From contig NZ_LDAS01000001.1 of NCBI RefSeq assembly GCF_001020565.1, positions 2,070,520 to 2,134,519 of the forward strand: a DNA stretch of 64,000 bases, read 5' to 3'. Below the pieces are notes generated by a model that ran no database searches, was not told the DNA's origin, and saw only the letters and a list, made by a program, of their open reading frames with translations. The position numbers and the translations under genes were made by a program. Positions within the stretch are counted from its first letter, which is position 1. Each line of letters opens with the position of its first letter. Of this stretch, positions 1 to 64,000 are shown one piece after another. This DNA comes from Maribacter thermophilus. Lineage in GTDB: Bacteria; Bacteroidota; Bacteroidia; Flavobacteriales; Flavobacteriaceae.

Positions 1-13
1 CATAAACTTCACC

Positions 14-265
14 CTATTTCCAATTTTCTAACTTATAGTCTTCAATTTTTTTATCAATAAAACCTTCTTTATTGTTTTTTATAATTTGAAGCGTTTCACC
101 AGAATATAATTCGGGATGAAACTCTCTAACGTGCTTATCGCTCCAAATAGATAATTCTGCTATTATGGGCATTAGGTCTACACCCTTTTCGGTTAAAGTA
201 TAAATATTGGTTTTCTTATTATCCGGCAATTTATCTTTTGTGATAATCTTAAACTCTTCAAGCAT
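14..265 (-). pseudogene. HxlR-family regulator, C-terminal fragment
   Basis: The 83 residues match the second half of an HxlR-type winged-helix regulator: the wing region (KTNIYTLTEKGVDLMPII) and the C-terminal helix beginning IWSDKH. The N-terminal part that such proteins need, with the conserved Cys region and the recognition helix, is absent. Reading upstream of the ATG, the frame gives only an AT-rich nonsense stretch and reaches a stop at about 293-295. A full HxlR protein is usually 100-130 residues, so this is a 5'-truncated remnant. It abuts, head to head, a SnoaL-like gene remnant that has also lost its start, so one deletion probably removed the promoter region and both 5' ends. Less likely, the ATG is used and makes a non-DNA-binding peptide. 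Confidence 0.7.
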
Positions 266-270
266 TTTAA

Positions 271-648
271 AAGAAAAGAAATATAAAAAATTTTAAAGAA
301 GTATTTGATATTTGGAGTGAAAGTTGGGCTATAACCGAACGAACAAAACGAGATGAATTATTAAAAACAATTTTAGCTGATGACTTCCGCTACACAGACC
401 CTTTAATAGAATTAAGCGGACTCAATGAGGTTTCTGACTATATTGGTGAATTTCATAAGCAATCTCCAGGAATAACTTTTGCTCAAACAAATGTGGTTTC
501 TCATCACAATAAAAATCTAGTAAAATGGAACACTCTTAACGAAAATAAAGAAGTAATTGATGGTGGGTCTAGTTTTGTGCTAGTTGAAGACAATAAATTA
601 AAAGACATTACCGGATTCTTTGATGTAGAAAATTATCCTGAACAATAA
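271..648 (+). pseudogene. SnoaL-like / NTF2-fold protein, start-less remnant
   Basis: Frame 1 is open from the stop at 268-270 to TAA at 646-648. It reads as a SnoaL-like (NTF2-fold) protein: an early segment FDIWSESWAIT, then DDFRYTDPLIE, a central VKWNTLNENKEVIDGGSSF and the end ITGFFDVE. No ATG or TTG lies in frame anywhere in it, and the only GTG codons are deep inside the fold, so it cannot be translated normally. Most of the domain is present and probably only the first few codons and the promoter are missing. HxlR regulators often diverge from small enzymes like this one, so the two remnants were probably a regulator/target pair. Confidence 0.65.
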
Positions 649-679
649 TTCAGTCTTTTAACAAATTAATGTTATTGCA

Positions 680-722
680 AAAATCACAGTAATATATTTT
701 ATTATTACTGTGATTTTTTTAT
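680..722 (+). terminator. Intrinsic terminator after the SnoaL-like remnant
   Basis: A perfect 15-bp stem pairs 680-694 with 703-717 around an 8-base AT loop, and the right arm runs into a T tract. It sits about 30 bp after the stop of the SnoaL-like remnant and probably ended its transcript before the deletion. Confidence 0.75.
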
Positions 723-977
723 TTACCCAATGTTTAAAAGCCAGTTGCCAACAAGGTATGACCACCTTTTATTCACTGTTGTATATTTTGTTTAAAGTGT
801 TCGTCGGTCGCAATGTTCTGGTCGGCGCATTCGACTATCTCGAAACAAGTTCGGGGTAAGCTGTCCAAATCCACTCAGAATTGCTAACGGCCGTGCTTAA
901 CCGAAAAACATTAACTTTAATACCCTAACCAACAGTTACAAGACCGTTGTGCTTCATTAAAACCAACCGCCAGCCAG
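723..977. other. Intergenic region with cassette-edge motif
   Basis: No gene was found between the terminator and the DUF6090 gene. The sequence is more GC-rich than its flanks in 790-900. It ends with ACCGTTGTGCTTC at 943-955, 23 bp before the next ATG. The same type of core (GTTGT followed by a purine- or pyrimidine-C) precedes several of the following genes, see the inverted-repeat entries. Confidence 0.4.
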
Positions 978-1763
978 ATGATAAAATTCTTCAGAAAAAT
1001 TAGACAAAGCTTCCTTGCCGAAGAAAAGACAGTAAATTATCTCAAATATGCATTTGGCGAAATTGTACTTGTTGTAATTGGAATATTGATCGCACTACAG
1101 ATTAATAATTGCAACGAAAACAGAAAAGACGGAATAAAAGAACAAATAGTATTAACACAATTAAAAGATGACTACTTATCCGATCTAAGCCAATTAGAAG
1201 AAAAAATGACGACTAGAACCAATATGATCAATGCCGCATTTAGAATTTTAAAAGCGTTTGACGAACCTGAAAATATAGTTCGTGACAGCCTAATAAAAGA
1301 CATTGCACAAATAGCAAACGATCCAACATTTGATCCCGTACAAAATGATTTGATAAGTTCTGGAAACTTAAGGTTGATTCAAGATGAAAAACTAAAACGC
1401 CTACTTTCTAATTGGTCTTCTGACGTAGTTGCATTAAGAGAGATCGAAGCTGTTTGGAGTGAAATTGCCAATCATACCTTAGAGAATGTTTTAAGGGAAT
1501 TAGGAATATCAAGAGATGTTACCAATAGCTTTATGAACGACATCAATCATATTTGGCTTTTAGACAAAAATCAGAATTATCATAAAAAAGAAATTGGGGT
1601 TTCAAAATTAAGTTCACCTCTACAACAAATACTTACAAATAAAAATATGGAATCAATGGCCTCAAGTGCCATTACTTTTAATACCTCCGCCAATCTACAA
1701 TCTGAGGCTTTGGTCAAAAGAATAAATGAAATAATTGAACTTATAAATAAGTCTATTAAATAA
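978..1763 (+). CDS. DUF6090 family membrane protein
   Basis: This 261-residue protein begins with the DUF6090 hallmark: a basic N-terminal stretch (MIKFFRKIRQ), then YLKYAFGEIVLVVIGILIAL, a single transmembrane helix at about residues 25-42, followed by QINNCNE and a long soluble helical region. The family is common in Flavobacteriia, often in multiple lone copies, and has no known function. The family usually has QINNWNE; here Trp is replaced by Cys. ATG at 978 is the natural start because the conserved motif begins there. The gene stands alone and is bordered on both sides by the cassette-like repeats of this region. Confidence 0.85.
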   Translation: MIKFFRKIRQSFLAEEKTVNYLKYAFGEIVLVVIGILIALQINNCNENRKDGIKEQIVLTQLKDDYLSDLSQLEEKMTTRTNMINAAFRILKAFDEPENIVRDSLIKDIAQIANDPTFDPVQNDLISSGNLRLIQDEKLKRLLSNWSSDVVALREIEAVWSEIANHTLENVLRELGISRDVTNSFMNDINHIWLLDKNQNYHKKEIGVSKLSSPLQQILTNKNMESMASSAITFNTSANLQSEALVKRINEIIELINKSIK

Positions 1764-1773
1764 AATACGAATG

Positions 1774-1904
1774 TACAACTGTGGCCATACGTAATTGCTT
1801 GTCCTCTTCTACTTCTAAAAAATTCTTGTGCATTTTCAGAAGGTTCGGTCTGCTTTTGCTATTTTAGTTGGGCGAGCAACTACCGTACACCAATCGTGGC
1901 ACAT
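1774..1904. repeat. Imperfect inverted repeat, attC-like, between lone genes
   Basis: The left arm 1772-1804 (with core CATACGTAATTGCTTG) pairs with the right arm 1870-1903 (core CGAGCAACTACCGTAC). By eye, 22 of 34 aligned columns are identical when the right arm is reverse-complemented, and several mismatches would be G-U pairs in single-stranded DNA. The arms fill the whole gap between the DUF6090 gene and the next lipoprotein gene. The layout resembles an integron attC site or another recombination site, but the classical GTTRRRY core is not met exactly. Confidence 0.4.
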
Positions 1905-1909
1905 ATAAA

Positions 1910-2302
1910 ATGACGAAGCGAACACTTATTTCAATTTTGATGGTTATTTGCCTGACTTCATGCTCAGAAAAATTTAAAACCATTGATCCAACAGACTTCA
2001 ATAAAAAAATTAGTACCAGAACAGATATAAAATCGGTTGAACAGTTGGCACGGTTATTTTACGACTTTCCTGAAAATGAAGGAATTCCTCATTTAGAAAT
2101 CGAAAGCCGTGAACTTATGGACAATAAATTTGAAGTTACACTGATCCATGATAACCAACAGGACGACTCGCAGAGAGCAACTAAACTAATTTTGATAGCT
2201 GAACAAAAGAATGATACCTGGAGCATTCTGGAAATTAAAGAGAATTGGAGATGTTATCAGGGTCGCGGACACACAGACTGGGGAATTGAATATTGCAATT
2301 AA
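1910..2302 (+). CDS. Small lipoprotein of unknown function
   Basis: The likely start is ATG 1910, giving 130 residues. An upstream TTG at 1868 would put the inverted-repeat arm inside the gene and spoil the signal peptide, so it was not used. From 1910 the protein opens with Lys-Arg, a hydrophobic stretch ISILMVICLT and a lipobox LTSC (Cys16), a type II lipoprotein signal. The mature part is about 115 residues, ends with two close Cys (WRCYQGRG..., EYCN) that may form a disulfide, and I do not recognise a family. It stands alone in the cassette-like region. Confidence 0.65.
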   Translation: MTKRTLISILMVICLTSCSEKFKTIDPTDFNKKISTRTDIKSVEQLARLFYDFPENEGIPHLEIESRELMDNKFEVTLIHDNQQDDSQRATKLILIAEQKNDTWSILEIKENWRCYQGRGHTDWGIEYCN

Positions 2303-2414
2303 AAAACAAAGACCGCTGACAATAACAGTAAACAAGCGCTTGTTATCACCCGCTTCCGAAAACAACTTTAAATGTTCTTGGAGGTAAATACCTGCCAGGT
2401 AAATTACAAATTGC

Positions 2415-2440
2415 GCAACTACGCATAGTCGTTCCGCTGT
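2415..2440. repeat. Cassette-edge motif before the NTF2-like gene
   Basis: The segment starts with GCAACTA (2415-2421) and continues to CGTTCCGC, ending 17 bp before the next ATG. GCAACTA recurs at 1877-1883 and 3237-3243, in each case in the right-hand part of a gap between lone genes. A matching left arm in this gap (2303-2400) is weak. Confidence 0.3.
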
Positions 2441-2456
2441 TTTTAATGCTTAAAAT

Positions 2457-3035
2457 ATGACAACTAGATTCTTTAAATCACTTTTTTCAATAGTTACCTT
2501 AGTAGTTGTTTCGTACGCTACCACCGGTTTTCAAACATTACATAAAGAAGACATCGTTACATCGTACATAAAGGCCAGAAACAAGTATAATACAAAAAAA
2601 GTAAACACCCTTACCCACAACGATTACTTTGAAATGTTCGCGGATGGCAGCATGGAAATAGAGAATAAAGAGAAATTAATGGATGCCATCTTATGGGGAA
2701 AAGAACTTGATTCACATATTAAGCTATTGGATATCAAATCTGACGGAGAGACTGTTACCACAATTGAAGAAAACAGCAACTATCTTGATGTTGCCCTAAA
2801 AAGAAAAGTCAGAGCATTCAAAATTGTCTATACTTTTCGCGATAACAAAATACACCATCAAAAAATGGACACTATACCCGGTTATTCAAATATTATAAGA
2901 TATAACGCAGAAAGGTACGCGAAATTCATGGATTATTGCCATCAGAATAATTTGAAATGCAACGGTTCTTTTGATCAAGAATCTGGCAATCGACTAAAAA
3001 AAGTGCTTAAGCAATACAGCAAAGAAAACAAGTAA
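2457..3035 (+). CDS. Secreted NTF2-like protein
   Basis: This 192-residue protein has an N-terminal signal segment (SLFSIVTLVVVSYATTGFQ), so it is probably exported. The remainder resembles the NTF2/SnoaL fold: an initial helix pair containing SYIKARNKYNTKKVNTLTHNDYFEMF, a strand region FADGSMEIENKEKLMDAILWGKEL and a C-terminal sheet with VRAFKIVYTFRDNKIHHQ. Such proteins bind small ligands or catalyse isomerase-type reactions, but no catalytic residues can be assigned. The C-terminal extension after about residue 155 contains a Cys pair (DYCHQNNLKC). It is a lone gene in the cassette-like region. Confidence 0.6.
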   Translation: MTTRFFKSLFSIVTLVVVSYATTGFQTLHKEDIVTSYIKARNKYNTKKVNTLTHNDYFEMFADGSMEIENKEKLMDAILWGKELDSHIKLLDIKSDGETVTTIEENSNYLDVALKRKVRAFKIVYTFRDNKIHHQKMDTIPGYSNIIRYNAERYAKFMDYCHQNNLKCNGSFDQESGNRLKKVLKQYSKENK

Positions 3036-3141
3036 TACTTACCTACTACCAAGAACCGAGGTGAAAAAACAAATTCTTCCTTAATTCTCTTTTTTGTTCT
3101 TTCTGATTACACCAACAATTTAATAAGAATCAAACTTGTGT

Positions 3142-3256
3142 CGTGTATAGTTAATTGCCTCTTTATCGCCTACTTGTAAAAATCCTCTCAAATTTTTAAC
3201 TTGGTGTTTACCAGGCAGAGTCAAGTACCAAACCTTGCAACTAAGTTGTTACCCAA
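3142..3256. repeat. Inverted repeat, attC-like, before lipoprotein gene
   Basis: The left arm contains CGTGTATAGTTAATTGCC (3142-3159); the right arm contains GCAACTAAGTTGTTACCC (3237-3254). AGTTAATTGC on the left pairs imperfectly with GCAACTAAGTT on the right. The arrangement matches the repeat at 1774-1904, with TAATTGC left and GCAACTA right, and lies directly before the next start codon. Confidence 0.35.
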
Positions 3257-3272
3257 AACATCAACAAACAAC

Positions 3273-3767
3273 ATGAGAAACATTTCTTTACTGCTTTTAA
3301 TTTTGAGTTTTACGAATTGTAATTCACAAAAAAAGACCGAAGTAAACACAAACTCTAATAAGCCGAACTCTGATTTTATAGGAATTTACGAATACAAAAC
3401 ACCCGAAGTATCTGAAAATCATTACATCATGCTGGATATTCAAAATGGAAAATATACGGGAGTTTATTACGGAACGGAAGATAACGGCGAACACGGCGTT
3501 CTCTTTTATGCAAACGAACTAGAAAATCTGACTATAGAAAAAGACAAAATCAGTTTTGATATTGGAACAAGAAATCTTTATAAGACTACACAAATGAGAA
3601 TCGTAAAACAGCAAAGTGATCTAAAAAAAGACTCAATAAGTGATGTTTCTAAAGGTCTCTTAAAATACAGTGGGATACTATTAAAAAACGAGTTTACATT
3701 AAACTGTGCATCTGAATTTGGACATTGTTGGGCAGATGAGCTGAATTTTAAAAAAGTAACGGAATAA
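3273..3767 (+). CDS. Hypothetical lipoprotein
   Basis: ATG 3273 is preferred over an upstream start at 3201 because it opens directly on a lipoprotein signal: MRNISLLLLILSF then the lipobox FTNC (Cys16) and SQKK. The result is 164 residues. The mature protein begins with a flexible Asn/Ser/Lys linker, then a predicted beta-rich domain starting DFIGIYEYKTPEV and containing NGKYTGVYYGTED. It looks like a small surface or periplasmic beta-barrel domain, but no family is recognised. Two Cys near the end (NCASEFGHCW) may pair. Confidence 0.65.
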   Translation: MRNISLLLLILSFTNCNSQKKTEVNTNSNKPNSDFIGIYEYKTPEVSENHYIMLDIQNGKYTGVYYGTEDNGEHGVLFYANELENLTIEKDKISFDIGTRNLYKTTQMRIVKQQSDLKKDSISDVSKGLLKYSGILLKNEFTLNCASEFGHCWADELNFKKVTE

Positions 3768-3770
3768 CAC

Positions 3771-3960
3771 TAACAACTTGTTTTCCTTCGGAAAATCCTC
3801 GCACACAATCCTACAATCATTTTTATACGAGAAGCTAGTAAGAAACCGAAAAAAATTAGACTGTAGCGGAAACTAATTGTACACATAACTTTTTTTCTTA
3901 CCGATCATCAAAAAAGCCAAAAACGTTGATCAAATAATTATTAATATTAGCCAGTTGTTA
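3771..3960. repeat. Inverted repeat bounding the gap before the T9SS protein
   Basis: TAACAACT at 3771-3778, four bases after the previous stop codon, is repeated exactly in inverted form as AGTTGTTA at 3953-3960. An inner small palindrome TTTTCCTTCGGAAAA follows the left arm. The arms mark the two edges of the 216-bp gap. Confidence 0.4.
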
Positions 3961-3983
3961 TCTTGAATAAATTACAGACCCCC

Positions 3984-6900
3984 ATGCTTAAAAAATACAC
4001 GTTCGTTCTATTTTTTTTGTTATGCAATGTGATTTCATCACAAATTACTTTAACCCATAATATTGGTAATACGCCCATTAAAACCGACATGATTTCTTGC
4101 GAACGTGAAGAATCTTGGGCCAGAGCTTTTACACTTTCGGATTTTGGAATCACTGCTGCTGATCAATTTATTATTACTTCGGGGCAGGTGGCCATCAGTA
4201 ATTCATACGACGGCGCAAGATTGGTTTTTAACTTTTATAGTTTAAATGCAGAGGCACCGGGCAACAACCCCAAAAGCATTAGTTATGGCCATGTGGTTAG
4301 TACGCCCGAAATTGGGGACACCCCAGAAATTGTTCAGATAGATTTTAGCACTCCCATTACGGTTCCTACGGGGGTCGAAAGAATTTTGGTAGAGGTAACC
4401 CAAATGGAAGATATTTACAATGATGATTTTAAGAAAGTTCGTATCGCAGGAACGGAGTTCGACAATGACACCTCTTGGTTTAAAGGCTGTAGCGAGTATT
4501 ACACCTATACATCTACCGAAGATATGAGTCCAGCGGTTCCCGATGCCAATTTCTTTATAAATGTAACGGGGAGAATTAACAATCTGGGCAATACCGCCTC
4601 ATCGGTAACCTTATCACACAATGTATGCGATGATATTGTAGAAACGAGTATTCACTCATGTACTTCCTCATATATTTACTGGGCAAGGGATTTTTATTTG
4701 GATGATTTTGGTATTTCTACCGATGAGGAATTTGTGATAACCTCAGGTCAAGTAGGTATTAATAAAGTAGGTTGGTTGCCTGAAATCAGGTTTAACATAT
4801 ATGCTATTGATGATAATTTCCCAAGTTCATTTTCAGAAACAACCCTGATAGGAAGTAGTCAATATCAAGAATTATCACCAAGCATTGGCCGTGATTCGCA
4901 AATTATAAATGTTGAATTTGATACGCCTGTGGTAGTACCTGCGGGTGTCGAAAGAATTTTGGTAGAAGTGCATAAAGGCATCGTTTATGGAGATGGGGTT
5001 GCATTTATTGCCGGTTCGCCGCAAGATACCGGAGTTTCATGGCAAAGAGGCTGTACCAGAACTTCTTCTGAACATAATTTTGGACCAAATGAATATGTTT
5101 CTACGGTAGATTTTGGGAGACCGGATGCTAACTTTTACATTAATGTAACCGGAGATGTACATCATATGACCCATAAATTCTCCATGAACATTTCTAATAT
5201 CTGCTCAGAGTTTTTGAAGGAGTTCAGTGTAGCCCCAACAGGTAATATAGCATCCATAGCTTGGGATTTTGATGATCCGACCTCTGGATCCGATAATAAC
5301 TCAACTGATATTTCACCTTCCCATGATTTTTCTGATGATGGAACATACACCATTACCGCAACGGTTACGGCCACAGATGGCAGTACAGAAGTGCTTACGG
5401 AAACCATAGATGTAAAAGAACCTCCAAATGCTTATAGTATCGATAATATTTTTGCCTGTGAAGATAGCCAGAACACGGGTATTTCATCATCCTTTAACGT
5501 AGCACATGTAACCGAAAAGGTTTTAGGTGGGCAAAATAATATGACAGTCACTTTTATTGATGGTAGTGGCAACACATACACCTCGCTGCCCCATCCGTTT
5601 ACCAATTCCGTTCCGAACAGGGAAACAATTACCGTAAGGGTGGCTCATAATGATGCCCCATGTTGTTATTCTGAAACCAGCTTCGACTTGATCGTAAACC
5701 CAATTCCCGACCTTTCATCCGTTTCAGACCTCATTGTTTGTAGCAACGAAACAGATGGTTTTGCCACTTTTGATTTAGAGCAGGTACAGAATAATCTTTT
5801 GAGTGGCAACAATATAGACTCAGTTGTTTTTTATCGAGAAAATGGAGATCAAATACAGCCACCTTTGAGCCAGGTTAAAAACCTGACCATAAACGAAGAA
5901 GAAATAACGGTTCGTGCATATGAAAATGTAAACAACTGTTATAATGAATCAACATTTAGGCTTATGGCCAATCCGTTGCCTGTGGCCCACGATTTGGATA
6001 TTCTGATTGGTTGTGATGACGATGGTGATGGTATCTCGGAATATTTTGACACCTCAAATATTGAATCGCAAGTGCTAAACGGCCAAATAGACCTAGAGGT
6101 CTCTTATTTTGATGCCAATGGTAATAGATTACCGAGCCCACTGAACAATCCATATACCAATATTATTGCCGATGAAGAAACCATAACCGTCAGGGTCACC
6201 AATACAAAGACCAGTTGTTATGACGAGACTCCTTTGGTCTTAAGAACATCTTCCCAGCCAAAATTGAACAAGCCCTCTACGGTTTATGCCTGTGACATCG
6301 GGAACGGTTTCGCCAACTTTGACCTTTCTCATATTGAGCAGGATATTATTGGGACACAATCTGGATTAAACCTCTTTTATTATAATGCAAACGGTGTTGA
6401 ATTGGCTCGCCCTTTAACTTCTTATGAAAACAGTACCGCATGGAATGAAACCATTACGGTTCGTGCAGAGAATTCATTGAATACCTTGTGTTTTGCAGAA
6501 ACGAGTTTTGACCTTGTTGTAAACGAACTACCTACAACACCGGTTCAGAAAATCTATTCTATATGCCATTTAGAGCCATCGCTGACCATTCAGGTAGAAG
6601 GTGGTTTTGACTATTACAGTTGGCGCAATAAAAATGAAGATATCATCTCAGACACCTATGAGGTAAACTTGGTTAATGAGGGAAATTATACCCTTACCAT
6701 AGGCAAAATTACAAATGGCCAATATTGCGAAAACAGCTATGATTTTGAATTGGTGCGATCATCACCACCTACTATTATAGAAGTGAAGCACAAAACGCTA
6801 TCCAATAATAATTTCATTGAAATAATAGCTTCAGGAGATGGTAATTTTGAATATTCCATAGATGGTATCAATTTTCAAGAAAGTAACTATTTTTCAGATA

Positions 6901-7232
6901 TTATAGGAGGTAACTATACCGTAATGGTAAGGGACAAAAATGGTTGTGGTGAAGATATCAAAGAAATTACGATTCTTGATTATCCTAAATTCTTTACACC
7001 CAACAATGACGGTATTAATGATTATTGGCAGATTTATGGGATTGATCAATATCCAGATGCCCGTATACATATCTACGACCGATATGGAAAACTGTTGGCG
7101 CAACTATCGCCAAATGATTTAGGCTGGACGGGTTTATTCAATGGCAAACAAATGATATCCAGTGATTATTGGTTCAAAGTCTATTTTAAAGATGGAGATA
7201 TATACTCAGGCCACTTTACACTAAAAAGATAA
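3984..7232 (+). CDS. Large secreted repeat protein with T9SS type B sorting domain
   Basis: The start is taken at ATG 3984, which gives a clean signal peptide (MLKKYTFVLFFLLCNVISSQ, cut before ITL) and 1082 residues. Two related N-terminal domains of about 180 residues follow; each begins near TLTHN or TLSHN and each has a paired Cys. Next is a PKD-like domain (WDFDDPTSG, DFSDDGTYTITATV) near residues 405-480. Four repeats of about 95 residues follow, each ending in ETITVRV/EEITVRA and a Cys-containing segment such as CYNEST or CYDET. The last ~85 residues are the gliding-motility-associated CHU_C type (FFTPNNDGINDYW, HIYDRYGKLL, GHFTLKR), the type B signal for type IX secretion. I infer a cell-surface or released adhesin-like protein. 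Confidence 0.85.
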   Translation: MLKKYTFVLFFLLCNVISSQITLTHNIGNTPIKTDMISCEREESWARAFTLSDFGITAADQFIITSGQVAISNSYDGARLVFNFYSLNAEAPGNNPKSISYGHVVSTPEIGDTPEIVQIDFSTPITVPTGVERILVEVTQMEDIYNDDFKKVRIAGTEFDNDTSWFKGCSEYYTYTSTEDMSPAVPDANFFINVTGRINNLGNTASSVTLSHNVCDDIVETSIHSCTSSYIYWARDFYLDDFGISTDEEFVITSGQVGINKVGWLPEIRFNIYAIDDNFPSSFSETTLIGSSQYQELSPSIGRDSQIINVEFDTPVVVPAGVERILVEVHKGIVYGDGVAFIAGSPQDTGVSWQRGCTRTSSEHNFGPNEYVSTVDFGRPDANFYINVTGDVHHMTHKFSMNISNICSEFLKEFSVAPTGNIASIAWDFDDPTSGSDNNSTDISPSHDFSDDGTYTITATVTATDGSTEVLTETIDVKEPPNAYSIDNIFACEDSQNTGISSSFNVAHVTEKVLGGQNNMTVTFIDGSGNTYTSLPHPFTNSVPNRETITVRVAHNDAPCCYSETSFDLIVNPIPDLSSVSDLIVCSNETDGFATFDLEQVQNNLLSGNNIDSVVFYRENGDQIQPPLSQVKNLTINEEEITVRAYENVNNCYNESTFRLMANPLPVAHDLDILIGCDDDGDGISEYFDTSNIESQVLNGQIDLEVSYFDANGNRLPSPLNNPYTNIIADEETITVRVTNTKTSCYDETPLVLRTSSQPKLNKPSTVYACDIGNGFANFDLSHIEQDIIGTQSGLNLFYYNANGVELARPLTSYENSTAWNETITVRAENSLNTLCFAETSFDLVVNELPTTPVQKIYSICHLEPSLTIQVEGGFDYYSWRNKNEDIISDTYEVNLVNEGNYTLTIGKITNGQYCENSYDFELVRSSPPTIIEVKHKTLSNNNFIEIIASGDGNFEYSIDGINFQESNYFSDIIGGNYTVMVRDKNGCGEDIKEITILDYPKFFTPNNDGINDYWQIYGIDQYPDARIHIYDRYGKLLAQLSPNDLGWTGLFNGKQMISSDYWFKVYFKDGDIYSGHFTLKR

Positions 7233-7379
7233 ATCTATAATTAACTATAGGGCGTTGCGTTCCAAGGTCTAATTTTTCGGCAGAAAATATTTGTATGTAA
7301 ACACGTAACTTTCCATATACAAACACGTTGTACGCAAGCTTGAACAAAAATTTAAAATGAATTAAGAAAAACAATAATT

Positions 7380-7997
7380 ATGAAGCGATTTTACCTAGGT
7401 ATATTAATTTTATTTGTATCCTGTAAAAATACAATTGACAAAAAGGGAATTTTTGACGAAAGTGAGTATTCCAAACATAATATAGAGTATTTACAAGCAT
7501 CCATATTCTTGCCCAAAGATTATATAGAAGTAGATAAATCGAAATTAGAAGAGTTTCTTTTTAAACCTTTACAAAAAGAGGTTCCTTCAAATGTAATTAA
7601 CATGTGGAAATCTAATCTTCAATCACTCAACAGTGGAATTTCAATTTATAAGAAAGTTTCTGATCCGTTGAATTTTATTGTTATAAAAAAATACCCGAAT
7701 TATATCCCTATAACTATGGGCACCTCTAAATTTATCAAAAACTTAATGGAAGATTATTTACGTAGCGACGCTAAAAATTATGATTTGCGTTATGAATTAA
7801 AAGAAAGTGTGCTACTCAGCCGACCTAATATTGAAATTTATAAATTTAAATATTGGACAAATATCTCAGGTATAAAATCTGATAACATCAGATATTTTAT
7901 AGACTTTAACAAACAAACATTTGAAGCTCAGGTGCTTAATGTAAAAAACGAAGACTTTGATAAAATTTTCAAAAATATAGAACGAGAAAATGAATAA
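7380..7997 (+). CDS. Hypothetical lipoprotein
   Basis: This 205-residue protein has a short lipoprotein signal, MKRFYLGILILFVSC, with the lipid-modified Cys at 15. The mature part is charged and mixed alpha/beta and includes SIFLPKDYIEVD and YFIDFNKQTFEAQV. No family is recognised. The motif CACGTTGTACGC at 7324-7335 precedes it, like the cassette edges of the other lone genes. After its stop the sequence TACGTACAACAAAGAACCAAGGTAAAAAA resembles the one after the stop at 3035 (TACCTACTACCAAGAACCGAGGTGAAAAAA), which suggests the two genes came with related flanks. Confidence 0.6.
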   Translation: MKRFYLGILILFVSCKNTIDKKGIFDESEYSKHNIEYLQASIFLPKDYIEVDKSKLEEFLFKPLQKEVPSNVINMWKSNLQSLNSGISIYKKVSDPLNFIVIKKYPNYIPITMGTSKFIKNLMEDYLRSDAKNYDLRYELKESVLLSRPNIEIYKFKYWTNISGIKSDNIRYFIDFNKQTFEAQVLNVKNEDFDKIFKNIERENE

Positions 7998-8114
7998 AAG
8001 CCTACGTACAACAAAGAACCAAGGTAAAAAAGAACAACCCATTTATGGCCCATAGCTATTTATAACCACTCTCGAACACAAAAAAAATGCTTTCAAAAGA
8101 ATGCCATAGACAGC

Positions 8115-8228
8115 CTAGTCTTTCTTTTTCTTGTTCATTTTAAAAGCTAGCCAAATTATACCTACAACAAAATGAAGTATAATAATACCGGCAACGACAT
8201 AAATTATGGTATTTGAACTGTCTCTCAT
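8115..8228 (-). CDS. 37-residue single-pass membrane protein
   Basis: The reverse strand encodes MRDSSNTIIYV, a hydrophobic helix of about 20 residues ending GIIWLAF, and a basic tail KMNKKKKD. The topology prediction is an outside N-terminus and a lysine-rich cytoplasmic end. It is below usual ORF length cutoffs. The same architecture appears in the small proteins near 62 kb of this window. No function is known and expression is unproven. Confidence 0.45.
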   Translation of the reverse strand: MRDSSNTIIYVVAGIIILHFVVGIIWLAFKMNKKKKD

Positions 8229-8383
8229 TTTACACCTATCTTAAAAAAGCATCCCCAAAACTAGACAGTATGGTAAAAAGGAAATATGATATTGATCAAC
8301 AAACCCTATAAAAATGCCACTATTTACTTTCAACCCCTAAAAAAGATTGTCTTTTTACCATGCCATGATTATTGGGTCTATTT

Positions 8384-8423
8384 GAAAAGAAAAAACCTCA
8401 GGCCATTTTTTGACCTGAGGTTT
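8384..8423 (-). terminator. Intrinsic terminator of the S9 peptidase gene
   Basis: A perfect 10-bp stem AAACCTCAGG (8393-8402) / CCTGAGGTTT (8414-8423) with an 11-base loop lies 38 bp after the peptidase stop. On the minus strand it is followed by a T-rich stretch (TTTTCTTTTC), as expected for an intrinsic terminator. Confidence 0.8.
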
Positions 8424-8460
8424 ATATATTTTTGGTTACGCTATTACAGCCGTTACCATA

Positions 8461-11253
8461 CTATTTGTCGCTCACAGGTTCATATCCTTGATGAATCCCT
8501 TTTTCAATAGCGGGTACGCCCTTGTCCATCCATACAGGTTTTGGCGCCCCTTTTAAATAATGGTCGAAAAACTGTTGCATGCGTACATTAAAATCTTTCT
8601 TGTGCTGCAATTTAAGTGGCCAATGTGGTTCCCCGTTGTAATTTAACATCCATGCCGGTTTTTGCAATCTTCTTAAGGCCATAAAAAACTCGATACCCTG
8701 GTACCAAGGCACGTGTCCGTCCGAATCGTTATGCATGATCAACAAGGGGGTTTCTATTTTATCTATATTGAATATGGGCGAATTCTCTATATACCGCAAA
8801 GGATATTCCCAAGGGGTACCGCCTATTCTACTTTGTGTGTGTTCATATTGAAACTCCCTACTTAAGCCGGTGGCCCAACGAATACCTCCGTAAGCACTGA
8901 TCATGTTCACTACCGGGGCTCCAGATTCTGCTGCCTTAAAAATATTGGTCTTCGTTACCAAATACGCGATTTGATATCCTCCCCAACTGTGCCCTTGAAC
9001 ACCTATGTTATCTTTGTCCACAAAGCCCTTTTCTATCAACGAGGTTATTCCCGGAATCACACAATTAAAGGCACTTTCACCAGGATACCCAACACGATAT
9101 TGTACATCTGGGTTAAAGATCAGATACCCCCTACTGGCATAAAAACTATAATTAATGGTAGATCGCCCGGGGCTTGGAGCCCTATGCCTGTATAGGTTAT
9201 CAGAACTTCTTTCATAGAAATTAACGATCATGGGGTATTTTTTAGAAGGGTCAAAATTCTCGGGTTTAATAAGAACTCCCTTTAATTCAATACCATCTAA
9301 AGAGGTCCACTCCACCAATTCGGCGGTCCCCCAATTGTATTCGCTTTGCTGTGGGTTCGCATTACTGATCACCGTAGATTTTTTGAAATTCAGATCAGTA
9401 AGGCGAATGTTCGGAAACTCGGTGAACGATTCCCTCGTATATATCAAGGCATCACTTTCTCTTGCCTTTATCGGTGCAGTATACCTATAGGGACCCGAAA
9501 CCAACTTTTTAAACGATTTCTTTTTGGGGTCGTACTGTACAAAACCGGCTTCTTTATTTACCTCGTTAAAAGTACTTAACAGCCATTTATCGGCATCTAC
9601 AAAGCGTTCTTCATCATCCAATTTCACATACCGGTACACAGTACGAGTATCCCTTCCATTGGTCAATTTTTCCGCTTGTCCCGTTTCGGGATCAAAACTC
9701 CAAATATCAAACCTATCATAGAGCAACAAAGCATCGTCATTTTTGGTCCACCCGGGCGATCCATAACTTCTTGGGTGCTTGGGGCTATCGTTCAATTCAT
9801 CGTAAAAAACCTTTCCCTCGGTCAATTTTACAAGTTTATTGGAGGCCAAAGAGTAGCTAAACCAAGTACTATCTACCGAATGATAGCCGTATACATACTT
9901 TGCCTCGGGACTAAAACGGACATTGCCAGCCACATTTTTTAAAATTTCACGGGTTTCTCCCGTTTCCGTATCTACCAATACATAATCTGCAGCGGTGTAC
10001 CCCTTCCATTGCCTTTCCAATTGATAGGGCAGTCTGGTACCTGCCAATGCAAATTTGGCGTTTCCTTCATTGCCTATCTTGGTATCGGGAAAAGATTGGG
10101 TTCCTATTTGCACCAGCTTATCGGTATCTAGGTTCAAAACGGTAGTATAGGATCGTTTTTGCTCATTTTTTACCTCCACTTCCTGTACCGTATACAATTC
10201 GGGCTCGTTGTACGTCCATACCTCAACATTTACAATTTCGTCCTCCGTTAGAGTAGTGTCCTTTACAACTGGCGGTCTTCTTAGTCCGAAATACAATTTA
10301 GTTTCGTCTTTGGAAAAATGGACTTTTCCATCCGACGAGACCAGATATCCTTTAGGGGCTTTTTCGGCATCCAATTTCTTTTCTGCCTTTTCGTTGCCTT
10401 CTTTCCACAAGTACAATTCATTGGGCCTAATTTGTACCTTGGTAGTATCGGTATCGACCACAAAGGCCAATTTTTCTCCAGAGTCGCTTAAACTTAACTC
10501 AAAATATTTTGCTTTCTCGTTTTCAAAAACCTGTCTTTTTACATTGTTTTCAAGATCTAGCACATAAACTCCCGCCTTTAACGTGGAATCTTGTCCACTA
10601 GTGGCATAGGCCAAGGTTTTGCCTTCTTTTGCAAACGTATAATCGGTAACAAATTTTACGGTATCGTTTTTTGATGTGGATAGATTATGGATGACCAGAT
10701 GATATCCGTTTTCTTTTCCGACCTTCTTTTTCTTAGATTTTTTTTGAACGCTATCCTTTTTTGATTCGGTTTTTTCTTTCTTTTTTCCCGACTTTTCCTC
10801 GTCTACCAAACACGCTACAAACCCCTCCCATTTTTCCGGCACTTTATACGATTTAACATTGGGTATCTTGGTAAACATCTGTGTTTTTATGTTATAAATA
10901 CCCAAAGTGTCGTTGGGCAAATCGTCTTTTTTCACCTTTGCCCTTTTTAATTCCACCACACTGTCTTTCCATGGTTTTATGGCGAACAACGCATAGTTAT
11001 CGTTGTAGGTAAACACGCCATTTTCAGAGCGTTCGTATTCAAAAACGGTCCGCGCCTTGGCATCTTTTATTTTTAAAAAGCTATCCTTCTGCCCCTTTTC
11101 AAGAGAATACATCATGTATTGTCCGTTCGCAGAAACTGTTTTTCCCTCAATGGTGTTCCATATATCAAAATCTGGATGGTCCAATACTTTTTTTTGCCCC
11201 CAAATAGAGGTAACCGTAAGCGCGATCAGTACTGTTGAAAATAATGTTCTCAT
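8461..11253 (-). CDS. Secreted S9 family peptidase (prolyl oligopeptidase family)
   Basis: This 930-residue protein has a Sec signal peptide (MRTLFSTVLIALTVTSIWGQ). A long beta-propeller-like region contains a Lys-rich low-complexity insert near residues 155-180. The C-terminal alpha/beta hydrolase domain starts at about 650. The catalytic triad can be placed: Ser756 in GHSWGG, Asp845 in NDSDGHVPW and His877 in GEPHWPLK. The GxSxGG motif and order Ser-Asp-His are those of family S9, which cleaves short peptides, often after Pro or in dipeptidyl or acylaminoacyl mode; the specificity cannot be told from sequence. It is monocistronic with its own terminator. The role is probably degradation of peptides in the periplasm or at the surface. 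Confidence 0.88.
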   Translation of the reverse strand: MRTLFSTVLIALTVTSIWGQKKVLDHPDFDIWNTIEGKTVSANGQYMMYSLEKGQKDSFLKIKDAKARTVFEYERSENGVFTYNDNYALFAIKPWKDSVVELKRAKVKKDDLPNDTLGIYNIKTQMFTKIPNVKSYKVPEKWEGFVACLVDEEKSGKKKEKTESKKDSVQKKSKKKKVGKENGYHLVIHNLSTSKNDTVKFVTDYTFAKEGKTLAYATSGQDSTLKAGVYVLDLENNVKRQVFENEKAKYFELSLSDSGEKLAFVVDTDTTKVQIRPNELYLWKEGNEKAEKKLDAEKAPKGYLVSSDGKVHFSKDETKLYFGLRRPPVVKDTTLTEDEIVNVEVWTYNEPELYTVQEVEVKNEQKRSYTTVLNLDTDKLVQIGTQSFPDTKIGNEGNAKFALAGTRLPYQLERQWKGYTAADYVLVDTETGETREILKNVAGNVRFSPEAKYVYGYHSVDSTWFSYSLASNKLVKLTEGKVFYDELNDSPKHPRSYGSPGWTKNDDALLLYDRFDIWSFDPETGQAEKLTNGRDTRTVYRYVKLDDEERFVDADKWLLSTFNEVNKEAGFVQYDPKKKSFKKLVSGPYRYTAPIKARESDALIYTRESFTEFPNIRLTDLNFKKSTVISNANPQQSEYNWGTAELVEWTSLDGIELKGVLIKPENFDPSKKYPMIVNFYERSSDNLYRHRAPSPGRSTINYSFYASRGYLIFNPDVQYRVGYPGESAFNCVIPGITSLIEKGFVDKDNIGVQGHSWGGYQIAYLVTKTNIFKAAESGAPVVNMISAYGGIRWATGLSREFQYEHTQSRIGGTPWEYPLRYIENSPIFNIDKIETPLLIMHNDSDGHVPWYQGIEFFMALRRLQKPAWMLNYNGEPHWPLKLQHKKDFNVRMQQFFDHYLKGAPKPVWMDKGVPAIEKGIHQGYEPVSDK

Positions 11254-11866
11254 GTTAGAAAGGTTGTTGTTTGTCTTACCCGTACGGTCGTGAAAAGCGC
11301 GACCGAAAAAGCTGTTTTTATGTTTTGGTTTTTAATGATTGTCATTCAAAAAGAATCTGAATCTTTTTTAAATGCCCTTTTAGTATTGCCGCCCCTACCC
11401 CATTTCTAACCAAAACAGGATGGTTTTGGGCTGAAACCCTAAAATTAATTATTTCAGGGCAATGGTATCAAATTTCCCTTTCATTATCTTTTTATTTTTC
11501 ACAAACCGACAAATTACACGCTATTGGAAGTACTGTCAAGAGAGAACACCGCGTAGTCCATTACGTTTTTCCGTAAGATATGTTCGGTCCTTTTTATATT
11601 TTTATAGAATACCCAACATTTTTTAAGAACGATGGAAGTAGCTACCCTACGAACGGGATTTTCTTTAGCAGAATACAAATAGATAGTATCAATAATAAAT
11701 TTAATTTTAGGATTTGTATTATTGACCAATTACCAACGAATTGCCAGTTGGACCGAAAAGAGAAACAATGTTGGCCTACACGGCGTAAACGTAATGAAGC
11801 CGGGGTAAAACAAAAGTCTTTACAAATCAGCAACAATTCTTATATCAACCGTTATCGTCCCATAGA
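11254..11866. other. Long divergent intergenic region
   Basis: This 613-bp gap separates the divergent S9 peptidase and gluzincin genes. Only short overlapping ORFs on both strands lie in it, without signal peptide, motif or codon pattern to support a gene. Just before the next start is CAACCGTTATCGTCC (11847-11860), which resembles the cassette-edge core of region 1. Promoters for both genes must lie here but no clear consensus was found. Confidence 0.4.
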
Positions 11867-12970
11867 ATGAATCGTCTTCAATTCATAATTTTTCTTTTTT
11901 TAAGCAGTAATGCCCTGGGACAAAAAATAACGTACAATTACGTTGTTGACTCAACAAAAGTGGAAACTAAAGAGGTAATGATGCTTTTTGAAAACTATTT
12001 GGCTTCAAACCCTCAAAACCAAACAGAAAACCCATTTTGGAACCGAGAAGAACAACAGAAACATAAGAATTATGACTTCTTGGAGAGCGAATTTCATCCT
12101 TCTCTTTATATGGGATTTCCGGTCCATGTCTTAAGCCTACAATCTAAAAAAGACATCTACAGAATAAAAGCCCAGTTTTCTTACAATAAGCAAGATGGCA
12201 CCCCCTATGTTTTGGCCATAGCAAACTATGTTGCAAAAAGGGAAAACGGAAAGTTTAAATTGTTCAATGCCTTAACCGTCAACAAACAAACTTGGAATTG
12301 TACAACGGTTGGTGTTGTAGACTTTTATTATCCGACATACCATAAGTTCAACTACCAAAAGGCCCAAAAGCTCAATGGTTTTATAAATGAGATCTGTAAC
12401 AATTTTGGTGTAAAACCAAAACCGTTCGAATATTACCTTGCCGACGACTATGATGAAGTTCAAAAGTTAAAAGGCCTCGATTATTACATGGGTATGGGCG
12501 GACCGTCAAAACCACGTGGCAAAGCAACGGACGACAAAGTTTATTGTGGCGGTTTGGGAGAATATTATACACACGAAGTTTTTCATGTTCAAATAGACCA
12601 ACACTATCCGAACAAGCATTTTTGGGTTTCTGAAGGCATAGCGACATTATTGGGCGGAAGCCGTGGAAAAAGTCTGGATTGGCATATAAAACGAACAAAT
12701 ATCCATTTACGGAAACATCCGGAAATAAACCTAAACGATATGCTCAAATTAACAAATTTGGACAACGAAACCTCTTATCATTACGTTCTGGGCGGACTAA
12801 TAGCCAAGAAAATATTGGACAAAGGCGGTTGGAACCTCATAAAAGAATTTATGTCTGAAGGAAAAACGGACGAAGACTATTACAATGCGATCAAAAAATA
12901 CCTGGGGATACATAAAGCCGAACTTAACAGCTATCTTCGACAGCAAATACAAATTGAATCAACAAAATAA
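11867..12970 (+). CDS. Secreted zinc metallopeptidase (gluzincin type)
   Basis: This 367-residue protein opens with a signal peptide (MNRLQFIIFLFLSSNALGQ). The zinc site is HEVFH at 236-240, and Glu256 in WVSEGIAT, sixteen residues on, fits the third ligand of a gluzincin (peptidase MA clan). The N-terminal ~200 residues are a mixed domain of unknown role. The C-terminus, with GGLIAKKILDKGGWNLIKEFM, is the helical part typical of MA-clan proteins, where a conserved helix follows the active site. It is therefore likely an exported protease or peptidase-like protein; the substrate is unknown. It stands alone, with a cassette-edge-like motif directly upstream. Confidence 0.7.
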   Translation: MNRLQFIIFLFLSSNALGQKITYNYVVDSTKVETKEVMMLFENYLASNPQNQTENPFWNREEQQKHKNYDFLESEFHPSLYMGFPVHVLSLQSKKDIYRIKAQFSYNKQDGTPYVLAIANYVAKRENGKFKLFNALTVNKQTWNCTTVGVVDFYYPTYHKFNYQKAQKLNGFINEICNNFGVKPKPFEYYLADDYDEVQKLKGLDYYMGMGGPSKPRGKATDDKVYCGGLGEYYTHEVFHVQIDQHYPNKHFWVSEGIATLLGGSRGKSLDWHIKRTNIHLRKHPEINLNDMLKLTNLDNETSYHYVLGGLIAKKILDKGGWNLIKEFMSEGKTDEDYYNAIKKYLGIHKAELNSYLRQQIQIESTK

Positions 12971-13120
12971 AAATTGACAACAAAGGCCTTAGTTTTCATC
13001 GGGTTTGGTGCTTACACGAAAGAAATAAGTTTTTCACCAATTACGCCAAATCCATAATTTATCCGTTAAATGCAAAAACAAGTTGTTTGCACTACTATAT
13101 TATTTATACTGCATTGATTT

Positions 13121-13540
13121 TTAACCAACTACATTCCCACTATTGGTCATTATAGTCTCAAATATATTCATAAGCTTTTCCTCCACTAATGGTTTGGAAA
13201 TAAAATCATCAACAATACCATAACTTTTTCCTTTCTTTACATCCTTTCCAGAAAAATAGGAGCTTACGACGACAACATGTGGTTTTTTCTTCACTGGCAA
13301 TTTCACCAATTCATCTAAAAACCCCCAACCGTCCATTACGGGCATATTCAAATCCAAAAAGATTACATCCGGTAATTTTTTTTCCGTTTTTAATAGCGAA
13401 GTAAGGTTTACGATAGCCTCGTAACCATCTTCATATACCAAAATATCAGCACCGAAAAAACTATTTCGATTAAGTAAAACTTTGGTTCCATATACGCATA
13501 TGGGATCATCATCAATAATACAAACAGTGTTAATTTTCAT
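13121..13540 (-). CDS. Single-domain response regulator (CheY-like)
   Basis: The internal ATG at 13540 is preferred to the one at 13552 because the receiver fold starts immediately with MKINTVCIIDDDP, giving 139 residues. All receiver hallmarks are seen: the acidic cluster IIDDDP, the phosphoacceptor Asp in VIFLDLNMPVMDG, the Ser of VVVSSYF and the Lys of FISKPL. No output domain follows, so it signals by protein-protein contact, as usual for this type in Bacteroidota. No histidine kinase is adjacent, so the partner is elsewhere. Confidence 0.85.
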   Translation of the reverse strand: MKINTVCIIDDDPICVYGTKVLLNRNSFFGADILVYEDGYEAIVNLTSLLKTEKKLPDVIFLDLNMPVMDGWGFLDELVKLPVKKKPHVVVVSSYFSGKDVKKGKSYGIVDDFISKPLVEEKLMNIFETIMTNSGNVVG

Positions 13541-13552
13541 AGCGGTTAGCAT

Positions 13553-14072
13553 TTAGTTAGTATTTACATCCAGCAAATTTTTTAGATCTATATAGTATTT
13601 ATCCTACTTTTCAGTACGCGAAAAACTTACATAATTCGGTAAAGAAAGTCATTAATACTTACATTTAAAAAAAAATCACTGTAAAAATAGAGTTCGCACG
13701 AGCATTGAATATTACACAAAACCCACTATAAATCAGAAATATAGATTCGTATTTATAAAAAATAATGAACGAATTATCCATTTCTAAATGCACAATTAGC
13801 AATTTCACAAAATATTAACATTTACCTATTTGTAATATTTTAACATTCTTGCCCCTTTATGGTACAAACCAACACAAAAAATAATATGAACATATGGGCG
13901 GTAATAGGCCAAGTACATTACCCGCTTGACCTAAATCGGGGGGCGAAAAAGGTTGCTTTTTACCATTGAAAGAAAAGACCGTGTGGTTAAGAACCTATAA
14001 ACCACGACTAAAGAACGTGTTTTGCGTACGGTAACAAAATACCCCCTTATAGTGGCCAAAGTAAAGATCAAC
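13553..14072. other. AT-rich intergenic region
   Basis: This 520-bp region has no supported gene. It must hold the promoter of the response regulator. Near the GH2 end, GTGGTT (13983-13988) and AACCAC (14000-14005) form a short stem that is followed by a pyrimidine-rich TCTTTTCTTTC on the minus strand, a weak candidate terminator for the polysaccharide operon. Confidence 0.35.
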
Positions 14073-16874
14073 TTAATTTTCATAGATATCCCCCGTTTCA
14101 AAATTTTTGCCATTTTGATCAAGAATAAGCTGTTCCAGATCATTGGGCTCAATTGTTTTAGAAGGATTAAAAGAAGCACTTTTCATATACTCCATGAAAC
14201 TATGTCTTAATTGCCTTGCAACCGGTCTGTTTTCTATATCATTTGTAATATCCATCGCAGAAAACAATAGACTACCCGGCCCCACTTTTGCCTCAAAAAC
14301 ATTGGTTAAATGGTGATTGGTCACAAAATTATCTATGACCCTGACAATCGGTGTCACATTCAAAGAATCGACAACGATCGACTTAGAATTGATGCATAGA
14401 TCCCACCACTGCCAATCGGCATGTGAGCTTGTGGGAAAGTTATCGAAAGCAGCATTTTTTTCATCTAACAGCAAGCCCATTGTGGCCGGTTGATTGGGGA
14501 AATGCACCGGACTCCAGAATACCGGAACAAAACGCCCCTCTATACCTTTTAAGGTTTTATAATCAGGATTACACAATACCTTTTTACCTTCTTCTAAAGC
14601 CAATTGCGCTTCTTTTATGGTTTTTGCAAAGACTATATTATTATAATTTGTTTCTACCTCTTTAGGATATACCCAAATAGACCAACTATTCGTGTATTTA
14701 GAATCCCTTAAAGAAACGGTCACCGTTATTTTTTTTGCGGACTCTACACTTATAGGATACTCGATCACCCCTAAATCTGGGTTATTTCCTATATTTAAAT
14801 CAATGTCGGGCAGAACTCCTTTTTTTAAGATATTCCCTTCTTCATCGGCAATACTCCAATCCAATGATCGCCCTTGTAACCGCTTATAAAAATTAGCTAC
14901 TTCAATAGAGGCCTTAAATACCTCTCCGTCTTCGTACACCGCTTTTTCATACCTGACCAACGGTACCAATTCACTATTAAACTGCCTAAACTCTTCAGCA
15001 GAAATAATACCTTTAGATTCCCAAAAGGCATTCAATAGACCAACAAGCGCGGTCCCCTGTCCTGGAAAATCTTGTAGCTGCAATAATTGAAATCCATCAA
15101 AACTTGGTGTTTTCAAGGCTCTTTCTATTTCTTCTTTATACAATATGGCCGCCAATTTTCCCGATGCCTGTGTAAAGTCTTCCGCCAAATCGATTAATTT
15201 CTTGTTTTCAAGATCATTTTTTACGGCAATAAAATTCAATGGTTCCAAAACCCCTGTATATTTTGGAATCTCACTTAGATCCGGATATACGGAATATTGG
15301 CCTATCTCATGCGAAATTAAAGGTATGTTGATATGCTCACTATTTTCTGAGTAATCGGCGTTAAAATGAGGTGCCTTATCATTAAAAATGCCTTGTCCCC
15401 TTATCCAGCCTTTATCGGTCCATTGTGCTATAAAAAATTCATCTTCTGTCTCTGGCCTTGTACCGGTAGGTTTTTGGAAAGAAAAGGATGTTGTGGCGTA
15501 CAGATGACGGTCATCTTTCTTTTTAAGGTCCGCGGTCATTTCATTAAGAACACCTATATCACCCTGTAATTCATTCCCCATTGCCATAAAAACAAAAGAA
15601 GGGTGGTTGCCATAATCCCTGATAATTTTATCCGCCTCTTGTTTTAAGAACTCCGTTGTTTTTTCATCTTCCCCAACCCTTAAACTCCAATGGGGCAATT
15701 CTACCTGATAATAGAACCCCGCTTCGTCCGCTGCCTCAAAAGCAGCTTTGGGTGGACACCACGAATGAAAGCGTAAATGGTTTAATCCATAATTTTTGGC
15801 CTGCCCGATTAATTTTGCCCATTCCTCTTTTTGCATCGGTGGATGTCCGGTTAACGGGAATATAACGCACTCTAGATTTCCTCTCAGAAAAATCCGTTTT
15901 CCGTTCAGGGTTAGATTTCCGTTGTTGTTACCAATGTTCTTATAACCAAACCTTGTCTCTAGGCTATGGCCGCCAACATTTAGCTTCAAATAGTACAGAG
16001 CGGGATTAAACTCGTCCCAAAACTCCAATTGCTCCGGTCTTTCAACCCTAAAACTTACGGTACCGTTCTTTACCTGTGGCTCACCTACACTTCCTTTTGA
16101 AATGATATTTCTTTGTAGATCATATATTTCATATTCCAATTGCTTTGGAACATCGGCCCCGTTATTATCAAAAGCTATCCTCAAAGCATTTTCTTCTACC
16201 TTCGGATATACCTGAAGATTACTCGGAGCGCCCTTATCGAAAGCTTGTAAGACAATATCGCCCAAGATACCGTTCCACTTTATTTGGGTATGGTTGGTAT
16301 AGGCATGGGCCATATCCCTATTTCTTTCATCCGGATACATAGATCCTTCTACATTTACCAACGGAAATTTATTGGAATTATCGATGCTTATGGTCAAAGT
16401 ATGTTCTCCGGGAGACAAAACATCGGTCAGGTTATACTCATGACTACCTATTAAGCTATTGGCGGCACCTACTTTTTTACCGTCTACAAATACATTTGAT
16501 TCCCAAATAATACGTTCTAAGTGTAACGTAATCTCTTTTTCTTTCCATGATGATGGAACGGTTATTTGCTTTTGATACCAAGCTTTTCCGGTATAATAGT
16601 GCTTTCTGGCCAAATTGGACATTACGTAGTTATTAATGGCCGGTTTCATGGTATTGAGCTTTCCTATGCCTGCATCGTCCAAGGTACCGGGAAGCTCTAC
16701 TTCAGTGCCTTCGATCAGGGTGCTGGGCCATTTTTCGGTTTCCCCGACATTCAGCGAATCCAAGGCAACGTGCCAAGTACCTGCCAAAGAAATCTGATTT
16801 TCTGTTTTTATTCCGCATTGACATAGAACAACGCTTAAAAGCACTATCAAAAATCGGGTAAAGAATATTCTCAT
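14073..16874 (-). CDS. GH2 family glycoside hydrolase lipoprotein (distal)
   Basis: This 933-residue protein has a lipoprotein signal (VVLCQC), so it is anchored in the envelope. The GH2 layout is visible: a jelly-roll sugar-binding domain (AWYQKQITVPSSWKEKE, HLERIIWESNVFVDGK), a beta-sandwich, and a TIM barrel from about 325 (LRGNLECVIFPLTGHPP). Catalytic candidates are Glu435 (acid/base, MAMGNELQ) and Glu523 (nucleophile, ISHEIGQY). GH2 includes beta-galactosidases, beta-glucuronidases and others; the exact sugar cannot be read from sequence. Its ATG overlaps the stop of the DUF5107 gene (ATGA), so translation is coupled. It is the last gene of a six-gene operon and a paralogue of the GH2 at 20250-23078. 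Confidence 0.85.
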   Translation of the reverse strand: MRIFFTRFLIVLLSVVLCQCGIKTENQISLAGTWHVALDSLNVGETEKWPSTLIEGTEVELPGTLDDAGIGKLNTMKPAINNYVMSNLARKHYYTGKAWYQKQITVPSSWKEKEITLHLERIIWESNVFVDGKKVGAANSLIGSHEYNLTDVLSPGEHTLTISIDNSNKFPLVNVEGSMYPDERNRDMAHAYTNHTQIKWNGILGDIVLQAFDKGAPSNLQVYPKVEENALRIAFDNNGADVPKQLEYEIYDLQRNIISKGSVGEPQVKNGTVSFRVERPEQLEFWDEFNPALYYLKLNVGGHSLETRFGYKNIGNNNGNLTLNGKRIFLRGNLECVIFPLTGHPPMQKEEWAKLIGQAKNYGLNHLRFHSWCPPKAAFEAADEAGFYYQVELPHWSLRVGEDEKTTEFLKQEADKIIRDYGNHPSFVFMAMGNELQGDIGVLNEMTADLKKKDDRHLYATTSFSFQKPTGTRPETEDEFFIAQWTDKGWIRGQGIFNDKAPHFNADYSENSEHINIPLISHEIGQYSVYPDLSEIPKYTGVLEPLNFIAVKNDLENKKLIDLAEDFTQASGKLAAILYKEEIERALKTPSFDGFQLLQLQDFPGQGTALVGLLNAFWESKGIISAEEFRQFNSELVPLVRYEKAVYEDGEVFKASIEVANFYKRLQGRSLDWSIADEEGNILKKGVLPDIDLNIGNNPDLGVIEYPISVESAKKITVTVSLRDSKYTNSWSIWVYPKEVETNYNNIVFAKTIKEAQLALEEGKKVLCNPDYKTLKGIEGRFVPVFWSPVHFPNQPATMGLLLDEKNAAFDNFPTSSHADWQWWDLCINSKSIVVDSLNVTPIVRVIDNFVTNHHLTNVFEAKVGPGSLLFSAMDITNDIENRPVARQLRHSFMEYMKSASFNPSKTIEPNDLEQLILDQNGKNFETGDIYEN

Positions 16875-19800
16875 AGCTGTTTTTTTACAATATCGTCGGC
16901 AATATCCTTTGCCATATTAAAATGAATAAAGGCCGGTAAATGATAAAAATTATCACGCATTACGTTTTCCAGCATTTCCATACTTTCGTCGATTTTTCTC
17001 AACCCCAACTTCCCCAATCCCATTAGATACCTGCAATGGATACTATTACGAACGTTTAGGTCTTCTTCCCAAATCAACAGATCTGGTAATGAAATAGCAA
17101 AATAATCCATCTTAACCTCATCGTTCATATGTTCTTGACCATAGGCGATCAATTTATTAAAACGAAGGTTTGCCTCATCTTCCTTTTTCAATTTCAAAAG
17201 AGCCAGACCTTGGTAGAAAATTTTATCCGGTTGTTGGTCGTTATAGAACATCGCCGGACTAGGGTCAGAAAGCCCTTTCGATGCAATTTGCCAGTTTTCA
17301 ACAGCCTTCTCCATTTGCCCCAATCCTTCATGGGCACACCCTAACCAATAAAATATATCGTTCTCTTGAGTGCCGTAAAGTTTCCCTTCGCCCAGATTGG
17401 CAGGGTAGATCTGCGCCTCATTTAACAAACGGATCGCTAGTGCATATTCCCCTTTCTTTATGTATATTTTTGCCAACTCTACCTTAGCCGTAATATATTG
17501 TAAGGGTACTTTACCTTCGCCCCCTTCCCACGGATGAAACTGTCTTTTACCTATAAGACCTAAAGCTTTTTCAAAGTCTCCTTTAAAACTATATAAGCTT
17601 ACCCTTTCTAGATAAATATCATCCCTAGACATGGTAAGGTCTATATATTTTTCCAATATATTTAAACGGGTATCTACATCTACATTCAACTTTTTATACA
17701 ATTGGTCCAATTCCATCAACAAACGTGCATCCGTGTTGTCTAAATCAAAAGCTTTTTCCAAATGGGTTTTTGCCAATTGAACCTCGTTCTTCTTATTATA
17801 GTACAAAAGGGCTAAATTTCTGTGACAAATGGCATTTGTATCTTCCCATTGTACCGATATAGACCAACACTCCAATGCATCTTCATACTGTTTGGATGCG
17901 TACCAAAAATTACCCAGATAATAAGAGGCCCTGGCATCTTTCGGGTTCTGTGCAACAGCCGCTTTCAGTACTGCTATCTCTTCTAACCTGTTGGGAAAAC
18001 AATAGTCCATAGGCATCTCGCTCCCCATTTTAAAATGGTCTTTTGCCTTGTTCACTTCACCATTTTTCTGGTAATAAAACCCTAAAAAGTAATAGACCAT
18101 TGGGTAGGTAGCCAACTGGCTTTCCACCAGAACGTTCAATAGTGATATTGCCTCGTTAAACTGGCCCGCCTGCGCATAGTCTATAGAAAACTCTATAAAA
18201 TTATGTTGGTTACCTCGTGTAATTTCCATCAAGAAATCGAGATCGCTGGATGCGCCAGAAATCAGATATTTCTCGTAGATCGCCCCAAAATTAAAGGCAT
18301 CAATCGCCAAAGAATCATCTATTAGTTGAACTGCTTCCCCTATACGGCCCAGCTTTCTCAAAAGCACAATTTTAAGATGACGTGCTTTGTGGTTATGCCA
18401 GTTTTTAACAAGTGATTTATCTACAAGCTCCAACGATTTTTCCAAATTACCGTTCGCACAATCTATTTGGGCACAGTTAAAATAACCGGCATCTTGCCAA
18501 GCGGCATTCCAACAAGATTTAAAAAAGGCATCGTACGCCTCATTTTTTCTGTCTAAATACGACAAAACCAGCCCTTTGTTAAAAAAAGGCTCCCCGTCGT
18601 AAGGGTTAGGGTTACGTTCTGTCAACGTATCTATGGCCTGGTTAAAGTACCCCAAAGCTTTTTCATATTTCGCCCGTTTTAAGTACCAAAGGCCCATAGC
18701 GTTGTTACAACGCACATCTTTGGGATCGCGTGACAACCCTTCTAGATAATAAGCGGTCGGATCATAGGTAGCATGGCGGTACTGTTCTAGATGCAAACCG
18801 CGCAGGTAGAGCTGTTCTACACTTGTAATCTCTTTTGGCTCTTTTGCAGCTTTGGCCGCTTCGGGTACTTCGTTTTCTTTGAGGCTACTAGGCGACCATG
18901 ACACCAACATCGTACCATCCGCATCGGTTACCGTGGCCGTAAGAGAATTATAATCAACGTTGCCCGTAGATACGAGCTCTTCAAATCCGTCTGCAGGGTC
19001 TAGGTCTTTTACCGATTCGAACAACACCTTTTCGTTAGAACTAAGACTTATCTTCGAATTTGGATAATGTGATGTTACGTACACCTTTAACCGAACCCCA
19101 TCACCTTCCTTCTCTAAATTCAACAATGCTTCTTTGGTGGCATTTTTTACCACCCCCACATTGTAGTACGGCATAAAATACTGTTTAAAGCTTTTTTCTT
19201 CATAGGGGTGCATCCAAGAGAAATCCGGTTGGTTATCCGTATATACGCCGCACATTAATTCTATATAGGGACCATCACTATCGGTAAGGTTTCTATCCCA
19301 CGCCTTTCCAAAATCACCATTGCCCCATGTCCATTGCTTTTTACCCGGAGAAATATGGTGGTCGGCAATGTGCAACAATCCGCCTTTGGTATCATTCTCG
19401 TAACCGCCCACAAAATCGTACTCTGAAGTTATGGCCATATATGAAGTGGGTACGGGAATATTCTTATATCTAGATATATCGGTGCCCGGCGAATAGTCTA
19501 CCTTGTAATATTCACCTTTGGCAATAGGAAACTCGGAAACATCTCTTTTACCGTGATCAAAGACCGCATTTACATCTGGCGGAAAAACAGATTGGTAATG
19601 ATCATTAACCGCCACTGCCGGGTTTGCCCACCATAAAAAAGTCTGTGGCACCGGGGTTCTATTATAAAGTTGCCCTTTAATTTCTAGATATGCCTTGTCT
19701 GGATACAGCGTAAAACCGGCCATCCCCTTGGTCCTGAACATTCTTTCTACCTCGCTTACCCACACCGTTACACTGCCGTCCTCATTTTCTTCAATATAAA

Positions 19801-20209
19801 AATCGGTAGGGTCGTAGGTACTGGGCCTATGATGTTGTGGCCAATTAAATTCTATTCCTCCTGAAATCCATGGTCCGGTAAGTCCGACCAAGGCAGGTTT
19901 GATAACATTATTATAATAGACAAAATGACGTTCCCTTATCTTATCGTACGCCATTTGCACCCTGCCCCCCAAGGCAGGTAAAACCATTATTTTTATATAA
20001 TCGTTTTCGATATAAATAGCATCCCATTCCTTATCTATCTTTTCGTCACTTATTTTTTCGATTACAGGATGGGGGTATACCACACCACTACTTGCCTGAT
20101 AAACCCTTTTGTCCAAAAAAACAGGATATTTCTCCGGTTTACCAACTTCGTAGGTAGGTATTACTACTTTATCTTTCCAAGCCTTTACTGTACTCATTTC
20201 AAATTTCAT
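16871..20209 (-). CDS. DUF5107 domain protein with TPR repeats
   Basis: This 1112-residue protein begins with DUF5107 (about 1-400), a predicted galactose-mutarotase-like beta-sandwich, with ALGGRVQMAYDKI and GGIEFNWPQHHRPS as typical blocks. From about 470 to the end it is tetratricopeptide repeats, for example VRCNNAMGLWYLKRAKYEKA and ASYYLGNFWYASKQYEDALE. No signal peptide is seen, so it is probably cytoplasmic, unlike the two GH2 lipoproteins it lies between. In this family the N-terminal fold suggests carbohydrate binding or conversion; no reaction is assigned here. ATG 20197 is an alternative start. It overlaps the downstream GH2 by four bases. Confidence 0.82.
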   Translation of the reverse strand: MKFEMSTVKAWKDKVVIPTYEVGKPEKYPVFLDKRVYQASSGVVYPHPVIEKISDEKIDKEWDAIYIENDYIKIMVLPALGGRVQMAYDKIRERHFVYYNNVIKPALVGLTGPWISGGIEFNWPQHHRPSTYDPTDFYIEENEDGSVTVWVSEVERMFRTKGMAGFTLYPDKAYLEIKGQLYNRTPVPQTFLWWANPAVAVNDHYQSVFPPDVNAVFDHGKRDVSEFPIAKGEYYKVDYSPGTDISRYKNIPVPTSYMAITSEYDFVGGYENDTKGGLLHIADHHISPGKKQWTWGNGDFGKAWDRNLTDSDGPYIELMCGVYTDNQPDFSWMHPYEEKSFKQYFMPYYNVGVVKNATKEALLNLEKEGDGVRLKVYVTSHYPNSKISLSSNEKVLFESVKDLDPADGFEELVSTGNVDYNSLTATVTDADGTMLVSWSPSSLKENEVPEAAKAAKEPKEITSVEQLYLRGLHLEQYRHATYDPTAYYLEGLSRDPKDVRCNNAMGLWYLKRAKYEKALGYFNQAIDTLTERNPNPYDGEPFFNKGLVLSYLDRKNEAYDAFFKSCWNAAWQDAGYFNCAQIDCANGNLEKSLELVDKSLVKNWHNHKARHLKIVLLRKLGRIGEAVQLIDDSLAIDAFNFGAIYEKYLISGASSDLDFLMEITRGNQHNFIEFSIDYAQAGQFNEAISLLNVLVESQLATYPMVYYFLGFYYQKNGEVNKAKDHFKMGSEMPMDYCFPNRLEEIAVLKAAVAQNPKDARASYYLGNFWYASKQYEDALECWSISVQWEDTNAICHRNLALLYYNKKNEVQLAKTHLEKAFDLDNTDARLLMELDQLYKKLNVDVDTRLNILEKYIDLTMSRDDIYLERVSLYSFKGDFEKALGLIGKRQFHPWEGGEGKVPLQYITAKVELAKIYIKKGEYALAIRLLNEAQIYPANLGEGKLYGTQENDIFYWLGCAHEGLGQMEKAVENWQIASKGLSDPSPAMFYNDQQPDKIFYQGLALLKLKKEDEANLRFNKLIAYGQEHMNDEVKMDYFAISLPDLLIWEEDLNVRNSIHCRYLMGLGKLGLRKIDESMEMLENVMRDNFYHLPAFIHFNMAKDIADDIVKKQL

Positions 20210-20249
20210 TTAGTCCGATGCCCAGCATCGAATCATTTAAACATATTCC

Positions 20250-23078
20250 TTAGTATTTCATCAAATTCTTGATATCCTCTGGTTGTAGCTCTACCTTAGG
20301 ATCAAACCTGTTGCTGGCGATGTATTTTTTTAAGCTGTATAGTAATTGACGCGCTTCTGGTCTATTTTCTAAATCGGAATGCAGATCTATACCGGAAACC
20401 AATAGTTTTCCCTTGCCCACTTTTACTTCAAAAATCAAGGCCGTTCTACGGTTCTCGAACCAATCGTCGATCACACGAACAATGGGGTTTAGATCGGAAG
20501 TAAAATCATCAAGAACAATGGCATTTGAATGGCTCATAGCATCCCACCATTGCCAATTACTATGATATTCTGTTGGAAATTCGGTCAAGGCAGGATGTTG
20601 AGGATCCGTCAGAATCCCCAGGGTGTGCGGTTTTTGGCCTTTGGTCCATGAGGTGTTCCAGAAAATACTGGAAAAGCCTACACCAATATCACCCCCTTTG
20701 TCCGCTGCAATATCCCCTTTGTTGATAGTAAGCAATACCTTGCCCCCATTTTTTAGGTAATTGATCGTGGCCGCATCAAATTTTTGAACCACCCTAATGT
20801 CATCTTCTTTCTCGATAGAGGTGTTTTTAGAAGGATAGACCCATACGTCCCAACTATTCTTATGATTACCGATATAAACGGTAAGCGTTAATTTTTTTGG
20901 CGTATCTACCTCGTTCAAATCCAAAGAGATCTCACCTAAGCCAAATCCATTTCCGATAGGTATATCGGTCTTGGCAAATTCACCTTTGGCGAACGTATTT
21001 CCTTCTTTATCAACAAGGCCCCAAGTAGGAGTCACGGTCTTGATCGGCTTTTCGCCATAATGGGCAACTTCTACCTTTGCCGTAAAGTCTTCGTCGTTCA
21101 AGAACACACGTTTTGCCATTCTTGCAAGAGGCACCGTTTCTGAGTTGAATTCTCTGAACTCTTCTGCACTCACATACCCCTTTTCTTCCCAAAAAGCATC
21201 TAAAACACCGACCAATGCGGTACCCTGACCAGGAAAATCATGTAGGTCCAACAACTGAAAACCTGCCATATCCTTTGTTCGCAACGCCGCCTCGATATCG
21301 GCCTTATAACAGAGTACCTGTAACTTACCCGATGCCATCAACAAACTATCCGCAAGATGACCAAGATGATTATCCTCTAAGGTTTCTTTAAATATTTCAA
21401 AATTTTTCGGTTCTAAAACACCGGTATATTTTGACATCTCCTTAAAATTAGGGTATACGCACCATTGTCCCATTTCATGACTAACATAGGGCATGGGAGT
21501 TTTTTGGATCAACTCGTTATAATCGAACTCTGTTTGTGGTGGTTTGGCATTGATAATACTGTTCAATTCTTGGGCCCAACCCTGTATGCGGGGCCCTTTA
21601 TGATTGTAATAATCCAAATTATCCAACAAGGGCCATCCGGCACCACTGGTATACAACCTTCTATTATCTAACTTTTTAAAATGATCTACGAACTTGTAAA
21701 GATATTCTTCGTGGTTCTTACCCGACGGTTCATTACCGTAGGCCATCATTACAAAAGAAGGATGATTACCATAGGTATTCAATATATCCTCGGCCTCTTT
21801 ATAGATCCATTCATCAACAGGTTCACCGTCTCCTATATTTGCCCAAGAGGAAGCTTCTACCTGAACATAAACCCCCATTTCATCCGCAGCCCGAAAAGCC
21901 GCTTCTGGTGGACAATACGAATGAAAACGCATGTGGTTAAGACCATACGATCTAATAGTTTTAAAAATTCGTTTCCATTCATCTACATCGGTAGAGGGGT
22001 ACCCTGTTAAGGGAAAGATGGAACACTCCAATGTTCCCCGTAAATACACAGGTCTTCCATTAACGGTAAAGTGTTTGCCGTTTACTTCAAAACTGCGCAT
22101 ACCAAAAACCACCTCTTTTTCACTTGTGCCCAATTGGGTTTCCAATTGCAATTTCATGGTATATAGATTAGGGTCGAACTCATCCCAGAGCAAAAGATCG
22201 TTCCCCATGGGGTAATCGATTTCAAAATCACCTTCCCCCTCTATTTCCATTTCTTTCTCTAACGGCGGCAAACTATTTGTACTGCCAGATTCTATTGCCT
22301 GCAATACAATTTTACCCTTCTGTGTCTTTCCCGAAGAGTTGACCACCTTCCCCTTTACCGTAACCCCCTTATCCTTTACATTGGGAAATAGTTTTACATT
22401 TTGAAAAACGATAGGTGATGTCGCCGTTAATTTAATATCACCTACAATACCGTTCCAATTGGTCTGGGTGTTATCGGAAATACTATGCGCATCTACGCCA
22501 GGGTTTATATCCTTCACCCTATTATCTATTCTTATGGTAATCGTATGCTCACCGGGAGTAAGATATTTAGCTAAATTATAATCATGCGGAGTGCCTAAGC
22601 TATTTTCCATACCAACCTCTTGGTCATCTACCCAAACCGTAGTTTCCCAATGCGGTCTTTCCAACCCTAGGTTTATATGTTGGTTTTGCCATGATTGTGG
22701 TATAACTACTTTTTTCTGGTACCATGCCGCACCGGTATATACCTTTTTTGGGCTCAACCAAAAGGAAACCTTAACATTGCCGGGCTGACGGTATTTAGCA
22801 TACTTTGGATCTTTGTACCAAAGACTATCGTTCCACATACTTCCGGTCCAATGTGTATTAACGGTTATATCATCTCCCTTACCATTTTCCGCCATTGAAC
22901 CCGGTAAATGAACGGTGTCGTCCAAAGTTTTCAAAAACCACTTTTCCTTAACCCCTTGATCCAACGAATCTATCTTAAATTGCCACTCGCCCGACAGATC
23001 CATTTCCTTCGGATCCTCTTTTTGGCAAGAACACAAAGCAAACAATACCATTAGCAGTATCAAGACCTTACTTTTCAT
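20250..23078 (-). CDS. GH2 family glycoside hydrolase lipoprotein (proximal)
   Basis: This 942-residue lipoprotein (signal ending LCSC) has the GH2 order of sugar-binding jelly roll, immunoglobulin-like domain and TIM barrel. Glu450 in MAYGNEPSG is the expected acid/base and Glu535 in VSHEMGQW the expected nucleophile. It shares many blocks with the distal GH2 (CSIFPLTGYPS, GLNHMRFHSYCPPEAAF, GFQLLDLHDFPGQGTALVG), so the two are paralogues. It differs by an insertion of about 35 residues near position 70-105 (HWTGSMWNDSLWYKDPKY...), which may reshape the substrate pocket. Together with the sulfatase, it suggests a sulfated beta-linked algal polysaccharide as the target. Confidence 0.85.
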   Translation of the reverse strand: MKSKVLILLMVLFALCSCQKEDPKEMDLSGEWQFKIDSLDQGVKEKWFLKTLDDTVHLPGSMAENGKGDDITVNTHWTGSMWNDSLWYKDPKYAKYRQPGNVKVSFWLSPKKVYTGAAWYQKKVVIPQSWQNQHINLGLERPHWETTVWVDDQEVGMENSLGTPHDYNLAKYLTPGEHTITIRIDNRVKDINPGVDAHSISDNTQTNWNGIVGDIKLTATSPIVFQNVKLFPNVKDKGVTVKGKVVNSSGKTQKGKIVLQAIESGSTNSLPPLEKEMEIEGEGDFEIDYPMGNDLLLWDEFDPNLYTMKLQLETQLGTSEKEVVFGMRSFEVNGKHFTVNGRPVYLRGTLECSIFPLTGYPSTDVDEWKRIFKTIRSYGLNHMRFHSYCPPEAAFRAADEMGVYVQVEASSWANIGDGEPVDEWIYKEAEDILNTYGNHPSFVMMAYGNEPSGKNHEEYLYKFVDHFKKLDNRRLYTSGAGWPLLDNLDYYNHKGPRIQGWAQELNSIINAKPPQTEFDYNELIQKTPMPYVSHEMGQWCVYPNFKEMSKYTGVLEPKNFEIFKETLEDNHLGHLADSLLMASGKLQVLCYKADIEAALRTKDMAGFQLLDLHDFPGQGTALVGVLDAFWEEKGYVSAEEFREFNSETVPLARMAKRVFLNDEDFTAKVEVAHYGEKPIKTVTPTWGLVDKEGNTFAKGEFAKTDIPIGNGFGLGEISLDLNEVDTPKKLTLTVYIGNHKNSWDVWVYPSKNTSIEKEDDIRVVQKFDAATINYLKNGGKVLLTINKGDIAADKGGDIGVGFSSIFWNTSWTKGQKPHTLGILTDPQHPALTEFPTEYHSNWQWWDAMSHSNAIVLDDFTSDLNPIVRVIDDWFENRRTALIFEVKVGKGKLLVSGIDLHSDLENRPEARQLLYSLKKYIASNRFDPKVELQPEDIKNLMKY

Positions 23079-23093
23079 AAAATCGTATTATTA

Positions 23094-23813
23094 TTATTTA
23101 TAATCTTCGCTGAAAAAATCGAATATGGCATCTGCAACAACCCTATGCCCTTTTTCATTTATATGGTTACTTTGGGCCATGTAGGTTTTTATATCCTCTT
23201 TTTCGGCTATTTTCTGAAACAGCCGATAACTATCTACCAGACCTATTTCATGTTTTTTTGCCAAGTCCCTTATTTGTTGAGAGTGCCTAGACAGTTCCGA
23301 TTTGGGGGACAGAATATCTTCCTTTACATCGGGTGTGGGCGTCATTAGAATCACCTTTGTACCGTATGCCTTTGCTTGAAGGATCATTTTTTCCCATGCT
23401 ATTTTTGCCCTTTCGAGCCCAAGGCTGCGATCGTTTAAGGCATAGTCTATAAACAATACATCGGGCCGGTGCACCAATACCTCTTCCGTGAACCTTTTTT
23501 CGCCTTGCTCCGACTGCTCCCCACCAATAGAGGTCGTAATAACATTTACCACTGCAGAGGTGTATACCCGCTTTATATTTTTTAATGTTACGTACGGATA
23601 TGCCTCCAATGTGTTTACGTTGGGGGTTTTAAAATATCCCGAAGGCACGGAATGCCCGTGAAAAACGAGATTGATAGTTCTATTGTTCGGCCACTCTTTA
23701 CGCAATTCCGATGTCACATCACGTAAATAATCCATCTTCCCCATATCGGTTTGAGCATAGGCACTTTGTATGGCAAAAGCAATAAATACTATGACCTTAA
23801 GTCTTATTTTCAT
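23094..23813 (-). CDS. Secreted SGNH-type hydrolase
   Basis: This 239-residue protein has a signal peptide (MKIRLKVIVFIAFAIQSAYAQ). The SGNH blocks are visible in modified form: block I is HGHSVPSGY (catalytic Ser), block III is DYALNDRS (Asn) and block V is QSNHINEKGH (catalytic His). The Asp usually three residues before the His is a Gln here, so the protein may work as a Ser-His dyad or use another acid. Its length suits a carbohydrate esterase that removes acetyl or similar groups. It overlaps the sugar porter gene by four bases, so it belongs to the same operon and probably prepares the polysaccharide for the GH2 enzymes. Confidence 0.75.
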   Translation of the reverse strand: MKIRLKVIVFIAFAIQSAYAQTDMGKMDYLRDVTSELRKEWPNNRTINLVFHGHSVPSGYFKTPNVNTLEAYPYVTLKNIKRVYTSAVVNVITTSIGGEQSEQGEKRFTEEVLVHRPDVLFIDYALNDRSLGLERAKIAWEKMILQAKAYGTKVILMTPTPDVKEDILSPKSELSRHSQQIRDLAKKHEIGLVDSYRLFQKIAEKEDIKTYMAQSNHINEKGHRVVADAIFDFFSEDYK

Positions 23814-25210
23814 TTTTCTTTCGTAAGCTCTATTTCAATTTCCTCCAAACTCTTGCCCTTTGTTTCCGGCAATCTTTTTTTAACGAAAACAAAACCGGCC
23901 ACACAAATAATACTATACGCCCAAAATGTACCGTACGACCCCAATTCACTGTTCATGATAGGGAAAGTAAATACTAGGACAAATGAGGCTATCCACAATG
24001 AAAATGTTGCTATAGACATAGCCACCCCCCTTAATCTATTCGGAAAAATCTCGGAGAGCACCACCCAGGTTATCGGCGCCAAAGACATAGCGTAGATCGC
24101 AATTGCCGTAATTACCAACACTAGAACCGGCCAACCACTAAACTCAAAGAAATAAGCACCCCCTAACAATGCATAAATAATGGCGAGCCCTGCCGCCCCA
24201 AAGAGCATTAATTTTCTACGGCCCCAACTATCTACCGTTCGCATGGCCATGAAAGTGAAAATAAGATTAACACTGCCCGTAATCACTATATTAAAGAGCA
24301 TATCGCCAACACTATAACCAGCAGCGGAAAATATTTCTTCCGCGTAATTAAAAATGATATTGATACCGCACCATTGTTGAAATACCGCCAATACAACACC
24401 TATGACGAGGATAGGAAACACCTTTTTTCCCTTTAATTCGGAAATGGAAATCTTTTTGCCCCCATCATCGTTAAGGATCGACCTCATGTTATCGAACTCT
24501 TGTTCGGCATAGCCCATACCACCGATCTTAAACAACACCTGTTTGGCATCCTCTTCTTTACCGGCCTTGGCAAGAAATCTTGGACTTTTGGGCACCACGA
24601 ACATTAGAAAAAAGAAAAGTAATGCAGGTATAAGTTCTACCCAGAACATATACCGCCAACCGGTTTGACCGTTCCAAGAGTTCAGTATATCCGTATCGTT
24701 AAAATTGGCAGGTATGGCCTCGGCAATACCCCAGTTGGCAATTTGCGCCACCAAAATACCCAACACGATCGTTAATTGATTTATAGCTACAAATCGCCCC
24801 CTATACTCTGCGGGTGCCACTTCTGCAATATACATAGGCGACAATGTAGAGGCCAACCCTATACCCAAACCACCTAAGACCCTATACACAACAAAAAGGG
24901 TGAAGTCATCGGCATATCCTGTTCCAAAAGCAGATAAGGAAAATAGTGCCGCCGCCAATATAAGACTGTTTTTTCGCCCCCATCTATCGGTCAACACCCC
25001 AGAAAGTATCGCTCCAAAAATACACCCCACCAAGGCACTGCTCATGGCCCAACCTTGTAACGTGGGTATATCGGCAATATTAAAATAAAGCTCATAAAAG
25101 GGTTTTGCCCCTCCTATTACCACCCAGTCATAACCGAACAGAAATCCACCCATGGCAGAGACCAACGCCAGAAAAAGTAAGTAAGCAAAATTGTATTGTG
25201 GGTTTTTCAT
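23810..25210 (-). CDS. MFS sugar porter (sugar/H+ symporter family)
   Basis: This 466-residue inner-membrane protein has twelve predicted helices and the signatures of the sugar porter family: GFLFGYDWVVIGG in helix 1, DRWGRK after helix 2, RVLGGLGIGLAS and RGRFVAINQ, PKSPRFL before the central loop, QQWCGINIIFNYAEE in helix 7, and PETKGKSLEEIE at the end. It should import the monosaccharide released by the periplasmic enzymes. Canonical QQxSG has Cys in place of Ser here. It lies between the sulfatase and the SGNH gene in the operon. Confidence 0.9.
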   Translation of the reverse strand: MKNPQYNFAYLLFLALVSAMGGFLFGYDWVVIGGAKPFYELYFNIADIPTLQGWAMSSALVGCIFGAILSGVLTDRWGRKNSLILAAALFSLSAFGTGYADDFTLFVVYRVLGGLGIGLASTLSPMYIAEVAPAEYRGRFVAINQLTIVLGILVAQIANWGIAEAIPANFNDTDILNSWNGQTGWRYMFWVELIPALLFFFLMFVVPKSPRFLAKAGKEEDAKQVLFKIGGMGYAEQEFDNMRSILNDDGGKKISISELKGKKVFPILVIGVVLAVFQQWCGINIIFNYAEEIFSAAGYSVGDMLFNIVITGSVNLIFTFMAMRTVDSWGRRKLMLFGAAGLAIIYALLGGAYFFEFSGWPVLVLVITAIAIYAMSLAPITWVVLSEIFPNRLRGVAMSIATFSLWIASFVLVFTFPIMNSELGSYGTFWAYSIICVAGFVFVKKRLPETKGKSLEEIEIELTKEK

Positions 25211-25233
25211 AGTATATAAATCAACTTTGTTCC

Positions 25234-26823
25234 TTAATCTTTGGTTGTTTTGCTATCGAACCAGTTCTTGTTTGGTTCAAAATCACTTTTTAGAAATTCT
25301 TTTCGTTGTTTTTCTAAATTCTGAAGCATTTCAGTTTTTCTTTTCTTCTGAAGCTCGGCAGCCTTTATACCATCATAATCTACATTGACTTCAGGTCTTT
25401 TCGCTCCCGTTTGCGTCAAATAATCGGTGAGTTCCTTTTTAAGTTCTTGTGCCAACTGAGGACGCTTGCCCAACACATTTTCTTTTTCGTCTAAATCTTG
25501 TTTTAAATTATACAGCTCATCACGGCCATCTTCATAATAATGAATGAGTTTCCAATCACCTTTTCTAATAATACTAACAGGTTCCCCTCCTTGATTGCCA
25601 TAATGTGGGTAATGCCAAAACAAAGGTCTTTCGGCAAGGGTCTCCCCTTTTAACAAAGGCACTAGACTCACCCCTTCCAAGAGATGGTTTTTAGGTATAT
25701 CAACCCCTGCAAATTCTAAAAGAGTCGGATAAAAGTCTATTCCCGATACGGGATAATCCACCACCTTGGGCGTGTTTTTGAACATGGGCGCCTTGATCAG
25801 ATACGGCTCCCTGATGCCACCTTCCCATTGATAGCCCTTTCCGCCCCTTAAAGGGTAATTAGTTGTAGAAAAAGCATCGCCACTTGCCACACCACCATTA
25901 TCAGAAGTAAAAACAACAATGGTATTATCATCTAACCCCAGCTCTTTTAACCGCTGCATCACAATGCCCACGGCTTCGTCCATAGTTTCAATCAATCCGG
26001 CATATATAGGGTTGTCCTGAACGGTACGAATAGGTAAAATACGTTCCATTTTGTACCCAGTGCTTTTAATACCCATCTCCTCGGCCTTATTGCGATATTT
26101 TCTCCATTTGTCCTCTGTAGTCTCAATTGGTCCATGTACGGCGTAGAACGATAAGAATGCAAAAAATGGCTTGTCTTTATTATCAGTAATAAAATCGGCA
26201 GTTTCTTGCCCCAATCGCTTTGTTAAGCTTTCGCCCTCGTGCTTATAATCCAGTTTTGGATTGTCCCATGGAGCATAATACCCTCCTTTAGGGCTACCGA
26301 CTTCCCAGCCTCCTTTATTAATATCAAAACCATTGTTTTCAGGTGAGTATGGCTCATCTCCCAAATGCCATTTTCCGGCAAAAAAGGTTTTATACCCTTC
26401 TGCTTTTAAAGCCTCGGCAATGGTAATATCTTCTTCTTTTAAAGCTCTTTCATATTCGGGAGGCAGTACTTTTGTATTACGTTCGTCTCCCCATTTTTTG
26501 CCCGTAGCCGCCCCTATCCAATCCGTAATTCCATGACGGGCGGTAGACTGCCCCAACATAATACTTGCCCGCGACGGGCTACAAACTTGTGCTGCGGCGT
26601 ACCCTTGAACAAAACTCACCCCTTCTTTTGCAATGGCATCTATATTAGGGGTTTCATAATAGGTGCTACCGGCATAACTTAAGTCATGTGCCCCTAAGTC
26701 ATCCGCCAGTATAAAAACAATGTTCGGTTTTTTGTTTTCGACAGGTGATTCCTCATCCTTACAACTTGTAAAACTAATAAGGAAGCACACCAAAAAAACA
26801 CCAAATAATTTTCTATTGACCAT
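25234..26823 (-). CDS. Formylglycine-dependent sulfatase (family S1) lipoprotein
   Basis: This 529-residue protein has a lipoprotein signal (SFTSC, Cys21). The sulfatase signature CSPSRASIMLGQ starts at Cys81, which is converted to formylglycine. Metal ligands fit DDLG near 41 and FTSDNGG, and FAGKWHLGD is the typical histidine block. It should remove sulfate esters from a polysaccharide or its fragments in the periplasm. A formylglycine-generating enzyme is not in the window. It is the first gene of the operon that continues with the sugar porter, SGNH hydrolase, GH2, DUF5107 and GH2 genes, and its promoter region carries a candidate AraC operator. Confidence 0.92.
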   Translation of the reverse strand: MVNRKLFGVFLVCFLISFTSCKDEESPVENKKPNIVFILADDLGAHDLSYAGSTYYETPNIDAIAKEGVSFVQGYAAAQVCSPSRASIMLGQSTARHGITDWIGAATGKKWGDERNTKVLPPEYERALKEEDITIAEALKAEGYKTFFAGKWHLGDEPYSPENNGFDINKGGWEVGSPKGGYYAPWDNPKLDYKHEGESLTKRLGQETADFITDNKDKPFFAFLSFYAVHGPIETTEDKWRKYRNKAEEMGIKSTGYKMERILPIRTVQDNPIYAGLIETMDEAVGIVMQRLKELGLDDNTIVVFTSDNGGVASGDAFSTTNYPLRGGKGYQWEGGIREPYLIKAPMFKNTPKVVDYPVSGIDFYPTLLEFAGVDIPKNHLLEGVSLVPLLKGETLAERPLFWHYPHYGNQGGEPVSIIRKGDWKLIHYYEDGRDELYNLKQDLDEKENVLGKRPQLAQELKKELTDYLTQTGAKRPEVNVDYDGIKAAELQKKRKTEMLQNLEKQRKEFLKSDFEPNKNWFDSKTTKD

Positions 26824-27258
26824 CTTTACCTATTTATTTTTAAGCAACTATACCGCGTTGCATATTATATTTTTCTGTAAGATATATGCATACCAGCATT
26901 ATGTTTTAAGAACCGCCATGTCGCTTGTAACGAAATAATACAAACTAGGACAAACATGGATTTTTTAATTTATTGAAGCGAAATTCAAAAAACATCATGT
27001 TTTAACATAGCCATAAAAACATACCATTATTTCAGCAATAACATTAATACTAAACAGTGCTATTTGCGAATTTATTCAATATTACAGTTTACTACATGGA
27101 ATTTATATAGATAAATATGGACATTCCTATTTTTATTTAATATTTTAGACCCCCAAGGGAATTATCATTCTATTTTCATTTTTTGGAAAAGAAAAAAACC
27201 ACCAATAACACCCATGTTGACCAATTCTATTACTTAACCATAAAACCAGTACCGACAA
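26824..27258. other. Divergent promoter region of sulfatase operon and AraC gene
   Basis: This 435-bp AT-rich region lies between the divergent sulfatase operon and regulator gene. The only recognised element is the 21-bp-spaced repeat described separately. No clear flavobacterial -7/-33 promoter was identified by eye. Confidence 0.5.
27096..27122 (-). promoter_or_regulatory. Candidate AraC operator for the sulfatase operon
   Basis: On the minus strand two half-sites, GTCCAT (27122-27117) and TTCCAT (27101-27096), lie in direct orientation exactly 21 bp apart, two helical turns. The same arrangement and orientation relative to the gene occur upstream of susC and of the cytochrome module. AraC-type regulators typically bind two such direct half-sites. 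This site lies 272 bp before the sulfatase start, further than in the other two cases. Confidence 0.5.
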
Positions 27259-28143
27259 GTGGACACTTCCAAACTAAAAGAGGGATTTTTAGGTCAAAAA
27301 ATGACTGTCTTACCAGACTCCATAAAAAAGGAGCTCAAAGAAAACAGCATATGCAAACCCTTCTATATTACCGATATTGGTTTTTACCCGAATGCACGCC
27401 ACCATTATAGAACCAGAAAAAAGGGATCAAAGGAGTATATTTTTATGTACTGTGTAGAGGGCAAGGGAAAAATGAAGATCGACGACACCAACATAGAAGT
27501 ACTCCCCAATTCTTTTCATATTATACCCAAAAATACCCCCCACGAATATAAATCTGATGAAAACGAACCGTGGAGCATTTACTGGTTGCATTTTTCAGGA
27601 CACTCTTCAGATGCCCTTTACAAGCGTTATCTAGAATTTAGAAGTACGGATGGCAATATCGCTTTTGAGAACAATCGAATTAAAATGTTCAATGAAATAT
27701 TTTTGATGTATAAAAGTGAATACACCGTTCCAAAATTGGAGTTCGCCAATATTTTAGGATTACAGTTCATCAGCTCCTTTATATATACCACCAAAGAATT
27801 TGCTTCGGAAACCACCTCGCATACCAATATGGTAAATTCGGTCATAGATTTTTTAACGGCCAATTTGGACAAGACCTATAAATCCGATGAAATAGCCAAA
27901 CAATTTAACTGCTCACCTTCTTATCTATTTAATTTGTTCAAGAAAAGAACAGGTTACTCATTGATTCATTTTTTCAATCTAAAAAAGATTCAAAAAGCCT
28001 GTGAATATCTTAAATATACAGATTTAAGCATAAAGGAAATAAGCTACAAAGTGGGTATTCAAGATCCTTTATACTTTTCTAGAACCTTTAAAAAGTACTT
28101 CGGAATTTCTCCAAAAGACTATAGAAAAGAACAACAAGAATAA
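27259..28143 (+). CDS. AraC family transcriptional regulator
   Basis: The start is GTG 27259: it keeps the segment EGFLGQKMTVLPDSIKKEL, which is conserved in this group, and a stop lies only six codons further up. The first ATG (27301) would cut that segment. The 294-residue protein has a cupin-like sensor domain (YIFMYCVEGKGKMKIDDTN, IIPKNTPHEY, WSIYWLHFSG) at about 15-160 and a two-HTH AraC domain at about 195-290, with the signature VGIQDPLYFSRTFKKYFGISPKDY. It diverges from the sulfatase operon and precedes susC/susD. I infer it activates both in response to a sugar fragment. Confidence 0.9.
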   Translation: MDTSKLKEGFLGQKMTVLPDSIKKELKENSICKPFYITDIGFYPNARHHYRTRKKGSKEYIFMYCVEGKGKMKIDDTNIEVLPNSFHIIPKNTPHEYKSDENEPWSIYWLHFSGHSSDALYKRYLEFRSTDGNIAFENNRIKMFNEIFLMYKSEYTVPKLEFANILGLQFISSFIYTTKEFASETTSHTNMVNSVIDFLTANLDKTYKSDEIAKQFNCSPSYLFNLFKKRTGYSLIHFFNLKKIQKACEYLKYTDLSIKEISYKVGIQDPLYFSRTFKKYFGISPKDYRKEQQE

Positions 28144-28288
28144 AAGCTCTTCATATTTATTTAACTCTTTTTTAACAAACAACCCCCTACAACACCGTTG
28201 TTGATTTAATATTTTTAAGGTCTTAAAATTAAATTTTAACCTAAAAATCAACCGTTATTATGACAAATTATTTTTTTTATCGCAAAAA

Positions 28289-28315
28289 GTCCATGTTTTT
28301 GCAATAATCGTCCAT
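28289..28315 (+). promoter_or_regulatory. Candidate AraC operator upstream of susC
   Basis: GTCCAT at 28289-28294 is repeated exactly at 28310-28315, 21 bp later in the same orientation, and each copy is followed by T-rich sequence. The second half-site ends 100 bp before the susC start, a normal distance for an activator site. The adjacent AraC regulator gene is the obvious candidate to bind it. Confidence 0.55.
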
Positions 28316-28415
28316 TTTTAAATCTTAATATCTTCTTAATATTGTTTGGTAGGATTTTGTCTTCCTATAACAAGACAATTCTTACTTAACTAAAACAAAA
28401 CCAATTATAAAACGT

Positions 28416-31400
28416 ATGAAGTTATCTCTATTCACAAGTCAACTCAAACTTTTATTGTGGGGAGTTTCATTATTATGGAGCGGCCTAACATTAAATGCCC
28501 AAACAACCATTAGTGGTACGGTAACGGACGGGGAAACCGGAACACCCTTACCAGGCGCAAATGTAATTGCAGGAACCACAGGTGTCATCACTGATTTTGA
28601 TGGAAAATATGAACTTACCGTCCCAGCCGATGTTAAGGTCATTGAATTTTCATCTCTAGGCTTTGCTCCCAAACAAATAAGCATTGATGGCCGAACTACG
28701 ATCAACGTAACATTAGAACCCCAAAGTGAAGCCTTGGACGAGGTGGTCATTGTAGGGTACGGAACCGTTAAAAAGAGTGACCTCACAGGTTCTGTATCTT
28801 CGATAGACGGGGATGCCTTTAAAGAGCTTCCGGTAACATCGGTAGATCAGGCAATACAGGCCAGAGCCCCCGGTGTACAAGTAACCCAAACCTCTGCCGC
28901 TCCAGGTGGTGGAGTGTCTGTACGTATTCGAGGTTCCAACTCCATTAACAGTGGTAGTGAACCTTTATATGTTATAGATGGTTTTCCTATTTATCCGGAC
29001 AACAGTGCCTATGGTGCGGGTGGCTCAAGACAGGCCACTAATATTCTGGCATCTATAAATCCTAACGACATTCAATCTATCGAAGTATTAAAAGATGCTT
29101 CTGCAACTTCAATATACGGATCAAGGGGTTCTAACGGTGTTGTTTTGATCACCACCAAAAGAGGAAAGGCCGGAAAAGCCAAGATTAGTTACGAAGGCTC
29201 TTATTCCACACAAACAATTTCTAACCCAATAGATGTATTAAACGGCTCTGAGTTTGCCACTTACCTTAACACTTTGGAAACAAGCCAAGGAGGTGCTCCA
29301 ATTTACACTCAGGCACAAATAGATGCATTTGGAAAAGGAACAAACTGGTTAGATGAAGTAACAAGGGTCGGTTCTATTCAAAACCACCAACTAACATTTT
29401 CTGGTGGAAACGAAGACCATAAATATGCTGTTACCGGAAACTATCACGATAACGCAGGTATCATTAAAATGACCGACTTTCAAAGATATGGTATCCGTTT
29501 AAATGTAGATAATTCGGCATTTGACAACTTTTTAAATGTAAGTTCTAGCTGGTCGTACAACAGAACGGTTTCTAACAATGCACCAACGGACCAAGGAGGT
29601 CCTGGAGGTATCATCATCACCGCTTTAGGTTTAGATCCTACCGTACCCGTTTATAACGAAGATGGTACATACGCCCTAGCTTCCTACGATGGCAGATTTA
29701 ATATAAACCCATTACAGGAACTTAAATATGCCACCGATCAGGATATTACCAACAGGGTACTCGGAAATACGACTTTCACCTTTGCCCTAACCGAAAACCT
29801 AAAGGCTAAAACCAGTATAGGTGCAGATATCCTTAATATTAACAGAACTAGTTTTTTCCCATCCGTAAACACAAGAATAGGAAGAGACAATGCAGGAGAA
29901 CTGACTTTGGCAAACAGAAATTCGGCCAACATTCTGAACGAAAATCTATTAACCTACACAAAAACATTTAACGACAAACACTTTGTAGATGCCGTAGTAG
30001 GTTACACGTACCAAAAAGAGGTAAATAAGTATTTTAGCAGTACTACCCGTGGTATTACCGCTGCCTCTGTGGATCAAGCCACACTACAAGGAGGTCCAGA
30101 TATATTAACCCCCTATTCAGAAAGAAGAGAATGGTTATTGGAATCTTTACTAGGAAGGGTAAATTACAATTATGACAGTAGATATTTGGCTACCGTAACC
30201 TTTAGACGTGATGGTTCTTCCAGATTTGGAAGCAAGAACAAATGGGCCAACTTCCCATCTGTTGCCCTTGGTTGGAACATATCTAACGAAAGTTTCTTTG
30301 AAGGCGGTGTATCTGACGTGATCAACAATCTTAAATTAAGAGGTAGCTGGGGATTAACGGGTAACTCTGAAATTCCGGTCTACAATTCTTTGGCGAACCT
30401 GAGCGAGTTCAACTACGTACTTAACGGAGGTTTGGTACTAGGTCTTGCGGATGCCAGACTTAGCAACCCTGATCTAAAATGGGAATCGACCACTATGAGA
30501 AACATTGGGCTAGACGCCTCTTTCTTTAATAGTCGCCTAAATCTAACATTGGATTATTTTAGCAATAAAACAGAAGACCTATTACTCTTTGTATCCATAC
30601 CTAGTAGTCTTGGTTTTGAATCCATTCTTAAAAATTCCGGATCATTGGAAAATAAAGGATTCGAGGTTGGCCTGGACGGTTATGTAATAGACAACGAAGA
30701 TTTTAAATGGAACGTTGCCGGTAACATATCTATCTTAAGAAACGAACTTACCGATTTGGGTGATAGCACACCATTTTTCTCTGAAACTACCAGTGGCCAC
30801 CTTGGTGTAGAAGGTAGTTGGGTAGAAGCAGGAAACCCTATCGGCGTATGGAGAGGTTATGATTACATCGGCATTTTTCAGTCCGAAGAAGAAATAGCGA
30901 ACAATCCATCGAGATCGGGAGACAAACCGGGCTATCCCCAATATAGAGATGTAAACGGTGATGGAGAAATTACGCCCGATGATTATGTCATTATCGGTGA
31001 CCCGAACCCAGATTTTACATGGGGGCTAAATTCTACCTTCACTTACAAGAATTTTGATCTGGGATTATTTTTCAGAGGTTCTCAAGGATTTGATGTTAGA
31101 AACCTACAGGCATCTGAATTAGGTGACGGTGTTCAAAAGATAAATCAGATCAGTACTATTCTTACCGATTCTTGGACACCTACCAATACCAGCGCCTCTA
31201 GACCTATTATAGACGGTAATCGTGATTTTGCCAACTCTTACAGAGATTCTGACTACTTTATAGAAGACGGTTCTTTCATCAGGTTGCAAAATGTATCCTT
31301 AGGGTACACCCTTCCTCATATCAACGATTTGATTACAAAAGCGAGAATCTATGTAAGTGGCCAAAACTTGCTCACTATTACAGATTACTCCGGTTTTGAT

Positions 31401-31505
31401 CCAGAAGTAAACAATAGAGGCCAAGACAACTTGAACAGGGGCGATGACTATGATGCATACCCAAGATCCAGAACTTTGACCATCGGAATTAACTTAGAAT
31501 TTTAA
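28416..31505 (+). CDS. SusC/RagA-type TonB-dependent outer-membrane transporter
   Basis: This 1029-residue protein has a signal peptide, a carboxypeptidase-like regulatory domain (ISGTVTDGETGTPLPGANV) at about 30-105, a TonB box/plug region (DEVVIVGYGTVKKSDLTGSVS; VRIRGSNSINSGSEPLYVIDG) and a C-terminal beta-barrel ending in FNLEF-like aromatic Phe (IGINLEF). It imports oligosaccharides through the outer membrane together with SusD, encoded 16 bp downstream. It lacks an STN domain, in line with control by the AraC regulator rather than by an anti-sigma factor. Confidence 0.95.
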   Translation: MKLSLFTSQLKLLLWGVSLLWSGLTLNAQTTISGTVTDGETGTPLPGANVIAGTTGVITDFDGKYELTVPADVKVIEFSSLGFAPKQISIDGRTTINVTLEPQSEALDEVVIVGYGTVKKSDLTGSVSSIDGDAFKELPVTSVDQAIQARAPGVQVTQTSAAPGGGVSVRIRGSNSINSGSEPLYVIDGFPIYPDNSAYGAGGSRQATNILASINPNDIQSIEVLKDASATSIYGSRGSNGVVLITTKRGKAGKAKISYEGSYSTQTISNPIDVLNGSEFATYLNTLETSQGGAPIYTQAQIDAFGKGTNWLDEVTRVGSIQNHQLTFSGGNEDHKYAVTGNYHDNAGIIKMTDFQRYGIRLNVDNSAFDNFLNVSSSWSYNRTVSNNAPTDQGGPGGIIITALGLDPTVPVYNEDGTYALASYDGRFNINPLQELKYATDQDITNRVLGNTTFTFALTENLKAKTSIGADILNINRTSFFPSVNTRIGRDNAGELTLANRNSANILNENLLTYTKTFNDKHFVDAVVGYTYQKEVNKYFSSTTRGITAASVDQATLQGGPDILTPYSERREWLLESLLGRVNYNYDSRYLATVTFRRDGSSRFGSKNKWANFPSVALGWNISNESFFEGGVSDVINNLKLRGSWGLTGNSEIPVYNSLANLSEFNYVLNGGLVLGLADARLSNPDLKWESTTMRNIGLDASFFNSRLNLTLDYFSNKTEDLLLFVSIPSSLGFESILKNSGSLENKGFEVGLDGYVIDNEDFKWNVAGNISILRNELTDLGDSTPFFSETTSGHLGVEGSWVEAGNPIGVWRGYDYIGIFQSEEEIANNPSRSGDKPGYPQYRDVNGDGEITPDDYVIIGDPNPDFTWGLNSTFTYKNFDLGLFFRGSQGFDVRNLQASELGDGVQKINQISTILTDSWTPTNTSASRPIIDGNRDFANSYRDSDYFIEDGSFIRLQNVSLGYTLPHINDLITKARIYVSGQNLLTITDYSGFDPEVNNRGQDNLNRGDDYDAYPRSRTLTIGINLEF

Positions 31506-31521
31506 TTAAAAAAAATAAATT

Positions 31522-33111
31522 ATGAAGAAGTACACAAAAGCAATTTCATGGAGAATCATCCCCCTCCTATTTATTGCGATAAGTATAGTAGGCTGTACCG
31601 ACTTAGACGAAAATCCGGATTTTACGACCGAGGATAATTTCTTCGACACCGCAGAGCAGTTAGAATTAGGCGTAAATGCCATATATGACGGCATCGGATA
31701 CGGCCAAGATTGGTTCAATCATTATTACAATAGATTTGTATTCGAATGTTTGGCAGGGTATCAAGTAGGATGGGAAAAAGGTCCGCTGAACTACCAAAAT
31801 GGAAATGTTTCACCGGACGATGAATATATTGCTACTTATTGGAGAATCTCGTACGAGAACATAAACAGGGCCAACGCCATTATTCAAAAAGCAGATGACC
31901 TTAAGGCAGAAGGGGTTCCTAACAGCGCATTAATAGACAGGGTAAAAGCAGAAGCTCAATTTTTAAGGGCATTCTACTACTACAACCTTGTTCGCTATTT
32001 TGACAATATACCTGTAACAACGACCAAAACAGCCAGCGACCAAGACCTTCCTTCTAACGAAAACGGTAAAAGGGTGGCTCTTGATCTGATACAGTCCGAC
32101 CTATCAATGGCCGCAGCCATTTTACCGGAATCCTATGATTCTGGCGATGTAGGAAGAGCTACTAAATGGGCGGCCGAAGCGTTATTGGTAAAAGCTTATC
32201 TGCAAGATGAAAAATGGGATGAGGCCTATACTACCGCACAAACGTTTATTAGTGAAAGCGGCATGGTATTGTTCGAGGATTTCGCGGACACTTTTTCTGT
32301 AGAGAACGAGAATTCCGGACCTAGAATTTTTGAAGCACAAGTATCCGCTTCCGCAAATTCTGGAGAAAACCAAAATTACCACCAGCATTTTATTCCTGGT
32401 GATTTACCTAACGATCTAGGAGGTGTGGGCTGGCATTGGCTAAACTCTACTCAGGCATTCCGCGAAAAATATGACCCGACCGACAAAAGAATCGCCGGTA
32501 CCTTTATCCAAGAATATCCAACCACTAGGGTAGGTCCTAATTCTGAAGGTGAAAGACCCATTGTTAAATGGAGCGCCGAAGCGCCCTACAACCTCAGCCG
32601 TTTTGGCGGAATGGTGGCCGCGGACGCTGACCCTAACAACCCCGATGAACTAATATTCTCGAACGGATGGTCGGCAAAATATACCGAAATGGGATTATCA
32701 AATGCCAATTTGACCGAGAAGAACATCGTATACCTTCGTTTGGCCGATGTGCTTCTAGGGCATTCAGAGGCAGCGAACGAAAGTGGCACCGGCGACCCAT
32801 ATTATGGTATCAACGAAGTAAGAAGAAGAGCAGGGCTCGCCCCTCTTTCAGGACTTAACAAAGAGCAATTAAGAGATGCCATTGTAAACGAAAGAGTACT
32901 AGAATTTGCGATGGAATGTGAGATTTATCCTGAATTAAAAAGAAAAAGTACGTTTGGTGGTTCTCCTGACTACCTTGGTGAATATATCCAAGATTTTATA
33001 GACACTTATGGTGTCGACAGAACATTGTCTCCAAAAGACTATGTGCTGCCGCTTCCATTAAATGAGGTTTTGGGAAATCCGAACGTTACCCAAAATCCAG
33101 AGTATGAGTAA
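31522..33111 (+). CDS. SusD/RagB-type surface glycan-binding lipoprotein
   Basis: This 529-residue lipoprotein (signal ending IVGC, then TDLDENPD, the usual export-type acidic stretch) has the SusD layout: the N-terminal helical block with ENFFDTAEQLELGVNAIYDG-like sequence, TPR-like helices (RVKAEAQFLRAFYYYNLVRYF) and the C-terminal conserved VRRRAGLAPL and ERVLEFAMECEIYPELKR. It caps the SusC channel and binds the glycan. In this last motif the usual RxxELxxEGxRWxDL is altered to VLEFAMECEIYPELKR. Confidence 0.92.
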   Translation: MKKYTKAISWRIIPLLFIAISIVGCTDLDENPDFTTEDNFFDTAEQLELGVNAIYDGIGYGQDWFNHYYNRFVFECLAGYQVGWEKGPLNYQNGNVSPDDEYIATYWRISYENINRANAIIQKADDLKAEGVPNSALIDRVKAEAQFLRAFYYYNLVRYFDNIPVTTTKTASDQDLPSNENGKRVALDLIQSDLSMAAAILPESYDSGDVGRATKWAAEALLVKAYLQDEKWDEAYTTAQTFISESGMVLFEDFADTFSVENENSGPRIFEAQVSASANSGENQNYHQHFIPGDLPNDLGGVGWHWLNSTQAFREKYDPTDKRIAGTFIQEYPTTRVGPNSEGERPIVKWSAEAPYNLSRFGGMVAADADPNNPDELIFSNGWSAKYTEMGLSNANLTEKNIVYLRLADVLLGHSEAANESGTGDPYYGINEVRRRAGLAPLSGLNKEQLRDAIVNERVLEFAMECEIYPELKRKSTFGGSPDYLGEYIQDFIDTYGVDRTLSPKDYVLPLPLNEVLGNPNVTQNPEYE

Positions 33112-33141
33112 TATGTTGAGTTAGTTTGTTAAATTTAGTTT

Positions 33142-33175
33142 AAAAACCTGTCTGAGGAGACAGGTTTTTATTTTT
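33142..33175 (+). terminator. Intrinsic terminator after susD
   Basis: A perfect 12-bp stem pairs 33142-33153 with 33158-33169 around the loop GAGG, followed by ATTTTT. It lies 30 bp after the susD stop and should end most susC-susD transcripts, with read-through possible into the next gene. Confidence 0.85.
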
Positions 33176-33215
33176 CCTTAAATTACCGATCATATCAAAA
33201 AAAAGGCTATAGACC

Positions 33216-36200
33216 ATGAAGAAAACAAGTGCCTTAAAGCAGATTACCTTTTACACCCTGCTAGTTCTTTTAAGTGCCTGTAACAGCAAGAGCGACACTA
33301 CTTCCAAGAACATAGAAAACATTAAAACACGGTTTAACGCAGTGCATCCAGACACTAGCAATATTGTTTTCAACAATATCATTGATGAGAACGAACAATT
33401 TAACATGGTAGATTATTTCTATGTATACAATGGTGGCGGGGTTGCTACGGGAGATTTGAACAATGACGGTCTTCCCGACATTTTCTTTACCGGAAACATG
33501 GTAAACGACGCCCTTTACGTAAATCTTGGGAACCTAAAATTTAAGGATATAAGCGTTAATTTGAACAGCAAACACAATGGTTGGTCTACTGGTGTTACCA
33601 TGGTAGATATTAATCACGATGGCCTACTGGACATCTATGTTTGTAGATCTGGCAATTTTGAAAAAGAGCAACGCAAAAATCTACTATACATAAACCAGGG
33701 TGACCTAACTTTTAAAGAAGAGGCCGAAGAATATGGCCTCGCCGATGACAGCTATTCCACCCAAGCCGCTTTCTTCGACTATGACAAAGATGGCGATCTT
33801 GATATGTATTTACTGAACCACACGAATGCCATTAGGGACCCTAACAATATCAGGCCCTTAATTTCTGATGGTAGTGGCCCTGCCAATGACAGGCTCTACA
33901 GAAATGATGAAGATAAAGGTATGGGGATAAAATTCACCGATGTTACAGATTCGGCCGGTATCCATTTTGATGGTCTTGGGCTCGGTTTAAGTATCGCGGA
34001 CCTAAACAACGATGGCTGGGACGATATTTTTGTTACCAACGATTTTGTTGCCAATGATTATATTTATATAAACCAACAAGATGGCACCTTTAAGGAAATG
34101 GCCAAATCGTATCTAAACCATGTAAGTCATTTTAGTATGGGAAACGACATAGCCGATTTTAACAATGACGGCATGTACGACCTGGTGACCATGGACATGA
34201 GACCAAAAGACAATTTTCATGAAAAGAAAATGTCTGGTCCGCTCAATTTTGACCTTTTTGAAAGATCACTTCAAATAGGATACATGCCACAGTACATGAG
34301 AAATACGCTACAGTTAAACACAGGATACAGTAGCACCGGCGAACCCAAGTTTTCTGAAATCGGACAGCTTGCCAAAATAGATGCCACCGACTGGAGCTGG
34401 GCGCCTTTATTTGCAGATTTTGACAACGATGGCCTTAAAGACCTTTTTGTTACCAATGGATATTTAAGAGATATAACCGACCTTGATTTTATAAACTACA
34501 CAAGCACCTTGTATGGCGCGGTTACACACGACAGCTTAGACTTTGTGCTAAAACAAAAGTCTAAAGAAATGCCATCTATCAAAATATCCAATTATATTTT
34601 TAAGAACAGGGGAGACCTTTCATTTAAAGACAACACCAAAGAGTGGGGATTTGCGGAACCATCTCTGTCCAACGGTGCAGCCTATGCAGATCTGGATAAC
34701 GATGGGGACCTGGATCTGGTAATCAACAATATCAACCAAGCGGCCTCTGTTTACGAAAACCTATCGGACACTATAGACAAAAACCACTACCTGAGCCTCC
34801 GCTTGGTAGGCGACGGCTTAAATCGGTTTGCAACGGGTACCCAAGTAAAATTGTATCAAGACGGCAAAGCTCAATTAACAAGACTCTCCGTAACAAGAGG
34901 ATACCAATCGGCCGTAGACAACACCCTACATTTTGGTTTGGGAACAAACGATAAAATAGACAGTCTATTGATAACATGGCCAGATGGTGATACCAAAAAA
35001 ATACTGCATCCGAAAGCGGACCAAAATTTAGTGGTCACAAAAGACGAGAGCATTAGTTCTACCAGACCGGTACATCATAAAAAAGAGACCTATTTTAAAG
35101 ATGTTACCGTTTCTTTAAACTTAAAAACACCGCATGGAGAAACCGTTTATTATGATTTTAACAGAGAGTATCTGTTACCGCACAAGCTATCTGAACAAGG
35201 ACCCGGATTGGCCGTCGGCGATATAAACGGCGATGGTTATGAAGATTTTTTTATGGGAGGCGGATACAACCATAGCGGTCAGTTATTTTTTGGTTCAAAA
35301 ACAGGTTCCTTTAAAAGAAGACCTTTAACCCCCAATAAAAATGAAAAATATGAAGAAGACACGGGGGTACTGTTTTTTGATTATGATAACGACCAAGACC
35401 TAGATCTATATATTGCCAGTGGTAGTAATGAATTTTACGAAAAATCGGAGTACTACCAAGACCGTATCTACATCAATGACGGAAAAGGCAATTTTAAATT
35501 GGCAGAGGGTGTATTACCTTCGATGCCCACCAGTAGTTCTTGCGTACGTGCTGCCGACTTTGACAAAGATGGAGATTTAGATCTTTTTGTGGGAGGTAGG
35601 TTAACTCCTTTAAAATATCCGTTGCCATCCACAAGCTATTTACTGGTAAACGAAGGAGGAAGGTATATAGACGCTACAAACAAATTGGCTCCCTCCCTTA
35701 GAAAACCAGGTATGGTCACAGATGCCCTTTGGACAGATTATGATAACGATGGAGACGTAGATCTTATAGTAGTGGGCGAGTTTATGTCCATCGAATTCTA
35801 TGAGAACAAAAATGGATCATTGGTAAGCAGCTCACAAAACACAGGGTTAAGTCACACCTCTGGATGGTGGAACAGTATAAATGGTGGAGATTTCGACAAT
35901 GATGGCGACATAGATTATATAGTGGGCAATCTTGGGCTAAACTCTAAATACAGGGCAACTTCAAAAGAACCGCTATCTATCTATGCGCTGGACTATGATA
36001 AAAACGGCACCATAGACCCTATTATAACCACCTATAACGAGGGTAAAGAATACCCCGTTCATTCAAGGGACGACCTGATTAAGCAAATTCCTTCTTTGAA
36101 GAAAAAATTCCCCGATTATGCGAGTTACGCACGTGCCACTATTTCAGATATTTTAACTCCGCAAGAAAAAAGCAGTGCGTATAGTGCCAAGGTATTTCAA

Positions 36201-36779
36201 CTTGCCTCTTCCATTCTTATAAATCAGGGCAATGGTAAATTTGAAATAAGGCCATTACCCATATGGGCCCAATTTTCTCCCATCTATGGTATTTTAATTT
36301 CCGATTTTGATAACGATGGCAATCTTGATGTACTGGTATCCGGAAACGATTATGGCACCGAAGTGGGCATAGGCCGGTACGATGCCTCAAAAGGACTCTT
36401 TTTAAAAGGGAATGGAACAGGCGATTTTTTACCCGTACCACCAATACAGAGCGGACTGCTAACAGAAGGTAATGCTCGAGGAGCCGTTTCTATTGTTGCA
36501 AATGGTGCCCTGACCCATATTTTCGGATTCAACAATACTGATTTAAAATCATACACTACCACCGATAGCAATGTTATGGGCAAAATTATCAACGTACCCC
36601 GAACCTGTGTTTTTGGCACAGTGCTTCTTGATAACGGAAAAACACGCGCCCAAGAATTTTATCATGGTTCGGGCTATTTGTCCCAATCCTCCCAAAGCCT
36701 CCGAATTTCTGGAAAAGAAGAAAAGATAATGGTGCGCCACACCGACGGAACCGAGACCGTTCTCTACACAAAAGATTAA
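33216..36779 (+). CDS. FG-GAP/VCBS repeat lipoprotein with ASPIC/UnbV domains
   Basis: This 1187-residue lipoprotein (signal ending LLSAC) consists of many FG-GAP-type beta-propeller repeats with calcium-binding loops: DLNNDGLPDIF, DINHDGLLDIYV, DYDKDGDLDMYL, DFDNDGLKDLFV, DLDNDGDLDLVI and more. An ASPIC/UnbV module is seen at about 520-610 (NRFATGTQVKLYQDG, RGYQSAVDNTLHFGLG, LLITWPDGDTKKI). A second propeller set follows to about 1060. Family members accompany SusCD pairs in marine Bacteroidota and are thought to be surface glycan-binding proteins; no activity is proven. It follows susD behind a terminator, so its level may be set by read-through. Confidence 0.85.
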   Translation: MKKTSALKQITFYTLLVLLSACNSKSDTTSKNIENIKTRFNAVHPDTSNIVFNNIIDENEQFNMVDYFYVYNGGGVATGDLNNDGLPDIFFTGNMVNDALYVNLGNLKFKDISVNLNSKHNGWSTGVTMVDINHDGLLDIYVCRSGNFEKEQRKNLLYINQGDLTFKEEAEEYGLADDSYSTQAAFFDYDKDGDLDMYLLNHTNAIRDPNNIRPLISDGSGPANDRLYRNDEDKGMGIKFTDVTDSAGIHFDGLGLGLSIADLNNDGWDDIFVTNDFVANDYIYINQQDGTFKEMAKSYLNHVSHFSMGNDIADFNNDGMYDLVTMDMRPKDNFHEKKMSGPLNFDLFERSLQIGYMPQYMRNTLQLNTGYSSTGEPKFSEIGQLAKIDATDWSWAPLFADFDNDGLKDLFVTNGYLRDITDLDFINYTSTLYGAVTHDSLDFVLKQKSKEMPSIKISNYIFKNRGDLSFKDNTKEWGFAEPSLSNGAAYADLDNDGDLDLVINNINQAASVYENLSDTIDKNHYLSLRLVGDGLNRFATGTQVKLYQDGKAQLTRLSVTRGYQSAVDNTLHFGLGTNDKIDSLLITWPDGDTKKILHPKADQNLVVTKDESISSTRPVHHKKETYFKDVTVSLNLKTPHGETVYYDFNREYLLPHKLSEQGPGLAVGDINGDGYEDFFMGGGYNHSGQLFFGSKTGSFKRRPLTPNKNEKYEEDTGVLFFDYDNDQDLDLYIASGSNEFYEKSEYYQDRIYINDGKGNFKLAEGVLPSMPTSSSCVRAADFDKDGDLDLFVGGRLTPLKYPLPSTSYLLVNEGGRYIDATNKLAPSLRKPGMVTDALWTDYDNDGDVDLIVVGEFMSIEFYENKNGSLVSSSQNTGLSHTSGWWNSINGGDFDNDGDIDYIVGNLGLNSKYRATSKEPLSIYALDYDKNGTIDPIITTYNEGKEYPVHSRDDLIKQIPSLKKKFPDYASYARATISDILTPQEKSSAYSAKVFQLASSILINQGNGKFEIRPLPIWAQFSPIYGILISDFDNDGNLDVLVSGNDYGTEVGIGRYDASKGLFLKGNGTGDFLPVPPIQSGLLTEGNARGAVSIVANGALTHIFGFNNTDLKSYTTTDSNVMGKIINVPRTCVFGTVLLDNGKTRAQEFYHGSGYLSQSSQSLRISGKEEKIMVRHTDGTETVLYTKD

Positions 36780-36868
36780 AACCTTTATTACATATTTAAG
36801 AGTGTTTAGGCTGATTTTTTACTAGTTTATCAATTGCACATATTAAAAAAATAATATTGTGTAATAAA

Positions 36869-36901
36869 ATCCATATCTATAGTTTATTAATCCATATCTA
36901 T
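36869..36901 (+). promoter_or_regulatory. Candidate AraC operator upstream of the cytochrome module
   Basis: ATCCATATCTAT at 36869-36880 is repeated exactly at 36890-36901, giving TCCAT half-sites 21 bp apart in the direction of transcription. This matches the susC and sulfatase promoter repeats in core, spacing and orientation. The second TCCAT ends about 110 bp before the likely start (37005). Confidence 0.55.
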
Positions 36902-37004
36902 TTTTAGATTAATCCTTAATATTATATCACTCTAAAATGAGACCGTAAACCATAATAAAAATAGACCACTATGGCTATTGGCAACTGAAAAAGTTCTGAT
37001 AAAA

Positions 37005-39743
37005 ATGAATAGACAGAAACTCTTATCATATGCTAAAATCTGGATATCCCTGATAGCTATCAGTTTAATTTATTCCTGTAATAGCTCATCGGAACAAATA
37101 GATTTTAGCACCCAGATAAAACCCATCTTAAACAATAAATGTATTAGCTGTCATGGAGGGGTAAAAAAAAGCGGTGGTTTCAGTTTACTTTTTAAAGAAG
37201 AGGCTTTTGCGGCAACCAAATCGGGCAAACCCGCAATAATACCGGGCAATGCAAGTGAAAGTGAATTTATTAAAAGACTCCATGAAGAAGACCCGGAGTT
37301 AAGAATGCCCTACGAAAAACCGAAACTTTCCAAAGAAGAAATAGATTTACTTACCAAGTGGATAGACCAAGGAGCAAAATGGGGGCAGCATTGGGCCTAT
37401 TCACTTCCCAAAGAAGTTAAGGTACCCGCAATAACCGAAGAAGCCAGTCTAATAATAAATGAGAAGAACGATTTTTTACAGAACGATATCGATAAATTCA
37501 TAATCAACCGTTTAGAAGACAACGACCTTCCCCCAAACCACCCTGCAGATAAAAGTACATTGATCCGAAGATTATCTTTTGATATTACCGGACTACCGCC
37601 TACCAATAACCTATACGAAGCATTTACAAAAGGAGAAATCACCTACGAAGAGGCGGTCGATAACCTTTTGGCGCAAGATACATTTGGTGAGAAATGGGCA
37701 AGCTGGTGGTTGGATCTGGCCCGTTACGCGGACACTAAGGGTTACGAAAAAGACAATGGTAGAAGCATGTGGCGATATAGGGATTGGGTCATAAAATCTT
37801 TTAACGAAGACATGCCCTATGATCAGTTCACGACCGAACAGTTAGCCGGAGACCTATTACCCAACCCTTCGGTAGACCAACTGATTGCCACAGCCTTTCA
37901 TAGAAACACTATGAACAATGACGAGGGAGGAACCGATGATGAAGAGTTTAGGGTAGCTTCGGTGATGGACAGGGTAAACACCACTTTTTCTGTATGGCAA
38001 AGTACTACTATGGAATGTGTTCAATGCCACAGCCACCCATACGACCCCTTTAAGTTTGAAGAATATTACAAAAGCTACGCCTATTTTAATAACACGGCCG
38101 ATGAGGATACTCCGGATGAAAGCCCCAACATACGTTTTTATACCGATGAACAAAACGACAAGAAAAACAAGATTATTTCTTGGGTAGAAAAATACGGCAC
38201 AAAGAAAGAGGCTGAACTTTATGAAGAATTTTTATCCTTTATGGAACCAAAATATTTGGCCCACGATGCGACCGACTTTGTAAACGGAGAACTTGCGGAC
38301 ACCAAATATTTAGCGCTGTGGGACGATGGTTCATGTGTTTTAAAAAACGTAAACACACAGGGCGCTTCGGCTATGTATATGAACTACCAAGCTTATGTGG
38401 ACGGCACCACTATGACCATTAGAGAAAATAATAGTCATGGCGAAATTTTGGCCCACTTCAAAATCGACAAGACAAAGGGAAATATTATAAGAAAAATCCC
38501 TTTTAAAAAAACCAATAAACCAACCAACCTTTATTTTGAATCGAACAACGACCGAATCGGAAAACAGGTTTCAACAAGCTTTATCACTTGGTTTGCCTTT
38601 ATAAAGGATATTCCTGGAGTTAGTGAAGCTGGCTACTCGCAGATAAACAAGTCTTTCTTGGAACTACTGAATACCGATTCCCCACAGCTTCCGATCATGG
38701 TAGAAAACCCCGATTTCATGTCCAGGACCACTCAAATTTTTGAACGAGGTAATTGGTTGGCAAAAGGCGACACGGTGCAACCAGGTACACCAAAAATTCT
38801 TAACGACTACAACGAAGAATGGCCTGCCAATCGTCTTGGACTTTCTAAATGGCTGGTGAGCAAAGAAAACCCATTAACTGCCCGTACATTGGTAAACCGG
38901 GTGTGGCATCAAATATTCGGAAGAGGTATTGTTTCGTCTTTGGAAGACATGGGAACACAATCAGACCCTCCAAGTCACCCTAGATTATTGGACTGGCTTT
39001 CTTTACGGTTCATGAACGAGCATGCCTGGGGTATGAAAGCACTTATAAAAGACATTGTTATGTCCGGCACCTATAGACAAAGTTCCGTAGCTACGCCAGA
39101 ACTGTACCAAAAAGACCCCAATAACGAGCTATATGCCCGTGGCCCTAGATTGCGTTTAAGTGCAGAACAGATTCGTGACCAAGCATTGGCAATTTCCGGA
39201 TTATTGAGCAAAAAAATGTACGGTCCTGGGGTTATGCCTCCCCAACCCGACGGGGTTTGGCAATCTGTCTACAGTAATGAGTCGTGGATAGAAAGCAAAG
39301 GAGAGGACAAATACAGGCGAGCCATATACACGTACTTAAAACGCACTAGCCCCTACCCTTCTTTCATTACATTTGACGCTGGCAGTAGAGAGGTATGCAC
39401 TATTCGCCGTACGGTCACCAATACACCCTTGCAGGCATTGGTCACCTTAAACGACCCTGTTTATATAGAGGCGGCCTATGCACTTGCAAAATCGATGGAT
39501 ACGGAGAGTGTTGAAAAAGGAATCTCCATAGGTTACAAAAAAGCAACATTCTCAGAAATCAATAGCGAAAAACTAGAAGTATTGAAAAACCTGTATAATC
39601 AGGCATTGGAAGAATTCGAAACTCAAAACGAGTTTCAAGAAAATTTTGCAGGATTACAGGAAAAACCAACTAAAAAATTAGCGGCATTGACCATTGTAGC
39701 CAATGCCATTATGAATCTAGATGAATTTTTGACCAAGGCCTAA
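37005..39743 (+). CDS. PSD1 / planctomycete-type cytochrome c lipoprotein (DUF1549, DUF1553)
   Basis: ATG 37005 is preferred to a TTG at 36978 because it opens directly on a lipoprotein signal (SLIYSC, Cys25); the protein is 912 residues. A haem c motif CISCH is at 46-50 (planctomycete cytochrome C domain). DUF1549 follows at about 150-350 (LIRRLSFDITGLPPT, WLDLARYADTKGYEKD) with a second CxxCH (CVQCHSHPYDPF). A middle insertion is probably carbohydrate-binding or lectin-like. DUF1553 is C-terminal (NRVWHQIFGRGIVSSLEDMG, RRTVTNTPLQALVTLNDP). Such proteins are abundant in Planctomycetes and are presumed periplasmic redox proteins. It is the first gene of a four-gene operon. Confidence 0.88.
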   Translation: MNRQKLLSYAKIWISLIAISLIYSCNSSSEQIDFSTQIKPILNNKCISCHGGVKKSGGFSLLFKEEAFAATKSGKPAIIPGNASESEFIKRLHEEDPELRMPYEKPKLSKEEIDLLTKWIDQGAKWGQHWAYSLPKEVKVPAITEEASLIINEKNDFLQNDIDKFIINRLEDNDLPPNHPADKSTLIRRLSFDITGLPPTNNLYEAFTKGEITYEEAVDNLLAQDTFGEKWASWWLDLARYADTKGYEKDNGRSMWRYRDWVIKSFNEDMPYDQFTTEQLAGDLLPNPSVDQLIATAFHRNTMNNDEGGTDDEEFRVASVMDRVNTTFSVWQSTTMECVQCHSHPYDPFKFEEYYKSYAYFNNTADEDTPDESPNIRFYTDEQNDKKNKIISWVEKYGTKKEAELYEEFLSFMEPKYLAHDATDFVNGELADTKYLALWDDGSCVLKNVNTQGASAMYMNYQAYVDGTTMTIRENNSHGEILAHFKIDKTKGNIIRKIPFKKTNKPTNLYFESNNDRIGKQVSTSFITWFAFIKDIPGVSEAGYSQINKSFLELLNTDSPQLPIMVENPDFMSRTTQIFERGNWLAKGDTVQPGTPKILNDYNEEWPANRLGLSKWLVSKENPLTARTLVNRVWHQIFGRGIVSSLEDMGTQSDPPSHPRLLDWLSLRFMNEHAWGMKALIKDIVMSGTYRQSSVATPELYQKDPNNELYARGPRLRLSAEQIRDQALAISGLLSKKMYGPGVMPPQPDGVWQSVYSNESWIESKGEDKYRRAIYTYLKRTSPYPSFITFDAGSREVCTIRRTVTNTPLQALVTLNDPVYIEAAYALAKSMDTESVEKGISIGYKKATFSEINSEKLEVLKNLYNQALEEFETQNEFQENFAGLQEKPTKKLAALTIVANAIMNLDEFLTKA

Positions 39744-39767
39744 TACTTAAATAAACCAACAACTACT

Positions 39768-41285
39768 ATGAAAAACAACATAGAAAAGCTCATAGCAGAA
39801 AAACTAAAAAGAGAGATAGAGACCCAAACCCGTAGGCATTTCATAAAACAATGCGCTACCGGTATGGGAGGTATAGCCTTGGGATCCATCTTTATGGGAT
39901 GCGACCCTTTAACCCCTTCAAAAACCAACAGCAATCTACATACTGGTTTTACCGAAAGAGACCTCAACCCATTAGCTACCTTGTCCCCTCCTTTTGCACC
40001 CAGGGCAAAAAATGTAATTTACCTTCACATGGCAGGGGCCCCTTCGCAACTAGAAATGTTCGATTATAAGCCCGAATTGGCAAAGCTCAATAATCAAGAA
40101 TGCCCACAATCGCTATTGGAAGGCAAAAAATTTGCATTTATTAGGGGTACGCCTAAACTTCTAGGGCCCCAAGCAACATTTAAACAAGAAGGAGAATCCG
40201 GAAATTGGGTATCCGACAACTTACCACATTTTAAAAAAGTGGTAGACGAAGTAGCTTTCCTAAAAGCAGTACATACCGACCAGTTCAATCATGGCCCAGC
40301 TCAATTGTTCATGCATACGGGAAGTCCTAGATTAGGACGCCCCAGTATAGGCTCTTGGGTAACTTACGGTCTAGGTTCCGAAAACCAAAATTTACCCGGT
40401 TTTGTGGTGCTTACTTCTGGCGGAAAGGCCCCTAGTGCAGGTAAAAGTGTTTGGGGAAGTGGTTTCTTGCCCTCTGTATACCAAGGGGTTCAATGTAGAT
40501 CAAAAGGAGATCCCGTATTATATATAGAAGACCCCGATGGCATCTCGCGCGACCTTAAAAAGAATACGATCAAGGCAATTAACGAAATCAACAAAAAAGA
40601 GTATTCAAAATATGCCGATCCGGAAATATTGGCCCGTATCAACCAATACGAAATGGCCTATAGAATGCAAATAGCTGTTCCAGAGGTAATGAACATCAAT
40701 AACGAACCAGATTATATCAAGGAAATGTACGGAGTAGAACCCGGTAAGGAATCATTTGCCAACAATTGTCTTTTAGCCAGAAAACTGGTGGAGGATGGTG
40801 TTCGATTTGTACAATTGTTCGATTGGGGATGGGACGCACACGGCACCGATGCGAGCACAGCCGTGGATCTAGGACTTAAGAATAAGTGCAGGGAGATCGA
40901 CCGACCTATGAGCGCCCTATTATTGGACTTAAAACAAAGGGGCCTACTAGAGGATACCTTAGTTGTATGGGGAGGTGAATTCGGCAGAACCCCCATGCAG
41001 GAAAACAGGGAAGGTAAAACAATGGGCTTTAAAGGTCGCGACCATCATGGAGACGCCTTTACCATGTGGATGGCCGGTGGCGGCATTAAAAAAGGAGCCT
41101 CTCACGGACAGACCGATGCTATTGGGTTTTCTGGTGTAGATGGCAGGGTATCCGTTCATGACGTCCACGCCACCATTTTACATTTGTTAGGTTTTGACCA
41201 TGAACAGTTTACGTTCGATTTTCAAGGCAGACCCTTCCGTTTAACGGATGTAGAGGGCGAAGTAATACATGAAATCTTAGCTTAA
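39768..41285 (+). CDS. DUF1501 family protein, Tat-exported
   Basis: This 505-residue protein has a twin-arginine signal (TRRHFIKQCATGMGGIALGS), so it is exported folded, perhaps with a cofactor. The Cys in IFMGCDP could also be lipidated. The body is DUF1501, related in fold to alkaline phosphatase/sulfatase-like enzymes: HTDQFNHGPAQLFMHTG, WDAHGTDA, VVWGGEFGRTPM and GRDHHGDAFTMWMAGGG contain the conserved Asp/His/Glu positions. In Planctomycetes and Bacteroidota, DUF1501 genes lie directly after DUF1549/DUF1553 genes, as here (24-bp gap). The reaction is unknown. Confidence 0.87.
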   Translation: MKNNIEKLIAEKLKREIETQTRRHFIKQCATGMGGIALGSIFMGCDPLTPSKTNSNLHTGFTERDLNPLATLSPPFAPRAKNVIYLHMAGAPSQLEMFDYKPELAKLNNQECPQSLLEGKKFAFIRGTPKLLGPQATFKQEGESGNWVSDNLPHFKKVVDEVAFLKAVHTDQFNHGPAQLFMHTGSPRLGRPSIGSWVTYGLGSENQNLPGFVVLTSGGKAPSAGKSVWGSGFLPSVYQGVQCRSKGDPVLYIEDPDGISRDLKKNTIKAINEINKKEYSKYADPEILARINQYEMAYRMQIAVPEVMNINNEPDYIKEMYGVEPGKESFANNCLLARKLVEDGVRFVQLFDWGWDAHGTDASTAVDLGLKNKCREIDRPMSALLLDLKQRGLLEDTLVVWGGEFGRTPMQENREGKTMGFKGRDHHGDAFTMWMAGGGIKKGASHGQTDAIGFSGVDGRVSVHDVHATILHLLGFDHEQFTFDFQGRPFRLTDVEGEVIHEILA

Positions 41286-41310
41286 TCCATAAAAAACAAA
41301 CCCATTACGC

Positions 41311-42195
41311 ATGAACATACTTCGACCTTTATTTTCTTTTATGATATTTCTAACTGTCTTATCGGGAAAAGGACAAGAAGAAAACAAAATCCTATTTTTT
41401 CAGACAGATTGGGGGCGTACCTCTTCTTGGGATACTTTTTGCGAAAAAACCAAGGCCGCCGGATATGATGGAATTGAAATATGGTTTCCAAAAGATGCGG
41501 AGGACCAAAAAAACCTAAAAGCCGCTCTTAAAAAACACGACCTAAAAGTAGGTTTCTTGAACGGTACCAATAAATCAATGCCCTTTCAGGAAAGTTTAAC
41601 AGCCTATGGCGAGCATTTAAAGATGTTGACCGCATGGTCCCCCGTTTACATCAACTGCCATACGGGAAGCGATTTTTTTACATTTGAACAAAACAAGGCC
41701 TTTATAGATATAGCCAACCAAATATCAAAAGAAAGCAACATACCCATTTACCATGAAACGCACAGGGGTCGTTTTAGCTTTAACCTTCCAGACACAAAAA
41801 CCTATATCAACAAAATACCAGACCTTAATCTAAATCTGGACATTAGCCATTGGATGGTCGTACACGAATCATTACTGGAAAATCAAGATAAAGAACTTGA
41901 AGAAATACTAAATCGAACACATCACCTTCATGCCCGTGTTGGTTATGCCGAGGGTCCGCAAGTAAACGACCCAGAAGCCCCAGAATGGGAAAAAGCGGTA
42001 AACAGGCACTTGGATATTTGGGAAAAAGTTATTACGAACCATTGGAAAACCGATAACATTTTTACCCTGACCACAGAATTTGGGCCTGCCGATTATATGC
42101 CTACCCTGCCCTATACTAGGGTACCCGTCGCAGATCAGTGGAAAGCAAACCTCTATATGATGAAAGTCATTAAGGATAGAATGAATATTGAGTAA
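41311..42195 (+). CDS. Secreted sugar phosphate isomerase/epimerase-like TIM-barrel protein
   Basis: This 294-residue protein has a signal peptide (MNILRPLFSFMIFLTVLSGKGQ) followed by an AP-endonuclease-2 type TIM barrel: AAGYDGIEIWFP, INCHTGSDFF, YHETHRGRFSF, LNLDISHW, HARVGYAEGPQ and TTEFGPADYMP. His, Glu and Asp residues at strand ends fit a divalent metal site of the xylose-isomerase superfamily. Because it is exported, its substrate should be a free periplasmic sugar rather than a sugar phosphate. It is 25 bp after the DUF1501 gene, so they are probably co-transcribed. Confidence 0.8.
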   Translation: MNILRPLFSFMIFLTVLSGKGQEENKILFFQTDWGRTSSWDTFCEKTKAAGYDGIEIWFPKDAEDQKNLKAALKKHDLKVGFLNGTNKSMPFQESLTAYGEHLKMLTAWSPVYINCHTGSDFFTFEQNKAFIDIANQISKESNIPIYHETHRGRFSFNLPDTKTYINKIPDLNLNLDISHWMVVHESLLENQDKELEEILNRTHHLHARVGYAEGPQVNDPEAPEWEKAVNRHLDIWEKVITNHWKTDNIFTLTTEFGPADYMPTLPYTRVPVADQWKANLYMMKVIKDRMNIE

Positions 42196-42207
42196 ACCGT
42201 TGACCGC

Positions 42208-43602
42208 ATGCATGTTTTAAAAGAACTTTTAGGAAGACTACACCCACTTATTGTTCATTTGCCCATTGGTTTTATAATCATCGGCCTGATTTTACAGGTG
42301 TACGATAGAAAGCTAAAGGAACACAACAAGGTAATATCGCTGATTTACCTATGGGCCGGATATTTTGCCATTTTAGCCTGTATTACCGGTTATTTACAGT
42401 ATTTAGGGGAAGGTTATTCTTTTGATTCCGTTAAACTACATTTATGGTCCGGCATAGTCACCGCATTGTTTTGCTTTTTAATGTGGGCCAAATTGAAAGA
42501 TGCCCTTAAAACAACGCTAATTTCAAAAACTCCGTTGGTAGTTTTATCCATGTTATTCTTTGCCCTTATTTCATTTACCGGACATCAAGGAGGCAATATC
42601 ACCCATGGCGAAGATTATTTGGTGGAACCCTTACCAAACTCCATAAAATCAGCACTCGGTTATGAAGTGTTCGAAGAAAAAGAAATTGTGCTTACGGATG
42701 AAAATTGGGAAACGGCCGTTTTATACACCGATGTTGTTCAACCTATACTCAACAATCACTGTGTAAGTTGCCATAACCCGAAAAAGGCAAAAGGCGAACT
42801 ATTGTTAAACACCAAAGAAGGTATTCTTAAAAGTGGGGAAAACGCACCTGTTATAATGGCCAACCACCCCGATAAAAGCGACCTCTTCACTAGAATGGAA
42901 CTTCCTAAAGAAGATGATAAACATATGCCTCCGGACGGAAAGACACAACCATCTAAAGAAGCCATTAAACTGATAGGTGTTTGGATAGAAAACGGTCTTT
43001 CCTTTGACCAAACGATTGGAGAACTAGGTTTAGAAAAATCACTTTTTCAATCATTTTTTCCTAAAACAACAAAAACCGATTACCCGGGTACTGCAATTAC
43101 GGCAGCCGTGCAAGACAGTATAAAAAAAGTAAAGAATATTGGGCTTCATTTAGACCCTATCAGCGAAAGCACCAACTACCTAAAGGTATCTGCTCTTAAC
43201 TTCCCGGGCTTTACAGATACCAATTTTCAAACATTAAAATCTATTGCTCCCCAGATAGCAATATTGGACCTTGGTGGCACACAAGTAACGGATGCCATTA
43301 TCAAAGATCTCGCAACCCTACCGAACCTCACCATCTTAAAAATCGACAACACCGACATCACTGGAGAACATATAGATCTTTTAAAGAGTCTAGAGCACCT
43401 TAGATCCATCAACCTGTCCAACACCAATTTTAAAAAAGAAAACCTGGACAAGTTAAAAGGATTTACATCATTGGAAAGTGTTTATCTGTTTAACCCCAGC
43501 TTGGAAAAAACAGGAACAGAACTCCTAAACGAAGGCAGAACAATTATAGAATATGGAAATTACAATTTACCACCCCTTAAAACGGATAGCATTATCTATT
43601 AA
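42208..43602 (+). CDS. DUF2231/cytochrome c membrane protein with leucine-rich C-terminus
   Basis: This 464-residue protein has four transmembrane helices in the first 130 residues (DUF2231-like, starting HPLIVHLPIGFIIIGLI, with conserved His). A planctomycete-type cytochrome c domain follows with CVSCH at 185-189 and a possible axial Met in DDKHMPPDG. From about 310, leucine-rich repeats follow (LDLGGTQVTDAIIKDLATLPNL, LKIDNTDITGEHIDLLKSL). Membrane anchoring plus haem suggests a path for electrons from the periplasmic proteins to the respiratory chain, which is inference. It ends the module and converges with the phosphoesterase gene, with only 12 bp between them. Confidence 0.82.
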   Translation: MHVLKELLGRLHPLIVHLPIGFIIIGLILQVYDRKLKEHNKVISLIYLWAGYFAILACITGYLQYLGEGYSFDSVKLHLWSGIVTALFCFLMWAKLKDALKTTLISKTPLVVLSMLFFALISFTGHQGGNITHGEDYLVEPLPNSIKSALGYEVFEEKEIVLTDENWETAVLYTDVVQPILNNHCVSCHNPKKAKGELLLNTKEGILKSGENAPVIMANHPDKSDLFTRMELPKEDDKHMPPDGKTQPSKEAIKLIGVWIENGLSFDQTIGELGLEKSLFQSFFPKTTKTDYPGTAITAAVQDSIKKVKNIGLHLDPISESTNYLKVSALNFPGFTDTNFQTLKSIAPQIAILDLGGTQVTDAIIKDLATLPNLTILKIDNTDITGEHIDLLKSLEHLRSINLSNTNFKKENLDKLKGFTSLESVYLFNPSLEKTGTELLNEGRTIIEYGNYNLPPLKTDSIIY

Positions 43603-43614
43603 GAACAGACCTAT

Positions 43615-45444
43615 CTATTCCAATATCACCGTAAAATCCATAGATTCTTCCCCATGCATCTGTTTTTGAAAAATTGACATAAATCGCCTTAACGATCGTA
43701 GGTTCTTATTTTTATTGTTCTTATCCAATAGAGAAGATATAAATTCATAGGCTTTGATTTTAAAGTCATCGATATCTTCCAGGGCCAACTGATCCGCACT
43801 TCTAAACCGATAAAAGTCTAAAATCATGTCTTCTCCTTTCCAATTGTCAAAATCGGTTTTTGTGAGTCCGGTCCCGTGCATCCGTTTCAAAAGTTCTTTT
43901 TCCGTAAACAATGGCCATTCTCTCCCATTGTCGCTATTACTTGAAGTATTGGCAAACTGCAACAATTGCCATCCCGTTTTACCCACCAACGAATCTTTTA
44001 ACCCAACAGGCCAATCTTTAGGTAGAAACCTCCATCGAACCAGTTCTTTTAAATGATTGTTTGTAAAATCGATATATGATCTGGAATCTAAAATAGATTT
44101 ATCCCACGCCCGGTCTGGAAAATCGGCCCTTAAAAACTTGTGCTCTTTACCGTATAACCGAAAAAACGTCTTAAATTCAGGAACAGATTTCAATGCGATC
44201 GTTTTTACCTTAAGCTCATCTTCATTATTTATTGTAATTATTTTATACCCCGGCACATAGGCCGCTAGCGACGGTGTCTGAATATTAACAAGTGTATTAC
44301 CCGCAATGGTCGTAACTATGCCGGTATCATTCAAATGCATATGCCCGCCAACATGCACCCTTAATCCCAAATCGGCAAAGGTCTCCCCTACCAACTTATT
44401 GGGAATTCGATGCGCCTGAAAACCTTTATCACCAAAAAGATGTTTCATTTCTTCTGAAGCCCCATCATTAAAATCTACCATTGGATAATGGCTAAAAGCT
44501 ATTAAAGTCTTACCTAACCGCTTGGCCTCCCCAACTATATTTTTTGTCCAGGTTACCAGGTGTTTTTTATGTTCCAGTACTTCATTATAGCCAATTCCGG
44601 CATTGTTGAAAACATGATCAGATCTTGGAATATAAACATTGGCATCCAATGCCAACAACCAGACCCCTTTTACAGGCTCTACAAGATAACTGACATCGGG
44701 AATTTTAATATCGGTATCTCCATGAAAATAGACTCGTTTTTCTTTCTTTGAAGCTACCTCAGCCTTTTCAAGGCTATATTCTTCATATGTGTAGGTCGAA
44801 AAAGGTGTTTGCCAATAGATATGATCTTTATTGGGAAAGAACCCATATTGGTGCAGCTCTTCTATGATTTTGTCATATCCCCATTCCGTGATTTCTTTTG
44901 AAACCACGACCTCATTTTCAAAATCGGACCTTGAAACATGCACCCCCTCTTTACTTACTATAGGTTGTGCCCTTCCATTTCTTCCCAAAAAATCGGTTTT
45001 TCCACCCTCTTTACCATAAGGGCTTGTTGGATCATGGTTGCCGTTGATCACAAAAAACGAAATATCATATTGCCTCACATAATCATCCATTATTTTTCGC
45101 AACCCCTTGATATGCATTGGTTGCCCATCGTCACTAATATCGCCGGGCATTGCAATGATCTTTACTCCTCTTTTTATGGCATCGTCCAACGCTGCCCTAA
45201 AAGCAAAATAATTCTCATTGAACAAACGTGTAGAATGTAATTGCGATTCCATAGTGCGTATAAGTACATTTTTTCCATCACGGGTATCCGTAAAAACCTC
45301 AGAACCAAAATCTACCGTATCTGGATATACATCGGCAAAATGTACGTCTGCCATAAAAGCTATTTTTACCTCCTTTTGAATATATGCTGAACTACACCCG
45401 CCAAAAAGACTCGACAAAAACAAAATAATCAACATTCGTATCAT
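43615..45444 (-). CDS. Calcineurin-like metallophosphoesterase lipoprotein
   Basis: The start is set at ATG 45444 because it gives a compact lipoprotein signal (MIRMLIILFLSSLFGGC); an ATG nine codons further up is also possible. The protein has about 609 residues. The five metallophosphoesterase motifs appear in order: MADVHF, AMPGDISDDG, VINGNHDP, AFSHYPM and VGGHMHLND. The domain covers about residues 20-370; the rest is unassigned and may bind the substrate. It should hydrolyse phosphomonoesters or diesters in the periplasm. It lies downstream of the SusD gene on the same strand but behind a terminator. Confidence 0.85.
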   Translation of the reverse strand: MIRMLIILFLSSLFGGCSSAYIQKEVKIAFMADVHFADVYPDTVDFGSEVFTDTRDGKNVLIRTMESQLHSTRLFNENYFAFRAALDDAIKRGVKIIAMPGDISDDGQPMHIKGLRKIMDDYVRQYDISFFVINGNHDPTSPYGKEGGKTDFLGRNGRAQPIVSKEGVHVSRSDFENEVVVSKEITEWGYDKIIEELHQYGFFPNKDHIYWQTPFSTYTYEEYSLEKAEVASKKEKRVYFHGDTDIKIPDVSYLVEPVKGVWLLALDANVYIPRSDHVFNNAGIGYNEVLEHKKHLVTWTKNIVGEAKRLGKTLIAFSHYPMVDFNDGASEEMKHLFGDKGFQAHRIPNKLVGETFADLGLRVHVGGHMHLNDTGIVTTIAGNTLVNIQTPSLAAYVPGYKIITINNEDELKVKTIALKSVPEFKTFFRLYGKEHKFLRADFPDRAWDKSILDSRSYIDFTNNHLKELVRWRFLPKDWPVGLKDSLVGKTGWQLLQFANTSSNSDNGREWPLFTEKELLKRMHGTGLTKTDFDNWKGEDMILDFYRFRSADQLALEDIDDFKIKAYEFISSLLDKNNKNKNLRSLRRFMSIFQKQMHGEESMDFTVILE

Positions 45445-45477
45445 AAGCTTAAACCTATCATATAGAAACATTTGTTA

Positions 45478-45520
45478 GTTAAAAATAAATACGGCAAGAA
45501 GTATATTCTTGCCGTATTCA
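45478..45520 (-). terminator. Intrinsic terminator after the second susD gene
   Basis: A perfect 12-bp stem, ATACGGCAAGAA (45489-45500) with TTCTTGCCGTAT (45506-45517) and a 5-base loop, follows the susD stop by about 20 bp. On the minus strand it is followed by TTATTTTT. It separates the susCD unit from the phosphoesterase gene. Confidence 0.85.
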
Positions 45521-45537
45521 TCTTTTTTGGATTTATA

Positions 45538-47295
45538 TTAATAACCTGGGTTCTGTTCCAAAAAGCCATCTATGCCCGAAGCACCGTCAACGGCACTTTG
45601 AGGTATAGGAAACAACCTATGGTTTACATCTGTATCTGTTTTTTCGGTCCAGGTATCTTCGTATTTTCCAAAACGAATTTGATCCGTTCTTCTAAAACCT
45701 TCCCAATACAACTCAAAACCACGCTCACGAAATAAAATATCGGCATCTATGGAAGATAGTGGAGCGGGCGTTTGTTCCGGACGGGCCGTTCTAGATGTTC
45801 TTACAGTATTGACATCTGCCAAAGCACCGGCCGTATCACCATTTCTTAATTTGGCTTCTGCCCTCATTAGATAAATTTCTGCCAAGCGCATCAATACAAT
45901 ATCAACACTACTATAACTATTACCATTTGGCGAAGTGCGACTAAATTGATACTTAGAGACACGATAGCCGGTATTGTGCAATGAGCCTTCATTTGTAAAA
46001 TCGACCTGTAAGGTATGATCAACGTACCCTACATCTCTTGCCGGACCATTTCCTTTTCTTTGAATAACAGGATAAATTCTAACCGTACCGTCATCACACG
46101 TAAGAAACTGACCATCGTCCCCTTTTCTTGCACCCCATTGAACACCTCGTAAAATACCCCGATCCATTTCAAAGGCTACATCTTCTATACAGTAATAACT
46201 ATCTTCCGTTTCTGTTTCCACCAATGGTTCCCGACCTTCAAAATCGGCCAACTGAACCGCAGGTATTATCGTATTTTTTTGATAGAAGCGAGCATCGGCC
46301 TCTGCTGGATCCACATCACCGTAAGCATCTACCCAAGTCTGATAAAAATCGGAAGTAATGGAAGGCCCGTCGGTACCATCGGCACTTGGCCATTCGGGTC
46401 TTGGAAACATAGAACCCGCTATGGACCAATATGCCCATCTCATATGTTCATTGTTCAATACTCCACGCTGGTCCAAGGCAAAAATCAGCTCAGGATTGGA
46501 ATGGTTTTCATCATTGAACAATTCGAAATATTCGGGAGACAAAGAAAAGTTTCCAGAATTAATGATATTGTTGGTATAAGAAATCACCTTATCCATATCA
46601 GCCTGTGTAAAATTAGGGGTAGCGTATGGGTCGCGATAAACGGCGGCATTTAAGTTTAGCCTTGCCAAGAACCCCCAAACAGCTGCCTGAGTTAACCTAC
46701 CGGGACCTTTATCGGTATTAATGACATCGACCACGGACAACAATTCGCTTTCTATGTAATCTATGGCATCTTGGGTTCTTAAGACCTCTGAAAGTTCTTC
46801 GGAAGATTCCTTTTTAAGTACAATGCCCCAACTATCTAACAACAACATGTTCAAATAAGCTCTTAATGCTTTCATCTCGTACAAAGCACCGGCCGCCTCC
46901 GCATCGCCTTCTTCAGCTAGGGGAGCCAATACTTCTATGGCAGCCAAGGTTCTCGATATATTGGTCGTAAGCTCGTTCCAACCACTGGCTACCAAATCAT
47001 TGGTAGGTGTAAAATTGTGGCTATGGGCCGCCAAGAACTTACCTCCATCGAACCAATCGGTACCACCACGATAAGGCAAAATAGCCTCATCTGAAGGTAT
47101 TAATTGCAAGCCGTAATAGTTGGTATGTCTCCATGTCCATGAGACATACCCATAAGCGGGCGCTATGGCCCCACTGATCACTTCTGCCTGGGCGCCGGTC
47201 AACGATTCGTCCAACAGTTCTTCTTCTAGATCCGTACAGTTCCAGTTTAAAAAGGAAACAAGGAACAAGGTTGTTATAATTATTTTATTTTTCAT
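45538..47295 (-). CDS. SusD/RagB-type lipoprotein (second pair)
   Basis: This 585-residue lipoprotein (signal ending NWNC, then TDLEEELLDESLTG) has the SusD pattern: TPR-like helices with ALYEMKALRAYLNMLLLDSWG, VDIVLMRLAEIYLMRAEAKLRNGDTAGALADVNTVR and the C-terminal ERGFELYWEGFRRTDQIRFGKYED motif, which is close to the family consensus. It is longer than the other SusD here and not closely related to it, so it binds a different ligand. It is 16 bp after the STN-bearing SusC gene. Confidence 0.93.
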   Translation of the reverse strand: MKNKIIITTLFLVSFLNWNCTDLEEELLDESLTGAQAEVISGAIAPAYGYVSWTWRHTNYYGLQLIPSDEAILPYRGGTDWFDGGKFLAAHSHNFTPTNDLVASGWNELTTNISRTLAAIEVLAPLAEEGDAEAAGALYEMKALRAYLNMLLLDSWGIVLKKESSEELSEVLRTQDAIDYIESELLSVVDVINTDKGPGRLTQAAVWGFLARLNLNAAVYRDPYATPNFTQADMDKVISYTNNIINSGNFSLSPEYFELFNDENHSNPELIFALDQRGVLNNEHMRWAYWSIAGSMFPRPEWPSADGTDGPSITSDFYQTWVDAYGDVDPAEADARFYQKNTIIPAVQLADFEGREPLVETETEDSYYCIEDVAFEMDRGILRGVQWGARKGDDGQFLTCDDGTVRIYPVIQRKGNGPARDVGYVDHTLQVDFTNEGSLHNTGYRVSKYQFSRTSPNGNSYSSVDIVLMRLAEIYLMRAEAKLRNGDTAGALADVNTVRTSRTARPEQTPAPLSSIDADILFRERGFELYWEGFRRTDQIRFGKYEDTWTEKTDTDVNHRLFPIPQSAVDGASGIDGFLEQNPGY

Positions 47296-47311
47296 TTTGA
47301 AAGCTGTTTTT

Positions 47312-50300
47312 TTAAAAGGATACGTTTAAACCAAATAAGATTGTTCTAGATGAAGGATAGGTATACCTATCTATACCAAATGTTTGTATACCATCTATTT
47401 CACTTCCGGTATTTACTTCGGGACTATAGCCCGTATAATCTGTAATTATGAATAAATTCTGACCTGTTAAGGTGAAGCGAATATCGTTCACATAATTACC
47501 CAGACCTATTTTTTCCGCCGGAAGGTTATAGCCCAAAGTAGCATTGTTCAATTTTAAATAAGCACCATCTTCAAGGTAACGCGTTGATACTTCATTAGAG
47601 TTATTTACATCCTCGTTCGGAAATTGTATGGCGAAATCAGTGGTATTCAAATTTCTGCTCAATTGCCCTTTAGAAAAAGAAGACATGGCGGTGTGGTTGT
47701 ATATTTTATTACCCGAAACCCCATTGAAGTTTAACCCTAGATCAAAATTCTTATAGTCGAAATTTAAATAGAACGCATAGGTAAAATCGGGCAATGCACT
47801 ACCTGCCGCAATACGGTCGTCATCCAGTATTTCGCCATCTCCGTTTACATCTCTGTACTGGTTTAGCCCGTCTTCGCCAATACCCAAAAACTCTTTCATA
47901 TAAAAAGTACCTATAGCCTCATTGTTTAAATAACCATTGATAGTGGCACCGGTTTGTCCGCCACCTTGTGCAGCCCCCGTTGTTATGATCGCAAAAGGCG
48001 AATTGGTCACTTCATTCTTAATGAATGCCATATTTCCTCCAATATTAAAAGAGAAGTCAGTACCGATCATTGTTCTGTAATCCAAGGCGAATTCTATACC
48101 GGAGTTATGAATCTCCAAATCGTCCAAATTGGTCCAAATTTTTTCGGTTGGCTGAATAGGGTCTACCCTATTGGCATACAAGACAACATCTGTAGTTACT
48201 TTATTAAAGTAATCCAACGTACCTGTAACCTTATTGTTAAAGAGCCCAAAATCCAAACCTACGTTTGTTTGCGTTGCGACCTCCCATTTTAGGTTGGGGT
48301 TTGCCGTACGTACAGGCACCGTTCCAAAAGGATAACCATCCAAGGTGGTGGCACTATCGTCTAAAGGATAGGTATCATTATCACTTTTACTATCTACATA
48401 ACTTGCCAATGACACTTTGTTATCTATACCTTCTTGGCTACCGGTCTGTCCCCAACTTGCACGTAACTTTAAGTTGTTGACAATCACACTTTCCGACAAG
48501 AAATCCTCTTTACTAATATTCCACCCCAAGGCAACAGAGGGGAAATAACCATACTTATTGTTTTCCCCAAATTTGGAAGAACCATCGGCACGCATCGTGG
48601 CCGTTAATAAATATTTGTCTTGATAGTCGTAGTTTACCCTACCAAAGAAAGATTGTAGTTCATTCTTTTCGGCAATGGAAATTAAACTTGTGGGGTATTC
48701 TTGACTACTGATCTGGTCTTGATACCTTGGTTCTATATCATTATCGGCAAAGCTCTCCAGTTCAAATTTCTTTTGCTGAACAAAAACCTCTTGATATGAA
48801 TGCCCTACCAAAATGGTTGCGCCATGATCCCCTTTTTCGAAAGTATAGGTCAGGGTATTGTCTACCTGTGTATTTTGATTGGTAGTGATCCAGGTATTCA
48901 AATACCCTTGATTCAAATCTTCTAACAAGGCATATGGTGCACGTTGCTGATCTCTAGTTGTAGAAGAGTAATCTACCCCCAAATTCAATTTATAGGTAAG
49001 TCCCTTTACTATCTCTACGGACGGGGAAATATTCGCTAGAATACGGTTGCTGTTAGATTCATCTAAATAGATCTCATTACGCACCAACGGATTTAATCTA
49101 TTATCATCCAATAACGTGGGTTCTCCATTGGTGTATATTGGTATCGTAGGGTTCAGCTCCAACATATCCGTTACCGTAGCACCGACATCGGGTCTATTGT
49201 TCAGAGTTCTGGTAGCAGAAAGATTAAAATCTACGTTCAACTTACCATTCAATGCTTTTTGATTTAAGTTTAAACGACCGGAATATCTTTTTAAAGAACT
49301 ATTTGCGAACGTACCCTCTTGATCATCAACACCTATAGAGGCATAATAGTTGAATTTATCAGAAGCACCACCGCTCATTGAAAAGTTTACGTTTTTAGAT
49401 ATCCCCGTTTGGGTCAGCTCATCTTGCCAATCGGTATTTGCACCACCGTCCAATAAGGTACCCCCAACGGCCGGCACCTGTTGCCTGAACTCATCTGCAG
49501 AAAACACATCTATCTTATTTGCCAATGTTGCAAAGGCGGTCGAAACGGAAACATTCATCTCCGTTTTTCCGGTTTTTCCCTTTTTGGTAGTGATCACAAT
49601 AACCCCGTTTGCCGCACGTGCCCCATAAATAGCTGCCGCAGATGCGTCTTTCAACACATCCATAGACTCGATATCTTGCGGATTGATAAAATTCAAAGGA
49701 TTGGATGCCACACCTGTAGAGGTATTGTCGATAACAAAGCCATCAATAACGAACAAAGGTGAAGTTCCCGATCTAAAACTACCGATACCTCGTATCACGA
49801 TATTCTGCGAAGCACCTGGTTCTCCGCTTACCGAAGTAATATTAACACCTGCAACCTTACCTTGCAGTAACTGCCCCGGATTGGCAACTACCCCTTTATT
49901 AAAGTCTTCACTTTTTACCGAAGCAATAGATCCGGTGACATCAGAACGTTTTTGGGTACCGTACCCAACAACCACGACATCATCTAACTGGGTGGCGTCC
50001 TCTACCAACCGAACGGTCAATGTCGTCTGACCCTGTACGGCAATTTCTTGCGTAGTAAAGCCCAAATACGATACTTCTAAAATAGCATCGCTCTTTACAT
50101 CGATAGTAAAATTACCATCAAAATCTGTGGTAACACCGTTCAAGGTTCCCTTTTCCATTACTGTTGCACCAACCAAAGGCACACCTTCCTGATCCGTAAC
50201 CGTACCGGTTACAGTAACAAACTCTACTTCTACCACCCTCTTATACACCTTAGGCTTTACGGTAATCGAAATAGTTTTGTTTATTCTTCTAAAGGTTAGA

Positions 50301-50605
50301 TTGGCATCTTTGGCCATTAGCTCTAAAACCGATCGTAGAGATACGTTTTCATAAGCCATATTATAGGTATTTCTTAACTTACCTACTTTACGGTCATAGA
50401 CAAAGTTAAAATTTGTCTGATCCTCGATATTGCCCAAAATATCCAAGACCGTAGCACCTTTCACGGCAATATCCACTTTATAATTTTCTAATTTTTGGCC
50501 CCTAAGGTCAGCTGCAAGTATGGGATTCAGCATCGCCATGATCATAAGGAGACAAAACGTATTGAATGTCAACTTGATAAATTGTTTAATAGTTAGCAAA
50601 TTCAT
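47312..50605 (-). CDS. SusC-type TonB-dependent transducer with STN domain
   Basis: This 1097-residue protein has a signal peptide followed by an STN (secretin/TonB short N-terminal) domain at about 40-115 (VLDILGNIEDQTNFNFVYD, LRSVLELMAKDANLTFR). The carboxypeptidase-like domain (VTGTVTDQEGVPLVGATVM), plug (DDVVVVGYGTQKRSDVTGSIAS) and beta-barrel to the terminal FGLNVSF follow. STN domains contact FecR-type anti-sigma factors, so this transporter also senses its ligand. FecR and ECF sigma genes lie directly upstream on the same strand, completing the circuit. Confidence 0.95.
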   Translation of the reverse strand: MNLLTIKQFIKLTFNTFCLLMIMAMLNPILAADLRGQKLENYKVDIAVKGATVLDILGNIEDQTNFNFVYDRKVGKLRNTYNMAYENVSLRSVLELMAKDANLTFRRINKTISITVKPKVYKRVVEVEFVTVTGTVTDQEGVPLVGATVMEKGTLNGVTTDFDGNFTIDVKSDAILEVSYLGFTTQEIAVQGQTTLTVRLVEDATQLDDVVVVGYGTQKRSDVTGSIASVKSEDFNKGVVANPGQLLQGKVAGVNITSVSGEPGASQNIVIRGIGSFRSGTSPLFVIDGFVIDNTSTGVASNPLNFINPQDIESMDVLKDASAAAIYGARAANGVIVITTKKGKTGKTEMNVSVSTAFATLANKIDVFSADEFRQQVPAVGGTLLDGGANTDWQDELTQTGISKNVNFSMSGGASDKFNYYASIGVDDQEGTFANSSLKRYSGRLNLNQKALNGKLNVDFNLSATRTLNNRPDVGATVTDMLELNPTIPIYTNGEPTLLDDNRLNPLVRNEIYLDESNSNRILANISPSVEIVKGLTYKLNLGVDYSSTTRDQQRAPYALLEDLNQGYLNTWITTNQNTQVDNTLTYTFEKGDHGATILVGHSYQEVFVQQKKFELESFADNDIEPRYQDQISSQEYPTSLISIAEKNELQSFFGRVNYDYQDKYLLTATMRADGSSKFGENNKYGYFPSVALGWNISKEDFLSESVIVNNLKLRASWGQTGSQEGIDNKVSLASYVDSKSDNDTYPLDDSATTLDGYPFGTVPVRTANPNLKWEVATQTNVGLDFGLFNNKVTGTLDYFNKVTTDVVLYANRVDPIQPTEKIWTNLDDLEIHNSGIEFALDYRTMIGTDFSFNIGGNMAFIKNEVTNSPFAIITTGAAQGGGQTGATINGYLNNEAIGTFYMKEFLGIGEDGLNQYRDVNGDGEILDDDRIAAGSALPDFTYAFYLNFDYKNFDLGLNFNGVSGNKIYNHTAMSSFSKGQLSRNLNTTDFAIQFPNEDVNNSNEVSTRYLEDGAYLKLNNATLGYNLPAEKIGLGNYVNDIRFTLTGQNLFIITDYTGYSPEVNTGSEIDGIQTFGIDRYTYPSSRTILFGLNVSF

Positions 50606-50653
50606 AATTTCACATAATGTTTAATGGTTATTTTTTTTAATCGTTGAATAATC

Positions 50654-50692
50654 GACAGTCTGTTATAGCTCGCCAAAGTCTTACAGGCTGTC
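50654..50692. repeat. Inverted repeat between fecR and susC
   Basis: GACAGTCTGT (50654-50663) pairs with ACAGGCTGTC (50683-50692), with one mismatch. The T run (TTCTTTTTT) follows on the plus strand, so as a terminator it would act against antisense transcription rather than on fecR. It could also be a structured leader element of the susC transcript. Confidence 0.4.
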
Positions 50693-50731
50693 TTCTTTTT
50701 TAGCTTATATCATAGTTTGTTTTTTGGTTTA

Positions 50732-51697
50732 TTAATTTTTATCGATACACGTACCCTGAATAAGGATATTATTGTTCTTTAAAGGCTTAAATGACAGTCC
50801 TTTTTTAACATAGGTGATACTTGCCAGAACATTGGACAAGGTTTCATTATCAAACGATGCGGTTATATGGCAATCTAGCGATTGGTCATCATGGACCACA
50901 AAAGTAACCCCGTACCACTTCTCCATAATACCAAGGGCTTCTTTAACAGTAATATCGCTAAACTTCAATATCCCCTTTTGCCAATTGATGAATTTTGAAG
51001 TGTCTACCTCCTTTTTAGAAATACTGCCTAGGTTCTTATGAAAAACACCTTGTTGGTTGGGGTGCAAATACACCACATTGTCGCTAGCGTCAATTTGCAC
51101 CTTACCGGTGGCCACCGTAACCGAAATTTCGTTATTGCCCGGGTAGGCATTTACGTTGAAAGATGTACCTAAAACCTTAGTGCTTAAACCACCTGACTTA
51201 ATAATAAAAGGTTTAGCTGCATCTTTTGCCACATTAAAAAAGGCTTCGCCTATCAGCGTTACCTCTCTGGTATTACCAATAAATTTTTCTGGAAAGGATA
51301 GAGTGCTGCCAGTATTCAATTTTATTTTGGTCCCGTCAGACAAAACAAATTCTTTTCGTTTACCCCAATCTGTAGTCTCCACTATCTGCGAAACAGTTTG
51401 GGGCGTTTTTTTTGTAGTATGCAGCCCAAGGTATGCCAAAACCCCAAGGTTAATGATTATGGCAATAGATGCGGCCACCTTAACCCATAACCTGCCAGAC
51501 TTTTTATACTGTCGCCCATGTATTCTTCTCAACAGCTTTTGCCCCAATTGTTCCGTACGGCCCTCTTTTTTAGAAACACGCTCCTTATTTTTAATAATCA
51601 AAGAAGCGTCGAACTTTTCCAAAAGCTTTTCCTCAGTAGCGGTAATAGTACCATTAAGGTACTTGTCCATAAGTGTTTTTACTTCTTTTTCGGTCAT
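50732..51697 (-). CDS. FecR-family anti-sigma factor
   Basis: This 321-residue protein has an N-terminal cytoplasmic sigma-binding region, one membrane helix at about 72-92 (VKVAASIAIIINLGVLAYLGL), a periplasmic FecR domain (FVLSDGTKIKLNTGSTLSFPE, EVTLIGEAFFNVAKD, VLGTSFNVNAY) and a C-terminal DUF4974 segment (ILKFSDITVKEALGIMEKWYGVTF) that meets the STN domain of SusC. It holds the ECF sigma factor until the transporter binds ligand. It is encoded between the sigma factor and susC genes. Confidence 0.93.
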   Translation of the reverse strand: MTEKEVKTLMDKYLNGTITATEEKLLEKFDASLIIKNKERVSKKEGRTEQLGQKLLRRIHGRQYKKSGRLWVKVAASIAIIINLGVLAYLGLHTTKKTPQTVSQIVETTDWGKRKEFVLSDGTKIKLNTGSTLSFPEKFIGNTREVTLIGEAFFNVAKDAAKPFIIKSGGLSTKVLGTSFNVNAYPGNNEISVTVATGKVQIDASDNVVYLHPNQQGVFHKNLGSISKKEVDTSKFINWQKGILKFSDITVKEALGIMEKWYGVTFVVHDDQSLDCHITASFDNETLSNVLASITYVKKGLSFKPLKNNNILIQGTCIDKN

Positions 51698-51817
51698 TAT
51701 ACTATCGTTACAATGATAAGTACCGAAACAGGCGGGCCACGCACACTCTAAAAAGCAGTCTTAATCGTTACTTAACAAAACAACGAACCACTTAACTTTT
51801 AGGTAATAAAAAAGAAA

Positions 51818-52396
51818 CTAAAGAAATGAAAATAAGGTTTTTGCCACTGCAAGTTCTTTACGTAATTGACGTAGGGCAAAAGAAATTTGGTTCTCTACAG
51901 AACGTTGGGAAATATCTAATTTATTGGCAATCTCTTTATTGTCGATATTATTAATACGACTAAGTCTAAAAATCACCTGACATCTTTTTGGAAGGGCGGA
52001 AATAACGCTATTTATTCTAGTAGATAACTCTATTACATCATCATTCTGATCTACTTCTGACGCAACGGAAACCGAATTGGCAACCTCTAACTGTATCTTA
52101 TTGAATTTTTGATCCCGTAAATGATTATAACATTTATAGCGAATAGACCTGTACAAATATGATTTTAGAAACTTGATTTCCAAATCTTGTCTTCTTTGCC
52201 AAAAATCTACCCAAATATCTTGTACTATGTCTTGGGCAAGACTATCATTCATGAGTATAGAACAGGCGTAGGAGTACATAGGCTCCCACAAAACTTTAAA
52301 CAAGGTATTGAATGCTTTTTGATCCGATTGCCGTACACGTAAAACCAAATTTTCAATTTCACTATTGTCCATTTTCTCGATTTTCATTCTGCCCAA
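51818..52396 (-). CDS. ECF-type RNA polymerase sigma factor
   Basis: This 192-residue protein shows sigma region 2 (SDQKAFNTLFKVLWEPMYSYACSI, AQDIVQDIWVDFWQRR) and region 4 (ALPKRCQVIFRLSRINNIDNKEIANKLDISQRSVENQISFALRQLRKEL). The length and the order with FecR and STN-SusC genes are those of the Bacteroidota trans-envelope systems. ATGs at codons 1, 4 and 9 are all possible starts. It should direct transcription of the downstream susCD genes. Confidence 0.93.
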   Translation of the reverse strand: MGRMKIEKMDNSEIENLVLRVRQSDQKAFNTLFKVLWEPMYSYACSILMNDSLAQDIVQDIWVDFWQRRQDLEIKFLKSYLYRSIRYKCYNHLRDQKFNKIQLEVANSVSVASEVDQNDDVIELSTRINSVISALPKRCQVIFRLSRINNIDNKEIANKLDISQRSVENQISFALRQLRKELAVAKTLFSFL

Positions 52397-52488
52397 ATCT
52401 CCAATAATTAAATTGAAGTGATATTATAACATTGTAAACATTAGGTAAAATGATTTCTTCTCGGCCCAACAAGCTAGCAATCTAACCA

Positions 52489-54276
52489 CTACTTTTCTGA
52501 AGTAATTTGCAGAACCTTCAATAGCTTTTCGAAGATCACATTGTTTTCATACACTCCTTGAAACTCTTGAGACATGGGTCCGTAGGCAAAAACAGGAACC
52601 ATAGTACCTGTATGGTCATGAGTGGTAAAATCTGCCTCAATTTCATGTTTCCCTACATTACCTTGTGGTATGGTCAACCCACCCGTTTCATGGTCCGCCG
52701 TAATCACCACCAAGGTATTTTTATCTTTATCGGCAAACTTTATAGCCTCTGAGACCGCTCTATCAAAAGAGATACTCTCGGTAACGACCCCTTTGATATT
52801 ATTTGCATGGCCGTAGCTATCAATTTTCGCCCCTTCAACCATTAAGAAAAACGAATTGTCCTTATTTAAATATGAAAGTCCATTTTTAGTTGCTTCGGCC
52901 AATTTCTTCACATAAGACTCTTGCAACTCCCCCTCTACAAAATTAAACCATGCCCCTACCTTTTTATCTTTACTGGAACCAATGGCACCAATATTTGTAC
53001 TCATTGCAAAACCGGCATCTTCAATATTCCGCACTGCAGAAGATGGCTGAGAGATAAACAGTTTTAATCGGGAGGCCTGTAGATCTGACGCTATCTCGGC
53101 CACCATACCCCTATCGGTTTGGTGGGCATAAAAAGAAGAAGGGGTTGCCCCCGTAATTTCGTCTGTGGTAATAACCCCTGCAAGAAAGCCTTTTTCCGAT
53201 AATATTTCTGTTAGGTTACGAACAGGCCCTCCATTTACATCGGTACCAATGGCCCTATTGTTCGTTTTTTGCCCTGTTGCTATGGCGGTACCCGCACCTG
53301 CAGAATCTGTTGTAAAATCGTCAGCAGATTGCGTTTTAATAAACCCTATGCTTTTTAATTGTGTTAAAGACAAGGCCCCATTATTTGCCAAAACAGCAGA
53401 TGATATTTGTGTTAACCCATTGCCGTCACCGATCATTAAAATAATGTTCTTTGGGGCTCTTAGCACCTGATCTGTCTCAAAAGTTGGATGATACACTTCT
53501 GAGAAAACAGTATTTCGCACCACCCTTTCATTCAATGAAGAAACATAGGTTACACACTCATTGGGCATATCTGTATTAATAAAATCCACACCCATGTCCA
53601 CAAAGGCCTTCCAGGCAGTTTTAGAATCGGGTGTCGCCCAAAAGCGAAAAGGCTTTTTTAATTGATGCCCCATTTCAATGGCCTTCGCAACCTTTTTATA
53701 ATCTTCGGCCGTTAACCTGCCTTTACCGTTCCAATTAGAATAGTGCTTAAAACTTACGCTGACCATAGCTATTTTTTCAAGTACTTTGGCATTGCTTACA
53801 GGCTGTAAACTTTGATAGTCGAAATAAATAAAATCTGGATAATCGACATATTCCTTTAATACCGGACGGTTTCCGGATATAATAATTTTAATAGTAGGGT
53901 CGCCAATAATGGACGGATACTTTTTTAGACTGGTAACAATAGCATCTAAAGTGATATGGGCGTCGGTCTTTACATCTATCATGAGCTGTAAGGACCTGCC
54001 CTTGAGCAACCCCAGCTCCAAAGCTTCTTGCAAGGGGTTTAAATACAGTCTCTCTAAGGTTTTCTTTTCATGAATTTCACTTGGCTCATGAGCTACCATC
54101 AATTTACCGTCCGTATAAAAAACATCCACCTCAATTGACTGCGCTTCGGCGCCAAAGGCTTTCCAAAAAGGAATATTCTGTTTGTAATCATTATGCGAAT
54201 GCACTTTACTATCTTGTGGCAATACAAAATGCATTACCATGAACATGCATATGAACATTACTCCTCTCAATTTCAT
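52489..54276 (-). CDS. Phosphodiesterase-like / alkaline phosphatase fusion protein
   Basis: This 595-residue protein joins two hydrolase domains. After a signal peptide, residues ~22-265 form a PI-PLC/glycerophosphodiesterase-like TIM barrel (HSHNDY at 26-31, SIEVDVF at 47-53, MIDVKTD near 99, FINTDMP near 232). Residues ~275-595 form an alkaline phosphatase: Asp284 in IGDGNG, nucleophile Ser325 in TTDSAGAGTA and VVITADHETGG with metal ligands. The pair could cleave a phosphodiester and then the resulting monoester. It lies upstream of the ECF sigma gene on the same strand. Confidence 0.87.
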   Translation of the reverse strand: MKLRGVMFICMFMVMHFVLPQDSKVHSHNDYKQNIPFWKAFGAEAQSIEVDVFYTDGKLMVAHEPSEIHEKKTLERLYLNPLQEALELGLLKGRSLQLMIDVKTDAHITLDAIVTSLKKYPSIIGDPTIKIIISGNRPVLKEYVDYPDFIYFDYQSLQPVSNAKVLEKIAMVSVSFKHYSNWNGKGRLTAEDYKKVAKAIEMGHQLKKPFRFWATPDSKTAWKAFVDMGVDFINTDMPNECVTYVSSLNERVVRNTVFSEVYHPTFETDQVLRAPKNIILMIGDGNGLTQISSAVLANNGALSLTQLKSIGFIKTQSADDFTTDSAGAGTAIATGQKTNNRAIGTDVNGGPVRNLTEILSEKGFLAGVITTDEITGATPSSFYAHQTDRGMVAEIASDLQASRLKLFISQPSSAVRNIEDAGFAMSTNIGAIGSSKDKKVGAWFNFVEGELQESYVKKLAEATKNGLSYLNKDNSFFLMVEGAKIDSYGHANNIKGVVTESISFDRAVSEAIKFADKDKNTLVVITADHETGGLTIPQGNVGKHEIEADFTTHDHTGTMVPVFAYGPMSQEFQGVYENNVIFEKLLKVLQITSEK

Positions 54277-54616
54277 AAACCTATTTTAATAAAGATAGCC
54301 CATACATCTACAGGCCGGTATTTTTTACCTAAAGAAAAACTTGTGAGCGGCAAATGTCCTATTTATTTCCAAGATTTGTTTTAACTAAAGGTCAAGTAAA
54401 CGTGAATATAAATGAACCTGGCCCTTGATATCTTTATTTAAAAATAATTTTGCACAAAAGCCCTATACCATATTCCCTCAGAAGAATATGGTACACCTAT
54501 ACGCCAATTAAAGCGACATAAATTGTTGCGAGCAGCTACTACTTAACTGCACTCTATTTACCAATTACCGCTTTTGATCTCTTATATACCATTTAACAAT
54601 GGTCAGTTCAAAAAAG
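54277..54616. other. Intergenic region with a hairpin
   Basis: No gene was found in these 340 bp. A 10-bp perfect stem TACCATATTC (54466-54475) / GAATATGGTA (54484-54493) lies about 125 bp after the GHMP kinase stop. It has no T run on either strand, so it may be a processing or operator element rather than a terminator. Confidence 0.35.
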
Positions 54617-55726
54617 TTACGACAAATTTCGAAGACCTGGATCTACCGATATGGCGTAGGCATCTTTGGCCCCTACCGCCATGAGGGCATTTATAATTTT
54701 ATCTTCGGTACCCGGTTCGGTAATCGCGACTATACTGCCACCTCCACCAGAACCAACTATTTTTGCACCATAGGCACCAGCATTCAATGCCGCATTGATC
54801 ATGGCATCGATTTTAGGAACTGTAATTTGAAGTTTATCCCTAAGCACTGCATGGTGTTGGTTCATTAAATCACCCAACACCTTTAAATCGGCCGTTGTTT
54901 TTTCTAGTTCTTTCAGCGCCAATTGGGTAATATGGTGATTCTCTATCGCTCCTTCAAAATAAGGAATATATTCTGCCGGCAATACAGCTATATAGCTCTT
55001 TAGGTCATCTACCGTTGCCTTGGACAAGTCGAAGTCCGGAAATTCTTTCTTAACTATTTCTATAGATTTTAAGGCATTGCCCTTTACACGCGACAATAGC
55101 CCGACCGTTTCTTTTGGCACACCCGAAACGCCGGACACCATACCATTGAGGTCTGATTTTATAGATTGACACTTATACGGCATTGAGGTCTTAATTTTTA
55201 CGATGCCTCCTACTGCAATACTAAAATGGTCCATCATGCCACCGGGCTCATTATGCTCCAACACCTCTGCCGAATATGCCAATTCCGCTAAATAATCTTT
55301 ATCTACAGCATCGTTTACGCCAAATGCCTCGACCAAAAAATAGATCCAGGCCAAGAGTACTGCCGAAGAACTGGAGTTACCAGAATTGATAGGAATATTA
55401 CCGGTTATATCAACATCATAACCCTGATCCGTAACGCAGCCCCGTCTTCTTAACACCCGTAATGCAGAACCAAAGTAATCACGTGGTTCCAACTCCATGA
55501 ACATATCGGATATTGAAATGACTCTTTGTTTTCCGATATCTTTCATATTTATCACAAACGAGCCTAAACTGTTGGGCTTGGCCGTTAGCGATATCTGCCT
55601 ATCTATTGCACAGGCAACAACGGGCAACCCCAGATAATCTTGATGATCCCCGAACAAACATGTTCTTCCGGGCGACATTATCCTAATTTCTTTCTTCCTT
55701 TTCGAGGGTGTTGTTCTTTCGTTCAA
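54617..55726 (-). CDS. GHMP family sugar kinase (galactokinase-like)
   Basis: This 369-residue cytoplasmic protein has the three GHMP motifs: the sugar-binding start SPGRTCLFGDHQDYLGLPV, similar to the galactokinase GR.NLIGEHTDY, the ATP-binding PINSGNSSSSAVLLA, and the C-terminal AKIVGSGGGGSIVAI. EHNEPGGMMDHFSIAVGG carries the likely catalytic Asp. It should phosphorylate a monosaccharide or related alcohol. The substrate cannot be fixed: the signature is close to galactokinases but Glu-His-Thr is replaced by Asp-His-Gln. It is monocistronic between phosphatase genes. Confidence 0.8.
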   Translation of the reverse strand: MNERTTPSKRKKEIRIMSPGRTCLFGDHQDYLGLPVVACAIDRQISLTAKPNSLGSFVINMKDIGKQRVISISDMFMELEPRDYFGSALRVLRRRGCVTDQGYDVDITGNIPINSGNSSSSAVLLAWIYFLVEAFGVNDAVDKDYLAELAYSAEVLEHNEPGGMMDHFSIAVGGIVKIKTSMPYKCQSIKSDLNGMVSGVSGVPKETVGLLSRVKGNALKSIEIVKKEFPDFDLSKATVDDLKSYIAVLPAEYIPYFEGAIENHHITQLALKELEKTTADLKVLGDLMNQHHAVLRDKLQITVPKIDAMINAALNAGAYGAKIVGSGGGGSIVAITEPGTEDKIINALMAVGAKDAYAISVDPGLRNLS

Positions 55727-55967
55727 TGCAAATCTATTAAAATGAATGGCGATAAAAATAAAGGTTAATATCTAACCAAAAAAATAACCGACACAGTAAG
55801 TTTTATCCATTTATGGGCGTAACAAAACTTACACCAAATGCTCATTCGTCGCACATATATAAAACACCCTCGGACCAACTATAATTTTTTATCCACAAAT
55901 AATTGTCTTACAGGTATTTGTTAAAAACATATTTATCAACAACCACATAATTATTTCATTATTTATT

Positions 55968-55975
55968 TATATTTG
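55968..55975 (+). promoter_or_regulatory. Possible flavobacterial -7 element
   Basis: TATATTTG matches the Bacteroidota -7 consensus TAnnTTTG and lies 20 bp before the start of the small gene at 55996. A matching TTG -33 box at the right distance is not clear, so this is weak. Confidence 0.25.
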
Positions 55976-55995
55976 GGAACCTACCATTGATTATT

Positions 55996-56229
55996 ATGAT
56001 GACCGAAAACATTAAAACAATGTTCAGTAAAATGAACGATTGCACCAGAGACACGGCACTATCGTGCCTAATGTCCGAGTTTAAATTGGACAACAAAAAG
56101 ACTATAAAGAAAAATTGGATGATCGGTGGAAGGATACCTGAAGAATATCAAGAAAGGACCGTGATTATCTTTCAAAACCTATTAAGGGAGCAAACCATGA
56201 AAGTCAGGGAAATTCAGGTACATTTATAG
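55996..56229 (+). CDS. Small conserved-looking protein, possibly DNA-binding
   Basis: From ATG 55996 the product has 77 residues (ATG 55999 is equally good; a TTG at 55987 is unnecessary). It is helical and charged. The segment KKTIKKNWMIGGRIPEEYQ followed by ERTVIIFQNLLREQ looks like a Cro/CI-type arrangement, in which a turn GGRIPE lies between helices, so it may be a small regulator. No family is recognised with certainty. It is flanked by phosphatase genes on the opposite strand. Confidence 0.55.
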   Translation: MMTENIKTMFSKMNDCTRDTALSCLMSEFKLDNKKTIKKNWMIGGRIPEEYQERTVIIFQNLLREQTMKVREIQVHL

Positions 56230-56422
56230 GGCATACACATTAAATTACATGCTTGTCTTATTGGCAGGTATACATTTCAGCATATTTTCAAATAACTTAC
56301 AACAAAAAAATAACCGGCAGATTCCTAAGAAAACACCGGTCACAAACTAACTCAAACTAATTCTAAACCTCACTGCAAAGGTGACTTCTAATTGTTATTA
56401 CACAATTACCCCAAGATGAAGT

Positions 56423-57508
56423 TTAGTTTAATTCAAGAATGTCTGCCGGCATTTTGTTCTTATCTATTTTTAGTCCCAAAACATTCATGATAGTAGGTGC
56501 GATCTGGTTACTATAAATTTGTTCTTCATTTCTTACCTCACCCATTGGCCTTACCCCTTTACCAAAGGCAATAAACCATACACTACCAGCCCCTACGATA
56601 TCGTTTCCATGGCTTTTCCAGGTATTCAAAGGTTCTGTTCCACGACCATGATCTGTAGTAATTATAAAAACAGTCTTGTTCTTATAAAAATCATCCGATT
56701 GGGTAAAATTCCAAAGCTGTTGTATGAACACATCTGTCGTATGAGCGGATTTTAAATAGGCTCCATAGTCCCCATCATGGGCAAAATCGTCGGTTTCACC
56801 ATAAGAAATGTACAATAATTCCGGATGGTTCTTTTTCATTTTTTCCATTGCATAATGGTGGGTAAAAGCATCTAACCTCACCGTGCTCCACGGACTGGGC
56901 ACCAAGGGCTGTAATTGGTTTAAGAACTTTTCTCTTTCCGTCAGGTGTTCACCTTTGGCAATTTCAAAACCAGCATTCACGGGTACCCCGGAACGATCCT
57001 CATTTATAATGGAAGGAAAAACATCCCAACTACCAAAGGCCGCCACCTTATTATGATATTTTGGACTCATATTTGCAAGCTCTAGAACTGTCTTGTTCGG
57101 ATTTGGCATCTTATCGTTGCTAACAATACGCCCATCATCTGCCTTCCCTGTTAATATCTCATTGTAACCGGGATAGGAGAACCACTTGGTATTGGTTAAA
57201 TCTACCTTACTTCCTACTGCCCTATTTCCATGAAGCTGTCCTATTTTAGTTAATTCTGTCCAAATGAAGGGAAGTAATACCTTTCTGCGTTCTTCCGGTG
57301 TTTCTCTCCAAAACTTTTTCTTTAGGGCCGTAGTATCGTGTACATACCCCGAATTGGTTATAAGTTGCGCATCCGCCCCCGAAAACATTTCTTGCCAACG
57401 AAAACCGTCCAGCGTAATCAACACTACCTTGGTATTATCCTTTTGTGCATTTACCCATGACATACTCAAAAAGACTACTAATAACGATACTAAAATTTTG
57501 GTATTCAT
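56423..57508 (-). CDS. Secreted alkaline phosphatase-superfamily phosphoesterase (NPP-like)
   Basis: ATG 57508 is preferred to 57541 because it opens the signal peptide MNTKILVSLLVVFLSMSWVNAQ; the protein has 361 residues. The fold is that of nucleotide pyrophosphatase/phosphodiesterases: LITLDGFRWQEMF with a metal Asp, FSYPGYNEILTG where a Ser replaces the usual nucleophilic Thr, ETDDFAHDGDYGAYL and IITTDHGRG with metal ligands, and a final His in WKSHGNDI. It probably hydrolyses phosphomono- or diesters in the periplasm. It is the third secreted phosphoesterase in this part of the window. Confidence 0.82.
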   Translation of the reverse strand: MNTKILVSLLVVFLSMSWVNAQKDNTKVVLITLDGFRWQEMFSGADAQLITNSGYVHDTTALKKKFWRETPEERRKVLLPFIWTELTKIGQLHGNRAVGSKVDLTNTKWFSYPGYNEILTGKADDGRIVSNDKMPNPNKTVLELANMSPKYHNKVAAFGSWDVFPSIINEDRSGVPVNAGFEIAKGEHLTEREKFLNQLQPLVPSPWSTVRLDAFTHHYAMEKMKKNHPELLYISYGETDDFAHDGDYGAYLKSAHTTDVFIQQLWNFTQSDDFYKNKTVFIITTDHGRGTEPLNTWKSHGNDIVGAGSVWFIAFGKGVRPMGEVRNEEQIYSNQIAPTIMNVLGLKIDKNKMPADILELN

Positions 57509-57750
57509 ATTTCTGATTTTATTAAGCTGGCAGAAGCCCATTCAACATTTAGTTTTTAGCAAAACACCTTTAACCAAAAAGAAATTAAACAACAATACCG
57601 ACTCTATAATTTTATCAACAATTTATCGTGATAACTTTTTAAGTGCATTTCATCGAAAAAATTAGTCTTTTAATCGTTTAAAAGAATCATATGGATATTT
57701 TTGGGAAGACCTATTCAACCAATTATCAATTTATTAGCATTAAGTTTTAA

Positions 57751-57939
57751 ATGAAAAAAGTCTCCCTTAAGTTCCTGATTTTTTCTTTCCTTTCTATTTC
57801 TTTTCTTTTAAACTTAACTTCCTGTAACAAACAGCACGATCTGGTTTCCGAATTTGTGATTTTAGAAGACCTTGCCCCTGCCCACCTAATCAACACAGAC
57901 CAAATTACCGATTTCAAAGAACTAACGGAACAAGAATAG
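57751..57939 (+). CDS. Small lipoprotein (62 aa)
   Basis: The ORF encodes a complete lipoprotein signal (MKKVSLKFLIFSFLSISFLLNLTSC, Cys25) followed by only 37 residues, acidic and without a recognisable domain. The clear lipobox supports a real gene. It is alone, upstream of the FdhF-like oxidoreductase gene. No function can be assigned. Confidence 0.6.
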   Translation: MKKVSLKFLIFSFLSISFLLNLTSCNKQHDLVSEFVILEDLAPAHLINTDQITDFKELTEQE

Positions 57940-58202
57940 ACCTCTATTTTAAAAATATTTAGTTTCAGGCCTGTTTCAGTTAGCAAGCTATCTTATACGG
58001 CACCATCGATAATTATTCTATTTTCTTTCTCTTACAAATAACAATTGGCCGCACCTTTTAAGCGGACTGCCCCTCTATTATAGAATATATTGCCCCCTCG
58101 TAGTTAACATAATCATATCCGACAAGTAATAACAATGCCTCGACCATGGGGTTTTATTCTATTTGTAATAACTTAGAATCAAATACAAAAAAGGGAAACC
58201 TA

Positions 58203-60506
58203 ATGTCCGAAAACAATAAAAGAAACATATCAATAACCGGCAACATAGAATTTACGGGAATTACCCTTAACGAGCCAAAAAATTTCGCAGCCGGATTACC
58301 CGCCGTAAAAGTGGCCGTTCAGCATACCTTTAAAGAAATGGGGGCATTGGAAGCACTGTCTACCTTATCGCACATGAACCAAAAAGAGGGATTCGATTGC
58401 CCTGGATGTGCATGGCCAGACCCCGAAAAACCTTCTAAACTGGGCGAATATTGTGAGAATGGGGCAAAAGCACTGGCAGAGGAAGCAACCTATAAAAAGG
58501 TCGATGAAGTATTTTTTAAGAAATACAGTGTAGAAGAAATTTCTACTTGGTCCGATTATAAAATTGGAAAAAGTGGTCGTTTAACCCGCCCCATGATACT
58601 TCGTGAAGGGGAAATTCACTACAGCCCCATATCTTGGGAAGATGCCTATATGCTTATCGCCGACGAATTAAGAGCATTAAATTCTCCTAATGAAGGTATT
58701 TTTTATACCTCGGGAAGATCCAGTAACGAAGCCGCATTTTTATACGGGCTTTTTATAAGGGCATTTGGCACCAACAACATGCCAGATTGCTCAAACATGT
58801 GCCATGAGAGCAGTGGGGTAGCCCTTTCTGAAACATTGGGAATAGGTAAAGGCTCTGTAAAACTGGAAGATTTTGACAAAGCAGAAATTGTAATGGTCAT
58901 AGGACAAAACCCGGGCACCAATCACCCTAGAATGCTGTCGGCACTAGAAAAATGTAAGAATAATGGCGGCAAGGTAATTACTATAAACCCTTTGGCAGAA
59001 GCAGGACTTATTCGTTTTAAGAACCCCCAATCAATTTCGGGACTAACTAAGGGCGCATCGCTTACCGACATTCATTTACAGGTAAAAATCAACCAAGATG
59101 TGGCTCTTTTAAAACTGATCATTAAAAGACTTGCCAAGCTGAGCGAGACCGACAACAAGGTGTTCGACCATAATTTTATTGAAAAACATACAGAGGGTTA
59201 CGAAGCACTTTTGGCCGATCTAGATAATTTTTCCGACAATGAACTTTTAGAGGCATGTGGTGTCGCCGACGAAAAAATTACCGAAACTGTCGAACTCTTG
59301 GCTAAGAACAACAAAATTATCATTTGTTGGGCCATGGGCCTTACCCAGCATAAAAATGGCGTTGACAATATTAAAGAATGTGTAAACCTATTGCTTTTAA
59401 AAGGTAGTTTAGGCAAACCGGGCGCCGGTACTTGTCCGGTAAGAGGGCACAGTAATGTACAAGGTGACAGAACCGTAGGTATTATGCACCATGTATCCGA
59501 AGAGCTTAATACAGCCATAAAAAATGTTTTTGGTTTTACCCCACCCGACAAAGAGGGGCTAGACACGGTACATGCCCTCGATGCCATGCACCAAAATAAG
59601 GCGAAAGTCTTTGTTGCCCTTGGCGGAAACTTTATTTCTGCCGTGGCCGATACCGTATATGCGGCAGAAGCCCTGCAACAATGTAATTTAACGGTACAAA
59701 TAAGTACCAAACTTAACCGCAGCCACTTAATAACAGGAAAAACAGCTCTGATCTTACCCACTTTAGGGCGCTCGGAAAAGGACTCAAAAAATGGAAAATC
59801 ACAATTTTTGACCGTTGAGAACAGCATGGGAAAAGTACACAGGACCAAAGGACTGTTGACTCCCAAATCAGATCAGTTAAAAAGCGAACCTGAAATTATA
59901 TCCGGTATTGCCAATGCCTACTTCAAAGGAACCCACCCTGTAGATTGGAAACGGCTAGGAAACGACTACGACTTCATAAGAAAAAAAATGTCGCAAACTT
60001 TCAAAGGTTTTGAAGAAGTGCAAACAGCATCAGAAGGAGCCGGTTACTATCTACCCAATAATGTCCGGGAACTGGACTTTTCAAAATTACCTAATAAAAA
60101 AGCACGATTCAGTATTTGCCGATTGGCACAACACCGATTAAGACCCAACGAGTTTTTATTGATGACGATACGGTCTCATGATCAATTCAACACTACTATT
60201 TACGGGCTTAACGACCGGTACAGGGGTATTAAAAACGAGCGCCGCGTGGTCTTTATGAACTCTGCCGATATGGAGCGTTTCGGTTACAAAAAATTTGATA
60301 TTGTCGATTTGATCAGTAAGTATGAAAATAAGGAAAGACGGGCCGAGAAATTTTTGGTCATACCCTACAACATACCAGAAGGAAACCTGGCCGCCTATTT
60401 TCCGGAAACCAATATCATCGTACCCCACAACCATTTTGCGGATAAGAGCAACACCCCTATCAGCAAATCGATCATTGTTCATTTGGAAAGAAACAACAGC
60501 CTTTAG
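58203..60506 (+). CDS. FdhF/YdeP family molybdopterin oxidoreductase
   Basis: ATG 58203 is preferred to 58146, giving 767 residues. The protein belongs to the FdhF/YdeP branch of formate-dehydrogenase-like enzymes: an N-terminal CPGC (66-69) with CAWPDPEKP, the molybdopterin block YTSGRSSNEAAFLYGLFIRAFGTNNMPDCSNMCHES, MVIGQNPGTNHPRML, GKPGAGTCPVRGHSNVQGDRT and the C-terminal dinucleotide-binding block LMTIRSHDQFNTTIYG. Only two Cys of an N-terminal cluster are seen, fewer than needed for a canonical 4Fe-4S motif. No signal peptide, so it is cytoplasmic. YdeP is linked to acid resistance in E. coli; the electron partner here is unknown. Confidence 0.88.
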   Translation: MSENNKRNISITGNIEFTGITLNEPKNFAAGLPAVKVAVQHTFKEMGALEALSTLSHMNQKEGFDCPGCAWPDPEKPSKLGEYCENGAKALAEEATYKKVDEVFFKKYSVEEISTWSDYKIGKSGRLTRPMILREGEIHYSPISWEDAYMLIADELRALNSPNEGIFYTSGRSSNEAAFLYGLFIRAFGTNNMPDCSNMCHESSGVALSETLGIGKGSVKLEDFDKAEIVMVIGQNPGTNHPRMLSALEKCKNNGGKVITINPLAEAGLIRFKNPQSISGLTKGASLTDIHLQVKINQDVALLKLIIKRLAKLSETDNKVFDHNFIEKHTEGYEALLADLDNFSDNELLEACGVADEKITETVELLAKNNKIIICWAMGLTQHKNGVDNIKECVNLLLLKGSLGKPGAGTCPVRGHSNVQGDRTVGIMHHVSEELNTAIKNVFGFTPPDKEGLDTVHALDAMHQNKAKVFVALGGNFISAVADTVYAAEALQQCNLTVQISTKLNRSHLITGKTALILPTLGRSEKDSKNGKSQFLTVENSMGKVHRTKGLLTPKSDQLKSEPEIISGIANAYFKGTHPVDWKRLGNDYDFIRKKMSQTFKGFEEVQTASEGAGYYLPNNVRELDFSKLPNKKARFSICRLAQHRLRPNEFLLMTIRSHDQFNTTIYGLNDRYRGIKNERRVVFMNSADMERFGYKKFDIVDLISKYENKERRAEKFLVIPYNIPEGNLAAYFPETNIIVPHNHFADKSNTPISKSIIVHLERNNSL

Positions 60507-60591
60507 CCTTTATTTATTCGTTATCTAAAAATCGACTTTTAAGATTTAAAAAATGGCCTAACTTTATAGTAAACATTACCCACTCCGATTT

Positions 60592-61974
60592 TTGTATAGC
60601 ATTGTAGACATAGAGACCACCGGCAACGGTATAAAGGGCAACCGTATCACTGAAATTTCCATCTTTAAAACGGACGGTTATAAGGTGATAGACGAGTTTA
60701 CGTCATTGGTGAACCCTGAATGCGAGATACCATATTTTATAACCGGCCTTACGGGCATTGACAACGATATGGTACGCAATGCCCCAAAATTGGAGGAAAT
60801 AGCCCCCAAAGTATTAGAAATTACGGCAGATACCATTTTTGTTGCCCATAGCGTAAATTTTGATTACAACGTTATAAAAAACGAATTTCAACAGATAGGG
60901 CTAGATTTTGTTCGAAAGAAATTATGTACCGTAAGGCTCTCCAGAAAACTGATTCCAGGTTATAACTCGTACAGCCTGGGCAAGCTATGTTCTGCCATAG
61001 GTATACCTTTAAAAGACAGACACAGGGCCAGGGGCGATGCACACGCCACCATGTTGTTGTTTCATAAATTGCTAAGAACCCCCAATGCAGATAAGGTTTT
61101 CAAATCTTTCTTGAACGCAAAATCACAAGAAGCCACTCTACCACCATCACTACCAAAGGCAGAGTTCGAAAAATTACCCAGCACCCCTGGTGTATATTAC
61201 TTTAAGGACAGTAAGGGGAGAATTATATATGTTGGCAAGGCCATTAACATCAAAAAGAGGGTATTAAGCCATTTTTACGACAAATCATCAAAAGAGATTT
61301 CTCTCTGTACAGAGACCTCATACCTAGACTATGAAGAAACGGGCAGCGAACTGATTGCTCTTCTACAAGAATCATCGGAAATAAAAAGACATTATCCGAA
61401 ATTTAACCGGGCACAAAAAAGACAAGTTCAACAGTACGCCATTTTTAGTTATGAAGACCGCAATGGCATTCTTCATTTAGCTTTCAATAAATTAAAAATG
61501 GCCCCTAATCCGTTACATATTTTTTACAGTATAACCGAATGTAGACTATTTTTAGAATCGCTCTGTGAAACATATGAGCTATGTCCTAAATATTGTCATC
61601 TACAAGAAAACGTTGAGATCTGCGATCATTACAAGATAAAACAATGCATTGGTATATGTTCTGACCTATCTTATGTAAAAGAATACAACAAAAGGGTATT
61701 AACCGCAATTGAGTCTATAGAGGAATCCAAAACCGATTATGTTATAAAGACAAAAGGAAGAAGCATTGATGAAGAAGCATTCGTATTAACAAGAAAAAAT
61801 ATTTACGTCGGTTATGGTTTTGTTTCAAAAGAAACCAACCTAACATATTTGGAAGACTTTGAAAATTATTTGATAAGACAGCCAAGTACTTTAGAAGCGC
61901 AGCGCATATTAGAATCTTTTCTAAGAAAAAAAGAACCAAAAATATTAAAGTTAGCTCCTGAAACTACTCGTTAG
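60592..61974 (+). CDS. DnaQ-type exonuclease fused to GIY-YIG nuclease domain
   Basis: The gene starts with TTG 60592: the exonuclease motif VDIETTG begins at codon 5, and an in-frame stop lies just upstream, so no ATG is available. Residues ~1-165 are a DEDD 3'-5' exonuclease (Asp6, Glu8; HSVNFDYNVIKNEF; HRARGDAHAT). Residues ~195-280 are a GIY-YIG nuclease like the UvrC N-terminus (TPGVYYFKDSKGRIIYVGKAINIKKRV). The rest resembles the Cho/UvrC-type region with Cys (CPKYCHLQENVEICDHYKIKQCIGIC). The fusion is known in bacteria and suggests DNA repair. Confidence 0.88.
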   Translation: MYSIVDIETTGNGIKGNRITEISIFKTDGYKVIDEFTSLVNPECEIPYFITGLTGIDNDMVRNAPKLEEIAPKVLEITADTIFVAHSVNFDYNVIKNEFQQIGLDFVRKKLCTVRLSRKLIPGYNSYSLGKLCSAIGIPLKDRHRARGDAHATMLLFHKLLRTPNADKVFKSFLNAKSQEATLPPSLPKAEFEKLPSTPGVYYFKDSKGRIIYVGKAINIKKRVLSHFYDKSSKEISLCTETSYLDYEETGSELIALLQESSEIKRHYPKFNRAQKRQVQQYAIFSYEDRNGILHLAFNKLKMAPNPLHIFYSITECRLFLESLCETYELCPKYCHLQENVEICDHYKIKQCIGICSDLSYVKEYNKRVLTAIESIEESKTDYVIKTKGRSIDEEAFVLTRKNIYVGYGFVSKETNLTYLEDFENYLIRQPSTLEAQRILESFLRKKEPKILKLAPETTR

Positions 61975-61983
61975 GGACAAGCA

Positions 61984-62079
61984 TTATTCTTTCATCTTTT
62001 TATACATTCGTATCACAAAAAAGAGCCATACCAAAAAGATAAAGCCTACAATCAACGAATAGATTAAAACAAAGTCCAC
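61984..62079 (-). CDS. 31-residue single-pass membrane protein
   Basis: Starting with GTG at 62079, the frame encodes VDFVLIYSL, a hydrophobic helix (IVGFIFLVWLFFVI) and a basic tail RMYKKMKE. The GTG overlaps the last base of the TAG stop of the upstream small gene (TAGTG), which suggests translational coupling. It is too short for usual gene finders and unproven. Confidence 0.4.
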   Translation of the reverse strand: MDFVLIYSLIVGFIFLVWLFFVIRMYKKMKE

Positions 62080-62261
62080 TATTTACGATACTTTAAGTAA
62101 TTCATAAAACCGAGAATTGTTGGGGCCCATAAAGCTATAAATATAGCTTCGAGCTTTTCTCCCTTTAAAAACAATACTTCGGATACGATTATAATGGATA
62201 AGACTACTAGGAGCATTATAAAATTCATCAATCCTATACGCTGAATAAAATTTTTAATCAT
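62079..62261 (-). CDS. 60-residue membrane protein
   Basis: The protein has two predicted membrane helices (LMNFIMLLVVLSIIIVSEVLFL and EAIFIALWAPTILGFMNYL) with a basic N-terminus and C-terminus (KYRK). No family is recognised. It is coupled by overlap to the 31-residue membrane protein downstream. Neighbours on the same strand are other tiny membrane proteins and the SulP transporter. Confidence 0.5.
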   Translation of the reverse strand: MIKNFIQRIGLMNFIMLLVVLSIIIVSEVLFLKGEKLEAIFIALWAPTILGFMNYLKYRK

Positions 62262-62425
62262 CTTTGTAATACAAATCCTACTTAAAGGTATTAAAATATA
62301 AAATGCAATCTTAATAAATATTAAGATTTTTTTAACAATTCGAATTGATTTATAAAACCTATCTCATAAAATACGAATCAATTTACAATTAAACTAACTT
62401 TTTTGTTGCATGAAAAAAAGCATCA

Positions 62426-62554
62426 TTACTCTTTTTTCTTTCCGCTGTTCATCATACTAACGAGCACCAGTATAAGTGCTATAACGACGGCTACAAATAC
62501 ACCGATTATCACTATACCGTAACTCCAGTTGACCAAGGGTACCAAATTTTCCAT
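62426..62554 (-). CDS. 42-residue single-pass membrane protein
   Basis: From ATG 62554 the frame encodes a short outer N-terminus (MENLVPLVNWSYG), a long hydrophobic helix (IVIIGVFVAVVIALILVLVSMM) and the tail NSGKKKE. The architecture is the same as in the tiny proteins at 8115-8228 and 61984-62079. No known family. Confidence 0.5.
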   Translation of the reverse strand: MENLVPLVNWSYGIVIIGVFVAVVIALILVLVSMMNSGKKKE

Positions 62555-62705
62555 ATCTATTCAATTATTCAATTAGCAGGTTGTTAAAGAATTATAATAC
62601 AAATTCCCAACAATAAAAATAATCGGTTGCATGCTTTCATTTTATGATATTGGTCATACTATGAAAGCCAAGGGATAAATACGGTAAGGGATGCAAAAAG
62701 TGCCG

Positions 62706-64000
62706 CTACAATTTAAGTTTACTATTCTCATGCGCCACCCTAGCGGTAATCATCGAAACCTTATCTGGATTATCATAAAAATCAACGGCCTCCTTTGTTT
62801 TTACGAACAAGAACTCCTTTTGCAGTTCATGAATAATTTTACTGTTAAAAATAATATCGCGCATTGGGCCAATAGCCCCGGCTATATAAAATTGCAGTCC
62901 TTTTTCATGAATTTGGTGTATTAGCTTTGAAAGTGTATCCGCTGCGGTGGCATCTATATAATTAATGGCCTCGGCATTTAATATTACCGCCTTTAGATCG
63001 GGCCCTTTGCCCTTTATATGTTTTAAAAGCTCTTTTTTAAAATATGCCGAATTGCCAAAATACAATTGTGAATCGAACCGTACGATCAAGAGATCTTTTC
63101 GTATTATCACCTCATCATCGAACCTTTTGATGTTCTTATAATAATCAGACCCTTTTACATTGCCCAGTTCGGCAAAGTGGGGTTTCGAGGTGCGATAGAC
63201 CATTAGCAATAAGGACACAAGTACCCCGATCAAAATTCCTTGGGTAATACCTACAAAAAGGGTAATCAAAAAAGTCAATAACAATACCGCAAATTCATCT
63301 TTTCTATCTGCCCAAAGTACTTTAGCGTATTTAAGATCGATCAAGCCAAAAACGGAAACCATAATTATACTGGCCAAAGCGGCATTTGGCAAAAACCTAA
63401 ATATGGGTGTAAAAAACAATAATGTGAGCACTACCAGTACAACGCTGAACAGGCCAGCCAAATTGGTTTGTGCCCCGGCCGCATAGTTAATGGCCGACCT
63501 AGAAAAACTTGCCGTTGAAGGATACCCATGAAAAAGAGAACCTACAATATTAGAACTGCCCAATGCCACAAGCTCTTTATCGGCATCGATAGTTTCATCC
63601 CCACTTTTCTCCTCCAGGGCCTTACCTATCGAAACAGTCTCTAAATACCCCACCAATGCCAAAGCTATTGCCATTGGCCATAACTGTTCCAAATTCGCCA
63701 AATTCACATTTGGCAACGAAAAAGACGGAAAACCTTTGGGAACTTCACCTACCAATCTTACACCGTAATCCCCCAAGTTTAAATAGAATACCCCTATGAT
63801 ACCAAGAACCACGACCAAAAGTATGGCCGGAAAGCTTTTTTTCCATTTCTTGAACCCCAGAATAATCAAAATTCCTATAAGACCTATAGCCAAGTCTAGA
63901 GGATTCATATCTGAAACCTTATCAAAGGTAAGCTGTATAATTTCATGAAATTTGTTACTTCCGGCCACTTCCAAACCCAACAAATGCTTTAATTGACTGA
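62706..64000 (-). CDS. SulP family anion transporter, C-terminal part (cut by window edge)
   Basis: The frame is open to the edge of the window, so the first ~150 residues of the usual ~570 are missing. The visible part has several helices (LAIGLIGILIILGF, AIALALVGYLETVSIGKAL, NIVGSLFHGYPSTASFSRSAINYAAGA, LAGLFSVVLVVLTLLFF) typical of SulP/SLC26 transporters, and a C-terminal STAS domain (IVRFDSQLYFGNSAYFKKELL, NAEAINYIDATAADTLSKL). It transports sulfate or bicarbonate. A sulfate role would fit the sulfatase of this window, but the distance is large and this is inference. Confidence 0.9.
   Translation of the reverse strand, partial: SQLKHLLGLEVAGSNKFHEIIQLTFDKVSDMNPLDLAIGLIGILIILGFKKWKKSFPAILLVVVLGIIGVFYLNLGDYGVRLVGEVPKGFPSFSLPNVNLANLEQLWPMAIALALVGYLETVSIGKALEEKSGDETIDADKELVALGSSNIVGSLFHGYPSTASFSRSAINYAAGAQTNLAGLFSVVLVVLTLLFFTPIFRFLPNAALASIIMVSVFGLIDLKYAKVLWADRKDEFAVLLLTFLITLFVGITQGILIGVLVSLLLMVYRTSKPHFAELGNVKGSDYYKNIKRFDDEVIIRKDLLIVRFDSQLYFGNSAYFKKELLKHIKGKGPDLKAVILNAEAINYIDATAADTLSKLIHQIHEKGLQFYIAGAIGPMRDIIFNSKIIHELQKEFLFVKTKEAVDFYDNPDKVSMITARVAHENSKLKL

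Follow-up and report, generated by a model that had tools for sequence, protein, structure and literature searches.

A putative AraC-type regulon joining sulfatase, SusC/SusD and planctomycete-type cytochrome genes in Maribacter thermophilus

Introduction

The arabinose regulator AraC of Escherichia coli recognizes a half-site of the form TAGC-N7-TCCATA, as given in the accessible part of the source (PMC4514859). AraC-type DNA-binding domains also characterize the HTCS of Bacteroides thetaiotaomicron, whose regulons, in the accessible sections of the study describing them, have SusC/SusD targets and direct repeats of around 21 bp (Ravcheev et al. 2013, PMC3878776). In Zobellia galactanivorans, CgrA is an AraC-family positive regulator of a sulfatase-bearing PUL: its deletion results in slower growth on carrageenan, and RNA-seq on this substrate revealed that SusC/SusD genes outside the PUL are also induced (Ficko-Blean et al. 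2017, PMC5698469). The accessible text of that study gives no operator for CgrA, and the word cytochrome does not occur in its main text. In Verrucomicrobia, genes with PSCyt and PSD domains are found near sulfatases, and the accessible text suggests a role in carbohydrate use while calling their function unknown (PMC5615132). A limited search of the open-access literature found nothing tying PSCyt genes to Flavobacteriaceae and polysaccharide utilization and, among the matches listed, no occurrence of TCCAT in AraC papers.

Here, we analyzed a stretch of 64,000 nucleotides from Maribacter thermophilus (hereafter the window), where an AraC-family gene lies among sulfatase, SusC/SusD and PSCyt genes. 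In its DNA-binding domain, repeat length, and predicted SusC/SusD targets, the locus is like the Bacteroides HTCS regulons, but its predicted regulator is of the one-component cupin type, unlike HTCS. It resembles CgrA, as far as the latter is described in the accessible text, in its family and in its setting in a sulfatase-bearing PUL. It differs from the published Verrucomicrobia cases in that the PSCyt/PSD genes are in Flavobacteriaceae and come with a predicted regulator and operator.

Results

A predicted regulator and three units

The predicted regulator is encoded at 27301..28143 on the forward strand (the ORF is listed from GTG 27259, and we chose ATG 27301 as start). It has an AraC-type cupin sensor followed by HTH_18/HTH_AraC, and its matches to PF12833 (2.7e-21), PF00165 (2e-17), and PF02311 (7.5e-13) place it in the AraC/XylS family. 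It is not an E. coli-type arabinose AraC, since it scores 124.4 bits with the equivalog NF007860, for a cut-off of 208. Nor is it an HTCS: the Pfam scan of the 294-aa ORF showed cupin and HTH families only, with no kinase or receiver domain.

Three units surround this gene. Unit A (14073..26823, reverse strand) encodes a sulfatase (25234-26823), a sugar porter of the MFS, a GDSL esterase, a GH2, a DUF5107/TPR protein, and another GH2; it is presumably an operon, because its genes are closely spaced. Unit B (28416..36779, forward strand) encodes SusC, SusD, and an FG-GAP/ASPIC-UnbV protein. With TIGR04056 matched at 907 bits, SusD_RagB, GH2, and a sulfatase, the locus has the composition of a SusC/SusD PUL. 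Unit C (36978..43602, forward strand), a presumed operon, encodes a PSCyt1-PSCyt2-PSD1 protein (probable start ATG 37005), a DUF1501 protein, a xylose-isomerase-like TIM barrel, and a DUF2231-PSCyt1 protein, the last with weak leucine-rich-repeat matches. The domains PSCyt1, PSCyt2, and PSD1 (PF07635, PF07583, PF07587) mark it as a unit of planctomycete-type cytochrome (PSCyt/PSD) genes.

Three putative operator pairs in the window

Each unit is preceded by two TCCAT half-sites in direct orientation, 21 bp apart from start to start, and the three TCCAT-N16-TCCAT pairs are oriented alike relative to their own downstream genes. The sequence-only reading had described these pairs, and their presence, spacing, and orientation proved exact, while its ranges were 1 to 6 bases off. 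Putative AraC-type operator A (27096..27121, reverse strand) faces the sulfatase-MFS-GDSL-GH2-DUF5107-GH2 genes, putative operator B (28290..28315, forward strand) is upstream of susC, and putative operator C (36870..36895, forward strand) is upstream of the cytochrome genes. They score 23.3, 26.8, and 29.2 bits, respectively, with a matrix trained on 33 sites adjoining araC orthologues of other genera, from which a Zobellia locus (L061) was left out.

Dinucleotide shuffles of the window gave an expectation of 0.21 pairs, and none of 100 shuffles had at least three. We also simulated sequences with Markov models of the three upstream regions and searched them for any 5-mer with at least two G/C that recurs with the same spacer (5-25) in each region. 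None of the 4000 trials produced such a word, and in the real regions TCCAT at N16 was the only one. Yet the bare pair is not rare: exact matches occur at 29 places in the genome, and the reversed control reaches 23. Apart from the three window sites, 23 of these matches fall within ORFs 150 codons long or longer, 2 within ORFs of 113-123 codons, and 1 between convergent ORFs. Hence, we discarded rarity as evidence; the case for the sites is their clustering, position, and conservation, not the rarity of 10 letters.

The extended matrix is more discriminating. When the window was scanned, it picked exactly sites A, B, and C, with the next-best match at 10.7 bits. Genome scoring covered 59 of the 62 exact TCCAT-N16-TCCAT or -TCTAT places, and the three window sites outscored the other 56. 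In this search for a wider regulon among the 59 places, no score exceeded 13.4 bits beyond the window. The check on pair frequency proposed by the sequence-only reading thus went against the bare pair and in favor of the extended motif. A second SusC gene in the window, SusC2 (47312-50605), was rejected as a regulon target, there being no matrix match upstream of it. SusC2 is flanked by FecR and ECF sigma genes.

Conservation and promoter geometry

The direct half-sites two helical turns apart that are typical of AraC/XylS proteins are conserved beside orthologues of the regulator: of 33 orthologous loci, 23 have TCCAT-N16-TCYAT (spacer 16, 21 bp) ahead of a gene, for counts of 0-3 at other spacings. 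The remaining 10 loci have no pair in the stretches called as upstream regions; a looser definition raises the number of loci with a pair to 29 of the 33. Among 19 control loci, there was a single case (L176), and its genome, G289, likewise encodes the orthologue. One locus (L190) had been removed from the control set because its genome has the orthologue, and six others (L176, L185, L191-L194) were retained though theirs do too. The counts of orthologous loci and of promoter boxes (below) omit a Treponema locus with 25% identity (L065), a locus from the same genome region as L077 (L063), and one nearly identical to the window (L060). Zobellia amurskyensis carries all three sites; in its locus L061, the equivalent of site A is at the same position and faces a SusC2-like gene. 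Conservation in orthologous loci, on which the sequence-only reading had made its proposal depend, is therefore borne out.

We then searched for the flavobacterial -7 box TAnnTTTG, counting matches at 5 or more of the 6 positions. A box was found 21-22 bp downstream of 29 of 36 sites (N21 in 17, N22 in 12, no site being counted twice), when 0.77 sites per offset are expected by chance. In the window, the candidate boxes all start 21 bp past the proximal half-site: TAAATTCG at operator A (27067..27074, reverse strand) and TAATATTG at operator B (28337..28344, forward strand) match 5 of 6 consensus positions, and a weaker candidate, TAATATTA at operator C (36917..36924, forward strand), matches 4 of 6. 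Site A has a further TAATATTG just 11 bp from the half-site. Judged by sequence geometry, the proximal half-site abuts the promoter, as in class II activation, at the same 29 of 36 sites.

This arrangement resembles araI1-I2/pBAD of E. coli. The half-site there is TAGC-N7-TCCATA as published, against AGT-N7-TCCATR here, and in both the second half-site starts 21 bp on. The distance from the first TCCAT to the start of the E. coli sequence TACTGT, which we take to be the -10 box of pBAD, is 47 bp, and that to the start of the -7 box here is 47-48 bp. Homology of the regulator to the AraC model of E. coli spans residues 36-277 (124 bits); of 271 aligned residues, 59 are identical to E. coli AraC, and within the DNA-binding domain 32 of 106 are. 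The systems differ in the second half-site, which is ACCTGA in E. coli, unlike the TCYAT proximal copy here, and in their targets, which are predicted to be polysaccharide and cytochrome genes here, unlike those of E. coli AraC. The flavobacterial matrix gives the pBAD site of E. coli a score of -7.4. The comparison suggests that the operator geometry of AraC (21 bp, TCCATA half-site, box 47-48 bp on) has been kept between E. coli and Flavobacteriaceae despite differing -10/-7 boxes.

The cytochrome link across genomes

A PSCyt gene is present in 48 of 397 genomes of the family. We examined 49 copies (a truncated match in G249 was left out) and took 47% identity or more to define a close orthologue of the regulator. 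The exact site is upstream of 5 of the 11 copies with a close orthologue, against 0 of the 38 without (Fisher, 2.4e-4). Five of the 11 genomes holding both gene and regulator have no PSCyt site (G396, G250, G021, G378, G162), and most PSCyt copies belong to genomes without this regulator. Hence, the coupling is facultative.

In three genomes (G347, G172, G164), the araC orthologue is directly upstream of the PSCyt module. The site in G347 has one mismatch and scores 13.1 bits with a matrix made without PSCyt sites, which additionally omits L061 and L077; no ATG, GTG, or TTG occurs in the first part of the araC frame of G347, and this gene may therefore be damaged. With the same matrix, the PSCyt site of G227 scores 7.0 bits, less than the 8.2 of the best site-less copy (G129).

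In a tree of 30 of the 49 copies and the partial copy of Zobellia, site-bearing copies occupy four separate places, and their site-less relatives are without the regulator. The tree yields five independent pairs: four support the link, none contradicts it, and one has no difference (sign test, p 0.125); so few pairs make it impossible for this test to reach 0.05. The sequence-only reading had assigned the cytochrome genes to the polysaccharide response. Among the 49 copies, exact sites do occur only with a close orthologue, but the association is lineage-specific and missing from the five site-less genomes.

Discussion

Judging from the sequence, we consider it very probable that the AraC-family protein encoded at 27301-28143 uses the three pairs as its operators and, as an activator, switches on all three units together. 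The activation of all units proposed by the sequence-only reading is supported by the matrix, which isolates the three sites, and by their conservation beside orthologues, although binding and activation themselves are what we infer from these patterns, as are an inducer and a substrate that the cytochrome products would share with the other units.

The most serious alternative, which we find possible but rather unlikely, is that the sites bind AraC to control the sulfatase and susC units and the cytochrome operon is a passenger without physiological ties to polysaccharides, its site having been acquired as the block was assembled. The wide occurrence of PSCyt genes in the family (48 of 397 genomes), mostly without the regulator, would fit such a history. 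Moreover, in 12 of 20 PSCyt loci the gene lies with homologues of both a class II tRNA synthetase gene and a sodium:sulfate-type symporter gene, a housekeeping-like home, and in the congener G075 its neighbors are related to the second SusD/phosphatase cluster of the window, without an exact site. A passenger accounts poorly for the four tree places of site-bearing copies, with site-less relatives that lack the regulator. It also fits badly with G289, whose PSCyt gene is in its home location, on a contig other than that of araC, yet carries a site of 19.2 bits, both genes being near contig ends.

It is improbable that the sites are read by another AraC-type protein, e.g., an HTCS encoded elsewhere in the genome. 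The Bacteroides HTCS motifs are also direct repeats, with a mean of 21 bp in the accessible text (PMC3878776), and a loose first look at the genome gave 42 candidate places, 6 of which were scored. Yet the motif adjoins this very orthologue in most of the 33 loci, none of the 38 PSCyt copies whose genomes lack a close orthologue has an exact site, and the Pfam scan of the 28 window proteins revealed no second AraC or HTCS. Finally, the chance recurrence of a short AT-rich word between genes, to which the 29 exact pairs against 23 reversed ones might point, has a negligible probability and is ruled out by the conservation in other genera, fixed spacing, -7 box register, matrix scores, and Markov trials.

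If the AraC-family protein is indeed the activator, its dimer would bind the two direct half-sites (about AGT-N7-TCCATR for the distal one, TCYAT for the proximal copy) on one face of the DNA, 21 bp being two helical turns. The proximal half-site would lie at about -38 to -34, adjoining the -33 region of the sigma factor, with the -7 box TAnnTTTG 21-22 bp beyond it; with these positions, activation would be of the class II type known from AraC of E. coli at pBAD. A carbohydrate signal, presumably a sugar from the polysaccharide and sensed by the N-terminal cupin domain, would then induce the sulfatase/GH2, SusC-SusD-ASPIC, and PSCyt/DUF1501 cytochrome units jointly. Such a regulon would add to the known cases of AraC-type regulation.

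More tentatively, and with odds that we place somewhat below even, the PSCyt-DUF1501-TIM-barrel-DUF2231 proteins may form a membrane- or periplasm-linked respiratory module oxidizing a sugar from the breakdown of sulfated polysaccharides. It would be an accessory unit repeatedly captured within the Flavobacteriaceae by the AraC activator through the gain of TCCAT operators, or lost by operator decay.

What began as a regulon guessed by eye is now a position-specific prediction with a promoter geometry, and it connects a cytochrome family of unexplained function with one specific regulator that is probably inducible. This makes the PSCyt/DUF1501 question testable, since the inducer of AraC would indicate a candidate substrate pathway. 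If the respiratory reading is true, the regulon would offer a handle on the substrate of these long-unexplained cytochromes.

Candidate operators in the window

The araC gene (27301-28143) lies between two divergent units: a left-hand one on the minus strand (sulfatase, sugar-porter MFS, GDSL esterase, GH2, DUF5107, GH2) and a right-hand one encoding SusC, SusD and an FG-GAP/ASPIC protein. After a 198-base gap, the latter is followed by a cytochrome unit, comprising a planctomycete-type PSCyt1-PSCyt2-PSD1 cytochrome, DUF1501, a xylose-isomerase-like TIM barrel and a DUF2231-PSCyt1 protein. Gene content and order are the same in Maribacter sp. MMG018 across the 20.8 kb compared, with 100% identity of the two AraC over 278 residues. 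The sequence-only reading had reported paired TCCAT half-sites upstream of each unit, and the window does contain three exact TCCAT-N16-TCCAT pairs, each directed at its own gene: operator A (27096-27121, minus strand) faces the sulfatase unit, and operators B (28290-28315) and C (36870-36895), both on the plus strand, lie upstream of susC and of the cytochrome unit. Another SusC/SusD unit, which includes a calcineurin-like phosphoesterase (43615-52396, minus strand), showed no TCCAT operator; it is adjoined by FecR and ECF sigma factor genes and by alkaline-phosphatase- or metalloenzyme-type genes (52489-54276, 56423-57541). A molybdopterin oxidoreductase and a sulfate-permease-family gene (58146-60506 and 62706-63983) also occur near the sulfatase-bearing locus.

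Conservation of the motif and promoter register

Relatives of the regulator (E <= 1e-40) occur in 37 of 397 Flavobacteriaceae genomes, its own included. For 30 of the 38 listed matches (the other eight being the window's own and the seven weakest), we took as much as 20 kb of surrounding sequence; three of six named loci were added to the counts, resulting in 33 loci. TCCAT followed by TCYAT at spacer 16 was present in the upstream regions of 23 of them, and in at most three at every other spacer from 0 to 30. The best self-repeated 5-mer and spacer was TCCAT at 16 (12 loci, none of 19 controls), with A/T-only words narrowly behind (10 loci); among all pairs with at least two G/C, TCTAT/TCCAT (reverse complement; 15) and TCCAT/TCCAT (12) were the most frequent. 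The 19 control cytochrome loci included one with the TCCAT-TCYAT pair at spacer 16 (L176), whose genome, G289, carries an araC orthologue on another contig. Zobellia amurskyensis retains all three sites.

The alignment of 36 sites from 29 loci gave a motif of about AGT-N7-TCCATR-N15-TCYAT. The flavobacterial promoter element TAnnTTTG (at least 5/6 positions) follows the proximal, gene-side half-site by 21 bp in 17 of the 36 sites and by 22 bp in 12, compared with 0.77 expected per offset, with each site counted once; seven sites have it at neither distance. According to PMC9723704, this box is at -12 to -5 in Flavobacterium psychrophilum, so the proximal half-site would span roughly -38 to -34. 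The window's candidate boxes at 21 bp are TAAATTCG (5/6), TAATATTG (5/6) and TAATATTA (4/6). At operator A, another TAATATTG box (27077-27084, minus strand) follows the proximal half-site by only 11 bp, a helical turn closer than usual, and either of the two may be the one in use.

As a bare word, the pair is common in the 4.05-Mb genome (29 copies vs 23 for its reversed control), but only the window's three operators exceed 13.4 bits with a position-weight matrix, among the 59 scored of 62 places with TCCAT-N16-TCCAT or -TCTAT. Of the 29 pairs, 23 lie within ORFs of at least 150 codons, two in shorter ORFs and one between convergent ORFs; the window's three alone are intergenic and gene-facing. 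The matrix was trained on 33 sites from other genera, leaving out the window and Zobellia. It ranked the three operators first in the window (29.2, 26.8 and 23.3 bits; next match 10.7), and its best score in 20 random 64-kb sequences was 15.2. A shared word and spacer appeared in none of 4000 trials with simulated upstream regions.

The half-site of E. coli AraC is given as TAGC-N7-TCCATA in PMC4514859. Read from the sequence of E. coli MG1655 at araI1-I2, the second half-site begins 21 bp past the first TCCAT, and TACTGT, which we take to be the -10 of pBAD, begins 47 bp past it. The flavobacterial motif is superimposable on this arrangement in half-site core, spacing and promoter distance. 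Only 59 of 271 aligned positions are identical between the two regulators, and the flavobacterial matrix gives the E. coli site -7.4, so that the architecture is common to both but the operator is not the same. Bacteroides HTCS motifs likewise average 21 bp, according to PMC3878776.

Candidate operators of the cytochrome genes

PSCyt homologues (E <= 1e-150) were found in 48 of the 397 genomes (50 matches), and upstream DNA was scored for 49. Defining an orthologue as an araC relative at >=47% identity in the genome, which places G203, G001 and G020 (35-38%) among those without, an exact site precedes 5 of 11 copies with an orthologue (genomes G000, G289, G172, G227 and G164) vs none of 38 without (Fisher 2.4e-4). 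A sixth copy, in G347, has a site with one mismatch, as does one of the 38; the other five with an orthologue have neither. With a matrix built without PSCyt sites, the six site-bearing copies scored 32.6, 24.3, 20.2, 19.2, 13.1 and 7.0 bits, the other five at most 6.5 and the 38 at most 8.2; hence, 4 of 11 vs 0 of 38 reach 15 bits. The orthologue is immediately upstream of the PSCyt module in G347, G172 and G164, and the order in G227 is araC-SusC-SusD-ASPIC-PSCyt. In the araC frame of G347 (locus L069), none of the start codons ATG, GTG and TTG occurs within roughly the first 90 codons, so this copy may be damaged, and regulator and operator may be decaying jointly.

When 31 PSCyt proteins are placed on a tree, the copies with a site occupy four separate positions, and the site-less relatives in G080, G382 and G075 (the last near the window) come from genomes where no orthologue was found. 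Among five independent tree pairs, four agree and one shows no difference (p 0.125, too few pairs for significance). Class II tRNA synthetase and sodium:sulfate-type symporter genes accompany PSCyt in 12 of 20 PSCyt loci (L176, L179-L189). This is its usual home, and the tie to the regulator is thus an addition in some lineages. In G075, a congener, the cytochrome module (locus L175) adjoins genes related to the phosphatase and SusD2 genes of the window, and neither an araC orthologue nor an exact operator was found there. Hence, within the genus, the araC/SusCD block and the module have either come together or split apart. Coupling of the cytochrome genes to the regulator looks genuine, but facultative.

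A probable regulon with an unusual member

Most likely, the AraC dimer would bind a carbohydrate via its cupin domain, occupy both half-sites and contact RNA polymerase from the -35 region, thereby switching on all three units. What the analysis directly shows is the sites, their spacing and conservation, the promoter register and the co-occurrence; the mechanism is inferred. Given the sulfatase and GH2 genes, the substrate may be a sulfated algal polysaccharide. According to PMC5615132, the function of PSCyt genes is entirely obscure. The paired half-sites are confirmed, and the proposal of an AraC regulon including the cytochromes is supported, although polysaccharide responses do not generally include the cytochrome module. 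The regulon is of a kind already known, and the cytochrome module is an unusual passenger or partner in it.
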